DNA of 64,000 bases from Methanoculleus chikugoensis (GCF_019669965.1 NZ_AP019781.1:1364001-1428000); one strand, 5' to 3'; counted from the first letter of the stretch, positions 1 to 64,000 are shown. Program-made: numbers and translations. The notes: generated from the sequence alone by a model not told the origin.

Positions 1-3
1 ACA

Positions 4-29
4 GGGGAGGGGGGCACGCCCCCCTCCCC
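4..29. repeat. GC-rich perfect hairpin
   Basis: GGGGAGGGGGG (4-14) pairs perfectly with CCCCCCTCCCC (19-29) across a four-base loop. The left arm sequence (acaggggagggggg) recurs near 58947 in another intergenic region, so it looks like part of a dispersed intergenic element. It could also act as a transcript-end structure for a gene left of the window. Confidence 0.7.
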
Positions 30-56
30 GCGAGCCGCCATCCCCAGTCGCGATAT

Positions 57-100
57 GCGACTGGCCGAAGGGCAGGAACACGAGCACCGAGGGTGCGCAG
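57..100. repeat. Small dispersed repeat, copy 1
   Basis: The stretch gcgactggccgaagggcagg followed by a GAGCACC...GGGTGCG core closely matches 56300-56345, where the same element interrupts a membrane-protein pseudogene. Shorter related cores lie at 57376-57413 and about 58846-58887. The core carries a small inverted repeat (GCACC/GGTGC). No protein is encoded. Confidence 0.6.
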
Positions 101-347
101 CCACCACGGTCCACTATACCGGGCTTGTTTCTCGCTTCGGCTGTTTAGTCTGTCGCACAGCGAAGGGCCATCGCCCTTCTTGAGCTCCTGCCCTCCCATC
201 CGTCACAACCCACACCTGCCGGCGCTCATGCCCGGGCCTCCCCGTCCGCCGCGCCCGGCCGGAATCACGAGTAATCCCCACAATCCGTCAGAGCCCCCTG
301 CGTGAAAATCCGAGCCTTTTTCTGCATGCGGAGACGACCACTGATCC

Positions 348-1106
348 GTGAGTCCAATGGATATCCAGGTAATCGGTGTTCGGGATCTTCCCCTGATCCA
401 GCGAGGAGACGATCTTCCCGCCCTGATCTGTGAAAAGGTCGCGTTCGAGGACGGGGACATCCTCACCGTCGCCTCGTCCGTCTACTCGAAGGCCAAGGGT
501 TTCACCCGCGAACTCGCCGCCATCACCCCCGGCGCGGAAGCCGTGCGGATCGCGGCAAAGACGAAGGAAGACCCGCGCTTCGTACAGGCGGTGCTGGACT
601 CGTCCACCGACATCCTGCTCGAATACCCGTTCATCCTCTCCGAACTGCCGTCCGGCCACATCGGCGTCCGGGCGGGCGTCGACCACAGCAACGTCGAAGA
701 CGGCCGGCTGATCATCCTCCCGCCCGACCCCATGGGCGCCGCCGCCGAGGTCCGGGACGCTATCCGCCGCATCACCGGAAAGGACGTCCGGGTGATCGTC
801 ACCGACACCTGCGGGCGGGCGTTCCGGCGCGGCCAGACCGGCATCGCCATCGGCTGGGCGGGTATGACGGCCATCGACGACTACCGGGGCGACACCGATC
901 TCTTCGGCCACGTCCTCGAGATCACCGAAGAAGCGGTCGTCGACGAGATCGCGGCCTTCGCGAACTTCGTCATGGGCGAGAGCCACCAGGGTGTGCCTGC
1001 GGTGGTCTTCCGGAACTGCCGGGCGTGGAACGGGCACGACAGCGTCTACTTCACGCCCAGGGAAGACATCATCAGGATTGCCTTGAAGGAGAACAAAAAG
1101 GATTAG
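348..1106 (+). CDS. cofE: Coenzyme F420-0:L-glutamate ligase
   Basis: CofE adds L-glutamate residues to F420-0 using GTP, giving the gamma-glutamyl tail of coenzyme F420, the hydride carrier of methanogenesis. The 252-residue length fits the archaeal family. Characteristic stretches are the N-terminal IQVIGVRDLPLI segment, GHIGVRAGVDHSN in the middle and TDTCGRAFRRGQTGIAIG towards the C-terminus. The frame opens with GTG at 348; an ATG at 357 (MDIQVIGV) is equally plausible and would give 249 residues. Its stop overlaps the convergent Sec61-beta stop by four bases. The function is known for the family; identification here rests on motif recognition. Confidence 0.93.
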   Translation: MSPMDIQVIGVRDLPLIQRGDDLPALICEKVAFEDGDILTVASSVYSKAKGFTRELAAITPGAEAVRIAAKTKEDPRFVQAVLDSSTDILLEYPFILSELPSGHIGVRAGVDHSNVEDGRLIILPPDPMGAAAEVRDAIRRITGKDVRVIVTDTCGRAFRRGQTGIAIGWAGMTAIDDYRGDTDLFGHVLEITEEAVVDEIAAFANFVMGESHQGVPAVVFRNCRAWNGHDSVYFTPREDIIRIALKENKKD

Positions 1107-1261
1107 AAGAGGGCATTGAGAACAAAGACTGCCACTCCGGTCACGGCGGTTATCACAACAACGGCTATCGGGCTGATATGGATGGCCCGGTGATCGTCGC
1201 TGTCGTAGTAATTGACCAGGCCGGCAGAGGATACCAGTCTTCCGCCAGATTTCTTCGCCAT
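1103..1261 (-). CDS. secG: Preprotein translocase Sec61-beta (archaeal SecG)
   Basis: A 52-residue tail-anchored protein: a polar N-terminus (MAKKSGGRLVSSAGLVNYYD) followed by one C-terminal transmembrane helix. This is the typical layout of archaeal Sec61-beta, the small subunit of the SecYE protein-export channel. An ATG at 1321 in the same frame would add 20 residues, but the 1261 start is preceded on its strand by AAGGAG at good spacing and matches family length. It is convergent with cofE and divergent from the amidohydrolase. Confidence 0.9.
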   Translation of the reverse strand: MAKKSGGRLVSSAGLVNYYDSDDHRAIHISPIAVVVITAVTGVAVFVLNALF

Positions 1262-1305
1262 ACTGAAATATTCTCCTTTGCAATATATAAAACAGAGGAT
1301 CGACC
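1262..1305. promoter_or_regulatory. Divergent promoter region Sec61-beta / amidohydrolase
   Basis: This 44-bp gap contains the AT-rich caatatataaaac stretch (1281-1293), TATA-like in both directions, and the minus-strand ribosome-binding site AAGGAG for Sec61-beta. The gap is so short that at least one transcript would have almost no leader. Confidence 0.4.
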
Positions 1306-2352
1306 ATGCAGGAAGTCTCACCCTACGTCGTCACCGGCCGTGCGCTCCTCGGCGAAGACCTCCGGGAAGAAGACGTCACCATCACCGTCTCAGGGGGGGT
1401 CGTCACCTCGATAGAGCCCGCGTCCCGGACGCCCGATAGGTGGATCGTGCCCGCCTTCTTCAACGCCCACACGCACCTCGGCGACACCGTCGCGATGGAT
1501 CTCCCCGCCCGGGGCAGCCTCGCCGACCTCGTCAAACCTCCGAACGGCTTGAAGCACAGGATCCTCGCAGCGACCCCGCAGGCCGAACTCGTCCGGGGGA
1601 TGCGATCGAGCATCTCGGCGATGCTCGCCACCGGGACGACCGGGTTTGCCGACTTCCGCGAAGGAGGGATCGCGGGCGTCGCGGCGCTCCGCGAGGCGGC
1701 GGCCGGGCTCGACTGCCGGCCGGTCATCCTCGGCCGCGAAGGCGGGGAGGCGGTGAGCGACGGGGCGGGCATCAGCAGCGTTCACGACGTGGCGAACGCC
1801 GAAGAGGTCGTCAGGAATGCGCGGGCGAGAGGGAAACTCGTCGCCTTCCACGCCGGGGAGAGGAACCCGAACGACGTCGACGACGCGCTCGCGTTCGAGC
1901 CCGACCTGCTCGTCCACTGCACCCACGCGACGGATGCGCAGCTCCGCCGGATCGTCGATATGGAGATCCCCATCGTCGTCTGCCCGAGGTCGAACTGGCT
2001 GCTCGGAGTCGCGGCGTCGGCGGCCCACCCGCCTATCGCGCGCATCCTCGAACTCGGGGGAACACTCTACCTCGGGACGGACAATGTGATGTTCGTCCAG
2101 CCCGACATGCTCCGGGAGATGGCGTTTACCGCGACGGTATACCGCGCGCCCCCCGAAGAGATCCTCCGCGCCGCGGTGTCCGGAGCCCGGCTGGCGGGGG
2201 TGTCCGGGTACCTTGAGGAAGGGCAGAAAGCGAATTTCATGGTCATAAACCCGTCAGAAAAAAATATTTCCTTCAGCCGGGATATCAGGACGACAATCGT
2301 GAAACGGCTGGATTCTTCATCTATTTGCCAAACAGTTTTAACCATGCAATAG
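1306..2352 (+). CDS. Amidohydrolase-family metal-dependent hydrolase
   Basis: A 348-residue TIM-barrel amidohydrolase of the chlorohydrolase/cytosine-deaminase group. The metal-binding HxH is seen as NAHTHLGD (H55, H57). It is followed by FHAGE, HCTHATD and a GTDN motif, which supply the later metal-ligand His and Asp residues. The substrate cannot be read from sequence; deamination or ring-opening of a nucleobase-like or N-C compound is the usual family chemistry. It starts at ATG 1306 directly after the gap shared with Sec61-beta. The last 30 residues are less conserved in appearance. Confidence 0.82.
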   Translation: MQEVSPYVVTGRALLGEDLREEDVTITVSGGVVTSIEPASRTPDRWIVPAFFNAHTHLGDTVAMDLPARGSLADLVKPPNGLKHRILAATPQAELVRGMRSSISAMLATGTTGFADFREGGIAGVAALREAAAGLDCRPVILGREGGEAVSDGAGISSVHDVANAEEVVRNARARGKLVAFHAGERNPNDVDDALAFEPDLLVHCTHATDAQLRRIVDMEIPIVVCPRSNWLLGVAASAAHPPIARILELGGTLYLGTDNVMFVQPDMLREMAFTATVYRAPPEEILRAAVSGARLAGVSGYLEEGQKANFMVINPSEKNISFSRDIRTTIVKRLDSSSICQTVLTMQ

Positions 2353-2388
2353 AAACCTGATAAAAAGTATCTGTTCTGCGTGGTGTGT

Positions 2389-2817
2389 ATGTTCCGTAAG
2401 ATACTTGTTGCTATAGACGGCTCCGAACCGGCCGACCGGGCATTCGAGACAGCTCTCGGCGAGGCCGGCGTGTGGAAAGCCGAAGTTCACGCTGTATATG
2501 TGGTCGAATCCGGGCTATTTTCTTCCCTTCCCATGGACAACACACTCGAGATCATCTATAGTGTTTTGCAGAAGGAGGGCGAGGATGTTCTTGAAACAGC
2601 CCGGAAGAAGGCGGATGCGGCGGGCGTTTCGCTGACCACGCATCTCCGGCAGGGGCACGCGGGTTCCCAGATCGTCTCGCTCGCCGAAGAGCTGGGCATC
2701 GATCTCATCGTTCTCGGCTCCTACGGGAAGAGCGGTGTCGACCGGCTCCTGCTCGGGAGCGTGACCGACTACGTGGTGCAAAACAGTCCCATTACGACAA
2801 CGGTGGTGAGATCATAA
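2389..2817 (+). CDS. Universal stress protein (UspA family), single domain
   Basis: A 142-residue Usp fold protein. It opens with the beta-1 motif FRKILVAIDGSEPADRA and ends with the ATP-binding type glycine motif GSYGKSGVDRLLLGSV followed by S-P-I-T-T-T-V-V. Retention of G-x2-G-x9-G(S/T) suggests nucleotide binding. The frame extends to GTG at 2380, but ATG 2389 matches the family start. It is followed after 14 bp by a CBS-domain gene on the same strand, probably in one operon. Confidence 0.88.
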   Translation: MFRKILVAIDGSEPADRAFETALGEAGVWKAEVHAVYVVESGLFSSLPMDNTLEIIYSVLQKEGEDVLETARKKADAAGVSLTTHLRQGHAGSQIVSLAEELGIDLIVLGSYGKSGVDRLLLGSVTDYVVQNSPITTTVVRS

Positions 2818-2831
2818 CCTCTCTGCAGCAG

Positions 2832-3692
2832 ATGCTCGTCCGGGACTTCATGGTGGCCGACGTTGTCTGCGTCGAGATCCCCGGCAACCGGGACGACGTC
2901 CTGCGTATCCTGAAACGCACGGGCATCAGCGGTGTTCCCGTCCTCAAAGACGGCGAGCTCGTCGGCATCATCACCCGAAAGGATCTCCTCCGTAAGGCGG
3001 AAGAGACCCAGCTCGGGCTCCTGATGACGCCCGATCCGGTCGTCATCCGGCCGGACGCCCCCATCTCGGAGGCGGCCCAGCTGATGGTGCGCCACAACAT
3101 CAGGAGACTTCCCGTCATGGATGCCGGGAAGATGGTCGGGCTGATCAGCGTGGCCGACCTCATCGGCGCCATCGCCCAGTTGCGCATCACCCTCCCTATC
3201 AGGGACAACTACATCAGCAAGACCTACGCCCTCTGGGAGGAGACGCCCCTCTCGCTCGTCGGTCGTATCCTCGAAATCTCGGGTTACGATGCCATCCCCG
3301 TCCTGGTTGAGGACGGCACGCTCACCGGCATCATATCGGAGCGGGATCTCATCAGGCATTCCCGCATCGAGGACGGCGTCGAGGTCAGCGACTTCTCGAA
3401 CGGCACGGACGACGACGAGTGGACGTGGGAGAGCATCCGGGACATGCACACCATCAGTTACGGGATCTCCCGGATCCAGCTCCTCCCGATCCCCGTGAAG
3501 AACGCGATGGTCAAGAACGTCCTCGCCGTCCCCCTGAACGCCGAGGTCGGCGAATGCGCACTGAAGATGCGGCGGGCCCGGGTCGACCAGCTCCCGGTGG
3601 TCAACGGAAACAAGCGGCTTGTCGCCATGCTCTTCGACCGCGAGTTGATCAAGGTGCTGCTGCCGGACCAGCAGGCCCTGCGAAAGAATTAA
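2832..3692 (+). CDS. Four-CBS-domain protein
   Basis: The 286 residues consist of four consecutive CBS motifs. Successive copies are recognisable by segments such as GISGVPVLKDGELVGIITRKD, MTPDPVVIRPDAPISEA with IRRLPVMDAGKMVGLISVAD, DAIPVLVEDGTLTGIISERD, and VDQLPVVNGNKRLVAMLFDRE. Paired CBS domains form Bateman modules that bind adenosine nucleotides or SAM and regulate partner proteins. There is no attached catalytic domain, so it probably acts as a stand-alone sensor, likely with the preceding UspA protein in the same operon. Its target is unknown. Confidence 0.88.
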   Translation: MLVRDFMVADVVCVEIPGNRDDVLRILKRTGISGVPVLKDGELVGIITRKDLLRKAEETQLGLLMTPDPVVIRPDAPISEAAQLMVRHNIRRLPVMDAGKMVGLISVADLIGAIAQLRITLPIRDNYISKTYALWEETPLSLVGRILEISGYDAIPVLVEDGTLTGIISERDLIRHSRIEDGVEVSDFSNGTDDDEWTWESIRDMHTISYGISRIQLLPIPVKNAMVKNVLAVPLNAEVGECALKMRRARVDQLPVVNGNKRLVAMLFDRELIKVLLPDQQALRKN

Positions 3693-3732
3693 GGGGCAAT
3701 GTTCATATAATATACAGATGTCTATCCATGTC

Positions 3733-3812
3733 GTACCGTGACCCGGTACGGCGATAAATTTATGTTTTATGATATCGCTATACGCTTAACCGCTTTTGAG
3801 CGAGATAAAGCG
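3733..3812 (+). promoter_or_regulatory. Leader of proteasome beta gene with two small hairpins
   Basis: GTACCG/CGGTAC (3733-3738 and 3744-3749) and CGCTTT/AAAGCG (3791-3796 and 3807-3812) are perfect inverted repeats flanking an AT-rich TATA-like stretch (about 3756-3772). No factor can be named. Confidence 0.35.
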
Positions 3813-3837
3813 TTTTAATGGTTTTAGGGGTGCTTCA

Positions 3838-4482
3838 ATGCTTGATACTTCCCAAGAGATTATGAAAGGTACAACCACGGTCGGGTTGATCTTCGACGGC
3901 GGCGTGGTTCTTGCAACGGAGATGCGGGCGACGATGGGGAACATGATCGCAAGCAAGCGTGCGAAGAAGATCTACCAGATCACGCCGAGGATCGGCCTCA
4001 CGACCGCCGGCGGCGTCGGCGACGCACAGCAACTCGTCCGGATTCTGCAGGTCGAGTGCAATCTCTTCGAGATGCGCCGCGGCAAGACGATGTCTGTCGG
4101 TGCTGCGTCGACCCTGCTCTCGAACTACCTGAACCAGAACCGCTACTATCCCTACTATGTCCAGCTCCTGATGGGCGGGTTCGACGACGAGGGGCCGAGC
4201 GTCTACTCCGTCGACGCCATGGGCGGGGCGACCCGGGAAGAGGATATCGTCGCCACCGGCTCGGGGTCGCCGTTTGCCTATGGTGTGCTCGAAGACCAGT
4301 ATCAGCCCGGCATGAAGGAGGACGAGGCGAAAGATCTCGCCGTCCGTGCCGTCAGATCGGCGATGCGCCGTGACTCCGCATCCGGCGAGGATATCATGGT
4401 GGTCGTGATCACGAAGGACAAATACGAAGAACAGATCGAGAGCGGGTTGCAGAAACCATCCGCAGCCCGCCCAACACCCTGA
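3838..4482 (+). CDS. psmB: Archaeal proteasome beta subunit
   Basis: N-terminal-nucleophile hydrolase forming the inner catalytic rings of the 20S proteasome. From ATG 3838 the protein has an 11-residue propeptide ending in G. It is followed by [20 protein letters not shown], so the active-site threonine would be Thr12 after autocleavage. Further family marks are the Lys/Arg region around RAKKIYQI and the [12 protein letters not shown] motif. The total of 214 residues fits archaeal PsmB. An upstream TTG at 3796 would add 14 residues but is less likely. It is followed by a T-run and fttA, a conserved-looking housekeeping pair. Confidence 0.95.
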
Positions 4483-4484
4483 TA

Positions 4485-4491
4485 TTTTTTT
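4485..4491 (+). terminator. T-run after psmB
   Basis: Seven consecutive T residues directly after the psmB stop and upstream of fttA, resembling archaeal U-rich termination signals. There is no stem-loop. Confidence 0.4.
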
Positions 4492-4503
4492 AGGACGATT
4501 TTA

Positions 4504-6396
4504 ATGGTTATTGAAGATAAACTCCAGGAGCTTAAGGAGCAGATCAACAAGATCGTTCCCAGCGGGATAACGATCTCGGACGTCGAGTTTGAAGGCCCCG
4601 AGCTCGTCATCTACACCGATGACCCGAAACAGTTTGCCGACCAGGCAGACCTGATAAAGATACTGGCGCGCGATCTTCGGAAGCGGATCGTCGTGCGCCC
4701 GAACATCCTTGAAGACCCCGAGCGGGCCGCCCAGGAGATCCGGGCGGTCGTGCCGGAGAACGCGGGGATCACCGACCTCTTCTTCGACCCGGAGACGGGG
4801 GAGGTCCTGATCGAGGCGGAGAAGCCCGGCGTCGTCATCGGTAAGAACGGGGTAACCCTCCGGGAGATCACGAAACAGATCGGCTGGACGCCGAAGGTTG
4901 TCCGGACGCCGCCCATCGAGAGCTCGACGGTGAAGCAGATCCGCACTTACCTGCGGTCGGTCAAAGACGAGCGCAAGGCGTTCCTGCGGACGATCGGCCG
5001 CCGTATCCACCGCGAGGTCACGAGCAAAGACCAGTGGCTGCGGGTCACGACGCTCGGGTGCTGCCGCGAGGTCGGTCGCGCCGCGTTCCTGATATCGACG
5101 CCGGAGAGCAAGATCCTGGTCGACTGCGGGGAGAAACCCGGCAACATCGCGAACGGGACGCCGTACCTCTACGTGCCCGAGATCTACCCCCTCGACTCGC
5201 TCGACGCGGTGGTGCTCACCCACGCGCACCTCGACCACTGCGCCCTCGTCCCGCTCCTCTACAAATACGGCTACGAGGGCCCGGTTTACTCGACCGCGCC
5301 GACGAGAGACCTCTCGACGATGCTCCAGCTCGACTACCTGGACGTCGTCCGGAAGGAGACGGACAAGATCCCCTACACCTCGAACGAGGTGCGGACCTAC
5401 ATGAAGCACTCGATCACCCTCAACTACGGCAGCGTGACCGATATCGCCCCCGACGTCAAACTCACCTTCCACAACGCGGGGCATATCCTCGGCTCGGCCA
5501 TCGCGCACTTCCATATCGGCGAGGGGCTCTACAACATCGCGTTCACCGGCGACTTCAACTACCAGAAGACGAGGCTCTTCTCCCCGGCAGTCTCGTCCTT
5601 CCCCCGGCTTGAGGCGCTCTTCATGGAGAGCACCTACGGCGGGGCGAACGATATCCAGCCCCAGAGGAAAGACGCCGAGGATAAACTCTACGAGACGGTC
5701 TCGACGACGATCAAGCGCGGCGGCAAAGTGATCATCCCCGCGTTCGCCGTCGGGCGGTCGCAGGAAGTCATGCTCGCCCTCGAGGAGGGGATCCGGAAAC
5801 AGAAGATCCCGCCGGTGAAGATCTACCTCGACGGCATGATCAAAGAGGCGACGGCGATCCATACGACCTACCCGGAGTACCTCAACAGCGATCTCCGGAA
5901 CCAGATCTTCCGCGAAGGGCTGAACCCCTTCCTCTCCGAGGCCTTCGTCCAGGTGGACTCGCCGGCCATCCGGGAGAAGGTGATAACGGGCGACCCCTGC
6001 GTCATCATCACCACGAGCGGTATGTTAAGCGGCGGGCCGGTGATGGAGTATCTCAAGGCTCTCGGCCCGGACGAGCGCAACACCCTCGTCTTCGTCGGCT
6101 ACCAGGCGGATGGGACGCTCGGGCGGCGTATCCAGAAGGGATGGCGCGAGATCCCGCTCGGCTGGCGCGAGACGATCGTGATCAACCTCGAGATCGCGAC
6201 GAGCGACGGGTTCTCCGGCCACTCCGACCGCAAACAGCTGATGAACTACGTCGCTCACCTCCAGCCGCGCCCGGAGAAGATCTTTACCATCCACGGCGAC
6301 GAGAATAAGACCATTGACCTTGCAAGTTCCATCTACAAGCGGCACCGTATCGAGACGCACTCCCCCATGAACCTCGAGACCTACCGCATGATCTAG
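4504..6396 (+). CDS. fttA: Transcription termination ribonuclease FttA / aCPSF1 (beta-CASP)
   Basis: A 630-residue archaeal homologue of the CPSF73 cleavage factor, known to cleave nascent RNA and terminate transcription. The N-terminal ~150 residues carry KH-type RNA-binding domains (see the KPGVVIGKNGVTLREI loop). The metallo-beta-lactamase core follows, with HAHLDH at residues 240-245, then GHILGSA and the GDFNY motif. The beta-CASP part contains ESTYG, PAFAVGRSQE, TTSGMLSGGP and the C-terminal GFSGHSD motif. Length and domain order match the family exactly. The MFS gene starts three bases after its stop. Confidence 0.96.
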   Translation: MVIEDKLQELKEQINKIVPSGITISDVEFEGPELVIYTDDPKQFADQADLIKILARDLRKRIVVRPNILEDPERAAQEIRAVVPENAGITDLFFDPETGEVLIEAEKPGVVIGKNGVTLREITKQIGWTPKVVRTPPIESSTVKQIRTYLRSVKDERKAFLRTIGRRIHREVTSKDQWLRVTTLGCCREVGRAAFLISTPESKILVDCGEKPGNIANGTPYLYVPEIYPLDSLDAVVLTHAHLDHCALVPLLYKYGYEGPVYSTAPTRDLSTMLQLDYLDVVRKETDKIPYTSNEVRTYMKHSITLNYGSVTDIAPDVKLTFHNAGHILGSAIAHFHIGEGLYNIAFTGDFNYQKTRLFSPAVSSFPRLEALFMESTYGGANDIQPQRKDAEDKLYETVSTTIKRGGKVIIPAFAVGRSQEVMLALEEGIRKQKIPPVKIYLDGMIKEATAIHTTYPEYLNSDLRNQIFREGLNPFLSEAFVQVDSPAIREKVITGDPCVIITTSGMLSGGPVMEYLKALGPDERNTLVFVGYQADGTLGRRIQKGWREIPLGWRETIVINLEIATSDGFSGHSDRKQLMNYVAHLQPRPEKIFTIHGDENKTIDLASSIYKRHRIETHSPMNLETYRMI

Positions 6397-6398
6397 GA

Positions 6399-7466
6399 AT
6401 GCTGCAGAAACTCCCCGTCCTCCTCGGGATATTCGTGGTGATGGCGCTCTCGAACGCCGTCGTCCCGGTGCTTCCCGATTTTGCCGAGGGGGCGGCGCTG
6501 CAGGGCGTGGTCTACTCTGCATACTTTTTAGGCGCGTTTCTCACGGTGCTGCCGGGGGGGATTGCGAGCGACCGGATTGGCAGCGTCCCCCTCATCCGCA
6601 CCGGGCTTCTCCTGACTCTTGCAAGCGGCGTCTGTATCCTGCTCTTCCCTTCAGGCCTGCCGCTCCTCGTCTTCCGGGTGGTCGAGGGAATCGGTGCCGG
6701 GCTCTTTCTCTCGGCGGCGCTCGCGTGGGCGAACTCGCACCCGTCGTCCGGGCAGCTCAGCGGTTACGTCATGGCGGCCCTGAACCTCGGTCTGGTCGTG
6801 GGGCTTCTCGCGGCGGGCTGGCTCGATGCTGTCCTCGACTCCCATCTTGCGGGGATCGCCCTCTTTACGGTGCTTGCCGTCCCCGCGGCCGTAATGGGGT
6901 TCGCCGTCCGGGAGAGCGAGCGCGTGGGCTTTGCGAAAGCGGATCTCGCAGGGGTCGTGCGGAACTACTTCTGGCTCTTTGCCGCGGCGGTCGTTCTGGT
7001 GGGGATGACCGGGGCGGTGGCGGCCATCTATCCCGGGTATACCGGGAACAACCCGTCGGTGCTTGCCCTGCAGCTGGCGACGATCAACATCGCGACCGTC
7101 GTTGCCGTTCTCGTCGCCCCCCGGATCAACTTCCGTCCTGTTCCTACCATCCGGGCCGCCGCGATCCTGATGGGGGCGGCGGTTCTGGCGAGTTACGGTA
7201 CGCCGTACGCGTTCCCCGTCATCGGGGCGCTCTCGGGCGTGATCATCGTCGCGACGCTCGCGTTCCTCGCGGAGACGAGGATCGAGCAGGGCGTGATGAC
7301 CGGGCTCTTCAACACCGCATCCTACGCCGGGTTCACCTTCCTCTCCGCCGTTGCCGGGCTGGTCGCCGGAAATGTCGGGTTCCTGGCTGCATTCCTCCTG
7401 ATGGCCGGAATGGCGGCGGCGGTGGCCGTCCCCATCGGCAGGTGCCGGTGCGAGTACCGCGGGTGA
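6399..7466 (+). CDS. Major facilitator superfamily transporter
   Basis: A 355-residue polytopic membrane protein with roughly 10-12 hydrophobic segments. The loop GGIASDRIGSVPLIRTG after the second helix matches the MFS signature (G-x3-D-R-x-G). The VVEGIGAGLFLSAALAW stretch resembles the helix-4 region. It is slightly short for a 12-helix MFS member. The substrate cannot be predicted. It starts immediately after fttA, probably by transcript read-through or a shared operon. Confidence 0.8.
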   Translation: MLQKLPVLLGIFVVMALSNAVVPVLPDFAEGAALQGVVYSAYFLGAFLTVLPGGIASDRIGSVPLIRTGLLLTLASGVCILLFPSGLPLLVFRVVEGIGAGLFLSAALAWANSHPSSGQLSGYVMAALNLGLVVGLLAAGWLDAVLDSHLAGIALFTVLAVPAAVMGFAVRESERVGFAKADLAGVVRNYFWLFAAAVVLVGMTGAVAAIYPGYTGNNPSVLALQLATINIATVVAVLVAPRINFRPVPTIRAAAILMGAAVLASYGTPYAFPVIGALSGVIIVATLAFLAETRIEQGVMTGLFNTASYAGFTFLSAVAGLVAGNVGFLAAFLLMAGMAAAVAVPIGRCRCEYRG

Positions 7467-7503
7467 CGGAGCGCATATTACCCCCCCGGTCATAGAATCA
7501 CCC

Positions 7504-8934
7504 ATGAAGATGCTCATCAACGGCGAACGGCGCGATTCGATCTCCGGCAGGATCTTTCCGGTGCACAACCCCGCAACAGGCGACGTGGTCGGTGAAGCGC
7601 CGCTCGGGGGCGCGGATGATGTCGTATCCGCGATCGAGGCCGCCGGGGAGGCATTTCCCGATTGGGCCGCGAAAAGCCCGAGGGACCGGGCGAAGATCCT
7701 CTTCTTCGCCGCAGGGGAGGTCCGGCGCAGGAATACCGACCTTGCGGCGCTCCTGACCGCCGAACAGGGCAAACCCATCCGCGAGGCGGTCGACGAGATC
7801 AACGGGTTCGCAAACATCCTCGAGTACTACCACGGCATCTCGGCGGTGCCGCGGGGCGAGTTCGCGAACCTCAAAGGCTACGGCCGCACCACCGTCCGGA
7901 GACGGCCGCTCGGCATCTGCGGCGCGATCATCCCCTGGAACATGCCGGCGATCATCATGGGCTGGAAGATCGGGGCGGCTCTCGCGGCGGGGAACACGGT
8001 GGTCTTAAAACCTGCCCGGACCGCGCCGTTGACCTGCATGAGGCTCGCGGAGATCCTCGGGGAGGCAGGTCTCCCGCCCGGTGTCCTCAACGTCGTCACC
8101 GGGCCGGGGGAGACGGTCGGCCGGGAGATCGCGAGAAACCCGGCTATCCGGAAGGTCTCGTTCACCGGGGAGGTCGAGACGGGGAGGCAGGTCGCTCTCG
8201 ACGCCGCCCCGGCCTTAAAGCGGCTGACGCTGGAACTCGGGGGGAGCGATCCGATGATCGTCTGCGACGACGCCGATATCGGGAAGGCAGTCGAAGGGGT
8301 CATCAGAGGACGGTACTACAACTGCGGCCAGGTCTGCACGGCGGTCAAACGGCTCTACGTTGACGAGTCGATCGCAGACGAGTTCATCCGGCGCCTCACC
8401 GCGAGGGTCGAGGCGATCGCGGTCGGGAACGGCATGGACCGCGGCGTCGAGATGGGGCCGCTGAACAACCGGGCGGGGCTTCTCCGGGTCGCCGGCCTGG
8501 TGGAGGCCGTCCGGGAACGGGGCGAGGGAGAGATCGTCGCGGGCGGACGGGCTCCTTCCGGGGAGAACTACGACCGGGGCCTCTTCTTCCTGCCGACGCT
8601 CATCGCCGGTGTGCCGCACGACTCCGTCCTCTTCTCGGAGGAGGTCTTCGGCCCGGTGCTGCCGGTGGCGACCGTCTCGGGGTTCGATGAGGCGCTGACC
8701 CTGGCGAACAACTCCCGGTACGGGCTCGGGGCATCGGTATGGACCCGGAGCGCCGACGTGATCGCCCGGGCGACGGAAGAACTCGATGCGGGGATCGTCT
8801 GGGTCAACCAGCACCTGCGGATCCCGCCGGAGGTGCCGTTCGGGGGGACGAAGGAGAGCGGTATCGGCAGGGAGAACGGCAGCCGGGCGCTCGAGGAGTA
8901 CATGGAGGAGCAGGCGGTCCTCATGCGGCTGTAG
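7504..8934 (+). CDS. NAD(P)-dependent aldehyde dehydrogenase
   Basis: A 476-residue ALDH-superfamily enzyme oxidising an aldehyde to the acid. The Rossmann-type segment contains PWNMPA, the KPA motif and FTGEVETGR. The general-base glutamate is E244 in LELGGSDP, and the nucleophile is C278 in NCGQVCTA. The C-terminal EVFGPVLPV and PFGGTKESGIGRENG are typical. The family includes succinate-semialdehyde and lactaldehyde dehydrogenases; the substrate is not decidable here. It has its own start 37 bp after the MFS gene. Confidence 0.92.
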   Translation: MKMLINGERRDSISGRIFPVHNPATGDVVGEAPLGGADDVVSAIEAAGEAFPDWAAKSPRDRAKILFFAAGEVRRRNTDLAALLTAEQGKPIREAVDEINGFANILEYYHGISAVPRGEFANLKGYGRTTVRRRPLGICGAIIPWNMPAIIMGWKIGAALAAGNTVVLKPARTAPLTCMRLAEILGEAGLPPGVLNVVTGPGETVGREIARNPAIRKVSFTGEVETGRQVALDAAPALKRLTLELGGSDPMIVCDDADIGKAVEGVIRGRYYNCGQVCTAVKRLYVDESIADEFIRRLTARVEAIAVGNGMDRGVEMGPLNNRAGLLRVAGLVEAVRERGEGEIVAGGRAPSGENYDRGLFFLPTLIAGVPHDSVLFSEEVFGPVLPVATVSGFDEALTLANNSRYGLGASVWTRSADVIARATEELDAGIVWVNQHLRIPPEVPFGGTKESGIGRENGSRALEEYMEEQAVLMRL

Positions 8935-8969
8935 GCCTGAAAACCCCAACCCGATAATTATAACAAAAC

Positions 8970-9015
8970 CTTTATAATGTGGTACGTATCCTTCCCCCCT
9001 CTCCCCAGGGGGGAA
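8970..9015 (+). promoter_or_regulatory. Promoter with palindrome over the ribosome-binding site
   Basis: A TATA-like ctttataatg (8970-8979) lies upstream of the fasciclin gene. TTCCCCCC (8992-8999) and GGGGGGAA (9008-9015) form an eight-base inverted repeat. Its right arm is also the purine-rich ribosome-binding site, seven bases before ATG 9023. A similar arrangement precedes the gene at 10132. Confidence 0.5.
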
Positions 9016-9022
9016 TGGTAGT

Positions 9023-9826
9023 ATGAGACGATGGACAATGCTATGCGTATGTATTCTCGTCCTTCTGACGATGCCGTTTGCTGTGACGGCGGCGGTGGTG
9101 GGATACGGGAATGCAACGCAGACACCCGGGAATGATACCGGGCAGATGGGCAATCAGACTGCTAATATGACAATCGCCGCCTATATCGGCCAGGACCAGA
9201 ATCTGACGAGACTGACGAAAGCGGTCAATGCGGCCGGGCTCTACGACACCCTCAACTCCGGGGGACCCTACACGCTCTTTGCTCCGAGCAATGATGCGTT
9301 CAACGCGCTCGGCAACGAGACCGTGGGGAAGCTCCTCAACGATACCACCAACCTGACCACGGTTCTCCAGTACCATGTTGTCGAAGGGAAGTACACCTCG
9401 GCGGACCTCATGAGGATGGCCAGTAACCAGACCGGCAACCAGACGGGAAACCAGACCGGGAACCAGACCGGAAATCAGACTGGAGGCGGAATTCTCGATA
9501 TCTTCAGCGGGCTCCTTGGCATGGGGAGTAAGACCGAGAACATGACGACGCTTACGACGCTCGCCGGTGAGAACCTGAACGTCACCGTCGTCGACGGCAA
9601 GGTCATGGTTGAGAACGCCACCGTCACCATGGCGGACATCAACACGACGAACGGCGTGATCCACGTTATCGACCGGGTGCTGGTGCCTGCAAGCGTGAAC
9701 CTGACGACGGAGAACCAGACCGCGATGCAGACCACGACGATGCCGACCGGGACGGTGGTCACCACGACACCGACCGGGACAGCGGCCGTGGTGAATCAGA
9801 CCATGCTGATGGGCAGCGCGCAGTGA
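9023..9826 (+). CDS. Secreted fasciclin-domain surface protein
   Basis: A 267-residue exported protein. It has an N-terminal signal peptide (MRRWTMLCVCILVLLTMPFAVTA) and one fasciclin (FAS1) domain seen as GPYTLFAPSNDAFNAL, LQYHVVEGKYT and NGVIHVIDRVLVP. FAS1 domains mediate cell-surface adhesion. A NQTG tandem (five copies near residues 136-155) is inserted in the FAS1 domain and forms an array of N-glycosylation sequons. The C-terminus is Thr-rich and has no obvious anchor. It is the neighbour of the larger fasciclin protein at 10132. Confidence 0.88.
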   Translation: MRRWTMLCVCILVLLTMPFAVTAAVVGYGNATQTPGNDTGQMGNQTANMTIAAYIGQDQNLTRLTKAVNAAGLYDTLNSGGPYTLFAPSNDAFNALGNETVGKLLNDTTNLTTVLQYHVVEGKYTSADLMRMASNQTGNQTGNQTGNQTGNQTGGGILDIFSGLLGMGSKTENMTTLTTLAGENLNVTVVDGKVMVENATVTMADINTTNGVIHVIDRVLVPASVNLTTENQTAMQTTTMPTGTVVTTTPTGTAAVVNQTMLMGSAQ

Positions 9827-10131
9827 GGTGAAGTTACCGGGGCGGAGAACGGTAAGCACCGATACCGGCCCCCCGGCACCGTCCGGACGGCTATCAGGCC
9901 TGTTCCGGACCGTAACACCCTTTTGCATTTTCACGGATGAGAGCGCCGCCGGCGTTTTGCTGATTTCTTCCGCCGGAGAGGAGGGTCGGCCTGGCCTTCC
10001 ACCGAGGATCTATTCTCACGGTGGATATGGGGAGATATGGCCTTTATTCGCCTTATTTGAGATCTCAGAATTATTATCGCAATATTTTTATATAACATTG
10101 AATATTCCCCTGCCTGCAAGGGGGGATATGT
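9827..10131 (+). promoter_or_regulatory. Intergenic leader of the 844-residue surface protein
   Basis: No gene is seen. Near the 3' end there is a TATA-like tttatataac (about 10087-10097). It is followed by TCCCC (10106-10110) and GGGGGGA (10120-10126), an inverted repeat whose right arm is the ribosome-binding site just before GTG 10132. Confidence 0.5.
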
Positions 10132-12666
10132 GTGAAGCAACATTTACTGCTCGGTTTCTGCCTCGTTCTTCTCCTGTCACTCACTGCCGCAACTACGGCA
10201 GTCCTGATTGGAGGAGGGCCTGTCGAACTGAGCCCTGATGAGTCTGTGAACATTACGCCTGTGAACAGTACCGAATCGTATGCGGTACCACAAGCGACCG
10301 TGCTTGGAGCACTCGATGAGGCCTCGATTCTTGGAGATTTTAAGTACCTGGTCGCCAAAGACCTGCCTCCGGAAGAGGGGAATCTCAGCATTCTAGCGAT
10401 TGCAGGGATTGAGAACAAGATCGTGAACGGGACTCCGAACAACTGGACGTTCTGGGTGAACGATGAGGCGGGCACGACAGGACCCGCGGTGACGAACGTG
10501 ACCGACGGGGACAATCTAACCTTCTCCTACGGGCCTCCGGATCACACCTTAGAGAATGCCACGTATACGTTGACAATTGACGTGACCGTTCTTGGGGCGG
10601 TTGTGACGCCGACTCCGACCGGGAACGTGACTCCGACACCGACCGGGAACGTCACCCCGACACCGACCGGGAACGTCACCCCGACACCGACCGGGAACGT
10701 CACCCCGACACCGACCGGGAACGTCACCCCGACACCGACCGGGAACGTCACCCCGACACCGACCGGGAACGTGACGCCGCCCACTGAAGCGAACGTCACC
10801 ATCATCGAGCCCATGGAGGGTGCCAACGTCACTGCCGGGAACGTCACGGTGAGCGTGAACGTGACGAACTTCACGCTGGTGGAGCCGACCGGGCAGCCGA
10901 ACGCGCCGGGCGAGGGCCACCTGCACTACTACCTGGACGCCCCGGTGCCGACGAACGCGAGTGAACCCGCCATCCCGCCGACCGGCGGCTACGTCATCTC
11001 GACGAACCTCACCCACACCTGGGAGAACGTGACGGCGGGTGCGCACAACCTCTCGGTCCAGCTGGTCAACAACGATCACACCCCGCTCATCCCGCTGGTT
11101 GCCGATACGGTCAACGTGACGGCCACTGGAGGAGTTAATGTTACTCCGACTCCGACGGTGAACGTTACGCCGACACCGACGATGAACGTTACTCCGACTC
11201 CGACGGTGAACGTTACTCCGACTCCGACGGTGAACGTTACTCCGACTCCGACGGTGAACGTTACTCCGACTCCGACGGTGAACGTTACTCCGACTCCGAC
11301 GGTGAACGTTACTCCGACACCGACGGTGAACGTTACTCCGACTCCGACGGTGAACGTCACGCCGACACCGACGCCGGCAGTGAATGTGACCGCTCAGATC
11401 GCTACGAAACTCTCCGGCGAGGAGAACCTGACGACGTTCGTCACCGTCATCAACAATTCGACGATCGACCAGAGGCTTCAGCAGAACGTGACGTATGTCA
11501 TATGCGCCCCGACCAATGAGGCATTCGCCGGCCTGGGCAACCAGACGCTCTCGGCGATTCTGAACGACACCACGCTCCTGAACAACATCATTGATTACCA
11601 CACCATCCAGGGGAACTACACGATCGAAGATCTCGTGAAACTCTGCCGGAATTCGACCGACGGCCAGATATCCCTGCCGACCGTTGAGGGAACGAACGTG
11701 AACGTCTCGATCACCGACGATGGTCGACTGATCATCAACAACAACGTCGTCGTGCGCCAGATTCAGATCACGAACAACATCACCGTTTACGTGATCGATG
11801 GTGTCCTGATCCCACCGGGCACCACGATCCCGACCCCAACCCCGACGGTGAACGTTACTCCGACACCGACGGTGAACGTCACGCCGACACCGACGGTGAA
11901 CGTCACGCCGACACCGACGGTGAACGTTACCCCGACACCGACGGTGAACGTTACCCCGACTCCGACGGTGAACGTTACTCCGACACCGACGGTGAACGTT
12001 ACCCCGACACCGACGGTGAACGTTACTCCGACTCCGACGGTGAACGTTACTCCGACTCCGACGGTGAACGTCACGCCGACTCCGACGGTGAACGTTACTC
12101 CGACTCCGACGGTGAACGTTACTCCGACTCCGACGGTGAACGTCACGCCGACTCCGGGGAAGACCGTGGATCTCGAGCTGTATGAGGGCTGGAACTTTGT
12201 CTCTATCCCGAAACCGCTCTCTGCGGGCAACAACACCGTGGCAGCAGTCTTCGGCGATGTCGACATGGGCGGAAGGTCGGTCTACACCTTTGCCCCGGCG
12301 ACCGGCTTCACTCCGGTGGGTGAGAACGAGACGCTGAAGGTCCTTGAGGGATACTGGGTCTACTCGGCCGAGAATCTGACCCTGAAGCTGAACCTCAGCA
12401 CCAACCCGATGAGAGCTCCTGCAACAAAGACGCTCAGTCCGGGATGGAACGCCATCGGCTACTCCGATCTGACCCCGCATTCTGCGGATGAGACGCTCAG
12501 GTCGGTGGAAAACGTCTGGGTCTACGTCGTCGGCTACAATGCGGATGACCAGACTTACCGGCCGGTGATCGTCAACAACCAGACCGACGATCAAGGACTC
12601 TCCCCGACCGAGGGCTACTGGCTGTTCGTGCGCGAAGATGGCAGGCTGGCTGCCATCAGCGCCTGA
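10132..12666 (+). CDS. Large secreted surface protein with sequon-repeat linkers and fasciclin domain
   Basis: 844 residues, starting at GTG 10132 behind a GGGGGG ribosome-binding site; the ATG at 10128 is out of frame. Order: signal peptide (about 1-23); a DUF4430-like domain (about 50-155); seven TPTGNVTP repeats; a domain with EGHLHYYLDAPVP (about 228-333) shared with the protein at 18744; about nine TPTVNVTP repeats; a FAS1 domain (about 421-560); about 13 more TPTVNVTP repeats. A C-terminal domain with GWNFVSIPKPL and EGYWVY (about 680-844) ends the protein. Each eight-residue repeat carries an N-V-T sequon, implying rod-like glycosylated spacers. No C-terminal membrane anchor is seen. 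The binding function is unknown. Confidence 0.85.
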   Translation: MKQHLLLGFCLVLLLSLTAATTAVLIGGGPVELSPDESVNITPVNSTESYAVPQATVLGALDEASILGDFKYLVAKDLPPEEGNLSILAIAGIENKIVNGTPNNWTFWVNDEAGTTGPAVTNVTDGDNLTFSYGPPDHTLENATYTLTIDVTVLGAVVTPTPTGNVTPTPTGNVTPTPTGNVTPTPTGNVTPTPTGNVTPTPTGNVTPTPTGNVTPPTEANVTIIEPMEGANVTAGNVTVSVNVTNFTLVEPTGQPNAPGEGHLHYYLDAPVPTNASEPAIPPTGGYVISTNLTHTWENVTAGAHNLSVQLVNNDHTPLIPLVADTVNVTATGGVNVTPTPTVNVTPTPTMNVTPTPTVNVTPTPTVNVTPTPTVNVTPTPTVNVTPTPTVNVTPTPTVNVTPTPTVNVTPTPTPAVNVTAQIATKLSGEENLTTFVTVINNSTIDQRLQQNVTYVICAPTNEAFAGLGNQTLSAILNDTTLLNNIIDYHTIQGNYTIEDLVKLCRNSTDGQISLPTVEGTNVNVSITDDGRLIINNNVVVRQIQITNNITVYVIDGVLIPPGTTIPTPTPTVNVTPTPTVNVTPTPTVNVTPTPTVNVTPTPTVNVTPTPTVNVTPTPTVNVTPTPTVNVTPTPTVNVTPTPTVNVTPTPTVNVTPTPTVNVTPTPTVNVTPTPGKTVDLELYEGWNFVSIPKPLSAGNNTVAAVFGDVDMGGRSVYTFAPATGFTPVGENETLKVLEGYWVYSAENLTLKLNLSTNPMRAPATKTLSPGWNAIGYSDLTPHSADETLRSVENVWVYVVGYNADDQTYRPVIVNNQTDDQGLSPTEGYWLFVREDGRLAAISA
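10600..10782 (+). repeat. 24-bp tandem repeat array 1 (TPTGNVTP)
   Basis: Seven in-frame copies of a 24-bp unit encoding TPTGNVTP. The internal copies are nearly identical at the DNA level, which suggests recent expansion. Confidence 0.9.
11134..11382 (+). repeat. 24-bp tandem repeat array 2 (TPTVNVTP)
   Basis: About nine in-frame 24-bp units (aacgttactccgactccgac-type), one with Met in place of Val. They link the HLHYYLDA domain to the fasciclin domain. Confidence 0.9.
11830..12160 (+). repeat. 24-bp tandem repeat array 3 (TPTVNVTP)
   Basis: About 13 in-frame 24-bp units between the fasciclin domain and the C-terminal domain. They share the unit of array 2, with synonymous variation (ttactcc, ttacccc, tcacgcc). 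Confidence 0.9.
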
Positions 12667-12668
12667 CC

Positions 12669-12675
12669 TTTTTTT
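12669..12675 (+). terminator. T-run after the surface protein gene
   Basis: Seven T residues two bases after the stop codon, consistent with a U-rich archaeal terminator. Confidence 0.45.
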
Positions 12676-12756
12676 GGCGGCTCACGGGACGGAGCCTGTT
12701 GAAAAAAGCAACTTCCTGAGGGGTGCGGCGCCGGAGACCGTTCCGGTGCCGACCGC

Positions 12757-13032
12757 TCACTCCTGCGTTCCCTTGTACTCCTGCATCAGGGCATCGCCGT
12801 ACGCCGCTTTCTTCTTCGTCGGGATGTAGTTGAACTCGCTCGCCCACTTGAGAAGTTCGTCGCGGATGGCGGCGTCGTTTTCGAGATGCAGATCCCGCAC
12901 ACCGGCGACGATGAATTCGAGCTGGTTGATGCCGGTCTCCTTTCCGTCCACGAGGACCGTCTTGATCTTGATCGCGTCCGGCCGGACCCCACCGCAGATA
13001 GTGCAGTAGTCGCCCTCTTTCTCGTTTGTCAT
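12757..13032 (-). CDS. Small CxxC protein of methanogens (unknown function)
   Basis: 91 residues with one N-terminal CTICGG zinc-knuckle-like motif. The body contains IKIKTVLVDGKETGI, REL-type helix residues (RDELLKWASEFNYIP) and a charged C-terminus. Similar short proteins in methanogens have, from memory, been labelled NAC-family transcription factors, but nothing here proves DNA binding. It lies four bases downstream of the cupin gene on the same strand, so they are probably co-transcribed. Confidence 0.7.
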   Translation of the reverse strand: MTNEKEGDYCTICGGVRPDAIKIKTVLVDGKETGINQLEFIVAGVRDLHLENDAAIRDELLKWASEFNYIPTKKKAAYGDALMQEYKGTQE

Positions 13033-13036
13033 ACCC

Positions 13037-13372
13037 TCACTCCCGAATCATCGTAAGCGACATCTTGAACCGGGTTATGGCCGAGAGGGCGTGGGGGACG
13101 TTGGCCGGGAAGATGATCGTCTCCCCCTCTTTCATCTGGAACGTCTCGCCCGCGACCCAGACCTCGCACTCTCCGTCGAGGATCGTCACGGTCGCGTCGT
13201 AGGGCGCGGTGTGCTCCGAGAGCCCCTCGTCTTCGTCGAACGAGAAGAGGGTGATGCTCCCCGAGGGTTTGTTGATGATCATCCTGCTCGCCACGGTCCC
13301 GTCCTGGTAGGCGACGAGGTCCGCCAGCCGGAGGACCTTCCCCTGCAACTCTGCGCGATTCTCTTTAGCCAT
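13037..13372 (-). CDS. Cupin-domain protein
   Basis: A 111-residue single-cupin barrel. The conserved region reads HTAPYDATVTILDGECEVWV, followed by KEGETIIFPANVPHAL, giving the second-motif P-x-N-x-P-H-x-L. Cupins bind a metal through His residues and serve as small isomerases, dioxygenases or sensors; the role is not readable. It is the first gene of a minus-strand pair with the CxxC protein. Confidence 0.82.
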   Translation of the reverse strand: MAKENRAELQGKVLRLADLVAYQDGTVASRMIINKPSGSITLFSFDEDEGLSEHTAPYDATVTILDGECEVWVAGETFQMKEGETIIFPANVPHALSAITRFKMSLTMIRE

Positions 13373-13422
13373 GGTATACCAACCTCTTCTTTACTCTGAT
13401 GCCCTTCGCATATGTACTCTTC

Positions 13423-14196
13423 TCATCTCCCCCGCCCGTATACGAGCGCCCCGTCAACCGGGCAGGCCTCCGTGCACCGGCCGCAGAGGTAGCACTCCCC
13501 GAGACGGTCGTCGGGCCTCGCCGCTCCGGTCGGGCACGCCCGTTCGCACTTCCGGCACTTTATGCAGGCGTCCGTCCGCCGGAGCCGGTAGAGGGCCCTT
13601 GACGCCGCGGGGGCGAGAAGGGCGCCGTAGGGGCAGACGTATCGGCAGAACGGCCGGTAGACGACGGCGGATATGAGGACGATCCCGAGGAAGACGAAGA
13701 ACGATACGCTCATGACCGCGAGGTTGAAGAAGTCTGCGAGGCCTATGAGCCCGAGGAGGTTTATCCCGAGCCCGAGGCCGGCGGCGAGGAAGACGACGAA
13801 GATGCCGGCCCTGACCGCCACCGGGACCCGGCTCTCGGCGCTGCCGTATTTCTTCACCGGCACGAGGTGCATGACCTCCTGGACGGCGCCCGCCGGGCAG
13901 ATCTGCCCGCAGATAATCCGGCCGACTACGAGGGTAAGGACGATGAAGGCAAGCGTCCCGATGAGTACCCCCGGAAGCGGCGCCCCGAGCCCCGCTGCGT
14001 CCTGGAGGACGAGGAGCTGCAACTGGTAGGGGAAGACCGGCGTAAAGACCAGGAATCCGAGGAGCACCGAGACGACGAGGAACGGCAGCGCGCGCCGCCG
14101 GGTGAACCGGCCGGAGCGCCAGAGCCAGACGAGGACGACGATGGCGAGGAGGGCGTAGATGAAGCCTACGCCTTTCGGGATAGCCTCAACAACCAT
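13423..14196 (-). CDS. NapH-like membrane 4Fe-4S ferredoxin protein
   Basis: A 257-residue polytopic protein with about five membrane segments. It carries two membrane-embedded CxxxCP motifs (CGQICPAGA and CRYVCPYGA) and a C-terminal two-cluster ferredoxin (CIKCRKCERACP and CYLCGRCTEACP). This layout is that of NapH/YccM/MauN-type electron-transfer proteins. The electron partner is unknown. The nearby CO dehydrogenase and the cytochrome bd-like genes about 10 kb away are candidates only by context. Confidence 0.85.
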   Translation of the reverse strand: MVVEAIPKGVGFIYALLAIVVLVWLWRSGRFTRRRALPFLVVSVLLGFLVFTPVFPYQLQLLVLQDAAGLGAPLPGVLIGTLAFIVLTLVVGRIICGQICPAGAVQEVMHLVPVKKYGSAESRVPVAVRAGIFVVFLAAGLGLGINLLGLIGLADFFNLAVMSVSFFVFLGIVLISAVVYRPFCRYVCPYGALLAPAASRALYRLRRTDACIKCRKCERACPTGAARPDDRLGECYLCGRCTEACPVDGALVYGRGR

Positions 14197-14212
14197 TGTT
14201 TCTTACCCTTCC

Positions 14213-14551
14213 TCAGAGCAGTCTCGTCCCGGTCGTCGGGCGCGGGACCTTCACCACGAGCACCCGGAAGGGGCGTTCGCTCTCGTTTGCCAGGCGGTGC
14301 GGGATCTTTGCCGGGCTGTCGACCAGGTGGTCCTTGCCGACTTCCGCGCGTTCGTCGCCGATCTCGACGATCCCCGTCCCTTCGAGGACGTAGAAGAAGA
14401 CGTCCACCGGGGTTATGTGCTTCTTGAGCGACTCTCCCGGCGCAAGCGTGATCACAACCGCGTTCGCGTGCTCGGTGTCGTAGACCTTCCGGGCGTCGAC
14501 ATGGTGCGGCGTCTCGCTGATCGGTACCTTTGCTACATCAACAATCTTCAT
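14213..14551 (-). CDS. Cupin-domain protein
   Basis: 112 residues from MKIVDVAKVPISE, with the cupin motif HITPVDVFFYVLEGTGIVEIG and the second motif DSPAKIPHRL. Upstream in-frame starts exist at 14560 and 14581. The start at 14551 is preferred because a GGAG lies nine bases upstream on the coding strand. It sits 16 bases from the NapH-like gene and 30 from the DUF2115 gene on the same strand, so all three may form an operon. Confidence 0.8.
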   Translation of the reverse strand: MKIVDVAKVPISETPHHVDARKVYDTEHANAVVITLAPGESLKKHITPVDVFFYVLEGTGIVEIGDERAEVGKDHLVDSPAKIPHRLANESERPFRVLVVKVPRPTTGTRLL

Positions 14552-14581
14552 CTCATTCATCTCCAGTCTGTCAGATCGCAT

Positions 14582-15358
14582 TCATCCCTTATAGTTGGTC
14601 CAGTAGTTCGCCAGGCTCTCCCGCCGCCGCCGCTCATGGCGGCGGGCCCGCATCTCCGGGAAGGTCGGCTCCGTGCTCTGGACCGCCGGGCAGTAGGGGC
14701 AGAGAGCGAAAGCCACGTCGTCGGCCTTATCCCTGACCGGGCAGAGGTAGGCCCCCTCCCACTCGTCGACGATCTGCCCGCCGGGAAACGGGGTGCCGAC
14801 CGGGTGGGCGGGCTCGTCCATGACAAACATCGTGAACCCGGAGAGGAGGTACTTCAGGTAGAGATACTTCGGGTCCTTCTCCCGAGCCTTCTCGGTGCAG
14901 GCCTCCGCCACCATGGCGCAGTAGGCGCCGAGCGCCGGGTCCGGGGGGTCGTCGGATCCACCGCCGTTCCGGGAGAGGAGGACCAGCCGGTGGTGCGCCC
15001 CGAAGATCTCCTCCCGGACGCTTTCGAGGAGCCGGTCGCGGTAGTCCTCCGGGAGGCCGGCAACCTTCCGCTCGAACCGGGCGTTCATCACCTCCAGGTC
15101 GTGCAGGTCAAACACCTTCATCTCGTCGACGATCACGTAGAGGAGGTCCTTCTTCGTCGCTGCCTCCTGCATCCGCCGGCACGCTCTCCTGATCGCCGCC
15201 ACCGATACCGACTGCCCGTCCCCGGCCTCGCCTTCATCATCCCCGGAGAAGGGGTCGATGATGAAGGAGCAGGCGTCGCCGGGGCCGGCCCCGGACGTCT
15301 CACGGTCTTCCCGGCCGATGAGCCGCAGGATACGGTTCAGGATAGTTTCCAGCTGCAT
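14582..15358 (-). CDS. DUF2115 (UPF0305) protein
   Basis: A 258-residue protein restricted mainly to methanogens. Recognisable parts include a long helical N-terminal half, a central VYxY-like segment (DPKYLYLKYLLSGF) and the C-terminal Cys-bearing stretch YLCPVRDKADDVAFALCPYCPA, which may bind a metal. Its function is not established. It is divergent from the TrmB regulator gene with 76 bp between the starts. Confidence 0.78.
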   Translation of the reverse strand: MQLETILNRILRLIGREDRETSGAGPGDACSFIIDPFSGDDEGEAGDGQSVSVAAIRRACRRMQEAATKKDLLYVIVDEMKVFDLHDLEVMNARFERKVAGLPEDYRDRLLESVREEIFGAHHRLVLLSRNGGGSDDPPDPALGAYCAMVAEACTEKAREKDPKYLYLKYLLSGFTMFVMDEPAHPVGTPFPGGQIVDEWEGAYLCPVRDKADDVAFALCPYCPAVQSTEPTFPEMRARRHERRRRESLANYWTNYKG

Positions 15359-15416
15359 GGTCTCACCAGAGCTTGACAGGAGATCATGCGACGCGGAGAG
15401 GTTTAATCATGGTGTA

Positions 15417-15427
15417 ACTATCATAGT
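15417..15427. promoter_or_regulatory. Small palindrome upstream of trmB-family gene
   Basis: ACTAT-C-ATAGT is a perfect inverted repeat with a one-base centre. It lies eight bases before the regulator's ATG, in the divergent promoter shared with the DUF2115 gene. It could be an autoregulatory operator. An AT-rich gtttaatcat at 15401 may be the TATA element. Confidence 0.35.
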
Positions 15428-15434
15428 AACAACT

Positions 15435-16292
15435 ATGAACGGTCTCGTCCGGAACCTGACGACGCTCGGATTGACGGAGTACGAAGCCCGGGTCTATGCG
15501 GCCCTCGTCGGGATCGGCGAGGGGAGCGCCCGCCAGGTCCACGAAGCGAGCGGGGTTCCCCGCCCGAGGGTGTATGACATTGCCGAAGGGCTTGCCGCAC
15601 GGGGTTTCATCACGGTCCGGCGGGGGAACCCCTATCTCTACATCCCGGCCGAACCCGCCGTCGTCATCCGCCACCTGAAGAGCGCGGCCGATGCCGCGGC
15701 GACGGCGGCGGTGCAGGACCTGGAGGCCCTCTCGCTTGACGCCCGGTCGAAGAACTCGCCGATCTGGTACGTGCAGGGGGAGTGGAGCATCCGGCGCCAC
15801 GCGGAGTCGCTTGCCGCGGGCGTCACCCGCGACCTCGCGGTCGTCTGCCTCGACTACGGCGAGATCGGTGAGTTCGCCCGGCTGATCGCCGATGCATCGA
15901 GAGACCATCCGGTGAGCGTCCTCCTCCCGAACGGGAAGCGCGGGATCACAAAGCCGCTCGGAGACGCATCGCTCTACGCCCCGAAACCCTTCTGCACCTT
16001 CTTTCAGGAGAACGTCTTTGAGAAGGTCTACTGCGCCCCGCTCTCGGTGGACGGGGCGGCGTTTCTGCTCGAGTACATCTTCATCGCCGACGACCGGGTC
16101 TGCATGATCGTCTACCGGGAGGACGGAGTGCGTAACGCCGTCGTGATCACCCTCCCGTTCATCACCTGCGTCCAGCGGCAGTTCGTCAACAGGATGATCG
16201 CGACTGCGGAGCGGATCGAGGGGCCGGGAGGAAGCGGGGGAGGTTCTGTACCATCCCGGGTGACAGGCCAAAAAGAGGATTGTGGTGCTTAG
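15435..16292 (+). CDS. TrmB-family transcriptional regulator
   Basis: 285 residues. The N-terminal winged helix (LTTLGLTEYEARVYAALVGIG, then VPRPRVYDIAEGLAARGFI) is the TrmB DNA-binding domain. The rest is a ligand- or partner-binding region with an alpha/beta appearance (IWYVQGEWSIRRHAESL). The frame is open upstream, but ATG 15435 matches the family start. It overlaps the convergent cooS stop by four bases. That closeness suggests, without proof, that it controls cooS or the divergent DUF2115 operon. Confidence 0.87.
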   Translation: MNGLVRNLTTLGLTEYEARVYAALVGIGEGSARQVHEASGVPRPRVYDIAEGLAARGFITVRRGNPYLYIPAEPAVVIRHLKSAADAAATAAVQDLEALSLDARSKNSPIWYVQGEWSIRRHAESLAAGVTRDLAVVCLDYGEIGEFARLIADASRDHPVSVLLPNGKRGITKPLGDASLYAPKPFCTFFQENVFEKVYCAPLSVDGAAFLLEYIFIADDRVCMIVYREDGVRNAVVITLPFITCVQRQFVNRMIATAERIEGPGGSGGGSVPSRVTGQKEDCGA

Positions 16293-18199
16293 AGCCCCAA
16301 CTTCGTCCGCTTCGTCTCGATATGCGCAAGCATCCCCTCCGCTGCCTCTCTCGCGTCCGTCTCGACGTGGAGCACCCCGCCGGTGATGCCGGGGAGGTCC
16401 TCGGTGAGGAGTTTGACGAGGTCCGGCCCCCCGGTCACGGTCGGGACCGGGTTGACGTAGGTATAGACGCCGAGCGCGAGCGCGAAGAGGGCGTCGATCG
16501 TCGCCTTCTGCTCCATGTACTCCGGGGCGGCGACGGCGACCGGGAGGTCCGGGAGCGGCACCCCGCCGAGGGCGTCGGAGACCGAGAAGAGGAGGTCGGC
16601 GCACCGGCCGGTATCGGTGCAGGTTCCAAAGCCGAGGACCGGCGGCACGCCGAGCGCCGTGCAGAGGCCCTTAAGCCCCGGCCCGGCCTTCTCCTTCGCC
16701 TCCGGTGAGCAGAGCCCGGCGACCTGGAGCGCGGCGACGCCGCATCCCATCCCGAGGACCAGGATGTCGCGGGCGATCAGGTTCTCTGCGACCGCAACGG
16801 TGTGGACGTCCTGACCGGAGTCGCGCAGCGTGGTGCAGGAGACGAGCCCGACGATGCCCCGGATGGTGCCGTCCTTGATAGCACCGAGCAGCGGGTCGAG
16901 GCTCCCGCCGAGCGCCGCGACGATGCTCTCGGGAGCGAACCCGACCACCGCCTCCCGGACAGGAAGGCCGCGGATCGGTTCGATCTTCGCATGCCGCTTC
17001 TTGAAGTTCTCGATCCCCATCTGGAGGAGGGCCGCCGCCTGCTCCTTTGCCTCCTCGGGGACGTACTCGAGCCGGTCCGTCCCGCCCTCGAAGACCACGA
17101 CCTCGCTGACCGGGATCAGTTTGAAGTGGTACTTCTCGGCGTAGAGGGGATCGAGCGGGAGGGAGCAGTTCATGTCGGCGGCAAAGACGTCAACCGCCCC
17201 GGTGGCGAGGACCGCCTCCTGCATGATCCAGTTCCCCGTGTAGCCGTAGAAGACGTCGTCCATCTTCCGGCGCTGGATCAGTTCCTGCCCGGTCTCGATG
17301 TTCGCGATGACCCGGAGGCCCTTTGCCCCCGCATCCTTTGCCTTCTGCTGCCACTCGCCGGTGTGGGCGAGATCGATGAGGGCGAACCCGAGGAAGGGCT
17401 CGTGGCCGTTCGGGAGGATGTTGACGTAGTCGGGGTCGAGCACCCCGAGGTCGACCCGCATGGGGTGCGGTTGCGGGATACCGTAGAGGATGTCCTGGAT
17501 GTACTCGAGGACGATCTGGCTCTGGTAGGCCATCGCGACGCCGAGGCGCATCGCCCGCATGGCGTGGCTCGCGTACCACCCGTCGACGTTGGTCAGGCTG
17601 GCCGCGGTAACGACGATCGTCTCGCCCGTGATCCCGCCCGGGAAGAGCCCAAGGCGCTTCCAGACCTCTTTTCGCTCCTCTGGGGCGAGCCGCTCCACGA
17701 TCCGGCTCGGCTCGTAGGTGAACCGGTGGAAGTCCTCCTCGACGAAGTCGCAGAGCCGGAGCGCGACCTCGGCGTCGCTCCCGCCGGTATCGATGCCGAG
17801 CCGTCCCGCAAACGTCCGGAGTTTCTCCGGCTCGGCGATCGAGAACGGGGTCTTTCCCTCCGCGGTCGCCCGGAGGGTCCTGACGGCCTGCTGGGCGTGG
17901 AAGTGGTAGTTCGACGCGCCCATGACGTTCCGGAGGAGCATCATCCGCATCGCCATGCCGTCGGCGTTGATCCCGCAGACGCCCCGGTGGTTTCGGCTTG
18001 CGTCCGCCCGGCAGGGACCGTTCGAGCAGAAGTCGCACCGGGCGCCCGCCTGGCAGAAGCCGCACCGCTTGTCGGGGTCTTTCCCGAAGCCCTGAGCCTC
18101 GTAGCGATCCCAGACGTTCGACATGCCGTCCTTCTTGAGCCGTTCGTAGACGGTCCGGACTGAGTCGTGGTAGGATATCCTGTCGCTCTCCATGGTCAT
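16289..18199 (-). CDS. cooS: Anaerobic CO dehydrogenase catalytic subunit (CooS type)
   Basis: A 636-residue Ni-Fe enzyme oxidising CO to CO2. The N-terminal cluster-B/D cysteines lie in CGFCQAGARCDFCSNGPC (C46, C49, C55, C58, C63). The cluster-C ligand regions appear in order: NGHEPFLG (His), FAADMNCSLPL, GLVSCTTLRD, LGMGCGVAALQ and GFGTCTDTGRC. Neither acetyl-CoA synthase subunits nor a CooF ferredoxin lies next to it, so it is a monofunctional CODH with an unknown electron acceptor. The start at 18199 has AGGAGAGGG upstream; an ATG two codons later is possible. Confidence 0.94.
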   Translation of the reverse strand: MTMESDRISYHDSVRTVYERLKKDGMSNVWDRYEAQGFGKDPDKRCGFCQAGARCDFCSNGPCRADASRNHRGVCGINADGMAMRMMLLRNVMGASNYHFHAQQAVRTLRATAEGKTPFSIAEPEKLRTFAGRLGIDTGGSDAEVALRLCDFVEEDFHRFTYEPSRIVERLAPEERKEVWKRLGLFPGGITGETIVVTAASLTNVDGWYASHAMRAMRLGVAMAYQSQIVLEYIQDILYGIPQPHPMRVDLGVLDPDYVNILPNGHEPFLGFALIDLAHTGEWQQKAKDAGAKGLRVIANIETGQELIQRRKMDDVFYGYTGNWIMQEAVLATGAVDVFAADMNCSLPLDPLYAEKYHFKLIPVSEVVVFEGGTDRLEYVPEEAKEQAAALLQMGIENFKKRHAKIEPIRGLPVREAVVGFAPESIVAALGGSLDPLLGAIKDGTIRGIVGLVSCTTLRDSGQDVHTVAVAENLIARDILVLGMGCGVAALQVAGLCSPEAKEKAGPGLKGLCTALGVPPVLGFGTCTDTGRCADLLFSVSDALGGVPLPDLPVAVAAPEYMEQKATIDALFALALGVYTYVNPVPTVTGGPDLVKLLTEDLPGITGGVLHVETDAREAAEGMLAHIETKRTKLGL

Positions 18200-18245
18200 G
18201 GGGAGTGCCCTCTCCTGAAACCATAAGTAGGTGTCGGCGCTCCGG

Positions 18246-18590
18246 CTACCCTCCCCCGATGTAGCGTTTCAGGGCCACGGCGTTGTTGTGCTCCTCGTCC
18301 TTTGCGGCGTAGAGGAGGGTGACGGTCCCCTCGCTCGCCTCCTGCCGGAGCCGGGCGAGTTCCTCCTCCTTCCCCTCGAGTTCGGCCCGGTAGCGCCGGA
18401 GAAACTCATCCCACTTCGCCGGGTCGTGCCCGAACCACTTCCGCAGTTCGCTCGTCGGTGCAAGGTCTTTCTCCCACCGGTCGATCTCTGCCTTCTCCTT
18501 CGAGAGGCCCCGCGGCCAGAGCCGGTCGACGAGAATCCGGATCCCGTCGTCCACCGAGGGTTCTTCATAGATCCTCTTTGTGCGCAGCAT
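18246..18590 (-). CDS. DUF488 family protein
   Basis: A 114-residue protein of the DUF488 family, recognised by TKRIYEEPSVDDGIRILVDR followed by LWPRGLSKEKA, the helical middle with W-F-G-H-D-P, and VTLLYAAKDEEHNNA at the C-terminus. Function is not established for the family. The start is MLRTKRIYEE at 18590; the longer open frame upstream is spurious. It lies 46 bp upstream of cooS on the same strand. Confidence 0.85.
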   Translation of the reverse strand: MLRTKRIYEEPSVDDGIRILVDRLWPRGLSKEKAEIDRWEKDLAPTSELRKWFGHDPAKWDEFLRRYRAELEGKEEELARLRQEASEGTVTLLYAAKDEEHNNAVALKRYIGGG

Positions 18591-18743
18591 GAGACGGGGA
18601 TACGGCGCCCCGTCATTTAACCCTGTCTCTCCGGGGAAACCAGGCGAACAATGAGGGTTATTCCCGTGAATCCCGGCTCTCCGGGGCGCAAGTGGCGGCC
18701 CTGCGAAAAGTATATAGCACTCGCGCCCGTCCCCCCGCCCCGC

Positions 18744-19523
18744 ATGACTGGATTGGCGAGACTCCTGATCCTCACCCTGGTGATAGGGTGTGTGGCTCTC
18801 TTCTCCGGGGCGGTCGCCCAGGAGTATGGGGGCGGCCAGACCCCGACTGCGGCCGCGGCCGGGAACGAGACCAATGCGACAAACGTCACGATCACGTCGC
18901 CGGAGGCGAATGCCAGCGTCGCCGCCGGGAACGTCACGGTGAGCGTGAACGTCACGAACTTCACACTGGTTGCGCCGACCGGGCAGCCGAACGTGCCGGG
19001 CGAGGGCCACCTGCACTACTACCTGGATGCCGTGGTCCCGACGAACGCAAGCGCGCCTGCTATCCCCAAGACCGGCGGCTACGTCATCTCCACGAACCTC
19101 TCCCACACCTGGGAGAACGTGACGCCGGGGGCGCACAACTTCTCGGTACAGGCGGTCAACAACGACCACACCCCGCTCATCCCGCTCGTCTTTGACACGG
19201 TCAACGTCACCGTCGGCGGGAACGCAACCGGGAACGCGACGGTGGTGAACCTCACCGCGGAGAACACCGCCTTCAATACGAGCACGATCACGGTGCCTGC
19301 GGGAGCGAACGTGACCGTGCACTTCGTGAACAAGGACGACGGCATCTCCCACAACTTCGCGGTCTACGACAGCAATCTCCGTTCCAGATCCATCTTTGTG
19401 GGTGACATCATCACCGGGCCTGCCGAGACGAACTACACCTTCACGGCACCGTCCGAACCCGGGACCTACTACTTCCAGTGCGATGTTCACCCGTCGATGA
19501 ACGGTAATTTTATCGTACAATGA
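18744..19523 (+). CDS. Secreted two-domain protein with C-terminal amicyanin-like cupredoxin
   Basis: 259 residues: a signal peptide (residues 1-26), an Asn/Thr-rich linker, a domain with GEGHLHYYLDAVVP (about 45-155) and a cupredoxin (about 165-259). The first domain is nearly the same as residues 228-333 of the 844-residue protein at 10132. The copper ligands are readable as His in SHNFAVYD, then Cys, His and Met in CDVHPSM. The short C-x2-H-x2-M loop resembles amicyanin. It is probably extracellular electron transfer or copper binding. It lies 229 bp before the membrane-protein/heme operon on the same strand. Confidence 0.87.
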   Translation: MTGLARLLILTLVIGCVALFSGAVAQEYGGGQTPTAAAAGNETNATNVTITSPEANASVAAGNVTVSVNVTNFTLVAPTGQPNVPGEGHLHYYLDAVVPTNASAPAIPKTGGYVISTNLSHTWENVTPGAHNFSVQAVNNDHTPLIPLVFDTVNVTVGGNATGNATVVNLTAENTAFNTSTITVPAGANVTVHFVNKDDGISHNFAVYDSNLRSRSIFVGDIITGPAETNYTFTAPSEPGTYYFQCDVHPSMNGNFIVQ

Positions 19524-19752
19524 TCAGGAACAGACATTGAAGGCAAAGGGAACGGGCAACCCCGTATCCCCTTCTTCCCTTATCTCCTTGTTACAGCCGG
19601 GGCCATATGGGCCGGGCACGGTGGGAACCCCCGGGTAAGTTCATCGATACGCTGCCCGACAGCCTGTGCCTCTGCGATCAGGGGCGCATGCCGCTCTTAT
19701 GCTCCCCTCCGGGATAAAGGTTAATACCCACGACGCAGAGGAGCGGCCCGGT

Positions 19753-20088
19753 ATGGGGGGCATGGGAAAGGAGACGAAGATTGCACGGGTCCTCATCGCC
19801 ATATCGGTGGTCTTCGGGCTCTTTGCCGTTGCGACACTCCTCGCTATCGTCATCGGGGGCCTGCCCGCAAGGCCCGGCATCTTCCCGGCGGGGGCGCTTC
19901 TCCTTGCCGCAGTCAAGACGGCCGGGATCGGGTTTGGGCTTGCGGCATACCGGACGATCGGCCGGGGCGATCTCGCCAGGGCCGGGAGATACGCTCTCGT
20001 TGCAGGCTTCCTCCCGCCGCTCGACCTGATCGCGCTCTTTGCCGGGCTGCTCGTCATCTTCCCGCACGGGGAGGAGGGAGCAGGGTGA
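19753..20088 (+). CDS. Small three-helix membrane protein at head of heme operon
   Basis: 111 residues from ATG 19753 (alternative ATG 19762). It has three hydrophobic segments, beginning with ARVLIAISVVFGLFAVATLL, and a short acidic tail. No family is recognised. Its stop overlaps the ahbD start in a TGATG arrangement, so it is translationally coupled to the heme genes. A role in heme or precursor handling is a guess from position alone. Confidence 0.65.
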   Translation: MGGMGKETKIARVLIAISVVFGLFAVATLLAIVIGGLPARPGIFPAGALLLAAVKTAGIGFGLAAYRTIGRGDLARAGRYALVAGFLPPLDLIALFAGLLVIFPHGEEGAG

Positions 20089-21179
20089 TGGAGAGGGGTA
20101 TGAACGGCGGCAGCGGACCCCGCATCGTCTCCTGGAACGTCACGTCCCGGTGTACCCTCGCCTGCGCCCACTGCTCCATCGATGCGAGCAGAGACGGGTC
20201 TCCGGGGGACCTCGACACCGCCGCGGGGATGGCCCTGATCGACCAGATCGCCGCCGTCGGCCGGCCGATCCTGATCCTCAGCGGGGGCGAACCGCTCCTC
20301 CGCCCCGATATCTTCGATCTTGCCGGCTACGCTGCCGGGCGCGGGCTTCGGGTCGCCATGGGCACGAGCGGCGTCCTCGTCACCGACGCCGTCGCGGGCC
20401 GGATACGGGATGCCGGCATCCGGAAGGTGGCGGTCAGCATCGACTCCACGGACCCGGGGGTTCATGACGCCTTCCGGGGCGTCGATGGCGCCTGGGAGCA
20501 GGCGGTCAACGGCATCCGCGCTCTCCGGAGAGCGGGCGTCCCCGTCCAGATCAACGCCTCGATCGGCGGACCCGATGCCGGGGAGGTCGACGGGATCGTC
20601 GCGTTCGGGAAGAGTCTCGGCGTCCGCGATTACCAGTTCTTCTTCCTGGTCCCGACGGGCCGGGGAAAAGACCTTGCCGATATCCCGCCGGAGTCCTCTG
20701 AGGGAGCGATCGGGCGTATCCTCGCGCACGCCCGCGATCCGGGGCTCTCGGTTCGGCCGACCTGCGCCCCGCAGTTCGTCCGGGTGGCCGCCCGGATGGG
20801 GCTTGACCCTGCACTGTGGGGGAGGGGGTGCATCGCCGGCACCGCGTATTGCCGGATCACCCCGGCCGGGGACGTGACGCCCTGCCCGTACCTCCCCCTC
20901 CCGGTCGGGAGCGTCCGGGAGGAGGCGTTCGGGGAAATATGGCGCGGTTCCCCCATCCTTGCCGCGCTCCGCGACCCCGACCGCCTGGGAGGGAAGTGCG
21001 GGCGGTGCGGGTATCGCCGGACCTGTGGCGGGTGCCGTGCCCGGGCCTACGGTGTCAGGCGGCGGCGCGAAGATTCCTGCGGGGGAGCGGTGCGCTCCTC
21101 CGGACCGGGCGGCGATATCCTGGCGGAAGACCCCTGCTGCCCCTACGAGCCGGGGCAGGGAGAGATGAAGCATGACTGA
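20088..21179 (+). CDS. ahbD: Radical SAM heme synthase AhbD
   Basis: Predicted Fe-coproporphyrin III decarboxylase making heme b, the last step of the siroheme-dependent route. The 363-residue protein has the radical SAM motif CTLACAHC, the SAM-binding LSGGEPLLRPDIFDL, SIDSTDPGVHDAFRGV and VPTGRGKDLAD. It ends with a SPASM-like cysteine cluster (CGRCGYRRTCGGCRARAYG). The GRGKDLAD and C-terminal patterns fit AhbD rather than AhbC. ATG 20088 is coupled to the upstream membrane gene; the stop overlaps ahbA by eight bases. Confidence 0.85.
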   Translation: MERGMNGGSGPRIVSWNVTSRCTLACAHCSIDASRDGSPGDLDTAAGMALIDQIAAVGRPILILSGGEPLLRPDIFDLAGYAAGRGLRVAMGTSGVLVTDAVAGRIRDAGIRKVAVSIDSTDPGVHDAFRGVDGAWEQAVNGIRALRRAGVPVQINASIGGPDAGEVDGIVAFGKSLGVRDYQFFFLVPTGRGKDLADIPPESSEGAIGRILAHARDPGLSVRPTCAPQFVRVAARMGLDPALWGRGCIAGTAYCRITPAGDVTPCPYLPLPVGSVREEAFGEIWRGSPILAALRDPDRLGGKCGRCGYRRTCGGCRARAYGVRRRREDSCGGAVRSSGPGGDILAEDPCCPYEPGQGEMKHD

Positions 21180-21666
21180 CCGGGACTTGGATACCCTTGA
21201 TCGGCAACTTCTCGAAGCACTGCAGGACGACTTTCCCCTGGCCCCGCGGCCGTGGCGCGAGATCGGGGACCGCGTCGGTCTACCGGAGACCGAGGTGCTC
21301 CGGCGGGTGCGCCGGCTCGCCGACGAGGGCATCGTCCTGGCCATATCGCCGGTCCTCGAGTCGGCGCGGATCGGCCTTCCGGCCTCCACGCTCATCGGCA
21401 TGCGGGTGCCGCCGGACCGGGTGGACGAGTGTGCGTCGGTCGTCAACCGGGAGCCCGGGGTCTCGCACAACTACCTCCGGGACCACGACTACAACCTCTG
21501 GTTCACGCTCGCGGCCGGCAACGATGCGGCCCTCCGCAGGACAGTGGGGGGGCTTGCGGCCCGGGCGGGCGTCTCCTCGCACGATCTCCTGGACCTGCCT
21601 TCGGTGCGGCGATTCAAGATCGGTGTCCGGTTCCGCTTCCTTCCCGACGGAGAGGAGGGGACATGA
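21172..21666 (+). CDS. ahbA: Siroheme decarboxylase subunit AhbA
   Basis: A 164-residue protein with an Lrp/AsnC-like winged helix (LDTLDRQLLEALQDDFPLAP) and ligand-binding fold. It acts with AhbB to decarboxylate siroheme to 12,18-didecarboxysiroheme. The AhbA type is suggested by SHNYLRDHDYNLWFTLAA and the C-terminal RRFKIGVRFRF. Despite resembling regulators, its place between ahbD and ahbB makes the enzymatic role much more likely. It overlaps both neighbours. Confidence 0.87.
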   Translation: MTDRDLDTLDRQLLEALQDDFPLAPRPWREIGDRVGLPETEVLRRVRRLADEGIVLAISPVLESARIGLPASTLIGMRVPPDRVDECASVVNREPGVSHNYLRDHDYNLWFTLAAGNDAALRRTVGGLAARAGVSSHDLLDLPSVRRFKIGVRFRFLPDGEEGT

Positions 21667-22151
21667 ACGATCGTGACCGTGCGCTCCTGCTCAGGCTGCA
21701 GGATGGCGTCCCGCTCGTCAGCGAGCCGTATCAGGCGATCGCGGAGGACCTCGGCATGACGGAGGCGGAGGTGATTGCCCGGATCGGGACTCTCCTCTCC
21801 CGGGGCGTCGTCCGGCGGTTCGCGGTGCGGCTCGACCACCGGAAGGCCGGTATCCTGGTCAACGCGATGGTCGCGTGGCGGGTGCCGCCCGGGAACGTGG
21901 CGCGGGCGGCGGAGATCATGGCCCGGTTCCCGGAGGTGACGCACTGCTACGAGCGTGCCGTTATCCCCGGCAGGTGGGAGTACAACCTCTTTGTCGTCCT
22001 GCACGGCAGGCGTCGCGATGAGGTCGACCGCGACATCGCCCGGCTCTCTCAAGCGGCAGGCATCGACGACTACACTGTCCTCGTCAGCACCCGGGAACTG
22101 AAACGCGCGCCCCCGGGGCTCGCGCTCCTCCTGCAGGAGGCGGTCCGGTGA
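21663..22151 (+). CDS. ahbB: Siroheme decarboxylase subunit AhbB
   Basis: 162 residues from ATG 21663, overlapping the ahbA stop (ATGA). It has the winged-helix N-terminus RDRALLLRLQDGVPLVSEPY and the AhbB-type stretch THCYERAVIPGRWEYNLFVV. The His-Cys-Tyr region, together with AhbA, is thought to hold siroheme. It ends with YTVLVSTRELKR. The open frame continues far upstream of 21663, but that part is out of register with the homology. It forms the decarboxylase with AhbA. Confidence 0.87.
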   Translation: MNDRDRALLLRLQDGVPLVSEPYQAIAEDLGMTEAEVIARIGTLLSRGVVRRFAVRLDHRKAGILVNAMVAWRVPPGNVARAAEIMARFPEVTHCYERAVIPGRWEYNLFVVLHGRRRDEVDRDIARLSQAAGIDDYTVLVSTRELKRAPPGLALLLQEAVR

Positions 22152-23302
22152 TCCGGTTCACGCGCCTCGTGCACGGCGAAGGCCCGGTCAGCGGCCGTGC
22201 GGCATCGCAGAGCGCCCTTGCGCTTGCGGAGAGCAGGTCCGGGCCGGTGGTCTTCTGGAACGTCACCTCCCGGTGCAACCTCGCCTGCACGCACTGCTAC
22301 CTCCGATCAGGGCCCGGCCGGAGGCGGGAGGACGAGCTGACGACGGACGAGGCGACGGCGCTCATCGACGACCTGGCCCGGGCAGGCGTCCCGCTCCTCC
22401 TCTTCTCCGGCGGGGAGCCGCTGGTGCGGGAGGACTTCTGGACCCTCGCGGCCCACGCTCGCCGACGCGGCCTCCCTGCGGTCCTGAGCACGAACGGGAC
22501 CCTCATCACCCCGGCGGTCGCTCGAAGGCTCCGGGATGCCGGGATCGGGTATGCCGGGATATCCCTCGACGGGGCGACGGCGGCGACCCATGACGCGTTC
22601 CGGGGAGTGCCGGGGAGTTTCGACCGTTCGGTGCAGGCGCTGCAGAACTGCATCGATGCGGGCCTCCGGTGCGGCGTCCGGTTCACGGTCACGAAGAGGA
22701 ACCACAACGAACTGGGCGACCTGATCGCGCTTGCCCGGTCGATCGGGGTGCACCGGTTCTGCGTCTACTGGCTCGTCCCGACCGGGCGGGGAGGGGACGT
22801 CCACGCCGACCTGCAGGTCGCGCCCGGGGAGGTGCGGGCGGTCCTCGACCGGATCTACCATGAGACACTCCGGACCGATCCCGCGACGATGGAGTTCCTG
22901 ACCGTCGATGCTCCCCAGGACGGCGCCTGCCTGCTTGCGAGGCTGGAAGCCGATGCACATCCGGCATACGACCGGGTATACCGCCTCCTTACCCGCACGG
23001 CCGGGTGCAGCGCCGGGAGGCGGGTGGCGAATATCGCCCCTTCCGGGAACGTCTACCCCTGCCAATTCGCGCAGTTTGAGGAATTTTTGGCGGGCAACGT
23101 GCGGAACCGGCCGTTTGGCGAGATCTGGAACGATCCGGAGAACCCGGTGCTCGCGGCGTTCCGGGCGGACGGGACACGAACCGGAAGTCCATGCAGCACC
23201 TGCGGCCGGCGGGAGGTCTGCGGCACGGGGTGCAGGGTCCGTGCCTACATCCGGAGCGGCGATCTCAACGGCGGCGACCCGCTCTGCCTCCGGCACGGGT
23301 GA
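22148..23302 (+). CDS. ahbC: Radical SAM 12,18-didecarboxysiroheme deacetylase AhbC
   Basis: Predicted to remove the two acetate side chains of didecarboxysiroheme, giving Fe-coproporphyrin III. The 384 residues begin at GTG 22148, overlapping the ahbB stop (GTGA). The motifs are CNLACTHCY, LLFSGGEPLVREDFW, GLPAVLSTNGTLITP, GISLDGATAATHDAFRG and YWLVPTGRGGD, with a C-terminal CSTCGRREVCGTGCRVRAY cluster. The LSTNGTLITP and VYWLV patterns fit AhbC. It is the last gene of ahbDABC, followed closely by the copper lipoprotein gene. Confidence 0.87.
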   Translation: MIRFTRLVHGEGPVSGRAASQSALALAESRSGPVVFWNVTSRCNLACTHCYLRSGPGRRREDELTTDEATALIDDLARAGVPLLLFSGGEPLVREDFWTLAAHARRRGLPAVLSTNGTLITPAVARRLRDAGIGYAGISLDGATAATHDAFRGVPGSFDRSVQALQNCIDAGLRCGVRFTVTKRNHNELGDLIALARSIGVHRFCVYWLVPTGRGGDVHADLQVAPGEVRAVLDRIYHETLRTDPATMEFLTVDAPQDGACLLARLEADAHPAYDRVYRLLTRTAGCSAGRRVANIAPSGNVYPCQFAQFEEFLAGNVRNRPFGEIWNDPENPVLAAFRADGTRTGSPCSTCGRREVCGTGCRVRAYIRSGDLNGGDPLCLRHG

Positions 23303-23313
23303 GCATACCTGGG

Positions 23314-23325
23314 GAATTTATAAAT
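23314..23325 (+). promoter_or_regulatory. TATA box of cupredoxin lipoprotein gene
   Basis: The aatttataaata stretch is centred about 30 bases upstream of ATG 23350. It predicts a very short leader and favours that ATG over the in-frame ATG at 23338. Confidence 0.55.
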
Positions 23326-23349
23326 AGAACATATGATATGGTCTCCCCC

Positions 23350-23919
23350 ATGAGACCCAGCGTAATCCTTCTGGTCGCGCTCCTCATCGTGAGCGCCGGA
23401 GTCCTGGCCGCTGGATGCACCATGCCGGGCGGAAATGTTACCGCACCGACGGCCCCGCCGACCGGGACCGGGACACCGTCCGTTACAGCAACGGTAACGA
23501 CACCAACCGGAACCGAAACCCCTGCCGCAACGGCGACAACGGCGGCGGCAAACGCCACAACAGTAGCAACCACAACCACGGCAGCAGCGAACACCACAAC
23601 CACGGCGACCACCGCAGCGGGCGGTCAGGCTACGACCGTCGATCTCACCGCCGAGAATATCAAGTTCGACAAGAGCACGATCACCGTGCCCGCGGGAGCG
23701 CAGGTGACGGTGAACTTCACCAACAAGGACAACGGCATCCCGCACAACTTCGCGGTCTACACCGACTCCTCCGCGAGCCAGAATATCTTTAAGGGCGAGA
23801 TCGTCACCGGCCCGGCGACGACCACTTACACCTTCACGGCGCCCGCGACGCCCGGCACCTACTTCTTCCGCTGCGACGTCCATCCCCAGCAGATGACCGG
23901 GGACTTCGTCGTGCAGTAA
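23350..23919 (+). CDS. Cupredoxin (blue copper) lipoprotein
   Basis: 189 residues. A signal peptide with lipobox LAAGC (Cys23) predicts a lipid-anchored exported protein. A Thr/Ala-rich linker (about 25-95) follows, then a cupredoxin domain of about 95 residues. Copper ligands: His in PHNFAVYTD; Cys, His and Met in CDVHPQQM. The C-x2-H-x3-M loop is one residue longer than in the related domain at 18744. It sits between the heme operon and the bd oxidase-like genes, so it is a candidate electron donor to that oxidase. That is inference from position. Confidence 0.87.
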   Translation: MRPSVILLVALLIVSAGVLAAGCTMPGGNVTAPTAPPTGTGTPSVTATVTTPTGTETPAATATTAAANATTVATTTTAAANTTTTATTAAGGQATTVDLTAENIKFDKSTITVPAGAQVTVNFTNKDNGIPHNFAVYTDSSASQNIFKGEIVTGPATTTYTFTAPATPGTYFFRCDVHPQQMTGDFVVQ

Positions 23920-23986
23920 CTGCGTCCATCGATGGGAGATCCGGAGGATCTCCCAATTCCTCGCTCCCGGTGTCGCCCGGCATAAC

Positions 23987-23994
23987 GTTTATAT
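23987..23994 (+). promoter_or_regulatory. TATA box of the cytochrome bd-like operon
   Basis: gtttatat sits 53-60 bases upstream of ATG 24047. An ATG at 23993 overlaps this box, which argues that translation begins at 24047 instead. Confidence 0.55.
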
Positions 23995-24046
23995 GTCCGG
24001 CTCCCCATGCCCGGGCCGGGGGGGGACGAGAACGCAGGCAGGTGGA

Positions 24047-25663
24047 ATGCCGCCGGCATCCGGCGAGTACGATACTCGCGGCGATATCTGGAAGATCGCC
24101 GGGATCCTGGTCGCGCTTGCGCTCTTCATCATCGTCCTCTACGGTTACGTCATACCCCTGCAGGGCGGGCTCATATCCTCGACGGCGATACGTTCCAGCG
24201 ACCTTTCGGGGGCGGAGCCGCAGTTCCAGGAGCAGATGCCCATCCAGGAGGTCGACCTCGGGGCTTCCGGCCGGTCGATCTTCATCGCGTTCGTGATGCT
24301 CACCCACATCCTCTTTGCGAACCTGCACCTCGGGGGCGCCTGGGTGCTCCTCTCGCTCGTCATCCTCTTTCTCGCCTCCCGGAAAGAGCGCTACAGCCGT
24401 CTCGGGAAGTCGGTCGCGCTCTTCAACGTCATCCTCTTCTCGGCCGGGGCGACGCTCGCGGCGACCGGGGTCTTGTTCTTCATCGCGCTCTACCCGACGT
24501 TCGCCACGCAGGGATTTCACATCTACTGGTGGCCGCTCCTCGTTGAGGCGATCCTCTTCGGGGTCGAGATCTTCTTCGTCTACACCCTCTGGTTCACCTG
24601 GGCCCGGATCGGGGCGGCCTGGCACGTCCTCCTCGCCGTCGGCTACCCGGTCTCGATCTACCTGCAGACCCTCGCCATCGACACCTTCGTATCGGGAATG
24701 CTGACGCCGGGCGCGAAGACCATCACCTGGGGGGCGCCCGGCCTTCTCGGCATGCCCTGGGCTGAGTACCTGCAGTGGTGGTTCAACCCCACGCTCTGGC
24801 CGCTCCAGTCCCACCGGGTCGCCGCCGCAATCTCCTTCTTCGGTTTCCTGCTCGCGTTCCTCGCTATGCTCCACTTCCACGACCGGACCGATCCGCCGTC
24901 GAAGAAGTACTGGGACTGGGTGGGTTCGTTCGGCATCCTCTGGGGGCTGCTCGGCCTCATCGCCCAGCCGCTCCTCGGCCTGTGGTATATGTACACCATA
25001 TTCACCCACCAGAACCAGGCCTTCACCAACATCATGACCGGACCGCGGGCGTGGGAGATGCTCATGATGGTCGGCCTGCTCTCGCTCCTCATCGTCACCG
25101 TCTCGGTCTACTTCGTCGAGCGGCGGGAGCGTCTCCTGGTCCGGCTCGGCCGGCACGACATCAGAACCCTCTTTCGGGCGTTCGCCCTCATCGCCGGGGT
25201 GGCGGGGCTCGTCCTCGTCCAGCCGGCATGGCTCGGGGGGATCATGGAGCACGACGCCGGGACCTGGCTCAATCCGATCGGGATCATGTACTACAAGCAC
25301 ATCGCCCTCCTCGTCTTGATTGCCATCGGGGCGATCATCGTCGGCATCGACCTCCTGGCCCTCCGCGGGCGCCGGGACGAGGAGTGGGGCAACCTCTCCC
25401 GGGCGTCCCGCATGGCGGCGCTCATCGCCGGGGCGCTCGGCACCTGGATCGTCATCGTTATGGGGTATGTCCGGGAATCGGCGCGCTCGCCGTGGTTGTT
25501 CTATCAGATCGTCCCCGTGCCCGGGGAGCAGACCTACCCGACGCCGGTGCCGGCCTACCAGATCTTCGTGCTCTGGCTGATCATCCTCGGGCTGGTCTTC
25601 GCGATCTTCTGGTTCACATCCCGGGTGACATCCTATCACCCGGAGCGGGAGGAAGAGGTATGA
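24047..25663 (+). CDS. Cytochrome bd oxidase subunit I homologue (CydA-like)
   Basis: A 538-residue membrane protein with about 12 hydrophobic segments. It matches CydA at key points, in E. coli numbering. THILFANLHLG has H87 at the heme d ligand H19. E174 is at E107 (channel glutamate), with E167 near E99. SHRVAAA has H256 at the b558 ligand H186. GYVRESARSPW has E477 at the b595 ligand E445, with W of the GRQPW motif kept. Spacings 87 and 82 compare with 88 and 79 in E. coli. The b558 Met is ambiguous (M341 or M414). No long hydrophilic Q-loop is seen; extra helices occupy that region. The stop overlaps a 40-residue gene. Confidence 0.8.
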   Translation: MPPASGEYDTRGDIWKIAGILVALALFIIVLYGYVIPLQGGLISSTAIRSSDLSGAEPQFQEQMPIQEVDLGASGRSIFIAFVMLTHILFANLHLGGAWVLLSLVILFLASRKERYSRLGKSVALFNVILFSAGATLAATGVLFFIALYPTFATQGFHIYWWPLLVEAILFGVEIFFVYTLWFTWARIGAAWHVLLAVGYPVSIYLQTLAIDTFVSGMLTPGAKTITWGAPGLLGMPWAEYLQWWFNPTLWPLQSHRVAAAISFFGFLLAFLAMLHFHDRTDPPSKKYWDWVGSFGILWGLLGLIAQPLLGLWYMYTIFTHQNQAFTNIMTGPRAWEMLMMVGLLSLLIVTVSVYFVERRERLLVRLGRHDIRTLFRAFALIAGVAGLVLVQPAWLGGIMEHDAGTWLNPIGIMYYKHIALLVLIAIGAIIVGIDLLALRGRRDEEWGNLSRASRMAALIAGALGTWIVIVMGYVRESARSPWLFYQIVPVPGEQTYPTPVPAYQIFVLWLIILGLVFAIFWFTSRVTSYHPEREEEV

Positions 25664-25782
25664 GCCGGAGACGGGGCCGGGCGCTGATCTACGTCATGTG
25701 GGTCGCGATCGCGGTCTACATCGGGGTCGCGATCTACGTCTTCTGGCACTTCGGGTTCACGAAACTTCCCCCGCCGTTTTAG
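25660..25782 (+). CDS. 40-residue single-helix protein between the two CydA-like genes
   Basis: A basic N-terminus (MSRRRGRALIYVMW) leads into one transmembrane helix and a short FTKLPPPF tail. The start overlaps the upstream stop (ATGA), so the genes are translationally coupled. Single-helix proteins of 30-40 residues (CydX, CydS) stabilise bacterial cytochrome bd. The same role is suggested by size and position, but no sequence match is claimed. It is followed after 13 bp by the second CydA-like gene behind a GGAGG-type ribosome-binding site. Confidence 0.72.
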   Translation: MSRRRGRALIYVMWVAIAVYIGVAIYVFWHFGFTKLPPPF

Positions 25783-25795
25783 AGGAGGTACGGGA

Positions 25796-27421
25796 ATGGT
25801 TACACGGGAAACAAGAACGGCGGAAGAGGGGTCGGGGAGAAGACTGCGCCTCATATCCGCGATCATCGTGGCGATCGTAGCCTACCTCATCTTTCTTGCG
25901 GTCGTCATCGTCCCGCTCCAGGGCGGGACGATACCCTCGACAACCATCCTTGCGAACAATCTCAGCGAGAGCACCGCAGACTACGCCACGTCCGGCATAC
26001 CCATCCAGAGCGTCGGGGATATCAGCCGGTCCGCCGTCATCGCGTTTACCATGCTGATCCACGTCGTCTTTGCGAACCTGCACGTCGGGGGCGCCTGGGT
26101 GATCGCGGTCACGGCGCTCCTCTACTTCCGATACCGGCGCATGCGCTACAGGAACCTGGCCCGGTCGCTCACGCTCTTTGTCCTCATCCTCTTCTCGGCG
26201 GGGTCGACGTTTGCGGCGGGGGGGATGATGGCCTTTATCGCGCTCTTCCCGGACCTCTCCATGAACGTCTTCCACCTCTACTGGTGGCCGCTCTTTGCCT
26301 ACTTCATCCTCTATGGGGTCATCATCCTCCTGCTCTTCACCTTCTGGTTCGCCTGGGACCGGATCCGGCCCGGCGTGCACCTCGCGCTCGGGTTCGGCTA
26401 CGCGGTCAGCGTCTTTGTCCAGACCGTCACCATCGATACCCTCGCCGCCGGGATGCTGACGCCGGGCGTGAAGTCGTTTACCTTCACCGAAGCAGGGCTG
26501 CTCCCGATGACGCTTGACCAGGCGATGGCGCTCTGGTTCAACCCGACCCTCTGGGAACTCACCTTCCACCGGGTCGCCGCCGCAATCGCCTTCTTCGGGT
26601 TCCTGATCACGACCCTTGCGACCGTCCACTACATCGACCAGAAAGACTTCGCCGCAAAGAAGCAGTGGGACTGGGTGGCTGCATACGGGATCGCCTGGGG
26701 GCTCGCGGGGCTGATCATGCAGCCGATCCTCGGGCAGCTGTACATGACCGCAATCCAGGAGAACGCGCCCTCCGCCTTCACGATGATCATGCACGGCCCC
26801 CGGGCCTGGGAGATGCTCATGATGGTGACGCTTCTTGCCGGGCTATTTTTGACCATCGGGACCTACTTCCTCACCCGCCGAGACCAGCTCCTTTCCCGGC
26901 CGGAGAACCGCACCATCCGGACGATCTTCAAGGGATTCCTGGTCATGACCGCCGTCGCCGGGTTCATCCTCGTCCAGCCCGCCTGGCTCGGCACGCTCTT
27001 CATCGACGACCCCGGGGCCTGGATCAACCCGATCGGGGGAATGCCGCTGAAATACGTCGCCCTCTTTGTTATGGCGGCGATCGGTGCTGCGATCGTCATG
27101 CTCGACGTCATCGTCCTGACGAGCGAGGAGAAGGAAGGGCAGTGGGGCTACCTCACCCGGGGTTCGCTCCTTGCCGCCTTCACGGCCGGTATCCTCGGGA
27201 CGGCGATCGTGAACGTGATGGGGTTCGTGCGAGAGTCGGCACGCGCACCCTGGACGTTCTACCAGATCATCCCCGTCCCGGGCGGCCAGGCCTACGCGAC
27301 CCCCCTCCCTCTGCCGGTTATCGCCGGGGTCTGGGCGATCGTGCTCGTGCTCTCGTGGGTGGTCTTCTGGTACGTCGCGAAGGTGACGGCGTACCACCCG
27401 GCGGACGAAGACTCCGTCTGA
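25796..27421 (+). CDS. Second cytochrome bd subunit I homologue (CydA'-like)
   Basis: A 541-residue paralogue of the preceding CydA-like protein, collinear along its whole length. It keeps IHVVFANLHVG (H89), FHRVAAA (H258), GPRAWEMLMM and GFVRESARAPW (E480). The helix with the two glutamates in the first protein has lost both: VEAILFGVE is replaced by AYFILYGVI. So it keeps putative heme-ligand residues but not the channel glutamates. That fits a heme-binding, CydB-replacing partner rather than an active subunit, as in the archaeal CydAA' arrangement. No CydB gene is present nearby. Both paralogues end in a VT-x-YHP motif before an acidic tail. Confidence 0.8.
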   Translation: MVTRETRTAEEGSGRRLRLISAIIVAIVAYLIFLAVVIVPLQGGTIPSTTILANNLSESTADYATSGIPIQSVGDISRSAVIAFTMLIHVVFANLHVGGAWVIAVTALLYFRYRRMRYRNLARSLTLFVLILFSAGSTFAAGGMMAFIALFPDLSMNVFHLYWWPLFAYFILYGVIILLLFTFWFAWDRIRPGVHLALGFGYAVSVFVQTVTIDTLAAGMLTPGVKSFTFTEAGLLPMTLDQAMALWFNPTLWELTFHRVAAAIAFFGFLITTLATVHYIDQKDFAAKKQWDWVAAYGIAWGLAGLIMQPILGQLYMTAIQENAPSAFTMIMHGPRAWEMLMMVTLLAGLFLTIGTYFLTRRDQLLSRPENRTIRTIFKGFLVMTAVAGFILVQPAWLGTLFIDDPGAWINPIGGMPLKYVALFVMAAIGAAIVMLDVIVLTSEEKEGQWGYLTRGSLLAAFTAGILGTAIVNVMGFVRESARAPWTFYQIIPVPGGQAYATPLPLPVIAGVWAIVLVLSWVVFWYVAKVTAYHPADEDSV

Positions 27422-27545
27422 CCCCGACGGGCGAGAATCCCGCGAGGATAGATAGATCTCACAAATCCAGACCCGCACCGGGCCGGGATGCGACCGGAGG
27501 ATCGGGCACAACTATTATCTACCCCTGTGTCATGTCCGGACTCGC

Positions 27546-29822
27546 ATGACAAAAGTTACCCTTGTCATAGCATCCCTCCTCCTGGTTCTCGCGCTCGTTG
27601 CGGGTGCGGGGGCGCAGGTGGTGGGATCGAGCAATGTCAGCGGTACCAACGAGAGTTCAAACCAGACGACAGGAAACGCAACGGACCTCACGAACGCCGG
27701 ATCCCCGCTTGATGCGGCATTCGAGAACAACGCATCCCATACGAACCTGACGCCGATTCCGAGTTTTGCGGCCAACATCGGCCTTGAACTCATCGCAGGG
27801 AACTTCACCTCACCCATGATGGTCGCATCGCCTGACGACGGGACCGGGCGGCTCTTCGTCGTGGACCAGATCGGTCTCGTGAAGATCGTCGATCCGAACG
27901 GTACCGTGCTTCCCGAGCCGTTCCTGGATCTCCGGGACAAACTCGTCGGCCTCAGCCCGACCTACGACGAGCGCGGCCTGCTCTCCATCGCGTTCCACCC
28001 CGATTTCAAGACCAACGGTAAGGTCTACGCGTTCTACAGCGCACCCTTGAGACCGGAAGCTCCCGAGGGATGGAGTTGCACGAACCACATCTCTGAGTTC
28101 CAGGTCGATCCCGAAAACCCGAACACGGTGAACATGACCTCCGAGAAGGTCCTGATGTACATCGACAAGCCCTACCAGAACCACAACGGCGGACAGCTCG
28201 CCTTCAGTCCCGCCGACGGCTATCTCTACATATCCCTCGGTGACGGCGGGAAGGCGAACGACGTCGGGAACGGGCATACCCCCGGTATCGGGAACGCCCA
28301 GGATCTCACGAAGATCTACGGCAAGATTCTCCGGATTGACGTGGACAGTACCGCCACCGGGGGCATGCCGCAGCCGACCATGACCGCGGCGGCGAACCAG
28401 ACCGGGAACGCGAGCGTCAACCGGACGGAAAACCCGCCCGAACCGACGTGGACGACGTTTGCCGGCAGCCTCTACGGCATACCGTCCGACAACCCGTTCG
28501 TGGGGACCCAGCCTGAGATCCTCGACACCTACGCCTACACGGCGGTTCCGGCCGAGATCTATGCTTACGGGTTCCGGAACCCCGCCTACATGGCCTTTGA
28601 CTCCGGCGGCAACAACACGCTCTTTGTCGCCGATGCGGGGCAGAACCTCTTTGAGGAGGTGGACGTCGTCCTGAACGGCGGGAACTACGGCTGGCACATC
28701 CGCGAGGGCACGCACTGCTTCGACCCGAACGCCACCACGGCCCCCGGTGCGTCCTGTAATATCACCGGGCTCCAGGGCGAGCCCCTGATCGGCCCCATCT
28801 TCGAGGGCGGCCATGACCTCGGCGTCGTCGTCGTCGGCGGCAACGTCTACCGCGGGACGGCCGATGTCGGGCTCCAGGGCAGGTACCTCTTCGGCTACTG
28901 GAGCGACAGCCGGACTGTAGGGAACGGCACCCTTCTCGCCGCGACACCCCCGACGGGATGGGCCGAGGGGGCGCTGCCGCAGACTGCCGCGAGCCTGACG
29001 CCCGAAGAGAACGCCATGTGGGATGCCCAGATGGTGAACATCACCGCCCGGAACAACGAGACCCTGGGCGCGTTCCTGCGCGGGTTCGGCGAGGACACCA
29101 GCCAGGATATGTATGTGCTGACGAACGACGTGGGAGGCCCTGACAACGCCACCAGCACCGGCAAACTCTGGAAGATCGTGCCGCCCACCGCCGTCACTCC
29201 GGCCCCGACGACGATGACGCCCGCGGTCGCGCATACCCCGGCACGGAACCAGACCCAGAACATGACCCGGAACATGACCCAGAACATGACGCAGAACCAG
29301 ACCGGCGCCATGACCGGGGGACAGGGGATGGGAGCGGGTGCAACCCTCCCCTTCTCCCTCTCCTTGCCGGATCCCGCCGGGAAGATCATGGAGGTCCTTT
29401 TATCGACCGAGACCAGCATCCCCCTTGAGGAGAGCCCCGCGTTCGGGAACTTCACGCTGTTCACGGGCCTCCTCCAGTCGACGGGCGTTGCCGCGAGGCT
29501 TGAGGGTCCCGGACCGTATACGGTGTTCGCCCCGACCGACGCTGCGTTCGACAAGATGGACCCCGGCACCCGCGAGTCGGTCCTGAACGGCTCCGCGAAC
29601 AGCACGGAGATCGTGCTCTACCATATCGTAAACGGCTCCTACACGCTCGATGGTCTCCGAAACGCCTCGACGCTCCGGACCCTGCAGGGCGGGAACCTTA
29701 CCGTGAACGCTACCGGCCCGGCCGTCATGGTGAACAACGCCACGGTCGCAATCCCCGAACTTCCGGCCGACAACGGTGTTATCCAGGGCATTGACACCGT
29801 CCTGCTGCCGTCCGGGACCTGA
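27546..29822 (+). CDS. Secreted glucose/sorbosone dehydrogenase-like propeller fused to fasciclin domain
   Basis: 758 residues with a signal peptide (1-23). Residues about 75-540 form a GSDH-type beta-propeller: RLFVVDQIGLVKIV, DERGLLSIAFHPDF, NHNGGQLAF, YLYISLGDGG, GKILRIDV, EIYAYGFRNPAYMAFD and FVADAGQNLFEEVD. A linker rich in NMTQNMTQ-type sequons follows. A FAS1 domain (about 625-758) ends the protein: GPYTVFAPTDAAFDKM, VLYHIVNGSYTL, NGVIQGIDTVLLP. The propeller family usually binds PQQ or calcium and oxidises sugars, but PQQ use in a methanogen is doubtful. The third FAS1 protein in the window. Confidence 0.88.
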   Translation: MTKVTLVIASLLLVLALVAGAGAQVVGSSNVSGTNESSNQTTGNATDLTNAGSPLDAAFENNASHTNLTPIPSFAANIGLELIAGNFTSPMMVASPDDGTGRLFVVDQIGLVKIVDPNGTVLPEPFLDLRDKLVGLSPTYDERGLLSIAFHPDFKTNGKVYAFYSAPLRPEAPEGWSCTNHISEFQVDPENPNTVNMTSEKVLMYIDKPYQNHNGGQLAFSPADGYLYISLGDGGKANDVGNGHTPGIGNAQDLTKIYGKILRIDVDSTATGGMPQPTMTAAANQTGNASVNRTENPPEPTWTTFAGSLYGIPSDNPFVGTQPEILDTYAYTAVPAEIYAYGFRNPAYMAFDSGGNNTLFVADAGQNLFEEVDVVLNGGNYGWHIREGTHCFDPNATTAPGASCNITGLQGEPLIGPIFEGGHDLGVVVVGGNVYRGTADVGLQGRYLFGYWSDSRTVGNGTLLAATPPTGWAEGALPQTAASLTPEENAMWDAQMVNITARNNETLGAFLRGFGEDTSQDMYVLTNDVGGPDNATSTGKLWKIVPPTAVTPAPTTMTPAVAHTPARNQTQNMTRNMTQNMTQNQTGAMTGGQGMGAGATLPFSLSLPDPAGKIMEVLLSTETSIPLEESPAFGNFTLFTGLLQSTGVAARLEGPGPYTVFAPTDAAFDKMDPGTRESVLNGSANSTEIVLYHIVNGSYTLDGLRNASTLRTLQGGNLTVNATGPAVMVNNATVAIPELPADNGVIQGIDTVLLPSGT

Positions 29823-29903
29823 TCTTCACGCCTCCGTTACGGCCCGGCCAACCGTACCCGAAGCATTTATGCCGTTTGTGCCGCTCTTCTGCCTTGTTTG
29901 TGC

Positions 29904-31106
29904 ATGATGTATCAGCAGGTCTTCGTCGGTGTGGACGGATCTCCCTGTTCCGACCTGGCGGTGGACGCGGCCCTGGCCTTCGCCTCCGCCGCCGGCACGG
30001 GCAGGTGCACCGGCTGCCACGTGTATGCCGCCCGGATGCACCGGCAGCGCTTTGAGGATATGGAGCCGGGCCTCCCGGAGCGCTACCGGGAGGAGGAACG
30101 GCTCGGCCCCCTGCGGGCGACGCACGACGACCTGATATCCGGCGGAATGGCGCTCATATCGGACGCTTACCTCGCGCCGCCGGCGGCGAAGGCTGCCGCA
30201 CGGGGCGTCCCGTTCGAGCCGGTTACGGCCGAGGGAAGGGGCTACGTCGAGTTCCTCCGTCTCATCCGGGAGCGCCGGCCGGATCTTACGGTGCTCGGCG
30301 CGACCGGGCACGGGCAGACGCCGGAGATCCCCCTCGGGAGCCTCGCCGAACGGGTGCTCCTGTATGCCCGCGAAGGGGATCTCCTGCTGGTGCGGCGGCC
30401 CTGGAACCTGAAGAACCGGCCGGTTGTCGTGGGCGTGGACGGGAGCGACGCAAGTTACGCGGCCCTGCACCGAGCGGCCACGATTGCCGCTGCATTCGAT
30501 GCGCCGCTCGAGGCGGTGGCCGTCTACGATCCCTTCTTTCACGCCGGTGTCTTCCCGGTCATCGCCGACGCCCTGCCGGAAGATGCGCAGCGCCGGTTCA
30601 ACTTTCCGGCCCAGGAACGCCTCCACGACGAGATCATCGACCGGGGCCTCGAACACCTCTACCGGCGGAACCTGGAACGCGGGGCGGCCCTCGCGCGAAC
30701 CCTGGGCGCCCGGGTCCATACGGCGGTCGTTGCCGGCAGGGTCTGCCCGCAGGTGCACCACTACGCGGCGGCCAGGGGGGCGGGGCTCCTCGTCCTCGGC
30801 CGCTACGGGCTCCACCGGGAGGAGGCGTCGCTGGTCGGGTCGAACGCCCTGAACCTCGCCCGGATGAGCACCACGAACGTCCTCGTCGTCGCGCCGCCGG
30901 CAGGACCGATCGCGGTGCCGGACCTGCCTATCGACGCGATACCCTGGACCCCGGAGGCGGAGGCCCTCCTTTCGCGGGTGCCGCCGTTTGCGCGGGGGGC
31001 GGCGCGGACGGCGATCGAGGAGCACGCCCGGGCCCGGGGCCTCTCCCGGATCACGGAGAGCGCCGTGCAGGACGCGGCCCGGCGGTTCGGTATGGGAGGC
31101 GGTTAG
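29904..31106 (+). CDS. Double UspA protein with PCP_red-like C-terminal domain
   Basis: 400 residues from ATG 29904 (another ATG follows at once). The first Usp domain opens with QQVFVGVDGSPCSDLA and ends near GATGHGQTPEIPLGSLAERVL. The second starts at RPVVVGVDGSDASYAAL and ends at GRYGLHREEASLVGSNALN. The last ~55 residues (WTPEAEALLSRVPPFARGAA, then RTAIEEHARARG and VQDAARRFG) match the PCP_red domain seen at the end of light-independent protochlorophyllide reductase subunits. The role of that domain outside chlorophyll synthesis is unclear. It is followed by a 66-residue gene and an ABC transporter, all co-oriented. Confidence 0.85.
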   Translation: MMYQQVFVGVDGSPCSDLAVDAALAFASAAGTGRCTGCHVYAARMHRQRFEDMEPGLPERYREEERLGPLRATHDDLISGGMALISDAYLAPPAAKAAARGVPFEPVTAEGRGYVEFLRLIRERRPDLTVLGATGHGQTPEIPLGSLAERVLLYAREGDLLLVRRPWNLKNRPVVVGVDGSDASYAALHRAATIAAAFDAPLEAVAVYDPFFHAGVFPVIADALPEDAQRRFNFPAQERLHDEIIDRGLEHLYRRNLERGAALARTLGARVHTAVVAGRVCPQVHHYAAARGAGLLVLGRYGLHREEASLVGSNALNLARMSTTNVLVVAPPAGPIAVPDLPIDAIPWTPEAEALLSRVPPFARGAARTAIEEHARARGLSRITESAVQDAARRFGMGGG

Positions 31107-31107
31107 C

Positions 31108-31308
31108 GTGCAGGTCCCCGACGCCCGGGTGGTCGTCTTTACCCGGGTGAAACGGTTTGCCCCCGACTTTCACCGGCATATCCTGCGCGGGAAGGTCATG
31201 GGGCAGACCGTCCGCCCGGGCGACCGGATCCTCGTCTACGAGGTCGCCGAGACCATCCCCGGAGGGGCGGTGCGGGTCACCCGGTCCACCCTCCTTGAGT
31301 TCCGGTGA
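31108..31308 (+). CDS. Hypothetical 66-residue protein
   Basis: The frame starts with GTG one base after the Usp stop and ends nine bases before the ABC ATPase. The predicted protein is beta-rich (ARVVVFTRVKRFAPDFH, RPGDRILVYEVAETIPGG), which hints at a small barrel, but no family is recognised. Tight spacing on both sides supports it being a real operon gene. Confidence 0.6.
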   Translation: MQVPDARVVVFTRVKRFAPDFHRHILRGKVMGQTVRPGDRILVYEVAETIPGGAVRVTRSTLLEFR

Positions 31309-31317
31309 GAGAGAGCG

Positions 31318-32256
31318 ATGGCTGTCTCCCTGCGTGACGTGACGAAACGGTTCGGCTCCGTCCGGGCGCTTGATAGGGTCACGCTCGACGTGGGGGAGGG
31401 AGAGATCCTCGGCCTCCTCGGCCCCAACGGGTCGGGGAAGTCGACCCTGTTGAAAGTCGTCGCCTGCCTGATCTCTCCCGACGAAGGGACCGTCACCCTC
31501 CCGGCGGCCGGGCGGGCGATGATGCGCCGCACCGGGATGCTCTTTGACCATACCGCCCACTGGGAGACGCTCACCGGCTACGAGAACGCCCGGTTCTTTG
31601 CCCGCTCCTACGGCATGGACCCTTCGGCGGCGCATGACCGGCTCGAAGACCTGTTCTCGCGCTTCGGGCTCCGGGAGCGGCGGGACGACCCGGTCTCTAC
31701 CTACTCCTACGGGATGCGGCGGAAACTCGGCCTGATCGAGGCCCTGGCGCACGAGCCCTCCCTCATTCTGCTGGACGAGCCGTCGATCGGCCTAGACTAC
31801 CGGGCGAGGATCACCCTTGCCGGGCTGCTCCGCACGGCAGCCCGGCGGGGGGCTGCGGTCGTCTTCTCCACGAACGACGTGAGCGAAGCGGCAGGTCTTG
31901 CCGACCGGGTTGCTCTCTTCGACCGGGGCAGGCTGCTCGTCTCGGGGGAACCGGCCGCTCTCGTCCGGTCGCTCGGTGCGAAGGTGACGATCGACCTCCG
32001 GCTGACGGCGCCGGTCGCGCTCCAGCCGCTCGGCGAGGTCCCCGGCGTCGAGAGCGTGGGCGCGGAGGAGCGGGAGGACGGATTTTGCGTGACGGTGATA
32101 GCCGCGCCGGACGAGTCCAGCCCGTCGTTTCTCCTCGCCCGGATCGTCCACGCGGTGGCGAGAGAGGGCGGGATGGTCGTGGGCGTCGATCTGCGGGCCC
32201 CGGGGCTCCCGGATCTCTTTCTCGCGTATACGGGGGAGGGGGCAGATGCACCCTGA
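31318..32256 (+). CDS. ABC transporter ATP-binding protein (CcmA-like)
   Basis: 312 residues. Walker A is GPNGSGKST, the signature is YSYGMRRKLG and Walker B is LILLDEP. The switch position after Walker B reads FSTNDVSEA, with Asn where most ABC ATPases have His, which is unusual. The ~90 residues after the ATPase core form a small accessory domain. It overlaps the permease gene by 11 bases. Order and size resemble heme-exporter CcmAB or ABC-2 drug/lipid exporters; the substrate is unproven. Confidence 0.85.
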   Translation: MAVSLRDVTKRFGSVRALDRVTLDVGEGEILGLLGPNGSGKSTLLKVVACLISPDEGTVTLPAAGRAMMRRTGMLFDHTAHWETLTGYENARFFARSYGMDPSAAHDRLEDLFSRFGLRERRDDPVSTYSYGMRRKLGLIEALAHEPSLILLDEPSIGLDYRARITLAGLLRTAARRGAAVVFSTNDVSEAAGLADRVALFDRGRLLVSGEPAALVRSLGAKVTIDLRLTAPVALQPLGEVPGVESVGAEEREDGFCVTVIAAPDESSPSFLLARIVHAVAREGGMVVGVDLRAPGLPDLFLAYTGEGADAP

Positions 32257-32911
32257 CTCGTTCTTCCAGAAGGAGCTCCTCGAAGACCTCCGGAACCGCC
32301 GGGGGCTCATCCTCAAGTTCGCCCTGCCGGCGGCGCTCCTGCTTCCCCTCATCCTCGCCGACGTGCCCGCATCCCTGCAGGCTGCCGGCATCACGGTCGC
32401 CGTCGTCTTCTCCGGGGTCTTCGGGTCGTCGATCGGGCTCGTCCGCATCCGCGAGAGCGGCATGCTGGACCGGATGGCCCTGCTGCCCGTCTCTCCCCGC
32501 CGGCTGACCGCCGGATACGTCCTCGCGAACGCCCTCCTCGACGGGACGCAGGTCGCGATCCCCCTCGCCGCCTTCCTGCTCGTCCACCCGCCGGTCCCGG
32601 CGGGGATCCTGTATGCGGTTGTATCGTTCGCCTCCGCCGTGGTTGCGGCAAACGCTCTCGGCGTCCTGGTGGCGGTCGTCCCGGGCTCATCGGGCGAGGG
32701 GCACCTTTATGCGGTCGTCACGGTCATGGCCGCCATCGCCCTCTCCGGGCTCGTCGCGCCCGCCCCGTATACGCAGGTTTTTCTCCCCTTCTGGTACCTC
32801 TACGCGGCCCTCCTCGCCGCCCCGGAGGCATTCGCCCTCGCCCCGGTCCTCGCCGCTCTCCTCCTTGGGTCCGTGCTCGCGATCTCCCCCGGGCTGTTCC
32901 GGTCGCGATAA
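32246..32911 (+). CDS. ABC-2/CcmB-like permease
   Basis: 221 residues with about six hydrophobic segments. It opens with FFQKELLEDLRNRRGLILKF, the amphipathic start typical of CcmB and ABC-2 permeases. It also carries ESGMLDRMALLPVSPRRLTA, the conserved cytoplasmic loop after helix 2. With the preceding ATPase it forms a minimal exporter. A heme-export role is possible given the heme genes 8 kb upstream, but no CcmC/E/F or CxxCH protein is seen here. Confidence 0.8.
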   Translation: MHPDSFFQKELLEDLRNRRGLILKFALPAALLLPLILADVPASLQAAGITVAVVFSGVFGSSIGLVRIRESGMLDRMALLPVSPRRLTAGYVLANALLDGTQVAIPLAAFLLVHPPVPAGILYAVVSFASAVVAANALGVLVAVVPGSSGEGHLYAVVTVMAAIALSGLVAPAPYTQVFLPFWYLYAALLAAPEAFALAPVLAALLLGSVLAISPGLFRSR

Positions 32912-33106
32912 TTCGGCAGGACCGGGGCGTGAGAAGACCGACGGTCCGGATATCCACGCGCCGGACCCCGGATGCAGCAACAACCGCGAGTACTGGGAAG
33001 CGCTCCGGAAGAAGGACAGGGGATCCCCGTAGAGGTGGACGAGTCGCGGGGAGTCCTGTCGAACCCGGGTCTCCGTCGTTCCGGGAGCGGCAGGAGAGGT
33101 GCGCTA

Positions 33107-33117
33107 AAAAAGTAGGG
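33107..33117 (-). terminator. T-run downstream of the Ig-repeat gene (minus strand)
   Basis: On the minus strand, six T residues lie directly after the stop of the large surface gene, consistent with archaeal U-rich termination. Confidence 0.4.
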
Positions 33118-36100
33118 TTAGTGTCTCCTCCTCGCCCAGAGGAGGAAGGCCAGCGGTGCAAGGAAGGGCGCGTAGACGAGCGGTGCCGCGGGTGTCGTCG
33201 TCGCCGCGACGGTCGGCCCGGTCGTCATCGTTTCTGTCCCTTCGGGCGTCGCGGTAGCCTCTGTCGTGACGTTCGTCTCCGCCGTCATGGTCGTGTTCTC
33301 CGGCATCGCGGCGATGGCGAAGGTGGAGAACCCCGGAGTGGTCGCCCGGAAGCGGTACGATCCGCTCTCTTCACCGAGGACCTCGGTCTCCAGGATCTGC
33401 CAGCCCCCGTTGACGTAACGCATGAGCCTGACGTCCTCCGGGAGCATGTCGTGCTCCTCAAGCCACTTCGCCGGGATGGTGAAGGTCAAGGTCGCGCCGC
33501 CGATCTGGTTCGGGTTCGCCCATGATACGGCGATCTCGACGTACTCGTAGGTGCTGCCGCCGGGAGGCGCCGCCAGGTTGGGGCACCCCGTCTCCTTCAC
33601 GGTCATCAGCAGCCGCGGGATGTTGTCGGCCGCCGTGATAGCGATGCTGCCGACCGACGTGACGTCGATACCCGAGAACGTGTGCGTCTCGCCGCTCTTT
33701 AGATCCTCACAGATCCCTGCATAGTGGGTGCGGGGGCTCCAGCCGCCATCGTTTGCCGACCCGCCGTTGTTCCCGGGATTGGGCGTGGGATCGGGCGTGG
33801 GATTGGGCGTGGGATCGGGTGTGGGGTCGGTCGTGGGCGCCGCCGTGATGGTGACCGTGGCCGTTCCTTCAACGCCGCCGGCACACGCCGTCACGTCCGT
33901 GGAGCCCTGTGAGAAGGCTGCGAAGAGGCCCGAGCGGTCGATCGTGCCGATATCGTCGTCGGAGCACGACCATCTGACCCTGACCCAGTCCATCTCGATC
34001 TCGCACTGGTCGAACACCGTGGCCGTGAACTCCCGGGTTCCTCCGGCCGTGAGCGTGGCGTCAGGCGGGGCGACCTCGATGCAGGCCGGAACCGGGAGCG
34101 AGGGCTCGACGGTCACGCAGGCGGAGCCGGAGACCCCGTTCGCCGATGCGGTGAGAGTCACTTCCCCTTCCGCAAGAGCGGTGAAGGCGCCGCTGCAGAG
34201 ATCGATCTCGCCGACGCACGGGTCGCTGCTCTCCCAATCCACATCGACGTCCATGGGGAGACCGTACTGGTCGAACCCTCTCGCAGTGAGCGTCAGGCAG
34301 TTCCCGGCCGGGATGCAGAAGTCGGACGGGCTGACCTCGATCCGCGCAAGTTCAGGCGCCGTCGACCGGACGGTCACCGTCGCGGTTCCAACCTCGTCGA
34401 CTCCGTCGATTGTTGCGGTGACGGACGTGGTTCCCCCGCAGAGCGCGGTGAAGAGGCCGCTGGACTCGTCGATGGTCCCGACACCCTCGTCTTCTTCGCA
34501 TGACCACCGGGTAATCATGGAACCTGCGTTGTCCTGCAGGTCATGCACGGTCGTGAACTGCCACTTGTCCCCGCGGTTCAGGATGATCGCCGACGGGGAG
34601 ACCACGACACCTGCGGATTCCTCGGTGACCTCTATCTCCGCCGTCCCAGCGACCCCTTCGGCCGATGCGGTTACGGTCGCCGTGCCCGCGGCGTGGGCCG
34701 TGAAGAACCCGGTGTCGTCGACTTCGCCGACGGTCTCAGCGCAGCAGCCCCACTCGATTGTAACGTCGGGTATCTCGCAGCCGTCCTGGTCGAGGGCGGT
34801 TGCGGTGAACGCCGCGGTGTCGCCGGCGGCGAGCGTTATCGCGGCCGGGGTGACGACGATGGACGTCACGACCGGGTCGTTGCAGTTCACGGTGACGGTT
34901 GCGGTTCCTTCAGCACCGTCTCCGCATGCGGTGATGGTCGCCGTGCCGCCGTCACGGGCGGTGAAGACGCCGCACTCATCGATGGTGCCGACGCACGGAT
35001 CGCTGCTCTCCCAGGTGATCTCGGCGTCCTCGACGATGTTGCCGAACCGGTCGAACGCGACGGCACGGAACTCCAGTTCGTCGCCGGTCTCGAGTTTTGC
35101 CGCCGACGGCACGACCGCGATCTTCGCGAGCGGAGGCTCTTCTTCGCAGACGGTGATGGCTGCTTCCGCAGAGCAGGTGCCTGCCGTTGCGGTTACGGTC
35201 GCGGTTCCCGCGGCAAGGGCGGTGAAGCGTCCTTCCCCGTCGATGGTCCCGACGGCTTCGTCGCTGCAGGCCCAGTCGATCTCACCGGCGGGCATGGCGT
35301 TGCCGTTCTGGTCGTGGCCCGTCACCATGAATCTCTGGATGTCCTCGGCGTCCAGTGTGGCCCGGGGCGGTGTGAGCGTGATACTCGTGAGCACCGGCTC
35401 TTCCGGCCCTACCGGGTCCTTGGCGGTGATGGTGACGGTAGCTTCTCCGGATTTGCCGTCTGCCGACGCAACGATGGTTGCGGTGCCCGCGGCCTTCGCG
35501 GTGAAGACACCGGTACCGTCGATCTCGCCGACGGTCTCATTGCTGCACGACCAGATGACCGCAACGCCGGTCATTGCGCCGCCGAACTGGTCGAGGACGG
35601 TTGCCGAGAACTGCTGTGTGTCGTCGATGGCGAGCGTGGGCGTGGACGGTGTGACCGTGATGCTTCTTGCAACCGGTGCTTCGTCGGTGACGGTGACGGT
35701 AGCTTCTCCGGATTTGCCGTCTGCCGACGCAACGATGGTCGCCGTGCCTGCGACCTTTGCGGTGAAGACGCCGGTACTGTCGATCTCACCGATGGTCTCG
35801 TCATTGCACGACCAGTTGAACTCAACGCCGGTCATTGCGTTGTCATCCTGGTCGTAGGCGGTCGCGTTGAACTGCTTCGTCGCGTTGAGATCAAGTGTGA
35901 ACGTGGACGGGTCGATCGCGATGCGCGTCACGACCGGTACTACCGGTTCGTCGGCGGTGACCGTGACGGTCGTGGTTCCGGGGACGCCTTCGGCGGTCGC
36001 GGTAATGGTCGCGGTGCCTGCGGCGAGAGCGGTGAAGAAGCCGCTGGCATTGTCGATGGTTCCGACGGTTTCGTTGTCGCACGACCAGTTGAATGCAATG

Positions 36101-37539
36101 CCGTTCATCTCTTCTTCGAACTGGTCGAAGGCGGTTGCGGTGAACTGCTGTGTGCCGTCGATCTTCAGGGTGGGCGTGGGCGGTGTGAGTGTGATACTCG
36201 TGAGCACCGGTTCAGCGGGGTCTTCTGCGTTGACGGTGACGGTCGCGGTTCCGGGGACGCCTTCGGCGGTTGCAGTGATGGTCGCGGTGCCCGCTGCATG
36301 GGCGGTGAAGAGACCGGTGCCATCGATGGTGCCGACGGTCGTGTTACTGCACGACCAATTGAACTCGACGTCGGTTATTTCAAGGTCGTTCTGGTCGAAA
36401 GCGGTCGCGTTAAACTGCTCGGTGTCGCCAATCTCCAGGGTGGGCGCGGAGGGGTTAACCTCGATGGTTGTCAGTTCCGGTTCGACCGGTGCTCCCGGTT
36501 CGTAGACGAATATGTAGAGGTTCGAGTCCGAGCCACGGCCCCTCTGCCAGACGATGGTGTTTCCGCTGATGGCGGGGTAGAGATGTTCGTCAAATCTGTC
36601 TTCGGCCAGACCAACGGACATCTCTTCTCCACCGGAGAGGTGGTCGTACATGAAGATGCTCCGTCCCGAAGGCCGCATGTCCTCCCAGGCGATGATGCTC
36701 GCGCTGATTGCCGGCGAGACCTGTTCGGAAGTGTCGAACGTGATCCTCTGCTCTCCTCCGGACGGATCGTCGAGATCAGTCATGTAAATGTCGGCGTTCA
36801 CCCGGCGATCTTCCCATGTGATGATGCTCCCGTACAGCGACGGCCAGGATTGTGTCACCTTGTTCGTGGATACCGGGCCGGACGTTCCTGCATCGATATC
36901 GTAGTACCAGACTCTCTCACCGTCCGACGCGTTTACCCAGGCAACATACCTCTCAGAGAGAGCGGGCTTGAACTCAGTGCTCCCGCCAGAAATCGTCGTC
37001 TTTGCGTCAGCGTCGATAGTGGCCTTCACGGCCCCCTCGCGGATGTCATAGAGGACGATGTTTGTGCTGCCGGTACTGTCGTCGTACCAGGCAACGTAGT
37101 CCCCGCGGACGATGGGCATCCACTGTTTGCCCGGGTCGGTTGTGAGCTGTGTCTCTTCACCCGTCGAGCGCCGGTGGAGGTAGATATCCCAGTTCCCGTT
37201 CCGGTTGTCCTGCCAGACGATGTAGTCTCCTGAGATGGACGGTTTCTCCTGCGAGGCAGGGTTATCCGTTATACTCTCGCCCGAGTAGGAAGGATACTGC
37301 ATACCCCGATATGGATCTGCCCTGAATTTGTCTACCGTCCCAAAGTAGATGTCCTTGTTACCGTTCCTGTCGTCTTCCCAGACGATCATGTTGCCGTCGA
37401 TATCAGGCCATTCCTGCGCTTTATTGAAGGGAGAATAGAGATCCTCCCCCGGCGCAGCCTCTACCGCCATGACCGGCGGGATCAGCAGCCCGATCGCGAC
37501 GACTGCGCACAATAGTAGCAGATATGTGTGTTTTGTCAT
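33118..37539 (-). CDS. 1473-residue surface protein: beta-propeller-like region, ten Ig-like repeats, PGF-pre-PGF-like domain
   Basis: ATG 37539 follows a GGGGG ribosome-binding site and gives a signal peptide (MTKHTYLLLLCAVVAIG). The next ~330 residues contain TolB-like blades (IVWEDDRNGNKDIYFG, IVWQDNRNGNWDIYLH). Ten BIG2-type Ig-like repeats of about 88 residues follow, each with VGxID-x-G-x-FTA and GTATVTA motifs; repeats 6-10 are richer in Cys. A (NPTPDPTP)n linker leads to a PGF-pre-PGF-like domain (TFTIPAKWLEEHDM, TTPGFSTFAIAA). A Thr-rich stretch and a C-terminal helix ending LLWARRRH complete it. The tail lacks a canonical PGF motif. It is an S-layer or adhesin-type protein. Confidence 0.85.
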   Translation of the reverse strand: MTKHTYLLLLCAVVAIGLLIPPVMAVEAAPGEDLYSPFNKAQEWPDIDGNMIVWEDDRNGNKDIYFGTVDKFRADPYRGMQYPSYSGESITDNPASQEKPSISGDYIVWQDNRNGNWDIYLHRRSTGEETQLTTDPGKQWMPIVRGDYVAWYDDSTGSTNIVLYDIREGAVKATIDADAKTTISGGSTEFKPALSERYVAWVNASDGERVWYYDIDAGTSGPVSTNKVTQSWPSLYGSIITWEDRRVNADIYMTDLDDPSGGEQRITFDTSEQVSPAISASIIAWEDMRPSGRSIFMYDHLSGGEEMSVGLAEDRFDEHLYPAISGNTIVWQRGRGSDSNLYIFVYEPGAPVEPELTTIEVNPSAPTLEIGDTEQFNATAFDQNDLEITDVEFNWSCSNTTVGTIDGTGLFTAHAAGTATITATAEGVPGTATVTVNAEDPAEPVLTSITLTPPTPTLKIDGTQQFTATAFDQFEEEMNGIAFNWSCDNETVGTIDNASGFFTALAAGTATITATAEGVPGTTTVTVTADEPVVPVVTRIAIDPSTFTLDLNATKQFNATAYDQDDNAMTGVEFNWSCNDETIGEIDSTGVFTAKVAGTATIVASADGKSGEATVTVTDEAPVARSITVTPSTPTLAIDDTQQFSATVLDQFGGAMTGVAVIWSCSNETVGEIDGTGVFTAKAAGTATIVASADGKSGEATVTITAKDPVGPEEPVLTSITLTPPRATLDAEDIQRFMVTGHDQNGNAMPAGEIDWACSDEAVGTIDGEGRFTALAAGTATVTATAGTCSAEAAITVCEEEPPLAKIAVVPSAAKLETGDELEFRAVAFDRFGNIVEDAEITWESSDPCVGTIDECGVFTARDGGTATITACGDGAEGTATVTVNCNDPVVTSIVVTPAAITLAAGDTAAFTATALDQDGCEIPDVTIEWGCCAETVGEVDDTGFFTAHAAGTATVTASAEGVAGTAEIEVTEESAGVVVSPSAIILNRGDKWQFTTVHDLQDNAGSMITRWSCEEDEGVGTIDESSGLFTALCGGTTSVTATIDGVDEVGTATVTVRSTAPELARIEVSPSDFCIPAGNCLTLTARGFDQYGLPMDVDVDWESSDPCVGEIDLCSGAFTALAEGEVTLTASANGVSGSACVTVEPSLPVPACIEVAPPDATLTAGGTREFTATVFDQCEIEMDWVRVRWSCSDDDIGTIDRSGLFAAFSQGSTDVTACAGGVEGTATVTITAAPTTDPTPDPTPNPTPDPTPNPGNNGGSANDGGWSPRTHYAGICEDLKSGETHTFSGIDVTSVGSIAITAADNIPRLLMTVKETGCPNLAAPPGGSTYEYVEIAVSWANPNQIGGATLTFTIPAKWLEEHDMLPEDVRLMRYVNGGWQILETEVLGEESGSYRFRATTPGFSTFAIAAMPENTTMTAETNVTTEATATPEGTETMTTGPTVAATTTPAAPLVYAPFLAPLAFLLWARRRH

Positions 37540-38834
37540 TTTTCCCCCTTGACAATCGCTCCCTGTCCGCAGGACGGCGGCGCGGACCTTCCGGTAGCGC
37601 AAACAGGCTGGCTAAAGCAGGTGCTCGCCGGAGCGTCCGGCAGACGGAGAGCGAATTCCGATTTAAGACCCGGTCATATGGTAGCCGGTGAGTGGGTGGA
37701 TGGCGGTATAAATATATATCCTTTACGGTGATTTATTCTCGAATTTTTATAATAAAAACAGGGATCTCGTATGCATCCTTATGGGCAGAGAGAGATCCGG
37801 AGGGAGCTTTTTCAAACTGCTTCCTGCCGGCGGGGGAGGAGGCCGGTGGCCGCGTATATTCTCCCCCGGACCATTCCTGTCGCGAATTTTTCGTTAAATC
37901 TCTTGCAGAAGGACCGGGTGCCCGGCCGGGCGGCGCATCACCGCAAGGTCCCGCCGGTTCTTCCGCCTGGCGACCCACACCACGGCGTCGTAGCGGGTTC
38001 GTCGGGGCGTTCGTGCAAGTAGCGGGCGGACGCATCAAGCCTGCCCGGCTCCTTTCCCCGGTCAAGGCCCGAGTGGGAGAGCGGAGCCATTTCATCCCGA
38101 CAATATTTCCGGCAGTGTCTGCAGAAACGCTGCTGATTTTCTGCGAAACTCTTCCCATACGGCTGAGACGGTAAGCATTCGACCGGGGCGCACCCTATCG
38201 GGGAAGATGAAAGGGGGACCCTGGTCTCCGTCGCAGACCGTTCTGTTTGCCAATCAAACCCCCGGGGAGGTGAGCATATCCGTATTTCTATATTAATGAT
38301 TGAATATTTTGAGCAAAGTATTATATATTCCGAGTGCCAGCATGGAACTCGACACCTAAGGAGGGAGTGATATTCGGCGACACGCTCACCTGCTGGAGTT
38401 TTGCTCGATCGATACGAAATGTAGGCCTCCTCGGCATCCAGACATAGAGTGCCGGCGGTTGAGCGGTACCTACCCTGCAGAGGATGTCGGATGATGTCGG
38501 TACGGCTGCAGGACGTTGGGGATATCCCTCCCGGGACAAACAACGGGAAAAATCCGTTTGCGAGGGTGCGGGAGGAACCTCAGCGGAACGATCGGCTTTC
38601 CGGGGATCTGGAGACGATCTCCTCCGACGCCGGCAGCCGGAGCCGGAACCACCGGCCTACTACAGACGGTGAGGAGACACTCACCTGCAGCCCTGCAGCC
38701 TGCCCGTACCGCATCGGAGAGCATGGGCTCGCATCCCTCGCCGAATGCGGGGTCCGGCTTCTCCCTTTGTCCCGCCGGAACTACTACGCCGGCATAATCA
38801 GACGACGGCTCAAGCAGCAGGTTTGTGATCGCGT
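37540..38834. other. 1.3-kb intergenic region before the glycan cluster
   Basis: I see no convincing gene. AT-rich TATA-like clusters occur at about 37711-37726 (ggtataaatatatatcc), 37739-37760 and 38282-38330. A frame at 38449-38838 ends overlapping the glycosyltransferase ATG, but its composition is Arg/Ser-rich, it has no family match, and an equally long frame lies opposite. Long untranslated leaders or an unannotated RNA are possible. Confidence 0.5.
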
Positions 38835-40013
38835 ATGAAGATTCTCCAGGTGACACCGTTCTTCAAGCCGAGCTGGGAGTCCGGGGGTGTGGCACGTGCG
38901 GCATATGAGATCTCAAAGCGTCTCCAGAGAGCAGGCCACGACGTCACTGTATATACGACGAATCGGAGCACTTACCCGACCGGGCTTCCCACGAACAGAC
39001 CCCTCAATGTCGAGGGGATGAAGGTTTACTATTTTGAAAATTTACGGAAGTATTTTCCGGGCACAGCAGCACCGCCCATAGTCCCGTACTATTTACCGTT
39101 CGTTGCACGCCGGGATCTGCAGAATTATGATATAATTCACATCCACGAGCACAGGACGCTCCTTGCGGCCATGGTAAGTCATTATGCCAGGGAGTACGGC
39201 GTTCCCTACGTCCTGCAACCACACGGCTCGCTCCCGAAGAACAAAACCCTGGGTAAGGCCAGGGTGAAAAATGTCTTTGATTTTATCTTCGGATCCGCCA
39301 TTTTAGATGCTGCATCAAGACTGATCGTCATGAACAGCATGGAAAAGGAGCAGAATATACTGATGGGCATTCATGAGGATAAGATCGCCGTTATTCCCAA
39401 CGGCATCAGTTTCGAGAGGTGCGTTACCGCCAGGAGCAAGGGGGAGTTCCGGAAATTTTGCGGAATAGAGAACGGAAGCAATCTCATTCTATACCTGGGC
39501 AGAATCGATAGAATCAAGGGGATCGATTTTCTGATAGAAGCGTTTTACCGGCTGGTACAGGAACAAAAAGACGCCATCCTGGTCATTGTCGGGCCGGAAT
39601 GGGGTTACAAACGGGAACTCGAGGAGAAAGTACGGGCTCTCGGTATTCAGGACCGGGTACGGTTTGTCGGGTATATCGATGATGTCGGCTTTGCCTACCA
39701 GGATGCCGATCTGCTTGTCTATCCGGGAAAGTATGAGATATTCGGGCTTGTTCCGTTCGAGGCGATCATGAGCGGAACTCCGGTGATTGTGACAGACGGC
39801 AACGGCAGCGGAGAGCTCATCAGGAAAGGCGACTGCGGCCTGACGGTACGATACGGAGACTGTGCGGATCTGGCGGAGAAAATGGCATTCTGCCTTGAAA
39901 ATCCCGGGGAAGGGAGAAAAATGATTCAGCGAGGACAGGAGTTCGTTCGAGAGAATCTGACATGGGACCGGGTCGTGGAAAAACTCGAACAGGAATACCG
40001 GAAGTGCCTATGA
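38835..40013 (+). CDS. Glycosyltransferase family 4-like
   Basis: 392 residues. The N-terminal acceptor domain starts MKILQVTPFFKPSWESGGVA, a GT4 glycine motif. The C-terminal GT-B nucleotide-sugar domain contains LILYLGRIDRIKGIDFLIEA, VGPEWGYKRELEE and the E-x7-E region IFGLVPFEAIMSGTPVIV. It is predicted to add a sugar to a surface glycan or lipid-linked oligosaccharide on the cytoplasmic side. Its stop overlaps the next gene's ATG. Lower GC than flanking genes suggests transfer. Confidence 0.9.
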   Translation: MKILQVTPFFKPSWESGGVARAAYEISKRLQRAGHDVTVYTTNRSTYPTGLPTNRPLNVEGMKVYYFENLRKYFPGTAAPPIVPYYLPFVARRDLQNYDIIHIHEHRTLLAAMVSHYAREYGVPYVLQPHGSLPKNKTLGKARVKNVFDFIFGSAILDAASRLIVMNSMEKEQNILMGIHEDKIAVIPNGISFERCVTARSKGEFRKFCGIENGSNLILYLGRIDRIKGIDFLIEAFYRLVQEQKDAILVIVGPEWGYKRELEEKVRALGIQDRVRFVGYIDDVGFAYQDADLLVYPGKYEIFGLVPFEAIMSGTPVIVTDGNGSGELIRKGDCGLTVRYGDCADLAEKMAFCLENPGEGRKMIQRGQEFVRENLTWDRVVEKLEQEYRKCL

Positions 40014-41212
40014 ACATACTGGCGATCCCGACAACCGTCGGGTTGTCAAAACCCCAGAGCGGGGGCCAGAACAGGTTTTGCAACCTTGTCAAGTGCCAGG
40101 CCGCAAATAACCGTATCGTTGTGCTCGAACCGGCTCACCTGTATGATGAGAGCGATGACGATGTCGCGCAGGTATACACCTATCACGATATCGAGGCGCT
40201 CCGGAGGAGACTATCCATATTCAGGGACATCAATCCCGATTTCATCCGTAAGGCGGCACGGATCATCAGGGACGAAGAGATCGATCTCGTCCAGATCACC
40301 CATCCCAGCGGAGCATTGGTGGCCAGGCTGCTCGGTCTCCTTACGCGCAGGAAGATAACGGTAGTCTACGATGCTCACAATGTCGAATCTGATTTCATTC
40401 AACAGACCTTTGCGAACCATAACCACTACTCCCTGGTGGAGCGGAAACTCATACCCGCCTATACGAATTTACTGGAGAGGGTCTCCTGCAAGTACCTCGT
40501 CGACCACATCACCGCCGTGAGCGACAATGATGCAGGTACGTTCAGGAGAAGGTATCATCTCAAAGACGGGACGATCAGTGTCGTTCCTTCGGGTTGCAGT
40601 ATCCGTCCGCGGATATCTGATGAAGCAAGAACCAGGATTCGCGAAGAGATGGGGCTGCATCCCGCGGATATTGCCGTATTCTTCCACGGTCTCTACAGGC
40701 ATCCGCCGAACCGGGAAGGGTTCGATCTTATTCAATCGTATATCGCGCCTCGTTTTGCCGATACAAACCCGGACGTATCATTTGTCATCGGTGGAACGCA
40801 GGTTCCGAAGTTTGAAGAAGCAAACGTCAGGTCGCTTGGATTCATCACCGATATCCAGAATATTGCCGGCGCCGATATCGCCATCGTACCTCTGAGAAGC
40901 GGAGGAGGAACAAGACTGAAGATATTCGATTATATGAGCGCCGGTCTCCCCATCGTGACCACGAAGAAAGGAATCGAAGGAATCGATGCCGAACATTACG
41001 AGCATGCGATCATCGTCGACGACATCGACGAGGAGTTCATAGCAGGGATCAGGTATCTGATCGACGATAAAGACGAACGGAAGAGAATCGGAGATAATGC
41101 TCGAGCACTGGCCGAAGCGAAATACGACTGGCGAATAATCGGAGGGAATCTGGAAGACCTGTACCGGACGCTGGTTTCGGGGTCAGGTGCCCGTCATACC
41201 GGCTTCGCATAG
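40010..41212 (+). CDS. Glycosyltransferase (GT-B fold)
   Basis: 400 residues from ATG 40010, coupled to the upstream gene (ATGA overlap). It carries GLSKPQSGGQNRF near the N-terminus, VVYDAHNVESDF, a middle VVPSGC motif and ADIAIVPLRSGGGTRLKIFD with YMSAGLPIVTT in the donor-binding domain. The family is GT4-like. It acts in the same surface-glycan pathway as its neighbours; the sugar is not predictable. Confidence 0.88.
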   Translation: MNILAIPTTVGLSKPQSGGQNRFCNLVKCQAANNRIVVLEPAHLYDESDDDVAQVYTYHDIEALRRRLSIFRDINPDFIRKAARIIRDEEIDLVQITHPSGALVARLLGLLTRRKITVVYDAHNVESDFIQQTFANHNHYSLVERKLIPAYTNLLERVSCKYLVDHITAVSDNDAGTFRRRYHLKDGTISVVPSGCSIRPRISDEARTRIREEMGLHPADIAVFFHGLYRHPPNREGFDLIQSYIAPRFADTNPDVSFVIGGTQVPKFEEANVRSLGFITDIQNIAGADIAIVPLRSGGGTRLKIFDYMSAGLPIVTTKKGIEGIDAEHYEHAIIVDDIDEEFIAGIRYLIDDKDERKRIGDNARALAEAKYDWRIIGGNLEDLYRTLVSGSGARHTGFA

Positions 41213-41220
41213 ATGGTGCC

Positions 41221-43482
41221 ATGCAGATCCGAAACCCCATTACGCTAAACGACTGGAGGATCCGGAGTTATTTCATTGCGATCCTGGTGTTCCAGCTGGG
41301 GCTGCTGGTTATACAACTCCTCGGGAGTACGAACTCGCATATCCTGGTTCTGCAGGCGATCCTGGGATTTGCTTTTTTCTCATTTATTCCGGGCATAATC
41401 GTCCTCAGAATCATGAGGGTGCATTATCTAAGCACCATCGAGACGCTTCTCTATGCAGTTGGATTGAGTATAGCAATCCTCATGTTCACCGGATTGCTCA
41501 TGAGCGTGCTTTATCCCCTCGTTGGGATCTCCCGGCCGCTGTCATCCGGTTCAATCCTGATGACGATCAACGTCACGACATCGATCCTGCTCTTGCTCAG
41601 CCTCGTCCGAGATAAAGAACCCGTCGAATCGGGCTATATCGATACGGAGATGGTTCTCTCGAGACCTGCGCTTCTCCTGTACCTGGTGCCGCTGCTGACA
41701 ATTATCGGGACCTATTTTGTAAACCAGTATCACAGCAACGGAATTCTCATGCTGGTGATCGCGTTCATCGCGGTTATCCCTATACTGGTTGGATTTGATC
41801 GGGTGATCCCGGAAGCACTGTATCCTCTGGCGATCTTATCCATCTCCGTCTCGCTGTTGCTTCACACATCGCTCATATCCCTGTATCTCTGGGGCTACGA
41901 TATCCACTATGAGACGTTCCTTGCAAACCTCGTCATGGACAACGCATTCTGGGACTCCACAAGTCCCGGAAACGTGAACGCAATGCTCTCCGTCGTCCTG
42001 ATGGCTCCGATCTACTCGTATATCACGGGACTGGACCTGACATGGGTGTTCAAATTAGTCTATCCGCTTACGTTCGCCCTTGTGCCCCTGGGACTGTATC
42101 ATGTTTTCCGAAGGCAGGTGGAGGCAAAGAGCGCTTTCCTTGCATGCTTCTTCTTCGTCTCGTTCATCATATTTTACGCGGAAATGGCCTCTCTGGCGCG
42201 TCAGGAGATTGCAGAACTCTTTCTCGTCCTGCTCATCATGCTCATGGTCGCGAGGAATATACCCAGAACAACGAATTTCACGTTATTTGTTGTATTCGGT
42301 GCCTCTCTGGCTATCTCGCATTACGGAACATCGTATATCTACCTGCTCGCCCTCATCGCGGTCTGGCTCTACATGACGCTCTCCTCGATCGCCGCAACCC
42401 GCGGCGATACTATGCTCAACCGTTCGCGAACAGCAGTGGGGGAGAGATCATCAGGCGGAGGCTCCTTGAGCCGGAAAGACGATGGAAGGACGATAACGCT
42501 CGCCCACGTCCTTTTCTTTACCGGATTCACGCTCGGGTGGTATATGCTCGTCGCGGGAGGGACATCCTTCGATACAATCGTATCGATCATCGATCACATC
42601 GGCAATACGATCTTTGTGGACCTGCTGAACCCCGAGGCAACCGAAGGACTGGATCTTCTCATCAGTACTCCTCAATCGCCCCTGCATACTGTCGCCAAGG
42701 GCCTCCACCTCATAACTCTGGCACTCATCGTCGTCGGGTTCATCGCCATCTGTTTCCGGCGCACCAACACCAACTTTTCACGGGAATACGTTGCGTTTTC
42801 TTTTATTGCGCTCCTTTTCGGAGTTGCGGGCGTCCTCGTACCGAACTTTTCCAGCACACTCAACACCTCGAGACTGTACCAGATTGTGCTCATCTTCCTT
42901 GCCCCGCTCTGCGTTATCGGCGGCATCAGCATACTTGCGGCACCGGGAACATACATCAGTAAACTCCGGAGCGGATGGCTCACGGGACGGACGCCGCTGG
43001 TACTGATCTCGGTTCTCTTCTCACTGCTGTTCCTCTTCAGTACAGGCTGGATCTACGAGTGCGCCAACGATCAGCCGTCATCCATCGCGCTAAGCCAGGA
43101 TTCGATCAAGAAATACGGGGGCGATACACCGAAAAATGTCTTCTATGGAACGTTCATACCGGAGCACGACGTTTTTGGTGCCCGCTGGCTGGGTGAGTAC
43201 ATGAGGGACGGTTCGATCGTCTATGCGGATAGAACACGGAAAGACAATGTACTGACTTCCTACGGCAACCTCGCGAGGAACCCCCCCTTTTTGCCCAAAA
43301 CAGACTTCAAACCGGTTTGGGGCGCATATACCTATCTGGGCACATATAACGTCGTCGAGCGCTCTGCAAGCGGTCCTGAGGAGTATTATGATCACTGGAG
43401 CATCGAAGAGATATATCCCGCGATCTACCGCAACAACAAGGTGTATTCAAACGGTCAGAGCGGGATCTATCGGAACGAGTGA
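41221..43482 (+). CDS. Large polytopic membrane protein (DUF2206-like)
   Basis: 753 residues with about 14 hydrophobic segments in the first 620 residues and a soluble C-terminal portion of about 120 residues. The architecture is that of glycosyltransferase-C or oligosaccharide-related membrane proteins. The N-terminal part resembles the DUF2206 proteins of methanogens, as far as can be judged without a search. It is eight bases downstream of the second glycosyltransferase and probably belongs to the same operon. The function is unknown; lipid-linked sugar transfer is a reasonable guess. Confidence 0.7.
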   Translation: MQIRNPITLNDWRIRSYFIAILVFQLGLLVIQLLGSTNSHILVLQAILGFAFFSFIPGIIVLRIMRVHYLSTIETLLYAVGLSIAILMFTGLLMSVLYPLVGISRPLSSGSILMTINVTTSILLLLSLVRDKEPVESGYIDTEMVLSRPALLLYLVPLLTIIGTYFVNQYHSNGILMLVIAFIAVIPILVGFDRVIPEALYPLAILSISVSLLLHTSLISLYLWGYDIHYETFLANLVMDNAFWDSTSPGNVNAMLSVVLMAPIYSYITGLDLTWVFKLVYPLTFALVPLGLYHVFRRQVEAKSAFLACFFFVSFIIFYAEMASLARQEIAELFLVLLIMLMVARNIPRTTNFTLFVVFGASLAISHYGTSYIYLLALIAVWLYMTLSSIAATRGDTMLNRSRTAVGERSSGGGSLSRKDDGRTITLAHVLFFTGFTLGWYMLVAGGTSFDTIVSIIDHIGNTIFVDLLNPEATEGLDLLISTPQSPLHTVAKGLHLITLALIVVGFIAICFRRTNTNFSREYVAFSFIALLFGVAGVLVPNFSSTLNTSRLYQIVLIFLAPLCVIGGISILAAPGTYISKLRSGWLTGRTPLVLISVLFSLLFLFSTGWIYECANDQPSSIALSQDSIKKYGGDTPKNVFYGTFIPEHDVFGARWLGEYMRDGSIVYADRTRKDNVLTSYGNLARNPPFLPKTDFKPVWGAYTYLGTYNVVERSASGPEEYYDHWSIEEIYPAIYRNNKVYSNGQSGIYRNE

Positions 43483-43748
43483 TGCTCCCTCCGTCCCGGG
43501 TTCGGCGTTCGCTCTTTGACGTCCGGGTGTGCACGGGAGAGCGGATCACGGGTAGTGCCCCGGCATATACCTGATAAATTTCCCATATCGGGCTCTGGTA
43601 AAGTCCTATTCCGGCTGTCATTCACGTCTGCATGCCGCGGATCGTGGCGGCTCGCGGGGAGGGGTGGGGGTGATGATAGGATGGCAGGCAAGCGCGGGAA
43701 CACCCGGAGGGATCTCAGACTACCAGGTGTTCGCAGGGCACTACCGAA

Positions 43749-44984
43749 TCACAGAACGTACCGCCTGGCCATGGACAGCACGACAACGATGCCGATCGAT
43801 GCGTATGTCAGGATCCATGCATACCCCACACCGAGGATCCCGAACTGCAGCATCAAGGCATAACTGGATCCCAGAAGCAGGATGAAAATGATGGCGCTGA
43901 TGACGATCAGGCTCTTCAGCCCGTACTGGACTTTCTTGATTGCAATAAATACTTCTGAAAACGAGAAGAAAAAACTTGAAATCGCCAGAACCTTGACTAG
44001 TTCGAGCCCTGCTACATAATCCGGACCGATCAAACCGAGGATATACTCTCCAAATACGAAGAGGCCCACAACCGCCGGAACGAGCAGCGCAAAAATTCCG
44101 GCGAGCGATTTCAGCACGTTTCTCTTCAGTGCTTCGCCGTGGCTCCCCTCGACAAAGAGCGATGTCGTAAATGACGTGGGTATGAGGAATAAGAACATGA
44201 CAATCGCATACGCAATGAAGTACTGAGCGGCTTGTTCTGCACCGAGAATGTTCAACACAAGGATCGGGAGGATCGTGCTCGGGGCCGCAATGAGCAATCC
44301 GGAAATGTAGTTTCCTGCAGAGAAGCGAAACGAATCGAGCAAAAATTCCTGATCAAGGCCGGATAGATGAATCCCCGACCTGTAGAGCAGGAAGACCGAA
44401 ACTATGAGGGCGATGATGAACGAGAGACCCAGCGAACTGAAGATTCCAAGTGCTCCGAGAAAAACCAGGGGAATGAGAATAAGGAGCCTTGAACCGAAAA
44501 GGAGGCTCTGAAGGAAGTAGAACTCGGATTTCCGCAGTGCAACGAACGCTGCACCGATGAAGGCCGTTACGGAGTTGGCTATCAGAAAAGCGATGTAGAG
44601 GAGCGCATAGTCCTTGACCTGGTGCAGCCCGGGCGACCAGATATCCACCGTAGCTATGAACAGAACTCCCAGGACAAGCCCGAATAGTGTCGTGACGGTT
44701 ATTGCCGTCCCGAGGACTCTGGATTTATCCCGCGTCGGAAAAAACCGTATGATCGATTGATCGAACCCGAGCTTCGATAAGAGGATCAGCATCCCCATGG
44801 ATGAGATAAGGGCCGTTGCAACTCCTACGTCTTCTTGCGGGTAGAACCGTGCTGCAAGCATCCAGAAGATGAAACCAAAGCCTGCACTTGAGATTGATGT
44901 GATGATGATGAAGAACGTGTTCCTGTACAGCGGGTCTACAAGATAGGTCTTCAGCTCAATGGGGCTTTTTGGGAACGCGTGCAT
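43749..44984 (-). CDS. Oligosaccharide flippase (polysaccharide biosynthesis / MATE-like)
   Basis: 411 residues with about 12 hydrophobic helices. It opens with the Wzx-like YRNTFFIIITSISSAGFGFI and FYPQEDVGVATALISS, and continues with SKLGFDQSIIRFFP. The RFYPQEDVG motif is characteristic of archaeal and bacterial polysaccharide exporters. It is predicted to flip lipid-linked glycans across the membrane, completing the set with the two glycosyltransferases, though it is on the opposite strand and 266 bp away. GC is low relative to flanks. Confidence 0.87.
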   Translation of the reverse strand: MHAFPKSPIELKTYLVDPLYRNTFFIIITSISSAGFGFIFWMLAARFYPQEDVGVATALISSMGMLILLSKLGFDQSIIRFFPTRDKSRVLGTAITVTTLFGLVLGVLFIATVDIWSPGLHQVKDYALLYIAFLIANSVTAFIGAAFVALRKSEFYFLQSLLFGSRLLILIPLVFLGALGIFSSLGLSFIIALIVSVFLLYRSGIHLSGLDQEFLLDSFRFSAGNYISGLLIAAPSTILPILVLNILGAEQAAQYFIAYAIVMFLFLIPTSFTTSLFVEGSHGEALKRNVLKSLAGIFALLVPAVVGLFVFGEYILGLIGPDYVAGLELVKVLAISSFFFSFSEVFIAIKKVQYGLKSLIVISAIIFILLLGSSYALMLQFGILGVGYAWILTYASIGIVVVLSMARRYVL

Positions 44985-45322
44985 TACCCCCCAATGGATG
45001 TATCGCGTATATCAAATTATCCGTCCTGAAGGCTCTCCTGCACCGGTATCGCCGTATCGAGGGGGCCCATTCCGGCAAAAAAGGATCCAGAACGGCCGGC
45101 ATGTCCACGCATCCTCCTGTTCAGCGAGAGGCGCGAAGTGCGGTGTCGCCGTAGCCCGAAAGAGCATGGGCTGTTACTGACGACGGATCCGGGCAGCCCC
45201 GGATCAGGTGAAAAAACCTGTCCATAATCAATATGACCACGTACTGCACAGGTGTTACGGGGCGGTACCCGTGGCAAAACCGGGAGGAGAGGAGGGATCA
45301 ACCACTCCTCCCGGCAGACGCT
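44985..45322. other. Intergenic region between flippase and dockerin genes
   Basis: No gene is seen. It contains the flippase promoter side (an AT-rich stretch near 45005-45022) and, at its right end, the hairpin listed separately at 45280-45314. Confidence 0.5.
45280..45314 (-). terminator. Hairpin downstream of dockerin protein gene
   Basis: CCGGGAGGAG (45280-45289) pairs perfectly with CTCCTCCCGG (45305-45314), a ten-base stem with a 15-base loop. It lies eight bases beyond the stop of the minus-strand gene at 45323, so it could mark the transcript end. Confidence 0.5.
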
Positions 45323-47893
45323 TTAGAGAGAAGAGGTCCTGCCGAAGAAGACGTCGGCGATCAGGGCAACATCCTTCCAGTCCACGGTGCCGTCTCCATT
45401 AACGTCGGCAGCCGGGTCGGACGGCGTTGTTTTCTGCGCCATCTCGGCAGCGATCGTCACGTCGACCCAATCGACGTTGCCGTCTCCGTTGAGGTCGCCC
45501 CTGACGGGAACCGGCAGGTTTTTGACGATAATCGCCTTGCTCATAACGTTGTTCGTCTCGTCGCTTTCGGCGATCCGGTTGACGTCGTCGACGGTGGCCT
45601 TCACGGTGTGCGTGCCCACCATGGCTTTCCAGGTTGCACCGGCCGAGCCGCCGTTCGCGGTCAGGGTGACCGATGCACCGGGAGCGATCGCCGTGGCGTG
45701 GGTGTCCGACCAGGCGCCGGGGCCTGCAGCACCGTCATCGAACGTGAAGAGGACGCCGTGCTTGGTGCCCGCAGGCGTGGGGGCGGTACCCTGGTTCTTG
45801 ATCGTGGCCTTGAGCGTCACTGCATCCCCCGTGGCCGGGTTTGCCGGCGTCCAGGCGATGTCGGTCACCACCAGGTCCGGCTTCCCGGAGGGGGCCGGCG
45901 TGGTGGGGGTGGGGGTCGGGGTGGACCCCGACGCGGCCTTCGAGACCGCGATCTGTTCGGTGCGAACGTTGTTGGCCTCGTTCGACTCAGCAATCCGGTT
46001 GACGTCGTCGACGGTGGCCTTCACGGTGTGCGTACCCTCGACGGCCGTCCAGGTTGCACCGGCCGAACCGCCGTTCGCGGTCAGGGTGACCCAGGAGCCG
46101 GGGGCGATCGATGCCGTGTGGGCGTCGGACCAGACCCCTGCACCGGCGGCACCGTCATCGAACGTGAAGAGGACGCCGTGCCGGGTGCCCGCAGGCGTGG
46201 GGGCGTCGCCCTGGTTCTTGATCGTGGCCTTCAGCGTCACCGCATCCCCGGAGGCGGGGTTTGCCGGCGTCCAGGCGATGTCGGTCACCACCAGGTCCGG
46301 CTTCCCGGAGGGAGCCGGCGTGGTGGGAACGGTCGGGGTCGGGAGCGGGGTGCTGCCGGGCCTGACGACCGTACAGTCGGTGATCCTGACCGCTCCCGAG
46401 TTGACGCTGCTCGTCGTGATTCCCGACGAACCCACCGGAAGCGTATTCGAAACCGTCTTGATACCTTCAACGACGACGTTGTTGGTCCCTCCTCCCGCTA
46501 CGGTGAACGGCGTCGCCACGTCGGATACAATGCTCCCGGTGAATTTTGAATTGGATGCGCTGTTCACCGTGACAAGTTTGGACGCGCTGTTCCCTGAGGC
46601 ATGGATGTCGAGGTTTGAAGAGACAAAACCCACTCCCAGTGCGGGGTCTCCTATCAGAGCGCCGACACCGTCGATGCCTCTTGGGTTGGTCATCGTGAAG
46701 TTCTTGATCTGGACGTAGTCGACGAGCGTTGCGTAGAGACCGCGACCGTGGGAGTTGATGCTCGCGCAGTTCTCCATGACGATCGAGGGGTTGGCGTTTG
46801 TCAGCTGCGACTGTACGATGAAGAACGATGTCGGCTTCACCGCTGAGTAGTCGGTCTTCCCCCGGCCCGTCTCGAAGTCCGTGCAGTCGTACAGGTAGAC
46901 GCCGTCAGGGTAGCTGAAGAAGAACCCGTAGGCGCTGTTCCCTTCCGCGGTGCAGTTGTTGAACGTGTACGAGCCCTTCGGCGCGTAGTAACCGGAACCG
47001 AAGTAGTCCTCGCCGCCCAGGCTGTAGGTCTTCGGGAACGGCTTCTGGCCGTTGTTTCTGCTGATGCAGTCGGTGAGAACGATATCCTTCTTGGTTGGAC
47101 CGTACTCGAAATGGAACCCGGACTCAAGCGTGCCTTCGGCGACACACCGGGTCACCCGCAGGTTCTCGATGTCGTTGAGTTCTGCGAAGTCGAACCCGGT
47201 AACCCAGGGGTTGTAGGCGCTGTATCGACCGCAGTCGATTGCCTTGCAGTCGGTATACCGTACGTTCTTGTGCACCTTGTAGTTGGTGCCCCATGAACTG
47301 TGGAGAAACCCGTAGGTTCCGGGACTGTCTGCAACCACCCGGGTGAACTCGATGTCCTCGATGTTCTTGTTGCCGAGACCGACGGAGCGCACATAGAAGA
47401 GCCCCTGGATGGTCCGGTCGGCAGTTCCGGTGACGTCCCGGACAGCGTTGTGACCTGCACGGATGTACACCACGCCGAAGTCGCGCGATGCGCTGTAACC
47501 GGTGCCTTTGACATGGAAGTTCTCCAGCGTCACGTATTCGGCATCGACCCGGAGAATCCCGTCGTTCGTGAACCGAATAAAGGTCTTGTCATCGCCCTGG
47601 CCGGAGAGAGTCGTATGTGCCTTGGGCAGAATGCTTCCGGCGCAATTGAACGTCCCTTCCGTCAGCTGGACGGTTCCGCCGCTGGCGGGGAGGGCGTTGA
47701 TGGCGTTCTGGATCTCCGCCTGATCGTTTGATCCGTCACAGACGTAGTCGGCCTGTGCCTTCGCTGTGCTGGTGCTGTCACTTGCAGCCACGGTTATCGT
47801 GGCCGTGCTGGGCTCCAGTGCTCCGACAAACGGCACCATGCCGAATACCAGGAACACTGCAATAATTAGCCTCGTTGTTCTTTTGACTATCAC
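45323..47893 (-). CDS. Secreted right-handed beta-helix protein with two CARDB domains and a dockerin
   Basis: 856 residues: signal peptide (1-25); a pectate-lyase-like parallel beta-helix (about 30-520) with AQADYVCDGSNDQAEIQNAI and GGTVQLTEGTF; two CARDB domains (about 535-660 and 675-795), each beginning PDLVVTDIAWTPANPA; and a C-terminal type I dockerin. The dockerin has two calcium loops, DLNGDGNVDWVDV and DVNGDGTVDWKDV. Dockerins normally plug into cohesins; none is seen in this window. The catalytic residues of a polysaccharide lyase cannot be confirmed. A close paralogue of the helix lies at 48467. Confidence 0.88.
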   Translation of the reverse strand: MIVKRTTRLIIAVFLVFGMVPFVGALEPSTATITVAASDSTSTAKAQADYVCDGSNDQAEIQNAINALPASGGTVQLTEGTFNCAGSILPKAHTTLSGQGDDKTFIRFTNDGILRVDAEYVTLENFHVKGTGYSASRDFGVVYIRAGHNAVRDVTGTADRTIQGLFYVRSVGLGNKNIEDIEFTRVVADSPGTYGFLHSSWGTNYKVHKNVRYTDCKAIDCGRYSAYNPWVTGFDFAELNDIENLRVTRCVAEGTLESGFHFEYGPTKKDIVLTDCISRNNGQKPFPKTYSLGGEDYFGSGYYAPKGSYTFNNCTAEGNSAYGFFFSYPDGVYLYDCTDFETGRGKTDYSAVKPTSFFIVQSQLTNANPSIVMENCASINSHGRGLYATLVDYVQIKNFTMTNPRGIDGVGALIGDPALGVGFVSSNLDIHASGNSASKLVTVNSASNSKFTGSIVSDVATPFTVAGGGTNNVVVEGIKTVSNTLPVGSSGITTSSVNSGAVRITDCTVVRPGSTPLPTPTVPTTPAPSGKPDLVVTDIAWTPANPASGDAVTLKATIKNQGDAPTPAGTRHGVLFTFDDGAAGAGVWSDAHTASIAPGSWVTLTANGGSAGATWTAVEGTHTVKATVDDVNRIAESNEANNVRTEQIAVSKAASGSTPTPTPTTPAPSGKPDLVVTDIAWTPANPATGDAVTLKATIKNQGTAPTPAGTKHGVLFTFDDGAAGPGAWSDTHATAIAPGASVTLTANGGSAGATWKAMVGTHTVKATVDDVNRIAESDETNNVMSKAIIVKNLPVPVRGDLNGDGNVDWVDVTIAAEMAQKTTPSDPAADVNGDGTVDWKDVALIADVFFGRTSSL

Positions 47894-48466
47894 TAAGTCA
47901 CCTCGTTCAGGCGATACCCAGTATCAGAAAATTGTAATATATAAAAATATTTAAATTTATTAGAGATATATAATCTACGATATTTTAAATCAGACTGATT
48001 AAAACCGCAATAATTCTAAAATAAAATTAAATTGCTTTTTTTATATAAAAATAATATATTTATCATGTTATTTAAACTATGGGCATGAACGACGCGAACT
48101 CGCACGCGACCGTATGGCTGCCCGGAAGAACAACCGGCATACAAAATAATGGTTTTTCGCAGTCCGATAGCCATTTCATGTGTTTGAATCGGAGCAAATA
48201 CCCCGGGGCGATCACATGTCCGCAACCGTCGTCGCCGGACACCGTGCCCGCAGGTGTCGGACGGCCCTATCCCCGGCCGGTGAAAAGGCCGTCGGCCGGA
48301 AGAGGCGGAATAAACCCTGAAACCGGATCCCGGGCGACAGGAGCGATCAGGACGTATCGAACCCGGAGATCTTTTGTGCCGGAGAGTGGATAGGAGGAGT
48401 GCGGATGCGGTTCAAACGGATGCTCCGCATACAGAGCGGGCGATTCTCGTGTCTGCCGAACACGTG
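47894..48466. other. AT-rich intergenic region
   Basis: No gene is seen. The part from 47930 to 48080 is extremely AT-rich (many TATA-like tttatata and aaatattt runs) against high-GC surroundings. It should hold the promoter of the dockerin gene. The remainder is ordinary GC-rich sequence downstream of the second beta-helix gene. Confidence 0.5.
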
Positions 48467-50071
48467 TCACGACTTTACGATCGTTACTGCACCCTCGGGT
48501 ACATCCTGCGTCAACATTATGCCCGCTGAGCCAACCGGTAACATCTGCATGTTCTGTACCCGTACATTGCTGGTCCCATATCCGTCGATAACGAATGGAT
48601 GCGCCGCGTTTGAATCTATCTGCCCGGAGTATACGACATTCCTGTTACCCATCGCATATATCAGAGTGGAGACTCGATCCCCCGTTGCATGGATGTCGAT
48701 GCTGGAATCCATAAATAACGCTCCTCGCGGCGAACCCCCCACCACGGCGCCCTTGCCGTCGATCCCGGCCGGATCGGTCAACCGGAAGTTGTTGATCTGT
48801 ACGTGATCCATCAGCGCAATGTGCAGACCGTATCCGAAAGATTCGATGCTTTCACAGTTCTCCATGACGATCGAGGGGTTGGCGTGCGTCAATAGCGACT
48901 GCACGATGAAGAACGACGTCGGTTTCACCTGCGAGTAGTCGGTCTTCCCCCGGCCCGTCTCGAAGTCCGTGCAGTCGTACAGGTAGACACCGTCGGGGTA
49001 ACTGAAGAAGAATCCGTAGGCGCTGTTCCCTTCCGCGGTGCAGTTGTTGAACGTGTACGAGCCCTTCGGCGCGTAGTAGCCGGCACCGAAGTAGTACTCG
49101 CCGCTTGTGTCGTAATAGTCGGGGTAGGGTTTCCGGCCGTTGTTTCTGCTGATGCAGTCGGTGAAGACGACGTCGTTCTTGTCGGGAGCCCATTCGAGGT
49201 GAAACCCGGATTCCCAGTTGCCTTCGGCGATACACCGGGTCACCCGCAGGCTCTCGATGTCGTTGAGTTCCGCAAAATCGAATCCTGTGACCCAGTTATT
49301 GAATCTGGAATATCGGCCGCAGTCGGTTGCCCTGCAGTCGGTATACTGGACGTATCTGTGTACCCTGTACTCGGTATCCTGCGAACTATGGAGAAATCCG
49401 TACGTTCCGGGACTATCGGCCACACAGCCGATGAACGCAATGTACTCGATATCCCTGTTATAGCCTTCGATGGACTGCACGTAAAAAACAGCCTGGATGG
49501 ACCTGTCAGCCGTGGCCGTGACGTCTTTGATCCACATATGGCTTGCAGTGATGTAGATCACACCCCTGTGCGCCGATTGCCCGGAGTAGCCGGATCCGGT
49601 TGCCCGGAACCCTTCCAGTGCAATAGAATCATTTTTCAACCAGATCAGGCCGTTATTTGTAAAAATAAGGGTGGTACGTTCATCACCCTGGCCGGAGAGA
49701 GTCGTATATGATCCGGGCAGAATGTTTCCGGAGCACTTGAACGTTCCTTCCGTCAGCTGGACGGTCCCGCCGCGGGCGGGGAGGGCATCGATCGCAGCCT
49801 GGATCTCATATTGATCGTCGATACCGTCACAGATATAATCTGCTCCGGCTTTCGATGCCGCACTGCTGTCGCTCGCTGCGACGATGATAGTGGGTTCTGT
49901 CACCGTCGGCACCACGGGAGTCGGTATTGCCGGCACCGGCGGGCCGGACGGAGTCGGTTTCCACGGCTGAAGATGCAATGCCAGCAAAACGGCGCACACG
50001 GCTGCTATCACGATGATTATGGCAATAAGCGCGCGTCCGCCTCTCTTTTGGGGATATGGTATCGCCGGCAT
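48467..50071 (-). CDS. Membrane-anchored right-handed beta-helix protein
   Basis: 534 residues. A short cytoplasmic N-terminus (MPAIPYPQKRGGR) leads into one transmembrane helix with no cleavage site, so it is a type II anchored protein. A Pro-rich linker precedes the beta-helix. The helix is closely related to that of the protein at 45323: GADYICDGIDDQYEIQAAID, GGTVQLTEGTFKCSG, TTLSGQGDE. It lacks the CARDB and dockerin modules. A central block (KGSYTFNNCTAEGNSAYGFF and beyond) is identical in both proteins. It is a putative surface glycan-binding or -modifying protein. Confidence 0.85.
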   Translation of the reverse strand: MPAIPYPQKRGGRALIAIIIVIAAVCAVLLALHLQPWKPTPSGPPVPAIPTPVVPTVTEPTIIVAASDSSAASKAGADYICDGIDDQYEIQAAIDALPARGGTVQLTEGTFKCSGNILPGSYTTLSGQGDERTTLIFTNNGLIWLKNDSIALEGFRATGSGYSGQSAHRGVIYITASHMWIKDVTATADRSIQAVFYVQSIEGYNRDIEYIAFIGCVADSPGTYGFLHSSQDTEYRVHRYVQYTDCRATDCGRYSRFNNWVTGFDFAELNDIESLRVTRCIAEGNWESGFHLEWAPDKNDVVFTDCISRNNGRKPYPDYYDTSGEYYFGAGYYAPKGSYTFNNCTAEGNSAYGFFFSYPDGVYLYDCTDFETGRGKTDYSQVKPTSFFIVQSLLTHANPSIVMENCESIESFGYGLHIALMDHVQINNFRLTDPAGIDGKGAVVGGSPRGALFMDSSIDIHATGDRVSTLIYAMGNRNVVYSGQIDSNAAHPFVIDGYGTSNVRVQNMQMLPVGSAGIMLTQDVPEGAVTIVKS

Positions 50072-50847
50072 CGTGTTCTCTCATCTACCGTCGGTCACTC
50101 AAAGATCGCCACCGAACCGTGTACTCTCGCCTGCATCCTCCCCGACCCGAACCTCCGGGGTATCGGGATACGCCTGCGGTCGCCGGATCGCTGGTGCCGG
50201 TTATCGTCGCCGGTCTGTGGCCGGAAAGCAACTCCCTGCCGAAGGGGGAGGACCCGGATGTCCGTTCCCCCGAGAATGTCCGTCTCCCGCATCGCGCCAA
50301 CACCACAGCCGGGGCGTTCAATGCCGGAACTCCGTCCCTCCCGCAAGGACCGGGTTGAAAGGCCCCGTACAACGCCGCCAACCAGGCTCATACCCCTTAT
50401 GATGCACAGGTACCATTTAATGATTTAGGGCGGAGGAGGCTGTTCGTTCTCTCTATGACGGGAAAACGAGTACGTCCATTTCGGTTCACGGCGACCCCGG
50501 CAGGCCGGCCTGTGTCGGTGGATCGCTGCGTGTTCTGGGAGACAATGGCCGGGGGCGCAGATGGAAGTCGGCCTATGGCAGACAGGATGTTTGAATCCCA
50601 AAACTCGCCTGGACCGGGTCGGAGCGACCGGGACGCGCATCGTTCCGGAGGCGACACGGGTCGTGGGTTTGCCGGAAATGAGTCGTGAATCTTGTTTGAT
50701 GGGATGGTTTGAGGGGGTTGATCGATCTTTTTGGGTGAGGCGGCGTATGGGCTCCGGTCTTGTCGTCCACCCGGATATAAGTTCAAGGCGTGCAGAGACA
50801 GGCCCTCGAAACTATTATCGCATGGCCGCCGTCTGTTGCAGGGGTAC
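50072..50847. other. Intergenic region upstream of the P-type ATPase gene
   Basis: No convincing gene. Several short frames on both strands overlap one another and lack family features. The last part (50690-50847) presumably contains the ATPase promoter; the GCAGGGG just before ATG 50848 is its ribosome-binding site. Confidence 0.45.
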
Positions 50848-53370
50848 ATGAGGACCGAGGACCTGCTCACGATGACCGCCAACGACTGCCTCGCTCACCT
50901 CGGGTCGTCTCCCTCCGGCCTCTCGACCGCCGAGGCGGCCCTGAGGCAGAGGCGGTACGGGATGAACGAGATCGCAGAGGCGCGCCGGTATCGCGGCCTG
51001 ATCGCCTTCCTCGGCCACCTGAAGAATCCGCTCGTGATCATCCTCGTCATCGCCGCGATCGTATCGGCTTTCGTCGGCGAGATCGTTGAGGCCGCAATCA
51101 TCCTCGTCATCGTCGTCCTCAGTGTTACCCTGGACTTCTTCCAGGAATACCGGGCCGAATCGGCGGTCAATCTCTTAAAACAGAAGATTACCAGGACGGC
51201 AACGACGCTTCGCGATGGAGAACGCCGGGAGATCAGGATGACCGAGCTGGTTCCCGGAGACGTCATCGACCTCACTGCCGGGAACATCGTGCCCGCAGAC
51301 GCCCGCGTCCTTGCCGCCCGCGACTTCTTCATCAACCAGTCGGCCCTGACCGGCGAACCGTTCCCGGTGGAGAAGACCGCAGACCCCCTTCCTGCGGCAG
51401 ATGCGGATCGGACCGTGTGGAATAACTACCTCTTCCTCGGGACATCGGTGGTGAGCGGCCACGCGACCGCCGTGGTCGCCATGACCGGGAAGAATACCGA
51501 ATACGGGCATATCGCAGAGGCGCTTGCCGCACGTCCTCCTGAGACCGAGTTCGAGAGGGGGCTTCGGCACTTCGGCTACCTGATCATGCGCACCACCTTC
51601 CTCCTGGTGCTGATCGTATTCCTGGTCAACGCTGTCTTCAAACACGGCGTCCTTGAATCCCTCCTCTTCGCCGTGGCCCTCGCCGTCGGGCTGACACCCG
51701 AACTCCTCCCCATGATCCTCTCCCTCAACCTTGCAAAAGGTGCCATTGCCATGTCGGAGAAGGGCGTCCTCGTGAAGCACCCTGAGGCGATCCAGAACTT
51801 CGGGAGCATGGACGTCCTCTGCACCGACAAGACCGGTACGCTGACGGAGAACGCCATATCCCTCGTGCTCCACACCGATCCGGAGGGGCACGACGACGAG
51901 ACGGTGCTGCTCTTCTCGTACCTTAACAGCCTCAACCAGACAGGATTGAAGAGCCCGCTTGATGAGGCAATCCTCGCGTACCGCGACATCCCGGTCGAGG
52001 GCTACAGGAAGATCGACGAGATTCCCTTCGACTTTGTCAGGAAGCGGGCCTCCGTCACCGTCGAGAAGGACGGCAAGCGGTTTCTGGTCACAAAGGGTGC
52101 GCCGGAGCAGGTCTTTGCTATCTGTTCTTCGACCAGAGACCGGGCAGGGGTCCGGCCGTTCACCGGCGAACTGCAGGAGGAGGTGGAACACCGCTACGAG
52201 GCACTGAGCGCCGACGGTTTCCGGGTTCTTGCGGTTGCCTGCCGGCAAACCGGAGATGCAAAGGCGGTCTATACGCCCGACGACGAGAAGGACCTGGTCT
52301 TGCTTGGCTTTGTGGCCTTCATCGACCCACCGAAGGAGAAGGCGCGGGAGTCGCTCCAGCGGCTTGTCAGCGACGGGGTTGACCTGAAGATCGTCACCGG
52401 GGATAACGAGCAGGTCACAAGGAAGATCTGCCGCGACCTGGACTTCCCGGTGCGCCGGTCCCTGACCGGTGCCGAGATCACCCACATGACCGATGAGGCG
52501 CTTGCGCGGGTGGTCGACGAGACCACGATCTTTGCCCGGGTGACGCCCATCCAGAAGGACCAGATCATCCGGGCGCTGATGAGAAACAACCACATCGTCG
52601 GTTTTCTGGGAGACGGGATCAACGATGCTCCGGCCCTGCGGACCGCCGACGTCGGTATTTCGGTCGATACGGCGGTGGATATTGCAAAGGAGTCTGCAGA
52701 CATCGTCCTCCTTGAAAAAGACCTTCAGGTCCTCGGGGACGGCGTCATGGAGGGGCGCAGGACGTTCGGGAACACGATGAAGTACCTCATGATGGGGACG
52801 AGTTCGAACTTCGGCAATATGTTCAGCGTCGCAGGAGCGTCGCTGTTCCTGCCTTTCCTGCCGATGCTCCCGATCCAGATCCTCCTCAACAACCTCCTCT
52901 ACGACCTCTCCGAGTCGACGATCCCGACCGACCGGGTCGACGACGAGTACATATCCCGCCCGAGGCGCTGGGACATCCACTTCATCAGGGACTTCATCCT
53001 CGTCTTCGGCCCCATCAGCTCGCTCTTCGACTTCATCACCTTCGGTGTCCTCCTGCTGGTCTTTCATGCAACGGCCCCTCTCTTCCAGACCGCGTGGTTC
53101 ATCGAGTCGATTGTCACCCAGACCCTGATCATCTTCATCATCAGGACGCGGATGAGCCCGTTCTACCGGAGCAGACCGAGCTGGCAGCTGGCCCTCAGCA
53201 CCGTCGCGGTCGTCGCCGCCGCCCTCGTGGTGCCCTTCCTCTCCCTGGGGGCAGCCTTCGGCTTTGTTCCGCTGCCTCCGCACTTCTACCTGGTCCTCGC
53301 CGGGCTGGTGGTGGGTTACCTTGCGGTGGTCGAGGTGGTGAAGACTAGGTTCTTTGCCGGGCGGTTGTGA
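50848..53370 (+). CDS. mgtA: P-type ATPase, magnesium-transporting type (MgtA-like)
   Basis: 840 residues from ATG 50848; the open frame extends upstream to 50731 without homology. P-type motifs: ALTGEPFPVEK in the actuator domain, CTDKTGTLT with phosphorylated D327, VTKGAPEQV for ATP binding, DPPKE and GDGINDAPAL. The C-terminal helices with NNLLYDLSE are of the IIIB subclass, which includes the magnesium importers MgtA/MgtB. Ion specificity is an inference from subclass resemblance. It stands alone, with no regulatory partner adjacent. Confidence 0.9.
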   Translation: MRTEDLLTMTANDCLAHLGSSPSGLSTAEAALRQRRYGMNEIAEARRYRGLIAFLGHLKNPLVIILVIAAIVSAFVGEIVEAAIILVIVVLSVTLDFFQEYRAESAVNLLKQKITRTATTLRDGERREIRMTELVPGDVIDLTAGNIVPADARVLAARDFFINQSALTGEPFPVEKTADPLPAADADRTVWNNYLFLGTSVVSGHATAVVAMTGKNTEYGHIAEALAARPPETEFERGLRHFGYLIMRTTFLLVLIVFLVNAVFKHGVLESLLFAVALAVGLTPELLPMILSLNLAKGAIAMSEKGVLVKHPEAIQNFGSMDVLCTDKTGTLTENAISLVLHTDPEGHDDETVLLFSYLNSLNQTGLKSPLDEAILAYRDIPVEGYRKIDEIPFDFVRKRASVTVEKDGKRFLVTKGAPEQVFAICSSTRDRAGVRPFTGELQEEVEHRYEALSADGFRVLAVACRQTGDAKAVYTPDDEKDLVLLGFVAFIDPPKEKARESLQRLVSDGVDLKIVTGDNEQVTRKICRDLDFPVRRSLTGAEITHMTDEALARVVDETTIFARVTPIQKDQIIRALMRNNHIVGFLGDGINDAPALRTADVGISVDTAVDIAKESADIVLLEKDLQVLGDGVMEGRRTFGNTMKYLMMGTSSNFGNMFSVAGASLFLPFLPMLPIQILLNNLLYDLSESTIPTDRVDDEYISRPRRWDIHFIRDFILVFGPISSLFDFITFGVLLLVFHATAPLFQTAWFIESIVTQTLIIFIIRTRMSPFYRSRPSWQLALSTVAVVAAALVVPFLSLGAAFGFVPLPPHFYLVLAGLVVGYLAVVEVVKTRFFAGRL

Positions 53371-53483
53371 ATGAGCCGGCGCCATTCATCCGGATGTTAC
53401 CGTATCACACTGAATCATCGTATTATGATACAGTAAATCATCTATCGTAGTATTCCTCCCTGTTACAGAAGTTTACAGTAACT

Positions 53484-53642
53484 ATGGATCTCGATCACCT
53501 CCTCGCCCTCATCCGGGGTGGAGAGTCAGAGCGGGTTGAGTTCAAGAGGGCGCCCTCAAGGACACTCCACCATGAGGTTGCCGCGTTTGCCGATTCGGAA
53601 GGAGGTGCAGGGGCTCACGTCCGTTACGTGACGGTTCGATGA
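53484..53642 (+). pseudogene. Truncated AlbA_2 (schlafen-type) DNA-binding domain gene
   Basis: 52 residues: MDLDHLLALIRGGESERVEF, then KRAP and HHEVAAFADSEGG. This is the N-terminal part of AlbA_2-domain ATP-binding regulators, which normally run past 350 residues. Homology stops after the conserved AFADSEGG and the frame ends 11 codons later. It is a remnant, preceded by an AT-rich promoter-like stretch (53401-53480). Confidence 0.7.
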
Positions 53643-53757
53643 TCCCGGGCCGGGATGCCGCCGCAGAGGCGGGTTGCGATGGCCCGCAGGATGATGGAGC
53701 ATGCCGACCGTTGTAATGACCGGTCCGGAGGATAGGCCCTGAGCGACACCCCGGATT

Positions 53758-53840
53758 ACTCTATCCCCAGATCCCTTCAGCGCTTTATGGGTCACGAACT
53801 CGCCCCGCCGGATCTCATCGAGCGATGCCCGGATACCGGT
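53758..53840 (-). pseudogene. Remnant of an antitoxin gene
   Basis: On the minus strand this encodes IRASLDEIRRGEFVTHKALK, nearly the same as the C-terminus of the antitoxin at 54730-54957. The homologous DNA then shows a two-base loss that breaks the frame before the equivalent stop. The rest of the gene and any toxin partner are missing. Confidence 0.75.
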
Positions 53841-53975
53841 GAGTATCCCCGGACACCTCCCGTCCCTGTTTCGCTCAAGGAGTGTTCTCCGCGCATCTCT
53901 CGAACGGGGAAGCATCCCTGCCGTCCGGTTCGAAATGAGCAGCCTTTTATCCGATTAACCGGGATATTCTCTTCT

Positions 53976-54356
53976 ATGGCAGGTGCGGATACCGAGGGCG
54001 GGGTCTCGGAGGTGGTGAGTACGATCCTGATGGTGGCGGTCGTGGTCATCCTCGCGGCGATCGTGGCATCGATGGTCTTCGGGATCGGGCTCCCGGAGGA
54101 GCCGAAGACCGTCATGGTGACGGCGACACGGTCCGGGGAGAACGTCACATTCATGGTGCACGGCGGGATGAACATGGACCGAGTCACGGAGATCCGGTGC
54201 TGGATCGGCGGGGTTGGGGAGGGGAACGTGAACTTCAAACTCGACGTCCGGGCCGGGGCGACCAATACATCCAGCATCCCGGACGCGACGCGGGTTGTTA
54301 TCGTCGGGACGTCTGGTGATAACAAGTCGTGGATACTGCTTGATAAGACGCTCTAA
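53976..54356 (+). CDS. Archaeal type IV pilin-like protein
   Basis: 126 residues. The N-terminus MAGADTEGGVSEVVSTILMV followed by a long hydrophobic helix is an archaeal pilin/class III signal peptide. Cleavage would fall just before the helix, at GG/VSEVV. The remaining ~85 residues are a small beta-rich head ending SGDNKSWILLDKTL. It is predicted to be assembled into a pilus or surface filament. It stands alone between the antitoxin remnant and a RelE toxin gene. A second pilin lies at 60021. Confidence 0.83.
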   Translation: MAGADTEGGVSEVVSTILMVAVVVILAAIVASMVFGIGLPEEPKTVMVTATRSGENVTFMVHGGMNMDRVTEIRCWIGGVGEGNVNFKLDVRAGATNTSSIPDATRVVIVGTSGDNKSWILLDKTL

Positions 54357-54469
54357 TGCGCCGGGCGGTCTGCCTCTACAGGCGGAGCCGCCGGTCTCGT
54401 ATTCCGGTGGAGGGGCCTCGATTGTCCGGGTCCCGGCACGGGTTCGAGGGCATGAGCATCAGCGATATC

Positions 54470-54733
54470 TCACAGGTTATCATAGGCATTCTTTCGATGA
54501 TCGAGATCGACCGCCATAATAACGAGTTGCCGATGCTCAGATGCCAGGATAACCCGGTGCGTCCCTATTCGCAGGGAGAATAGCGGTAAGTTCGTCAGGC
54601 GCTTCACCTGCAGGTGAGGGTATTCTTCTTCAGCCAGCAGTTCAAGTACCCTGACGATCCGGGCCGCAGTCTCCTTTGGGAGGCGCTTTAATTTACGCTG
54701 GGCTCTTTTCGAGTAGATGAGCGTGTACCTCAC
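54470..54733 (-). CDS. RelE/ParE-family toxin (TA pair 1)
   Basis: 87 residues, with the RelE fold pattern YTLIYSKRAQRKLKRLPKET, L-x-G near the middle (RLTNLPLFSLRIGTHRVIL) and MAVDLDHRKNAYDNL at the end. It is a predicted mRNA interferase inhibited by the antitoxin just upstream on the same strand. The toxin start overlaps the antitoxin stop by four bases. Confidence 0.85.
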   Translation of the reverse strand: MRYTLIYSKRAQRKLKRLPKETAARIVRVLELLAEEEYPHLQVKRLTNLPLFSLRIGTHRVILASEHRQLVIMAVDLDHRKNAYDNL

Positions 54734-54957
54734 TCAATCCCCAGATCCCGCTTCAACTCCTCGTGCGTCACAAACTCGCCCCGCCTGATCTCATCGAGCG
54801 ACGCCTGGATGTCGGCAATCGTCTCAGGGCTCAGGGGCTCGGGGTCCTCGCTCTGGTCCATCAGCCGGCGGACTATGGTTCGGTATGGTTCTCTGGGGTA
54901 GCGGCGCAGGCGGTTCAGCCGGTCCCGGTTGGATCTGGTGATCTCGATCGTGGCCAT
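54730..54957 (-). CDS. Antitoxin of TA pair 1
   Basis: 75 residues. The N-terminal MATIEITRSNRDRLNRLRRY resembles a ribbon-helix-helix-type start; the C-terminal IADIQASLDEIRRGEFVTHE is the toxin-binding part. It is transcribed first, followed by the relE-like gene. A broken copy of its 3' end lies at 53758. Confidence 0.8.
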   Translation of the reverse strand: MATIEITRSNRDRLNRLRRYPREPYRTIVRRLMDQSEDPEPLSPETIADIQASLDEIRRGEFVTHEELKRDLGIE

Positions 54958-55105
54958 CCCCTTGTTCGGTCACTTGTTTTTCAGCCTCTTCGAGCACAGG
55001 CCCAGGCAGATTCTGTTCCTCTGCCTCGTCTAGAATGCGGCGAAACCCGCCCCCCTGCTCGATCGGATCCTCTCCCCGGTCTGTCAAACAGGGGCCGCTC
55101 CCCCC

Positions 55106-55234
55106 TCACAGCGGGAAGATCGCGTACTGGATGTACCAGATATACTACACCACCGGTATCCAGAAGTGATAGCCCTCCCAGCAACTCGTCGCGAACCGGA
55201 AGTCGACGACGACCTCCCACGCAAGCGGGAAGAG
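55106..55234 (-). pseudogene. Membrane-protein family B remnant, copy 1
   Basis: The minus strand encodes the last ~43 residues of a membrane protein found again at 56117 and 57518 (PLAWEVVVDFRFATSCWEGY, FWIPVV, YIWYIQYAIFPL). In this copy the glutamate codon after FWIPVV has become TAG. The N-terminal part is absent. Confidence 0.8.
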
Positions 55235-55279
55235 CCTTCACCAACCATTGTAAATATGATCAGCACTTACAGTATTGTC

Positions 55280-55483
55280 ATGGCTGCAACCAAGCGGATA
55301 CCGGTCTCAGAAGGTGTATGGGAGGACATCTCCGATCTCAAGCGCCCGGGACAGACGTTCGATGATCTCCTTTCCCACATGGTGGAACTGGAGAAAAAGC
55401 GCCGGTTCATCGAGGATATGGATCGTATCGAGGCGGAGGGGGATTTTGTGGAGCTGAATTTTGACGTTCCGGATACTGATTAA
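55280..55483 (+). CDS. Antitoxin of TA pair 2
   Basis: 67 residues from ATG 55280 (MAATKRIPVSEGVWEDISDL), with an alternative ATG at 55256. The sequence is typical of short archaeal antitoxins: an N-terminal DNA-binding strand, then FDDLLSHMVELEKKRRFIED, then an acidic tail. Its end overlaps the toxin gene by 23 bases. Confidence 0.78.
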   Translation: MAATKRIPVSEGVWEDISDLKRPGQTFDDLLSHMVELEKKRRFIEDMDRIEAEGDFVELNFDVPDTD

Positions 55484-55751
55484 CCGCAAGGCCCTTGAGA
55501 GTATCCAGAGTTTCCGCCCGAAGAGCCGGCGGATCGTCATGGAGAAACTGAAGACGCTTCAAGAAGATCCGTTCCCCGGTGGCGGAAGCGATAAGGAACG
55601 TCTGTATGTTCAGGGACGGGAGGACACTTATCGCCTTCATATAAGCCATACCTTCACGGCATTCTATCGCATTCATGAGGCAGAGCAGGAGGTTCATGTT
55701 CTCGCCGTGATGCCGATCGAGCGAGCGCACAAGCGGTATGGGCGTTTCTAA
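55461..55751 (+). CDS. RelE/ParE-family toxin (TA pair 2)
   Basis: 96 residues (MTFRILINRKALESIQSFRP, RLYVQGREDTYRLHI, FYRIHEAEQEVHVLAVMPIE). TTG at 55461 is the only usable start: an in-frame TGA lies two codons upstream and the next ATG would remove the first strand and helix. It is translated from inside the antitoxin's 3' end, which implies coupled expression. Confidence 0.83.
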   Translation: MTFRILINRKALESIQSFRPKSRRIVMEKLKTLQEDPFPGGGSDKERLYVQGREDTYRLHISHTFTAFYRIHEAEQEVHVLAVMPIERAHKRYGRF

Positions 55752-55927
55752 CCCCTCCGAGGTCAACTGTTAACGCTATCGTACAACTATTCAGCCTGAC
55801 TGCGATGTTGTAAAATCACGTGAACCACCCCCCGACTTTGCACAGGGGGTCTTTCCGCTCTGCCGTTCGCGCCTCCGGTGCTCAAGCTCCACCCCCGCAA
55901 AGGCACGACGGGGAAGCGGGGAGCGCA

Positions 55928-56080
55928 TCACTCCTCACCTCCCGTCTCTTCCTCGTAGTCGTCGTATTCATCCTCAGCGCCCTCGGTCTCCAGGACGTAC
56001 CCCGCGACGGCGAGGATGACCGGCACCCCGACCGGGACGGCAAACCCCGCCGGGCCGTACAGGGTGGGGCCGTACCCGGG
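55928..56080 (-). pseudogene. Membrane-protein family A remnant
   Basis: The minus strand encodes GYGPTLYGPAGFAVPVGVPV and an acidic tail. This matches the last ~55 residues of the intact protein at 59209 (QYGLTLYGPAGFAVPVGVPL). The upstream part is missing. It lies downstream of the family B copy at 56117 on the same strand, suggesting an ancestral B-A gene pair. Confidence 0.75.
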
Positions 56081-56116
56081 GTTGCGACGAACCTACAAAC
56101 GTCAACTCCCTGCCCT

Positions 56117-56513
56117 TCAGAGCGGGAAGATCGCGTACTGGATGTACCAGACGTACTCCACCACCGGTATCCAGAAGTGGTAGCCCTCCCAGCAACTCGT
56201 AGCGAACCGGAAGTCGACGACAAGTTCCCAGGCAAGCGGGAAGAGCATCAGCACCGCGCCGGCGTAGGCGAGGAGGCGGGGGGAGGCGCGTTTTGCGAGG
56301 AGCGACTGGCCGCAGGGCAGGAGCGTGAGCACCGTTAGGTGCGAAGACGGCGACATAGAGCACCGCGGCCCCGGCGAGGAAGATGCAGGTGAGGGTCGTG
56401 ATGAACGTGACCTGCCCGCCGAGGCTCCGGCCGGCGATGACCTGGAGGACGACGAAGATGAGCGGGATGCCGATGACCGCGAGCCAGAAGAGCGTCCGGA
56501 GCGCCTCCTTCAC
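56117..56513 (-). pseudogene. Membrane-protein family B, copy 2, frameshifted
   Basis: GTG 56513 opens VKEALRTLFWLAVIGIPLIF, followed by QVIAGRSLGGQVTFITTLT and AAVLYVAVFAP. Then a ~46-bp insertion (56300-56345) shifts the frame. The second half (RASPRLLAYAGAVLMLFPLA, FWIPVVEYVWYIQYAIFPL) continues in another frame to the stop. Without the insertion it would be a membrane protein of about 115 residues with four hydrophobic segments. Function unknown. Confidence 0.8.
56300..56345. repeat. Small dispersed repeat, copy 2, inserted in a pseudogene
   Basis: Comparison with family B copy 3 (57518-57842) shows these ~46 bases are extra. They match the intergenic copy at 57-100 (gcgactggccg, gggcagga, GAGCACC, GGTGCG). 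The length is not a multiple of three, so the insertion itself breaks the gene. Confidence 0.75.
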
Positions 56514-56726
56514 CCCGTCGGCGTCGAGACCGGCGTACTTCTGGGAACGAACGTGGGCTCGAAGACGTCAGGATCGCTAAAAAGGGTCTTGTCGCGGTGA
56601 AGAGGGAGCGTATCATGGATGAGTCTGGGAAAAAGGGATTGATAAAGGCGGGCCGTGCGCGGGCTGAACGTGAAGGGGTGCGAAGGCAAAAACTGTGGGA
56701 TCCCGGCAGAACGTTGGGACAGGAAG

Positions 56727-57062
56727 TTACTCTGCCTCCAGGATCTCGATGATCCCATCGATAACCGACGTGACGGTCTGGTCATTGAGATGGCCGGCGC
56801 GATAAAGAATCAGGTCGACACTGGCCGAAAAAAGCCGGTTTGGCCGGATGTTGCTCGGCTTGTGGAGTGTTCCCTCTGTAAAGTCAGGTTCGGTAATACC
56901 AACGGCGTAGCGATCCCGGATCTGCTGGCTCGTGATTTGACAGAGGATGACATCGTCCCCGCCGGGTGCCGCAACGACAAGGGCCGGTCGCCGCTTCACC
57001 GTCGACAGGTCTGAGAAGGGAAACGGCACAACGACAACATCGCCCTTTACAAATCGCTCCAC
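56727..57062 (-). CDS. PemK/MazF-family toxin (TA pair 3)
   Basis: 111 residues with the MazF fold marks: KGDVVVVPFPFSDLSTVKRR near the N-terminus, PALVVA, LCQITSQ, and IRPNRLFSA in the second half. It is a predicted sequence-specific mRNA endonuclease. Its start lies 16 bases inside the end of the upstream antitoxin gene. Confidence 0.87.
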   Translation of the reverse strand: MERFVKGDVVVVPFPFSDLSTVKRRPALVVAAPGGDDVILCQITSQQIRDRYAVGITEPDFTEGTLHKPSNIRPNRLFSASVDLILYRAGHLNDQTVTSVIDGIIEILEAE

Positions 57063-57244
57063 GCCTCTTCCTCCTCGGGCCGGAGCCAGTCCTTCCGGAG
57101 CACAGGCTCGCTTGCGAGGGCGGTGTCCAGGGCGGCCTTTCGGCGCCGGAACTTGAGGAACCGGATGAAATCAAGCACCTCACCGTATGTCCGGGGCGGG
57201 AGGTCGTTCAGTTCACTGATGATCTCCTCTTTCACCTGGGTCAT
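57047..57244 (-). CDS. Antitoxin of TA pair 3 (DUF2281-like)
   Basis: 65 residues: MTQVKEEIISELNDLPPRTY, EVLDFIRFLKFRRRKA and a C-terminal WLRPEEEEAWSDL. The LPxxxxxEVLDFIxFLK pattern is that of DUF2281-like antitoxins. It is co-transcribed with the MazF-like toxin. Confidence 0.78.
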   Translation of the reverse strand: MTQVKEEIISELNDLPPRTYGEVLDFIRFLKFRRRKAALDTALASEPVLRKDWLRPEEEEAWSDL

Positions 57245-57375
57245 GGTCGTCTCACCTCTGGGTATATCATCTTCTGGTGCTTCAATCTACATATCTCTGT
57301 CTGAAGAGGGTGTGTTTATCGGGGCGATCTGTGCCCCGACACTTGAGAACATTGTGTGGGGGATGGAAGTCCCCC

Positions 57376-57413
57376 TCATGCCGGGGCAGGAGCGTGAGCA
57401 CCATCAGGTGTGG
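57376..57413. repeat. Small dispersed repeat, partial copy 3
   Basis: tcatgccggggcaggagcgt followed by GAGCACCATCAGGTG matches the core of the copies at 57-100 and 56300-56345. It lies in the gap downstream of family B copy 3. Confidence 0.55.
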
Positions 57414-57517
57414 GGGGCGGGGCGCGACCAACCATTCGGTTGCGAATGGAGGTCAGCGGTTTGACCTTCAGGGAGGCTTCCCTGGAACATTGGCGATATG
57501 ATGCGACCGCTCCCCCC

Positions 57518-57842
57518 TCAGAACGGGAAGATCGCGTACTGAATGTACCAGATGTATTCCACCACGGGTATCCAGAAGTGGTAGCCCTCCCGGCAGCTGG
57601 TGGCGAACTGGAAGTCGACGACGACCTCCCAGGCGAGCGGGAGGAGTATCACCACCGGGACCGCGTAGGCGAGGAGGCGGGGGGAGGCTCGGCGGGCGAG
57701 GACGGCGACATAGAGCACCGCGGTTCCGGCGAGGAAGAGATAGGTGTGGGTCGTGATGAACGTGACCTGCCCGCCGGGGTTGTTGCCGGCGATGACCTGG
57801 AGGTCGATGAAGATGAGCGGGAGGTCAATGATCGCGAGGCAG
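57518..57842 (-). pseudogene. Membrane-protein family B, copy 3, lacking a start
   Basis: The minus strand carries a continuous frame: LPLIFIDLQVIAG, GGQVTFITTHTYLFLAG, VLYVAVLARRASPRLLAYA, FWIPVVEYIWYIQYAIFPF. It has no dispersed-repeat insertion. The equivalents of the first residues (up to the first hydrophobic stretch) are missing and no in-frame start precedes the homology except an internal ATG at 57718. It is a truncated copy. Confidence 0.75.
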
Positions 57843-58143
57843 GAGGGGGCGCACCCGGCCGCTGGGGCGAGGAGGGAAGGCGTTGTCGGGCTGAAGGTCC
57901 GGGTTCTGACCCCGGCTATGGTCCTGGTGGCGGAAGCCCTGTATGGTACACCGAAAATTCACAAACTGTTTTGGGCGAGGTTATGATGACCGCCGACTTG
58001 CGGGCGGGCAGCCCCGGGATGGAAGAACACGCCTGCTTCTCCAACCCTGTGAGCGGGCGGCCGCTCACGGGTTTCTGAAGGGTGTGCCTGGTGCCATGCA
58101 AAACCTCATATAGGATCGAGTAAGATATATCTTACGATGGTCT

Positions 58144-58410
58144 ATGGATATCGGTATCACCAGACTGAGTTCAAAGGGGCAGATTGTCATTCCGGCATTC
58201 ATGCGGAGGGGGTTTCCTGAGGGTACACAACTGCTCATCGTCAGGGAGGGGGACCGCTTTATCGTAAAACCGCTTGATGAACTGGAGCCGGAGCTGAAAG
58301 AGGATATTCTCTTTGCAGAAAGGACAGAGCGGGCGCTTCAGGAGTTTAAAGAGGGCAAATTTGTCAAGAAGGACCATGCCGATTTTGTTCGTGATCTTGA
58401 ATCATGGTGA
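58144..58410 (+). CDS. AbrB/MazE-type antitoxin (TA pair 4)
   Basis: 88 residues with the SpoVT-AbrB swapped-hairpin DNA-binding domain (ITRLSSKGQIVIPAFMRRGF and GTQLLIVREGDRFIVKPLDE). A helical C-terminal part rich in Glu and Lys follows, which should bind the toxin. The start is ATG 58144. A cttacgatgg-type AT-rich stretch upstream may be an autoregulated promoter. It overlaps the toxin gene by seven bases. Confidence 0.87.
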   Translation: MDIGITRLSSKGQIVIPAFMRRGFPEGTQLLIVREGDRFIVKPLDELEPELKEDILFAERTERALQEFKEGKFVKKDHADFVRDLESW

Positions 58411-58652
58411 CCGTTGCCTACGGCGCATCCTTTGAGAGGACGATCAGGAAGATCCGTGACGGCAGGATAAAGGACCGGGTGAAACAACAGATCCTTAAGA
58501 TCATCGACGATCCGAAGATCGGAAAACCGATGAGATATGGTAGAAAGCAGACGAGGGAGGTATATATCCCTCCATTCCGGTTGTCATACTGCTATGATGA
58601 GCGAAATGATCTCCTGATCTTTCTGGATCTCTACCATAAGGACGAGCAGTAA
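58404..58652 (+). CDS. RelE-family toxin (TA pair 4)
   Basis: 82 residues: YGASFERTIRKIRDGRIKDR, KIIDDPKIGKPMRYGRKQTR, VYIPPFRLSYCYDERNDLLI and FLDLYHKDEQ. The K-P-M-R-Y-G-R core and LDLYHKDEQ tail are typical of archaeal RelE toxins. It is translated with the AbrB antitoxin upstream. Confidence 0.87.
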   Translation: MVTVAYGASFERTIRKIRDGRIKDRVKQQILKIIDDPKIGKPMRYGRKQTREVYIPPFRLSYCYDERNDLLIFLDLYHKDEQ

Positions 58653-59208
58653 CGAATAGCAGCGCTCTGTAAGACCATGCGCTTTTCGCGTTGCCGTTTT
58701 TTTGATTTTTGAGTGTGGTTGTGCTGTTGCATGTGGGATTCTGCTTCATTAGCGGAATCACTCAGGCATTTTAACCGAGGAAAAAACCCGGTGCAGTGGA
58801 CCGTGGGGGTATCGCCAGCACTGCCCCCGCCCCTTGGGGCGGGGAACGACTGCCGGAACGGCAGGAGTTAAAGCACCGTCAGGTGCGGGGGAGGAGCGCG
58901 AAGCGCGGGCGGGGTGGGGTTTACAAATACGCCCAATGCGATGGAGACAGGGGAGGGGGGCTGCATCCCCCTTCGCACCTCCGGTGCTCAAGCTCGCTTC
59001 GCTCGCACTCCGCACCCTTCGGGTGCTCGAGCTCAGTTCCTACGGAACATCGCACTCCCCGTCGGCCCCACCCCCAATGGCGATATTCCCTCGAAAACCA
59101 TGCTCGGGTCTGCGTGGCTGAGCGAACACCGTGACTTTGGGCGCTTTCCAACGCGGGCAACCGGCGAGAACGAACAAAAAAGAGATTCAATCCGTAAAAA
59201 ACGATTTG
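58653..59208. other. Repeat-rich intergenic region
   Basis: No gene is seen. The region carries a fourth, weaker copy of the small dispersed repeat (about 58846-58887: ggaacggcaggag, gcaccgtcaggtgcggg). It also has the acaggggagggggg motif (58947) also found at window start. A run of short inverted repeats follows (gcacctccggtgctcaagct, tcgcttcgctcgc, cacccttcgggtgctcgagc; 58975-59030). The gcgcctccggtgctcaagct motif also occurs at 55868-55888. Confidence 0.6.
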
Positions 59209-59739
59209 TTATTGTTCCTCTTCCACCTCTCCCCCATAGTCCCCTTCTTCCTCCTCCTCCTCCAATTTATCGTCCTCCTCCGCCGTCATGATATACCCCG
59301 CCACAGCGAGGATGAGCGGCACGCCGACCGGGACGGCGAATCCCGCCGGGCCGTAAAGAGTCAGGCCGTACTGGGCGACGCAGGAGAGGAGGTAGGCGAC
59401 GGCGCCGCCGGAGACGAGGAGGGCGAGGAGTTTTCGGAACGCCTCGTAGTCTTCATGCCGGTTGGCGACGAAGTAGACGATTGCGGCGATGAGGAGGGCG
59501 GTGCCGAGAACCCAGAGGAGGATGGAGAGGGCCGACCGGCCGCCGATGATGCCGGATGTGACGTAGGAGATCTCGCGCCAGACCGGGATCAGAGAGGCGC
59601 CGTAGGTGGTATCCTGGTACAGGAACAAGGGGAAGCGGAGGCCGGCGCCGACGGCATTGCCGATAGCGTAGATGTTCGCCGGGAGGAGAAGGACGGCGGC
59701 GAGGAGGGCGGGGAGGAGGGATCTAGTGGTTACGGACAT
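59209..59739 (-). CDS. Family A membrane protein, intact copy
   Basis: 176 residues with four hydrophobic helices (LLPALLAAVLLLPANIYAIG at the N-terminus) and an acidic C-terminal tail of about 25 residues (EEDDKLEEEEEEGD). No known family is recognised. A degenerate copy of its 3' end lies at 55928-56080, linked to a family B membrane-protein remnant. The pair may be part of an accessory module that has been copied and lost repeatedly. Confidence 0.68.
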   Translation of the reverse strand: MSVTTRSLLPALLAAVLLLPANIYAIGNAVGAGLRFPLFLYQDTTYGASLIPVWREISYVTSGIIGGRSALSILLWVLGTALLIAAIVYFVANRHEDYEAFRKLLALLVSGGAVAYLLSCVAQYGLTLYGPAGFAVPVGVPLILAVAGYIMTAEEDDKLEEEEEEGDYGGEVEEEQ

Positions 59740-60020
59740 TCTGATATCTCCTTTTGGATGGGCGTTATGTAGATCCTTGGTTTGGCGGACTAAAAAGACC
59801 GCCGGTGTGGTTCCGTCGATTTCTGCAGTAAGATGTTCATCCTCAAAATTACCGTCGAATCCGGTGCGTCATCAGCAACATGCCTCTCGCATTGATGATT
59901 AATGCGCGAGGGTTGCAAAATAACTGCCGTTCCGGAGTTCTTACCGCTGAAAATCGGCTGCTTGATTGGGATTTATTCACGGTGCCTTGAGGGAATTATC
60001 CTGGCCTGAAAAAAGTGATT

Positions 60021-60419
60021 TTAGAATTGCCGCTCTAGGACGACCTGGGACGAACCGTCCTTGAACGTTGCCACAACTACTGCATGGCAGTCTCCAGGGA
60101 CAACTGTGCCAGTGCTCTTGAAGGATTGGCCGATCTTAGGCGTATTTACGTTATTTGTATCGGCGGTACCTGAGCCGTTGATAGTCAGGTTTAGATTTTC
60201 CACAGAGCCGGCATCAGCACCACCCTGGAAAGTTACCACAAGGTATTTGTTATCATCCACATGCGCCGTAACCGCAACCGTCTTCGTCGTCTGCACATTC
60301 CCCGTCATTCCGAACACGAACGCCGCAATAACCGCGGCGAGGATCACCGTGATGGCGACCATCAGGATGACGCCGATAACCGGCGATACTGCTTCTTCAT
60401 TCTCTCTGAAGTTCATCAT
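60021..60419 (-). CDS. Archaeal type IV pilin
   Basis: 132 residues from ATG 60419 (a second ATG follows). The MMNFRENEEAVSPVIGVILM start with EEAVSPVIG and a long helix is the classic archaeal pilin/DUF1628-type N-terminus. Cleavage would fall before the hydrophobic stretch. The C-terminal head is beta-rich and Asn/Thr-rich. GAGGTGTG upstream is the ribosome-binding site, and a ctttatatatc TATA box lies near 60486-60496 on the minus strand. It is not adjacent to any assembly ATPase gene. Confidence 0.87.
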   Translation of the reverse strand: MMNFRENEEAVSPVIGVILMVAITVILAAVIAAFVFGMTGNVQTTKTVAVTAHVDDNKYLVVTFQGGADAGSVENLNLTINGSGTADTNNVNTPKIGQSFKSTGTVVPGDCHAVVVATFKDGSSQVVLERQF

Positions 60420-60811
60420 ACACACCTCTAGACTCCGAGCCCCGATGGGGCAGGCAGTCGATGAAACAAACTGATTTTGCAAGATATATAAAGATATTGT
60501 AGTGATTCTTTCCGGAATGATTTTGTGTCCCTGTCGTCGGTCGCATGAAAGAATCTTTCATGGAATACATAGTTTGCCGAAAAGAACAAACAGGCTCAGA
60601 ATGCCGTTTTGTGGGTAATACGAGTTCATCGGTATGCACATATAAAAAAGGCCCCCTTCCGGTGTGCCGCCCGGGTGCGGCGGGGTGGGGCGTCATGGTG
60701 GTTCGAGCGGGCCGGGTCCGGGGCGACGTGCAGACGCAGCCGCTATGGGAGAGGTATCTGCGCACCGTGGATCATGCCGGGCGCCCCCGGGACGGCGTTG
60801 CAGAATGAAGA
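60420..60811. other. Pilin promoter region with a 9-bp perfect palindrome
   Basis: The left part holds the pilin promoter. CATGAAAGA (60544-60552) and TCTTTCATG (60554-60562) form a perfect inverted repeat with a one-base centre, about 60 bp upstream of the TATA box, resembling an operator. The remaining sequence to 60811 shows no gene. Confidence 0.5.
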
Positions 60812-60907
60812 TCAGGACATGAACGCGTCTCGCCCTTTGCGAGTATAGTCCTCGACCTTCTCTATCGACTCAAGGATGTGGATCAGATAAAGCCGGGCAT
60901 CCTTCAC
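60812..60907 (-). pseudogene. Truncated HEPN-domain gene (MNT partner remnant)
   Basis: GTG 60907 overlaps the stop of the nucleotidyltransferase gene (GTGA). The frame gives VKDARLYLIHILESIEKVED, YTRKGRDAFMS and a stop: the first 31 residues of a HEPN (DUF86) protein normally about 110 long. The catalytic R-x4-6-H region, found in the second half of the family, is absent. Confidence 0.78.
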
Positions 60908-61194
60908 AGCGGCACGGCTTCCGGAGAGATGCGATCCCTGACGTACCAGTGCAGTCCTCCCTCGGTCACCACGTCGACCTCGCGGCCGAGCAGATCCTCT
61001 AAGTCCTGAGCGAGAACAATGTGATCGAGGAGACTCCTTCCCGGCTCGAACTCGACGAGGAGGTCGAGGTCGCTCTCCGGGGTCTCCTCGTCCCGGGCCA
61101 CCGACCCGAAGATCCTGACCGTCCGGGCGCCATGCCTCGCTGCGACTGCGAGGATCTCCTCCCTCCTTTCAAGCAGCTCGGCGTGCAGGCTCAA
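60904..61194 (-). CDS. MNT-type minimal nucleotidyltransferase (antitoxin)
   Basis: 96 residues. The catalytic core is VRIFGSVARDEETPESDLDL, with the GS-x10-D-x-D signature, followed by LVEFEPGRSLLDHI and LEDLLGREVDVVT. MNT proteins act as antitoxins by modifying or masking HEPN ribonucleases. TTG 61194 is preferred because GGGGAGAG lies just upstream and a cttatatc box about 45 bp upstream. An ATG at 61284 would put the promoter-like sequence inside the gene. The HEPN partner downstream is truncated. Confidence 0.82.
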   Translation of the reverse strand: MSLHAELLERREEILAVAARHGARTVRIFGSVARDEETPESDLDLLVEFEPGRSLLDHIVLAQDLEDLLGREVDVVTEGGLHWYVRDRISPEAVPL

Positions 61195-61271
61195 CCGGTC
61201 TCTCCCCTGTATCGATCTTATGAACCGGGGGATATAAGAGTTCTCCCGGAATCCGGTGGGGAGAGATCCGC

Positions 61272-61796
61272 CTACCCCCGCCACCTCGGCAGCGTCGAGA
61301 GGTACTGGCCGACCATCTCCTTCGCCTTCTCAAGCGGCATGCCGAGGTTCGCGGCCATCATCGGCGCGTACTGCTCGATTGCCTGCTCCCGCGTCAGCTC
61401 AGGCTCAATGAACCCCCCGTCGCGGTAGCAGTAGGTGCAGTATTTCACCGAGAGCGACCCGTCCGCCTCCGTCCCGGCGTCCTCGTCGCGGGCAAGGGGC
61501 ATCCCGCAGCTCTCGCAGAGCGCGATCTCCCGGCCGGCCCACCGCTTCAGGCACGATATCTGCTCCTTCGTGAACGCTATCGCCTTCTCGGGGGGAATCG
61601 CATACATCTGTGCCATCATCCCTCCGCCGATCTTCGCCATCTCGTCGATGGTGATCCCGGGCGCCGTGAACGCCCCGTCCCGGTAGCAGTAGGTGCAGTA
61701 GTCCTTCGAGAGTGCGCCGTCTGCTTCCGTCCCGAACTGCTCCTTTGCGCTCATCGGCATCCCACAGCTCTGGCACGTACGTATCCCGTCTGTCAT
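61272..61796 (-). CDS. Duplicated zinc-ribbon protein
   Basis: 174 residues made of two similar ~80-residue halves. Each has CxSCGMPM/L, GTEADG-x-LS, YCTYCYRDG and a helical C-terminal part (E-M-A-K or R-E-Q-A region). The four cysteines per half should bind one zinc. This is the putative zinc-ribbon family, usually a single copy in bacteria. Function unknown. An AT-rich upstream stretch (61797-61860) probably holds its promoter. Confidence 0.83.
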   Translation of the reverse strand: MTDGIRTCQSCGMPMSAKEQFGTEADGALSKDYCTYCYRDGAFTAPGITIDEMAKIGGGMMAQMYAIPPEKAIAFTKEQISCLKRWAGREIALCESCGMPLARDEDAGTEADGSLSVKYCTYCYRDGGFIEPELTREQAIEQYAPMMAANLGMPLEKAKEMVGQYLSTLPRWRG

Positions 61797-61915
61797 TCTA
61801 CAATCTCCTTTTAGCGACTGTAAATAAGCAAACGAACGCGCAGGAGATAAATATTTGCAAAAAAGTTCGCTAAAAACGCGGCCGCACCCGTGTTGCTGCC
61901 GGAGCGAGCCGTCGT

Positions 61916-62368
61916 CTACTCATTTCGGGGCGGGAACCGGATTGTCATCCTGCCGCCTCCGCCGTGCTCGAGCACCGCGTCGCGCTGGAGCGCCCGGGCG
62001 TAGCCCTCAAGATAGGGCCCGGCCACCCGGACGTCCGCGAAGGCCTCCCGGACCACCGTTGCCGCGCCGTCGACCGCGATGGAGACTCCTCCGTCGGCGG
62101 TGTCCGAGGACTCGCAGGGGATCCCCCACGTCAGGAGGAGCCCCTCCATCAGGGTTGGGGGATTGAGCTGCTCCTCAGCGTGAGTGAGGAGTTCCGTTCC
62201 GTTCTCTTCGCCGAGCCGCCTGGCGATGGCGGCTATCCGCTCCGTGAGCCCGGCCGGGGCGTCCGCAAGGAGTTTCTGCACGAGCGATCCGGTGACGTCG
62301 TGCCGCTGCAGCGACCGTGCCACCTTGATCAGCTGCCAGTCCCGGGCAAACGAAGTACCGGTGCGCAT
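61916..62368 (-). CDS. Hypothetical 150-residue protein
   Basis: No family recognised. The sequence is mostly helical in the first half (RDWQLIKVARSLQRHDVTGS) and mixed in the second (GVSIAVDGAATVVREAFADV). It starts one base downstream of the small membrane-protein gene on the same strand. It is probably the last gene of an operon led by the Lrp-type regulator. Confidence 0.65.
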   Translation of the reverse strand: MRTGTSFARDWQLIKVARSLQRHDVTGSLVQKLLADAPAGLTERIAAIARRLGEENGTELLTHAEEQLNPPTLMEGLLLTWGIPCESSDTADGGVSIAVDGAATVVREAFADVRVAGPYLEGYARALQRDAVLEHGGGGRMTIRFPPRNE

Positions 62369-62369
62369 A

Positions 62370-62657
62370 TTATCCTCTCAGGATACCGTAAGCCATCACG
62401 CAGAGGCCGAGGATCACCACGATGCGGGAGAAGATCGCCGACCAGGCGACGATGAATGCATCGGGCGTGAAGATGCTCACGAGATCGGCGAACGTGATCC
62501 CTACGACCAGCGTAAACAGCCCGTAGATGAAGAGAAGCAGGGTAGGCTGCCTCACGATCCGGTAGGCATTGAAGATGATGCCGATGAGGAGCGCTCCTAA
62601 AAGAAGCGTCACGATCGCAAGCATCTGCTGTATGGTCTCAACTTCCATTCCGTTCAT
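62370..62657 (-). CDS. Small three-helix membrane protein
   Basis: 95 residues with three hydrophobic segments (TIQQMLAIVTLLLGALLIGI; TLLLFIYGLFTLVVGITFAD; FSRIVVILGLCVMAYGILRG). No family is named. It overlaps the end of the Lrp-type regulator by four bases, so it is coupled to it. Such regulator-plus-small-membrane-protein pairs suggest local membrane-state sensing, which is speculative here. Confidence 0.7.
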   Translation of the reverse strand: MNGMEVETIQQMLAIVTLLLGALLIGIIFNAYRIVRQPTLLLFIYGLFTLVVGITFADLVSIFTPDAFIVAWSAIFSRIVVILGLCVMAYGILRG

Positions 62658-63085
62658 GTCTGTTCCTTGACCTTCCTCACCGAGATGATCGTCTGGATAT
62701 CCCTCACCCCTGGAAGGCCGGAGAGGGGGACGAGCACGCTCCGTTTCAACTCGGATATGTTCTGCACCCGGACCTTGACGAAGAAGTCGCCCGGCTCAAG
62801 AACCTCGTAGAGTTCAAGGATGCTCGGGAGACTCCGCATGAACTCCTCGACCTCCGGTTTCCCGTCAGGGTGAACCCTGACGTTCAGAAAAGCGACCAGA
62901 GTATGCTCGAAACACTTCTGGTTGATGACGATCGTGAACCGCTCGAGGATACCGGCGTTCTTCAGCTTCTCGATCCGTTTAAAGACCGTCGACGGTGCGA
63001 TACCCAGCATTGAGCCGAGTTCTGCCATAGACATTCGCCCGTCTTTCTGCAGTTCCCGAAGGATCGCGTCGTCGATCTCGTCCAT
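62654..63085 (-). CDS. Lrp/AsnC-family transcriptional regulator
   Basis: 143 residues: a helix-turn-helix (DEIDDAILRELQKDGRMSMA then LGIAPSTVFKRIEKLKNAGI) and a C-terminal RAM-type ligand domain (VAFLNVRVHPDGK, LEPGDFFVKVRV, LSGLPGVRDIQTIIS). It is the first gene of a three-gene minus-strand operon. The upstream gap (63086-63130) is AT-rich with aataaaaact and gttattaat elements likely to include its TATA box and possibly its own operator. Confidence 0.9.
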   Translation of the reverse strand: MDEIDDAILRELQKDGRMSMAELGSMLGIAPSTVFKRIEKLKNAGILERFTIVINQKCFEHTLVAFLNVRVHPDGKPEVEEFMRSLPSILELYEVLEPGDFFVKVRVQNISELKRSVLVPLSGLPGVRDIQTIISVRKVKEQT

Positions 63086-63284
63086 TCATACAATAGTTAC
63101 AAGTTTTTATTAATAACAATTCCGCATTTGCTTTTATAATCTGAGTGGATTATTTTTCGTTTCTACCGGATAATGAGGAGTATCTGGGAGTTTTGTCGGG
63201 GCTCCGCCAGGTGATTAAATGCATGTTTCCCCGGGGAGGGTGGAAACAAAATTTAGATGATCTCGGTAATGTGGAAATCTCATT

Positions 63285-64000
63285 TCATCCCCTGTGAAAA
63301 ATCGTTCCTCCCGGGTTGACAATCCTGACCGGCCCGGTTCCTCCCGCTGCTTCCCGGATGGCCGTATCGATGAACGCTCTTGCCGCGCGGAACCCCTCCT
63401 CCACGGGCATCCCCCGGGCGAGGCAGGCAGCGAGCGCCGCCGAGAAGCAGCATCCCGACCCGTGTACCGAGTAGGGGTATCGCTCCCCGGAGAGCTGTAA
63501 CCCACCGTCCCGGTCGACCAGGATATCGACCGCCGCACCGCCGGCGAGATGCCCGCCCTTCACCACCACGGCACGGGCGCCGAGGTCGAGGATCCGTTGC
63601 CCGGCTTCATGCATCTCCTCGACGGTCGTGACTCGCATCCGGCTGAGCACCTCCGCCTCCGGGATGTTCGGGGTGACGACCGCCGCCCGGGGGATGAGGA
63701 GTTCCGCAAGATCCCTGACGGCATCCTCCGCGAGCAGCCGATGGCCCGACGTCGAGATCATCACCGGGTCGATCACGAGCGCGGCCCCTTCCGGCAGGGT
63801 CTTTGCGACCGAACGGACGATCGGGGCGTTCCCGAGCATCCCGGTCTTCCACGCTCCGATCGAGAAGTCGTCGGCGACCGCTTCCATCTGCGTCCGGACC
63901 GCGTCCGGCGGGAGCACCCAGGTTCCCCGCACCTCGCGGGTGTTCTGGGCCGTTACCGCCGTAACGACCGTCAGCCCAAAGACCCCGAGCGCCGTGAACG
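63285..64000 (-). CDS. thiD: Hydroxymethylpyrimidine/phosphomethylpyrimidine kinase, partial
   Basis: The gene runs off the right edge, so the N-terminus is missing; about 238 residues are visible. The ribokinase-fold motifs are LGVFGLTVVTAVTAQNT, KTGMLG, VIDPVMISTSGHRLL, TPNIPEAEVL, VVKGGH and HGSGCCFSAALAACLARG (anion hole and catalytic region, GSGC in place of the usual GTGC). It phosphorylates HMP and HMP-P in thiamine synthesis. A ThiN domain, often fused in archaea, is absent from this C-terminus. Confidence 0.92.
   Translation of the reverse strand, partial: FTALGVFGLTVVTAVTAQNTREVRGTWVLPPDAVRTQMEAVADDFSIGAWKTGMLGNAPIVRSVAKTLPEGAALVIDPVMISTSGHRLLAEDAVRDLAELLIPRAAVVTPNIPEAEVLSRMRVTTVEEMHEAGQRILDLGARAVVVKGGHLAGGAAVDILVDRDGGLQLSGERYPYSVHGSGCCFSAALAACLARGMPVEEGFRAARAFIDTAIREAAGGTGPVRIVNPGGTIFHRG

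What the first reader, a model, noticed from the sequence alone, without database searches (positions are those of the whole stretch)
23987..27421. Tandem CydA/CydA'-like oxidase genes with no CydB in a probable methanogen
Two collinear ~540-residue membrane proteins match cytochrome bd subunit I at the heme-ligand positions (H87/H89, H256/H258, E477/E480, W of GRQPW) with E. coli-like spacing in the N-terminal half. No CydB-like gene lies nearby. An archaeal CydAA' arrangement, in which a second CydA homologue replaces CydB, is known in the literature as far as I recall. Finding it coupled to a heme operon in a methanogen believed to lack quinones would define an unusual oxygen reductase, possibly for detoxification.
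Basis: partly seen in the sequence, partly recalled or inferred. Interest (0 to 1): 0.9.

Follow-up and report, generated by a model that had tools for sequence, protein, structure and literature searches.

The report
Quinol-site-less bd oxidase pair in Methanoculleus
[quoted passage not shown] this looks like a copper-protein-fed oxygen scavenger built by pairing two members of a family that elsewhere works as a single gene.

Summary
ORFs 23993-25663 (A) and 25796-27421 (B) match Pfam Cyt_bd_oxida_I above cut-off. Their AlphaFold models hit only cytochrome bd subunit I chains in the PDB at significant E-values. No CydB (PF02322) occurs in the genome. The genus is Methanoculleus, and AhbA/AhbB heme genes sit upstream.

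This is a CydA/CydA'-like pair, but not the archaeal quinol-type CydAA': the quinol residues (E. coli K252, E257) are absent and GRQPW reads ARSPW/ARAPW. A and B are not sister duplicates (AU p 2e-7). They belong to a family that is a single gene with no CydB in other Methanomicrobiales, Borrarchaeum and a Bacillota genome. All intact singles and A keep H19, E99, E107, H126, H186, E445 and R448. B lost both glutamates yet stays under purifying selection, so it is a subfunctionalised partner.

A conserved ~40-aa single-TM peptide lies between A and B, and after three single genes. A universal-stress-protein/ABC-transporter cassette and cupredoxins recur in several lineages.

Best model: an oxygen reductase fed by blue-copper protein, probably for O2 scavenging. 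Shown: fold, residues, neighbourhood. Inferred: O2 chemistry, donor, heterodimer. OR-N/OR-C membership could not be tested.

The parts
23993..25663 (+). A: CydA-like catalytic subunit, 556 aa (alternative start 24047), extra N-terminal TM helix; keeps E. coli H19, E99, E107, H126, H186, E445, R448, W451 equivalents (H105, E185, E192, H211, H274, E495, R498, W501)
   Evidence: PF01654 51.8 bits; residue mapping; AF2 pTM 0.70, Foldseek hits CydA only; dN/dS 0.23-0.27
25796..27421 (+). B: CydA'-like partner, 541 aa; keeps the heme-ligand positions but has Y and I at the E99/E107 positions; 20 otherwise invariant positions changed
   Evidence: PF01654 61.5 bits; AF2 pTM 0.75, Foldseek hits CydA only; dN/dS 0.13-0.20
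25660..25782 (+). X: 40-aa single-TM peptide, ATGA overlap with A, ribosome-binding sites before X and before B; CydX/CydS-like by position and size only
   Evidence: Conserved in five Methanoculleus genomes; dN below dS in 9 of 10 pairs, though in one of these (0.069 vs 0.073) hardly so; similar peptide directly after the single gene in L021, L023, L051
23338..23919 (+). Cupredoxin lipoprotein (lipobox LAAGC), type-1 copper ligand pattern H...CxxHxxxM intact; proposed electron donor
   Evidence: Cupredoxin_1 46.8 bits, Copper-bind 32.8 bits; nearest solved structure auracyanin A
18651..19523 (+). Second secreted cupredoxin with an N-terminal DUF4399-like domain
   Evidence: Cupredoxin_1 47.5 bits; DUF4399 below cut-off
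19666..20088 (+). Small hypothetical hydrophobic protein
   Evidence: No family match; conserved in relatives
20085..21179 (+). Radical SAM/SPASM protein, AhbD/NirJ2-like
   Evidence: TIGR04055 333 and TIGR04545 314 bits, both below the cut-off of 500
21172..21666 (+). AhbA, siroheme decarboxylase subunit alpha
   Evidence: NF040708 141.8 bits, cut-off 140
21663..22151 (+). AhbB, siroheme decarboxylase subunit beta
   Evidence: NF040707 173 bits, cut-off 125
22148..23302 (+). Radical SAM/SPASM protein, AhbC/NirJ1-like
   Evidence: TIGR04054 311 and TIGR04546 306 bits, below the cut-off of 650
27546..29822 (+). Secreted glucose/sorbosone dehydrogenase-type propeller with C-terminal fasciclin domain
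   Evidence: GSDH 98.8 bits, Fasciclin 116.6 bits
29898..31106 (+). Universal stress protein with C-terminal PCP_red domain; conserved next to the oxidase in single-gene loci
   Evidence: Usp 108 bits, PCP_red 54.5 bits; synteny
31318..32256 (+). ABC transporter ATPase of the conserved cassette
   Evidence: ABC_tran 99 bits; synteny
32246..32911 (+). ABC-2-like permease of the conserved cassette
   Evidence: ABC2_membrane_3 24.3 bits, below the cut-off of 31.6; the Borrarchaeum homologue passes at 48.3; synteny

Best explanation
A, X and B form one membrane oxygen reductase of the cytochrome bd superfamily that does not use quinol. A is the catalytic subunit: it carries the high-spin heme pair at the H19 and E445 positions, the H186 site, and a cytoplasm-side proton path through E185/E192. 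B is a CydA-derived partner that fills the place of CydB; it keeps heme-ligand residues but has lost the proton-path glutamates. X is a small single-helix accessory subunit. Electrons come from the extracytoplasmic side, most likely from the adjacent blue-copper lipoprotein, itself reduced by a secreted propeller dehydrogenase or another extracellular donor. Heme comes from the upstream Ahb genes. The main role is most likely O2 removal at traces of oxygen; any energy gain would be secondary. Shown: homology, predicted fold, residue pattern, operon and its conservation. Inferred: O2 reduction, heterodimer, donor, direction of electron flow, physiological role.
For: Family and fold: PF01654 above cut-off; hhalign 99.2% probability, E 1.6e-19 to a CydA alignment over the N-terminal half; the ten significant Foldseek hits of each model are all bd-oxidase subunit I. 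Catalytic residues H19, E99, E107, H126, H186, E445, R448 kept in A and all intact single-gene relatives. Quinol residues K252/E257 absent throughout; PMC9846854 ties the equivalent Lys/Glu to quinol binding. No CydB in any of 13 genomes searched. B's loss of both glutamates with dN/dS 0.13-0.20, and 20 lost invariant positions against 7 in A, fits a specialised non-catalytic partner. Cupredoxin directly upstream of A in the six Methanoculleus genomes; in G017 fused to a PQQ-type propeller. Cupredoxin-like sequence also beside the single gene in L113 (in broken frames), and a DUF4399/cupredoxin1-type protein beside that in L021. All 11 oxidase-bearing genomes of the order have AhbB over cut-off against 75 of 221 others.
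Against: No experiment and no structure of the complex; AF2 models are moderate (pLDDT 62 and 66) and of monomers. The second heme b558 ligand (M393) could not be aligned with confidence. B retains heme-ligand residues, so it may be catalytic too. Cupredoxin proximity is not proof of donor role; none was found within the windows read around the Borrarchaeum, G348 and G1048 genes. PqqC was not found in the genome, but the control did not ring either, so the dehydrogenase link is weak.
Confidence: 0.58

Rival explanations
1. It is the known archaeal CydAA' quinol oxidase, using a quinone or methanophenazine-like carrier of the methanogen.
For: Two CydA paralogues and no CydB, as in the described CydAA' arrangement; CydA/CydA' loci of that general kind occur in Archaeoglobi and Asgard genomes.
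Against: K252, E257, S140, N148, W441 and the Q-loop are absent in A, B and all singles but mostly present in CydA of Archaeoglobi and Asgard loci; the two groups are separated by a very long branch. Methanomicrobiales are thought to lack methanophenazine (background knowledge, not tested).
Confidence: 0.12
2. A and B are two separate oxidases, each a homodimer like the single-gene relatives, co-transcribed but not one complex.
For: Single-gene relatives with no CydB and no second copy apparently work alone; A and B are not sisters; OWC_0066 carries two unlinked copies.
Against: Tight operon A-X-B with ATGA coupling in five genomes; B has lost E99/E107, which every intact single keeps.
Confidence: 0.2
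3. The complex is a bd-fold heme b protein that does not reduce O2 but peroxide or nitric oxide, or only passes electrons across the membrane.
For: No member of this family has biochemistry behind it; the USP and ABC neighbours suggest stress; canonical bd enzymes also have peroxidase activity (abstract of PMC4899803).
Against: Both high-spin heme ligand positions and the proton-path glutamates are retained in A and in single genes from three phyla, which fits protonated chemistry at a di-heme centre.
Confidence: 0.1

Closest known systems
Canonical cytochrome bd (CydAB, qOR family; E. coli 6rko, Geobacillus 5doq)
   Same: Subunit I fold and the residues H19, E99, E107, H126, H186, E445, R448, W451 in A; a small accessory single-TM peptide by position
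   Different: No CydB, no Q-loop or K252/E257, ARSPW/ARAPW instead of GRQPW, an extra N-terminal TM helix, cupredoxins next door
Archaeal CydAA' (Murali, Gennis and Hemp 2021; paper not held, known here from citations and memory)
   Same: Second CydA paralogue in place of CydB, archaeal host
   Different: Quinol residues absent here; A and B are 50% identical and similar in length, whereas the Archaeoglobi and Asgard second subunits read here are short and divergent; different lineage
OR-N CydAA' of Nitrospirota/Nitrospinota, thought to take electrons from cytochrome c (PMC10839748, PMC12342949)
   Same: bd-like, predicted not to use quinol, two CydA-type subunits, soluble electron carrier proposed
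   Different: Carrier here looks like a cupredoxin; no CXXCH; direct sequence comparison was not possible with the collections at hand

Membership tests
Cytochrome bd superfamily, subunit I (PF01654) | Profile match above the curated cut-off | tested here: met
   51.8 and 61.5 bits against 26.2
Cytochrome bd superfamily, subunit I (PF01654) | bd subunit I fold | tested here: met
   Ten significant Foldseek hits each, all bd subunit I, probability 1.00, though TM-scores are only 0.32-0.46 by query length
Cytochrome bd superfamily, subunit I (PF01654) | High-spin heme ligands (E. coli H19, E445) and b558 ligand H186 | tested here: met
   Conserved in A, B and all intact singles; ligand roles of H19, H186 and M393 from PMC4602095
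Cytochrome bd superfamily, subunit I (PF01654) | Second b558 ligand M393 | tested here: inconclusive
   C-terminal half aligns poorly; the invariant M432 of A is a candidate
Canonical CydAB quinol oxidase (qOR) | CydB partner | tested here: not met
   PF02322 absent from the genome and 12 others
Canonical CydAB quinol oxidase (qOR) | Quinol site: Q-loop with K252 and E257 | tested here: not met
   A and M at these columns in all members, P and M in G1048
Archaeal CydAA' (quinol type) | Two CydA paralogues, no CydB | tested here: met
Archaeal CydAA' (quinol type) | Quinol-binding residues as in Archaeoglobi and Asgard CydA | tested here: not met
OR-N / OR-C bd-like oxidases | Placement in the OR-N or OR-C clades | not testable with these tools
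   No reference sequences of these clades could be fetched; Murali et al. 2021 not held
OR-N / OR-C bd-like oxidases | No quinol site | tested here: met
Alternative heme biosynthesis (AhbABCD) | AhbA and AhbB | tested here: met
   NF040708 and NF040707 above cut-offs
Alternative heme biosynthesis (AhbABCD) | AhbC and AhbD | tested here: inconclusive
   Radical SAM genes in the right place, best scores below equivalog cut-offs

The most novel reading that the evidence does not exclude
A family of bd-type oxidases works from a single CydA-like gene as a homodimer (with a CydX-like peptide in part of the family), fed by soluble carriers rather than quinol. In Methanoculleus two diverged members were paired into a heterodimer in which one subunit lost its proton path, repeating independently the step that is thought to have produced CydB from CydA.
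Probability: 0.4. Interest if true: 0.8.

Novelty: new variant of a known kind. Interest (0 to 1): 0.65.

Why it matters
Hydrogenotrophic Methanomicrobiales are regarded as lacking cytochromes and quinones; two surveys place heme synthesis and bd homologues of methanogens mainly or only in Methanosarcinales (PMC8351635, PMC7618691). An oxygen reductase fed from outside the cell by a copper protein would explain oxygen tolerance in some of them and would break the assumption that bd enzymes in archaea need quinol. The single-gene relatives offer a testable model of the ancestral, CydB-free bd oxidase, and the Methanoculleus pair an independent origin of asymmetry.

Tried and rejected
Sequence search of A in PDB: no match; B: one weak match to Geobacillus CydA. 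tblastn of A in plasmids: none. Idea that A and B are a recent tandem duplication: rejected, AU p 2e-7. Idea that the heme operon exists only for the oxidase: rejected. Fused A-X-B model (reading TGA through): prepared but not run, because the B half had too few rows; B was folded alone instead. PQQ synthesis: PqqC not found, but the control was silent, so no conclusion. Murali et al. 2021 could not be read. The Peptococcaceae UBA2264 copy lacks the H19 helix and is split, so it was not used. Placement of E. coli CydA and G1048 in the trees is unsure because of long branches.

Full report
Observation. The window lies in a 2.62-Mb single-contig genome. Its genus is Methanoculleus: genome G018, given as same genus, contains the contig MPOY01000096 of Methanoculleus sp. 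EBM-46. ORFs A (23993-25663) and B (25796-27421) both match PF01654 over nearly the whole profile and above the curated cut-off and are the only such genes in the genome. CydB (PF02322) is absent here and from 12 further genomes, while the control genomes rang in 10 of 14.

Residues. Aligned with E. coli CydA, A keeps H19, E99, E107, H126, H186, E445, R448 and W451. It lacks R9, S140, N148, K252, E257 and W441. The M393 and R391 region does not align reliably. H19 and H186/M393 are ligands by mutagenesis as cited in PMC4602095; E445 as the other high-spin ligand and E99/E107 as the proton path are established knowledge of bd structures. B keeps the same ligands but has Y and I or V at E99 and E107. 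GRQPW reads ARSPW in A and ARAPW in B. The residues of the quinol site are absent in every member.

Fold. AlphaFold2 models from ten-row alignments reach pTM 0.70 (A) and 0.75 (B), mean pLDDT 62 and 66. The significant Foldseek hits of both are bd-oxidase subunit I only. Both have one extra N-terminal helix before the canonical first helix. A profile comparison with CydA of E. coli, Archaeoglobi and Asgard archaea gives 99.2% probability, over the N-terminal half only. The models are too rough for details of heme pockets.

Distribution. Within the order, 11 of 232 genomes have the family: six Methanoculleus genomes and five from two other families. In named collections it also occurs in Candidatus Borrarchaeum weybense, in Methanomicrobiales archaeon OWC_0066 (two unlinked copies) and as a broken copy in Peptococcaceae UBA2264. 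A divergent Bacillota member, G1048, groups with the family at full support and keeps H19, E99, E107, H186, E445 and R448. Outside Methanoculleus the gene is mostly single: G348 (98% complete, two contigs), Borrarchaeum, G679, G680 and G682 each have one copy. Absence of a second copy is firm only for the more complete genomes.

Phylogeny. A and B do not group together. B is sister to the single genes of G679/G680/G682 and A lies apart from that group; a tree with A and B as one clade is rejected (AU p 2.2e-7). The pair therefore arose by an old duplication with loss in other lineages, or by bringing two diverged copies together. Twenty positions invariant in all singles and in A have changed in B, only seven the other way round. 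dN/dS is 0.23-0.27 for A and 0.13-0.20 for B, so B is not decaying. This pattern fits B becoming a specialised partner of A.

The small peptide X. Between A and B lies a 40-codon gene whose ATG overlaps the stop of A (ATGA), with a ribosome-binding sequence before it and before B. It is a single predicted TM helix, conserved in five Methanoculleus genomes; dN is below dS in nine of ten pairs, in one of them only just (0.069 against 0.073), so codon evidence alone is modest. A peptide of like size and pattern (W...Y...YW..GW) follows the single gene directly in L021, L023 and L051, which is the stronger evidence. It resembles CydX and CydS in size and position; homology to them was not shown.

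Neighbourhood. Upstream are AhbA and AhbB (above cut-off), two radical SAM proteins of AhbC/AhbD type (below cut-off), and two cupredoxins with intact type-1 copper patterns. Downstream are a propeller-fasciclin protein, a universal stress protein with PCP_red domain, and an ABC ATPase with permease. The order oxidase - USP - ABC ATPase - permease recurs in G679, G680 and G682, in Borrarchaeum (with one extra gene) and in Bacillota G1048; G348 has USP, an ABC ATPase and the Ahb genes on the opposite strand. Methanoculleus inserts the propeller gene between B and USP. In G017 the gene directly before A encodes a PQQ-type propeller fused to a cupredoxin. The heme genes are not exclusive to oxidase carriers: AhbB is above cut-off in 86 of 232 genomes, among them all 11 carriers; this association is not corrected for kinship.

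Mechanism. The most likely picture is an oxygen reductase with A catalytic, B in the place of CydB and X as accessory, taking electrons from a blue-copper lipoprotein outside the membrane. Fold, residues, operon structure and conservation are shown. The reaction with O2, the heterodimer, the donor and the role in oxygen removal are inferred. The ABC pair and the USP could serve cofactor handling or stress response; nothing here decides it.

Comparison with known systems. It works like CydAA' in that a CydA paralogue takes the place of CydB, but the quinol features of that type were tested and not met. OR-N enzymes of nitrite oxidisers are the nearest described idea, a bd-like CydAA' thought to use a soluble carrier (PMC10839748, PMC12342949). 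Whether this family falls inside OR-N or OR-C could not be tested because neither the sequences nor the defining paper were available. The verdict is a new variant of a known kind.

Noticed in passing
16289-18199 (-); L052 6535-8328; L053 3352-5148: A CooS-type carbon monoxide dehydrogenase (TIGR01702, 697 bits) lies 5.8 kb from the oxidase; prismane/CODH-type genes are also immediate neighbours of CydA in two Archaeoglobi-like loci.
   Followed up: partly
L119-L128 and 86 of 232 Methanomicrobiales genomes: AhbB above its cut-off is common in Methanomicrobiales, which does not fit published statements that heme synthesis in methanogens is largely confined to Methanosarcinales.
   Followed up: partly
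L014 9608-11340: In Methanoculleus sp. UBA303 the oxidase region is a chimera of the start of A and the rest of B with a frameshift: recombination between paralogues or an assembly error.
   Followed up: no
L027 8827-11640: Peptococcaceae UBA2264 carries a degraded single-gene copy (H19 helix missing, split frame) with transposase genes inserted in the neighbouring stress-protein gene.
   Followed up: no
L022 10653-11339; L027 10336-11031: A conserved 228-231 aa protein without any Pfam match sits between the oxidase and the stress protein in Borrarchaeum and Peptococcaceae, but not in Methanoculleus.
   Followed up: no
L015 3-2670: Methanoculleus sp. EBM-46 has two consecutive glucose/sorbosone dehydrogenase-type genes after the oxidase instead of one.
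   Followed up: no
33118-37602 (-): A 1494-aa probable surface protein with a long series of Ig-like repeats.
   Followed up: no
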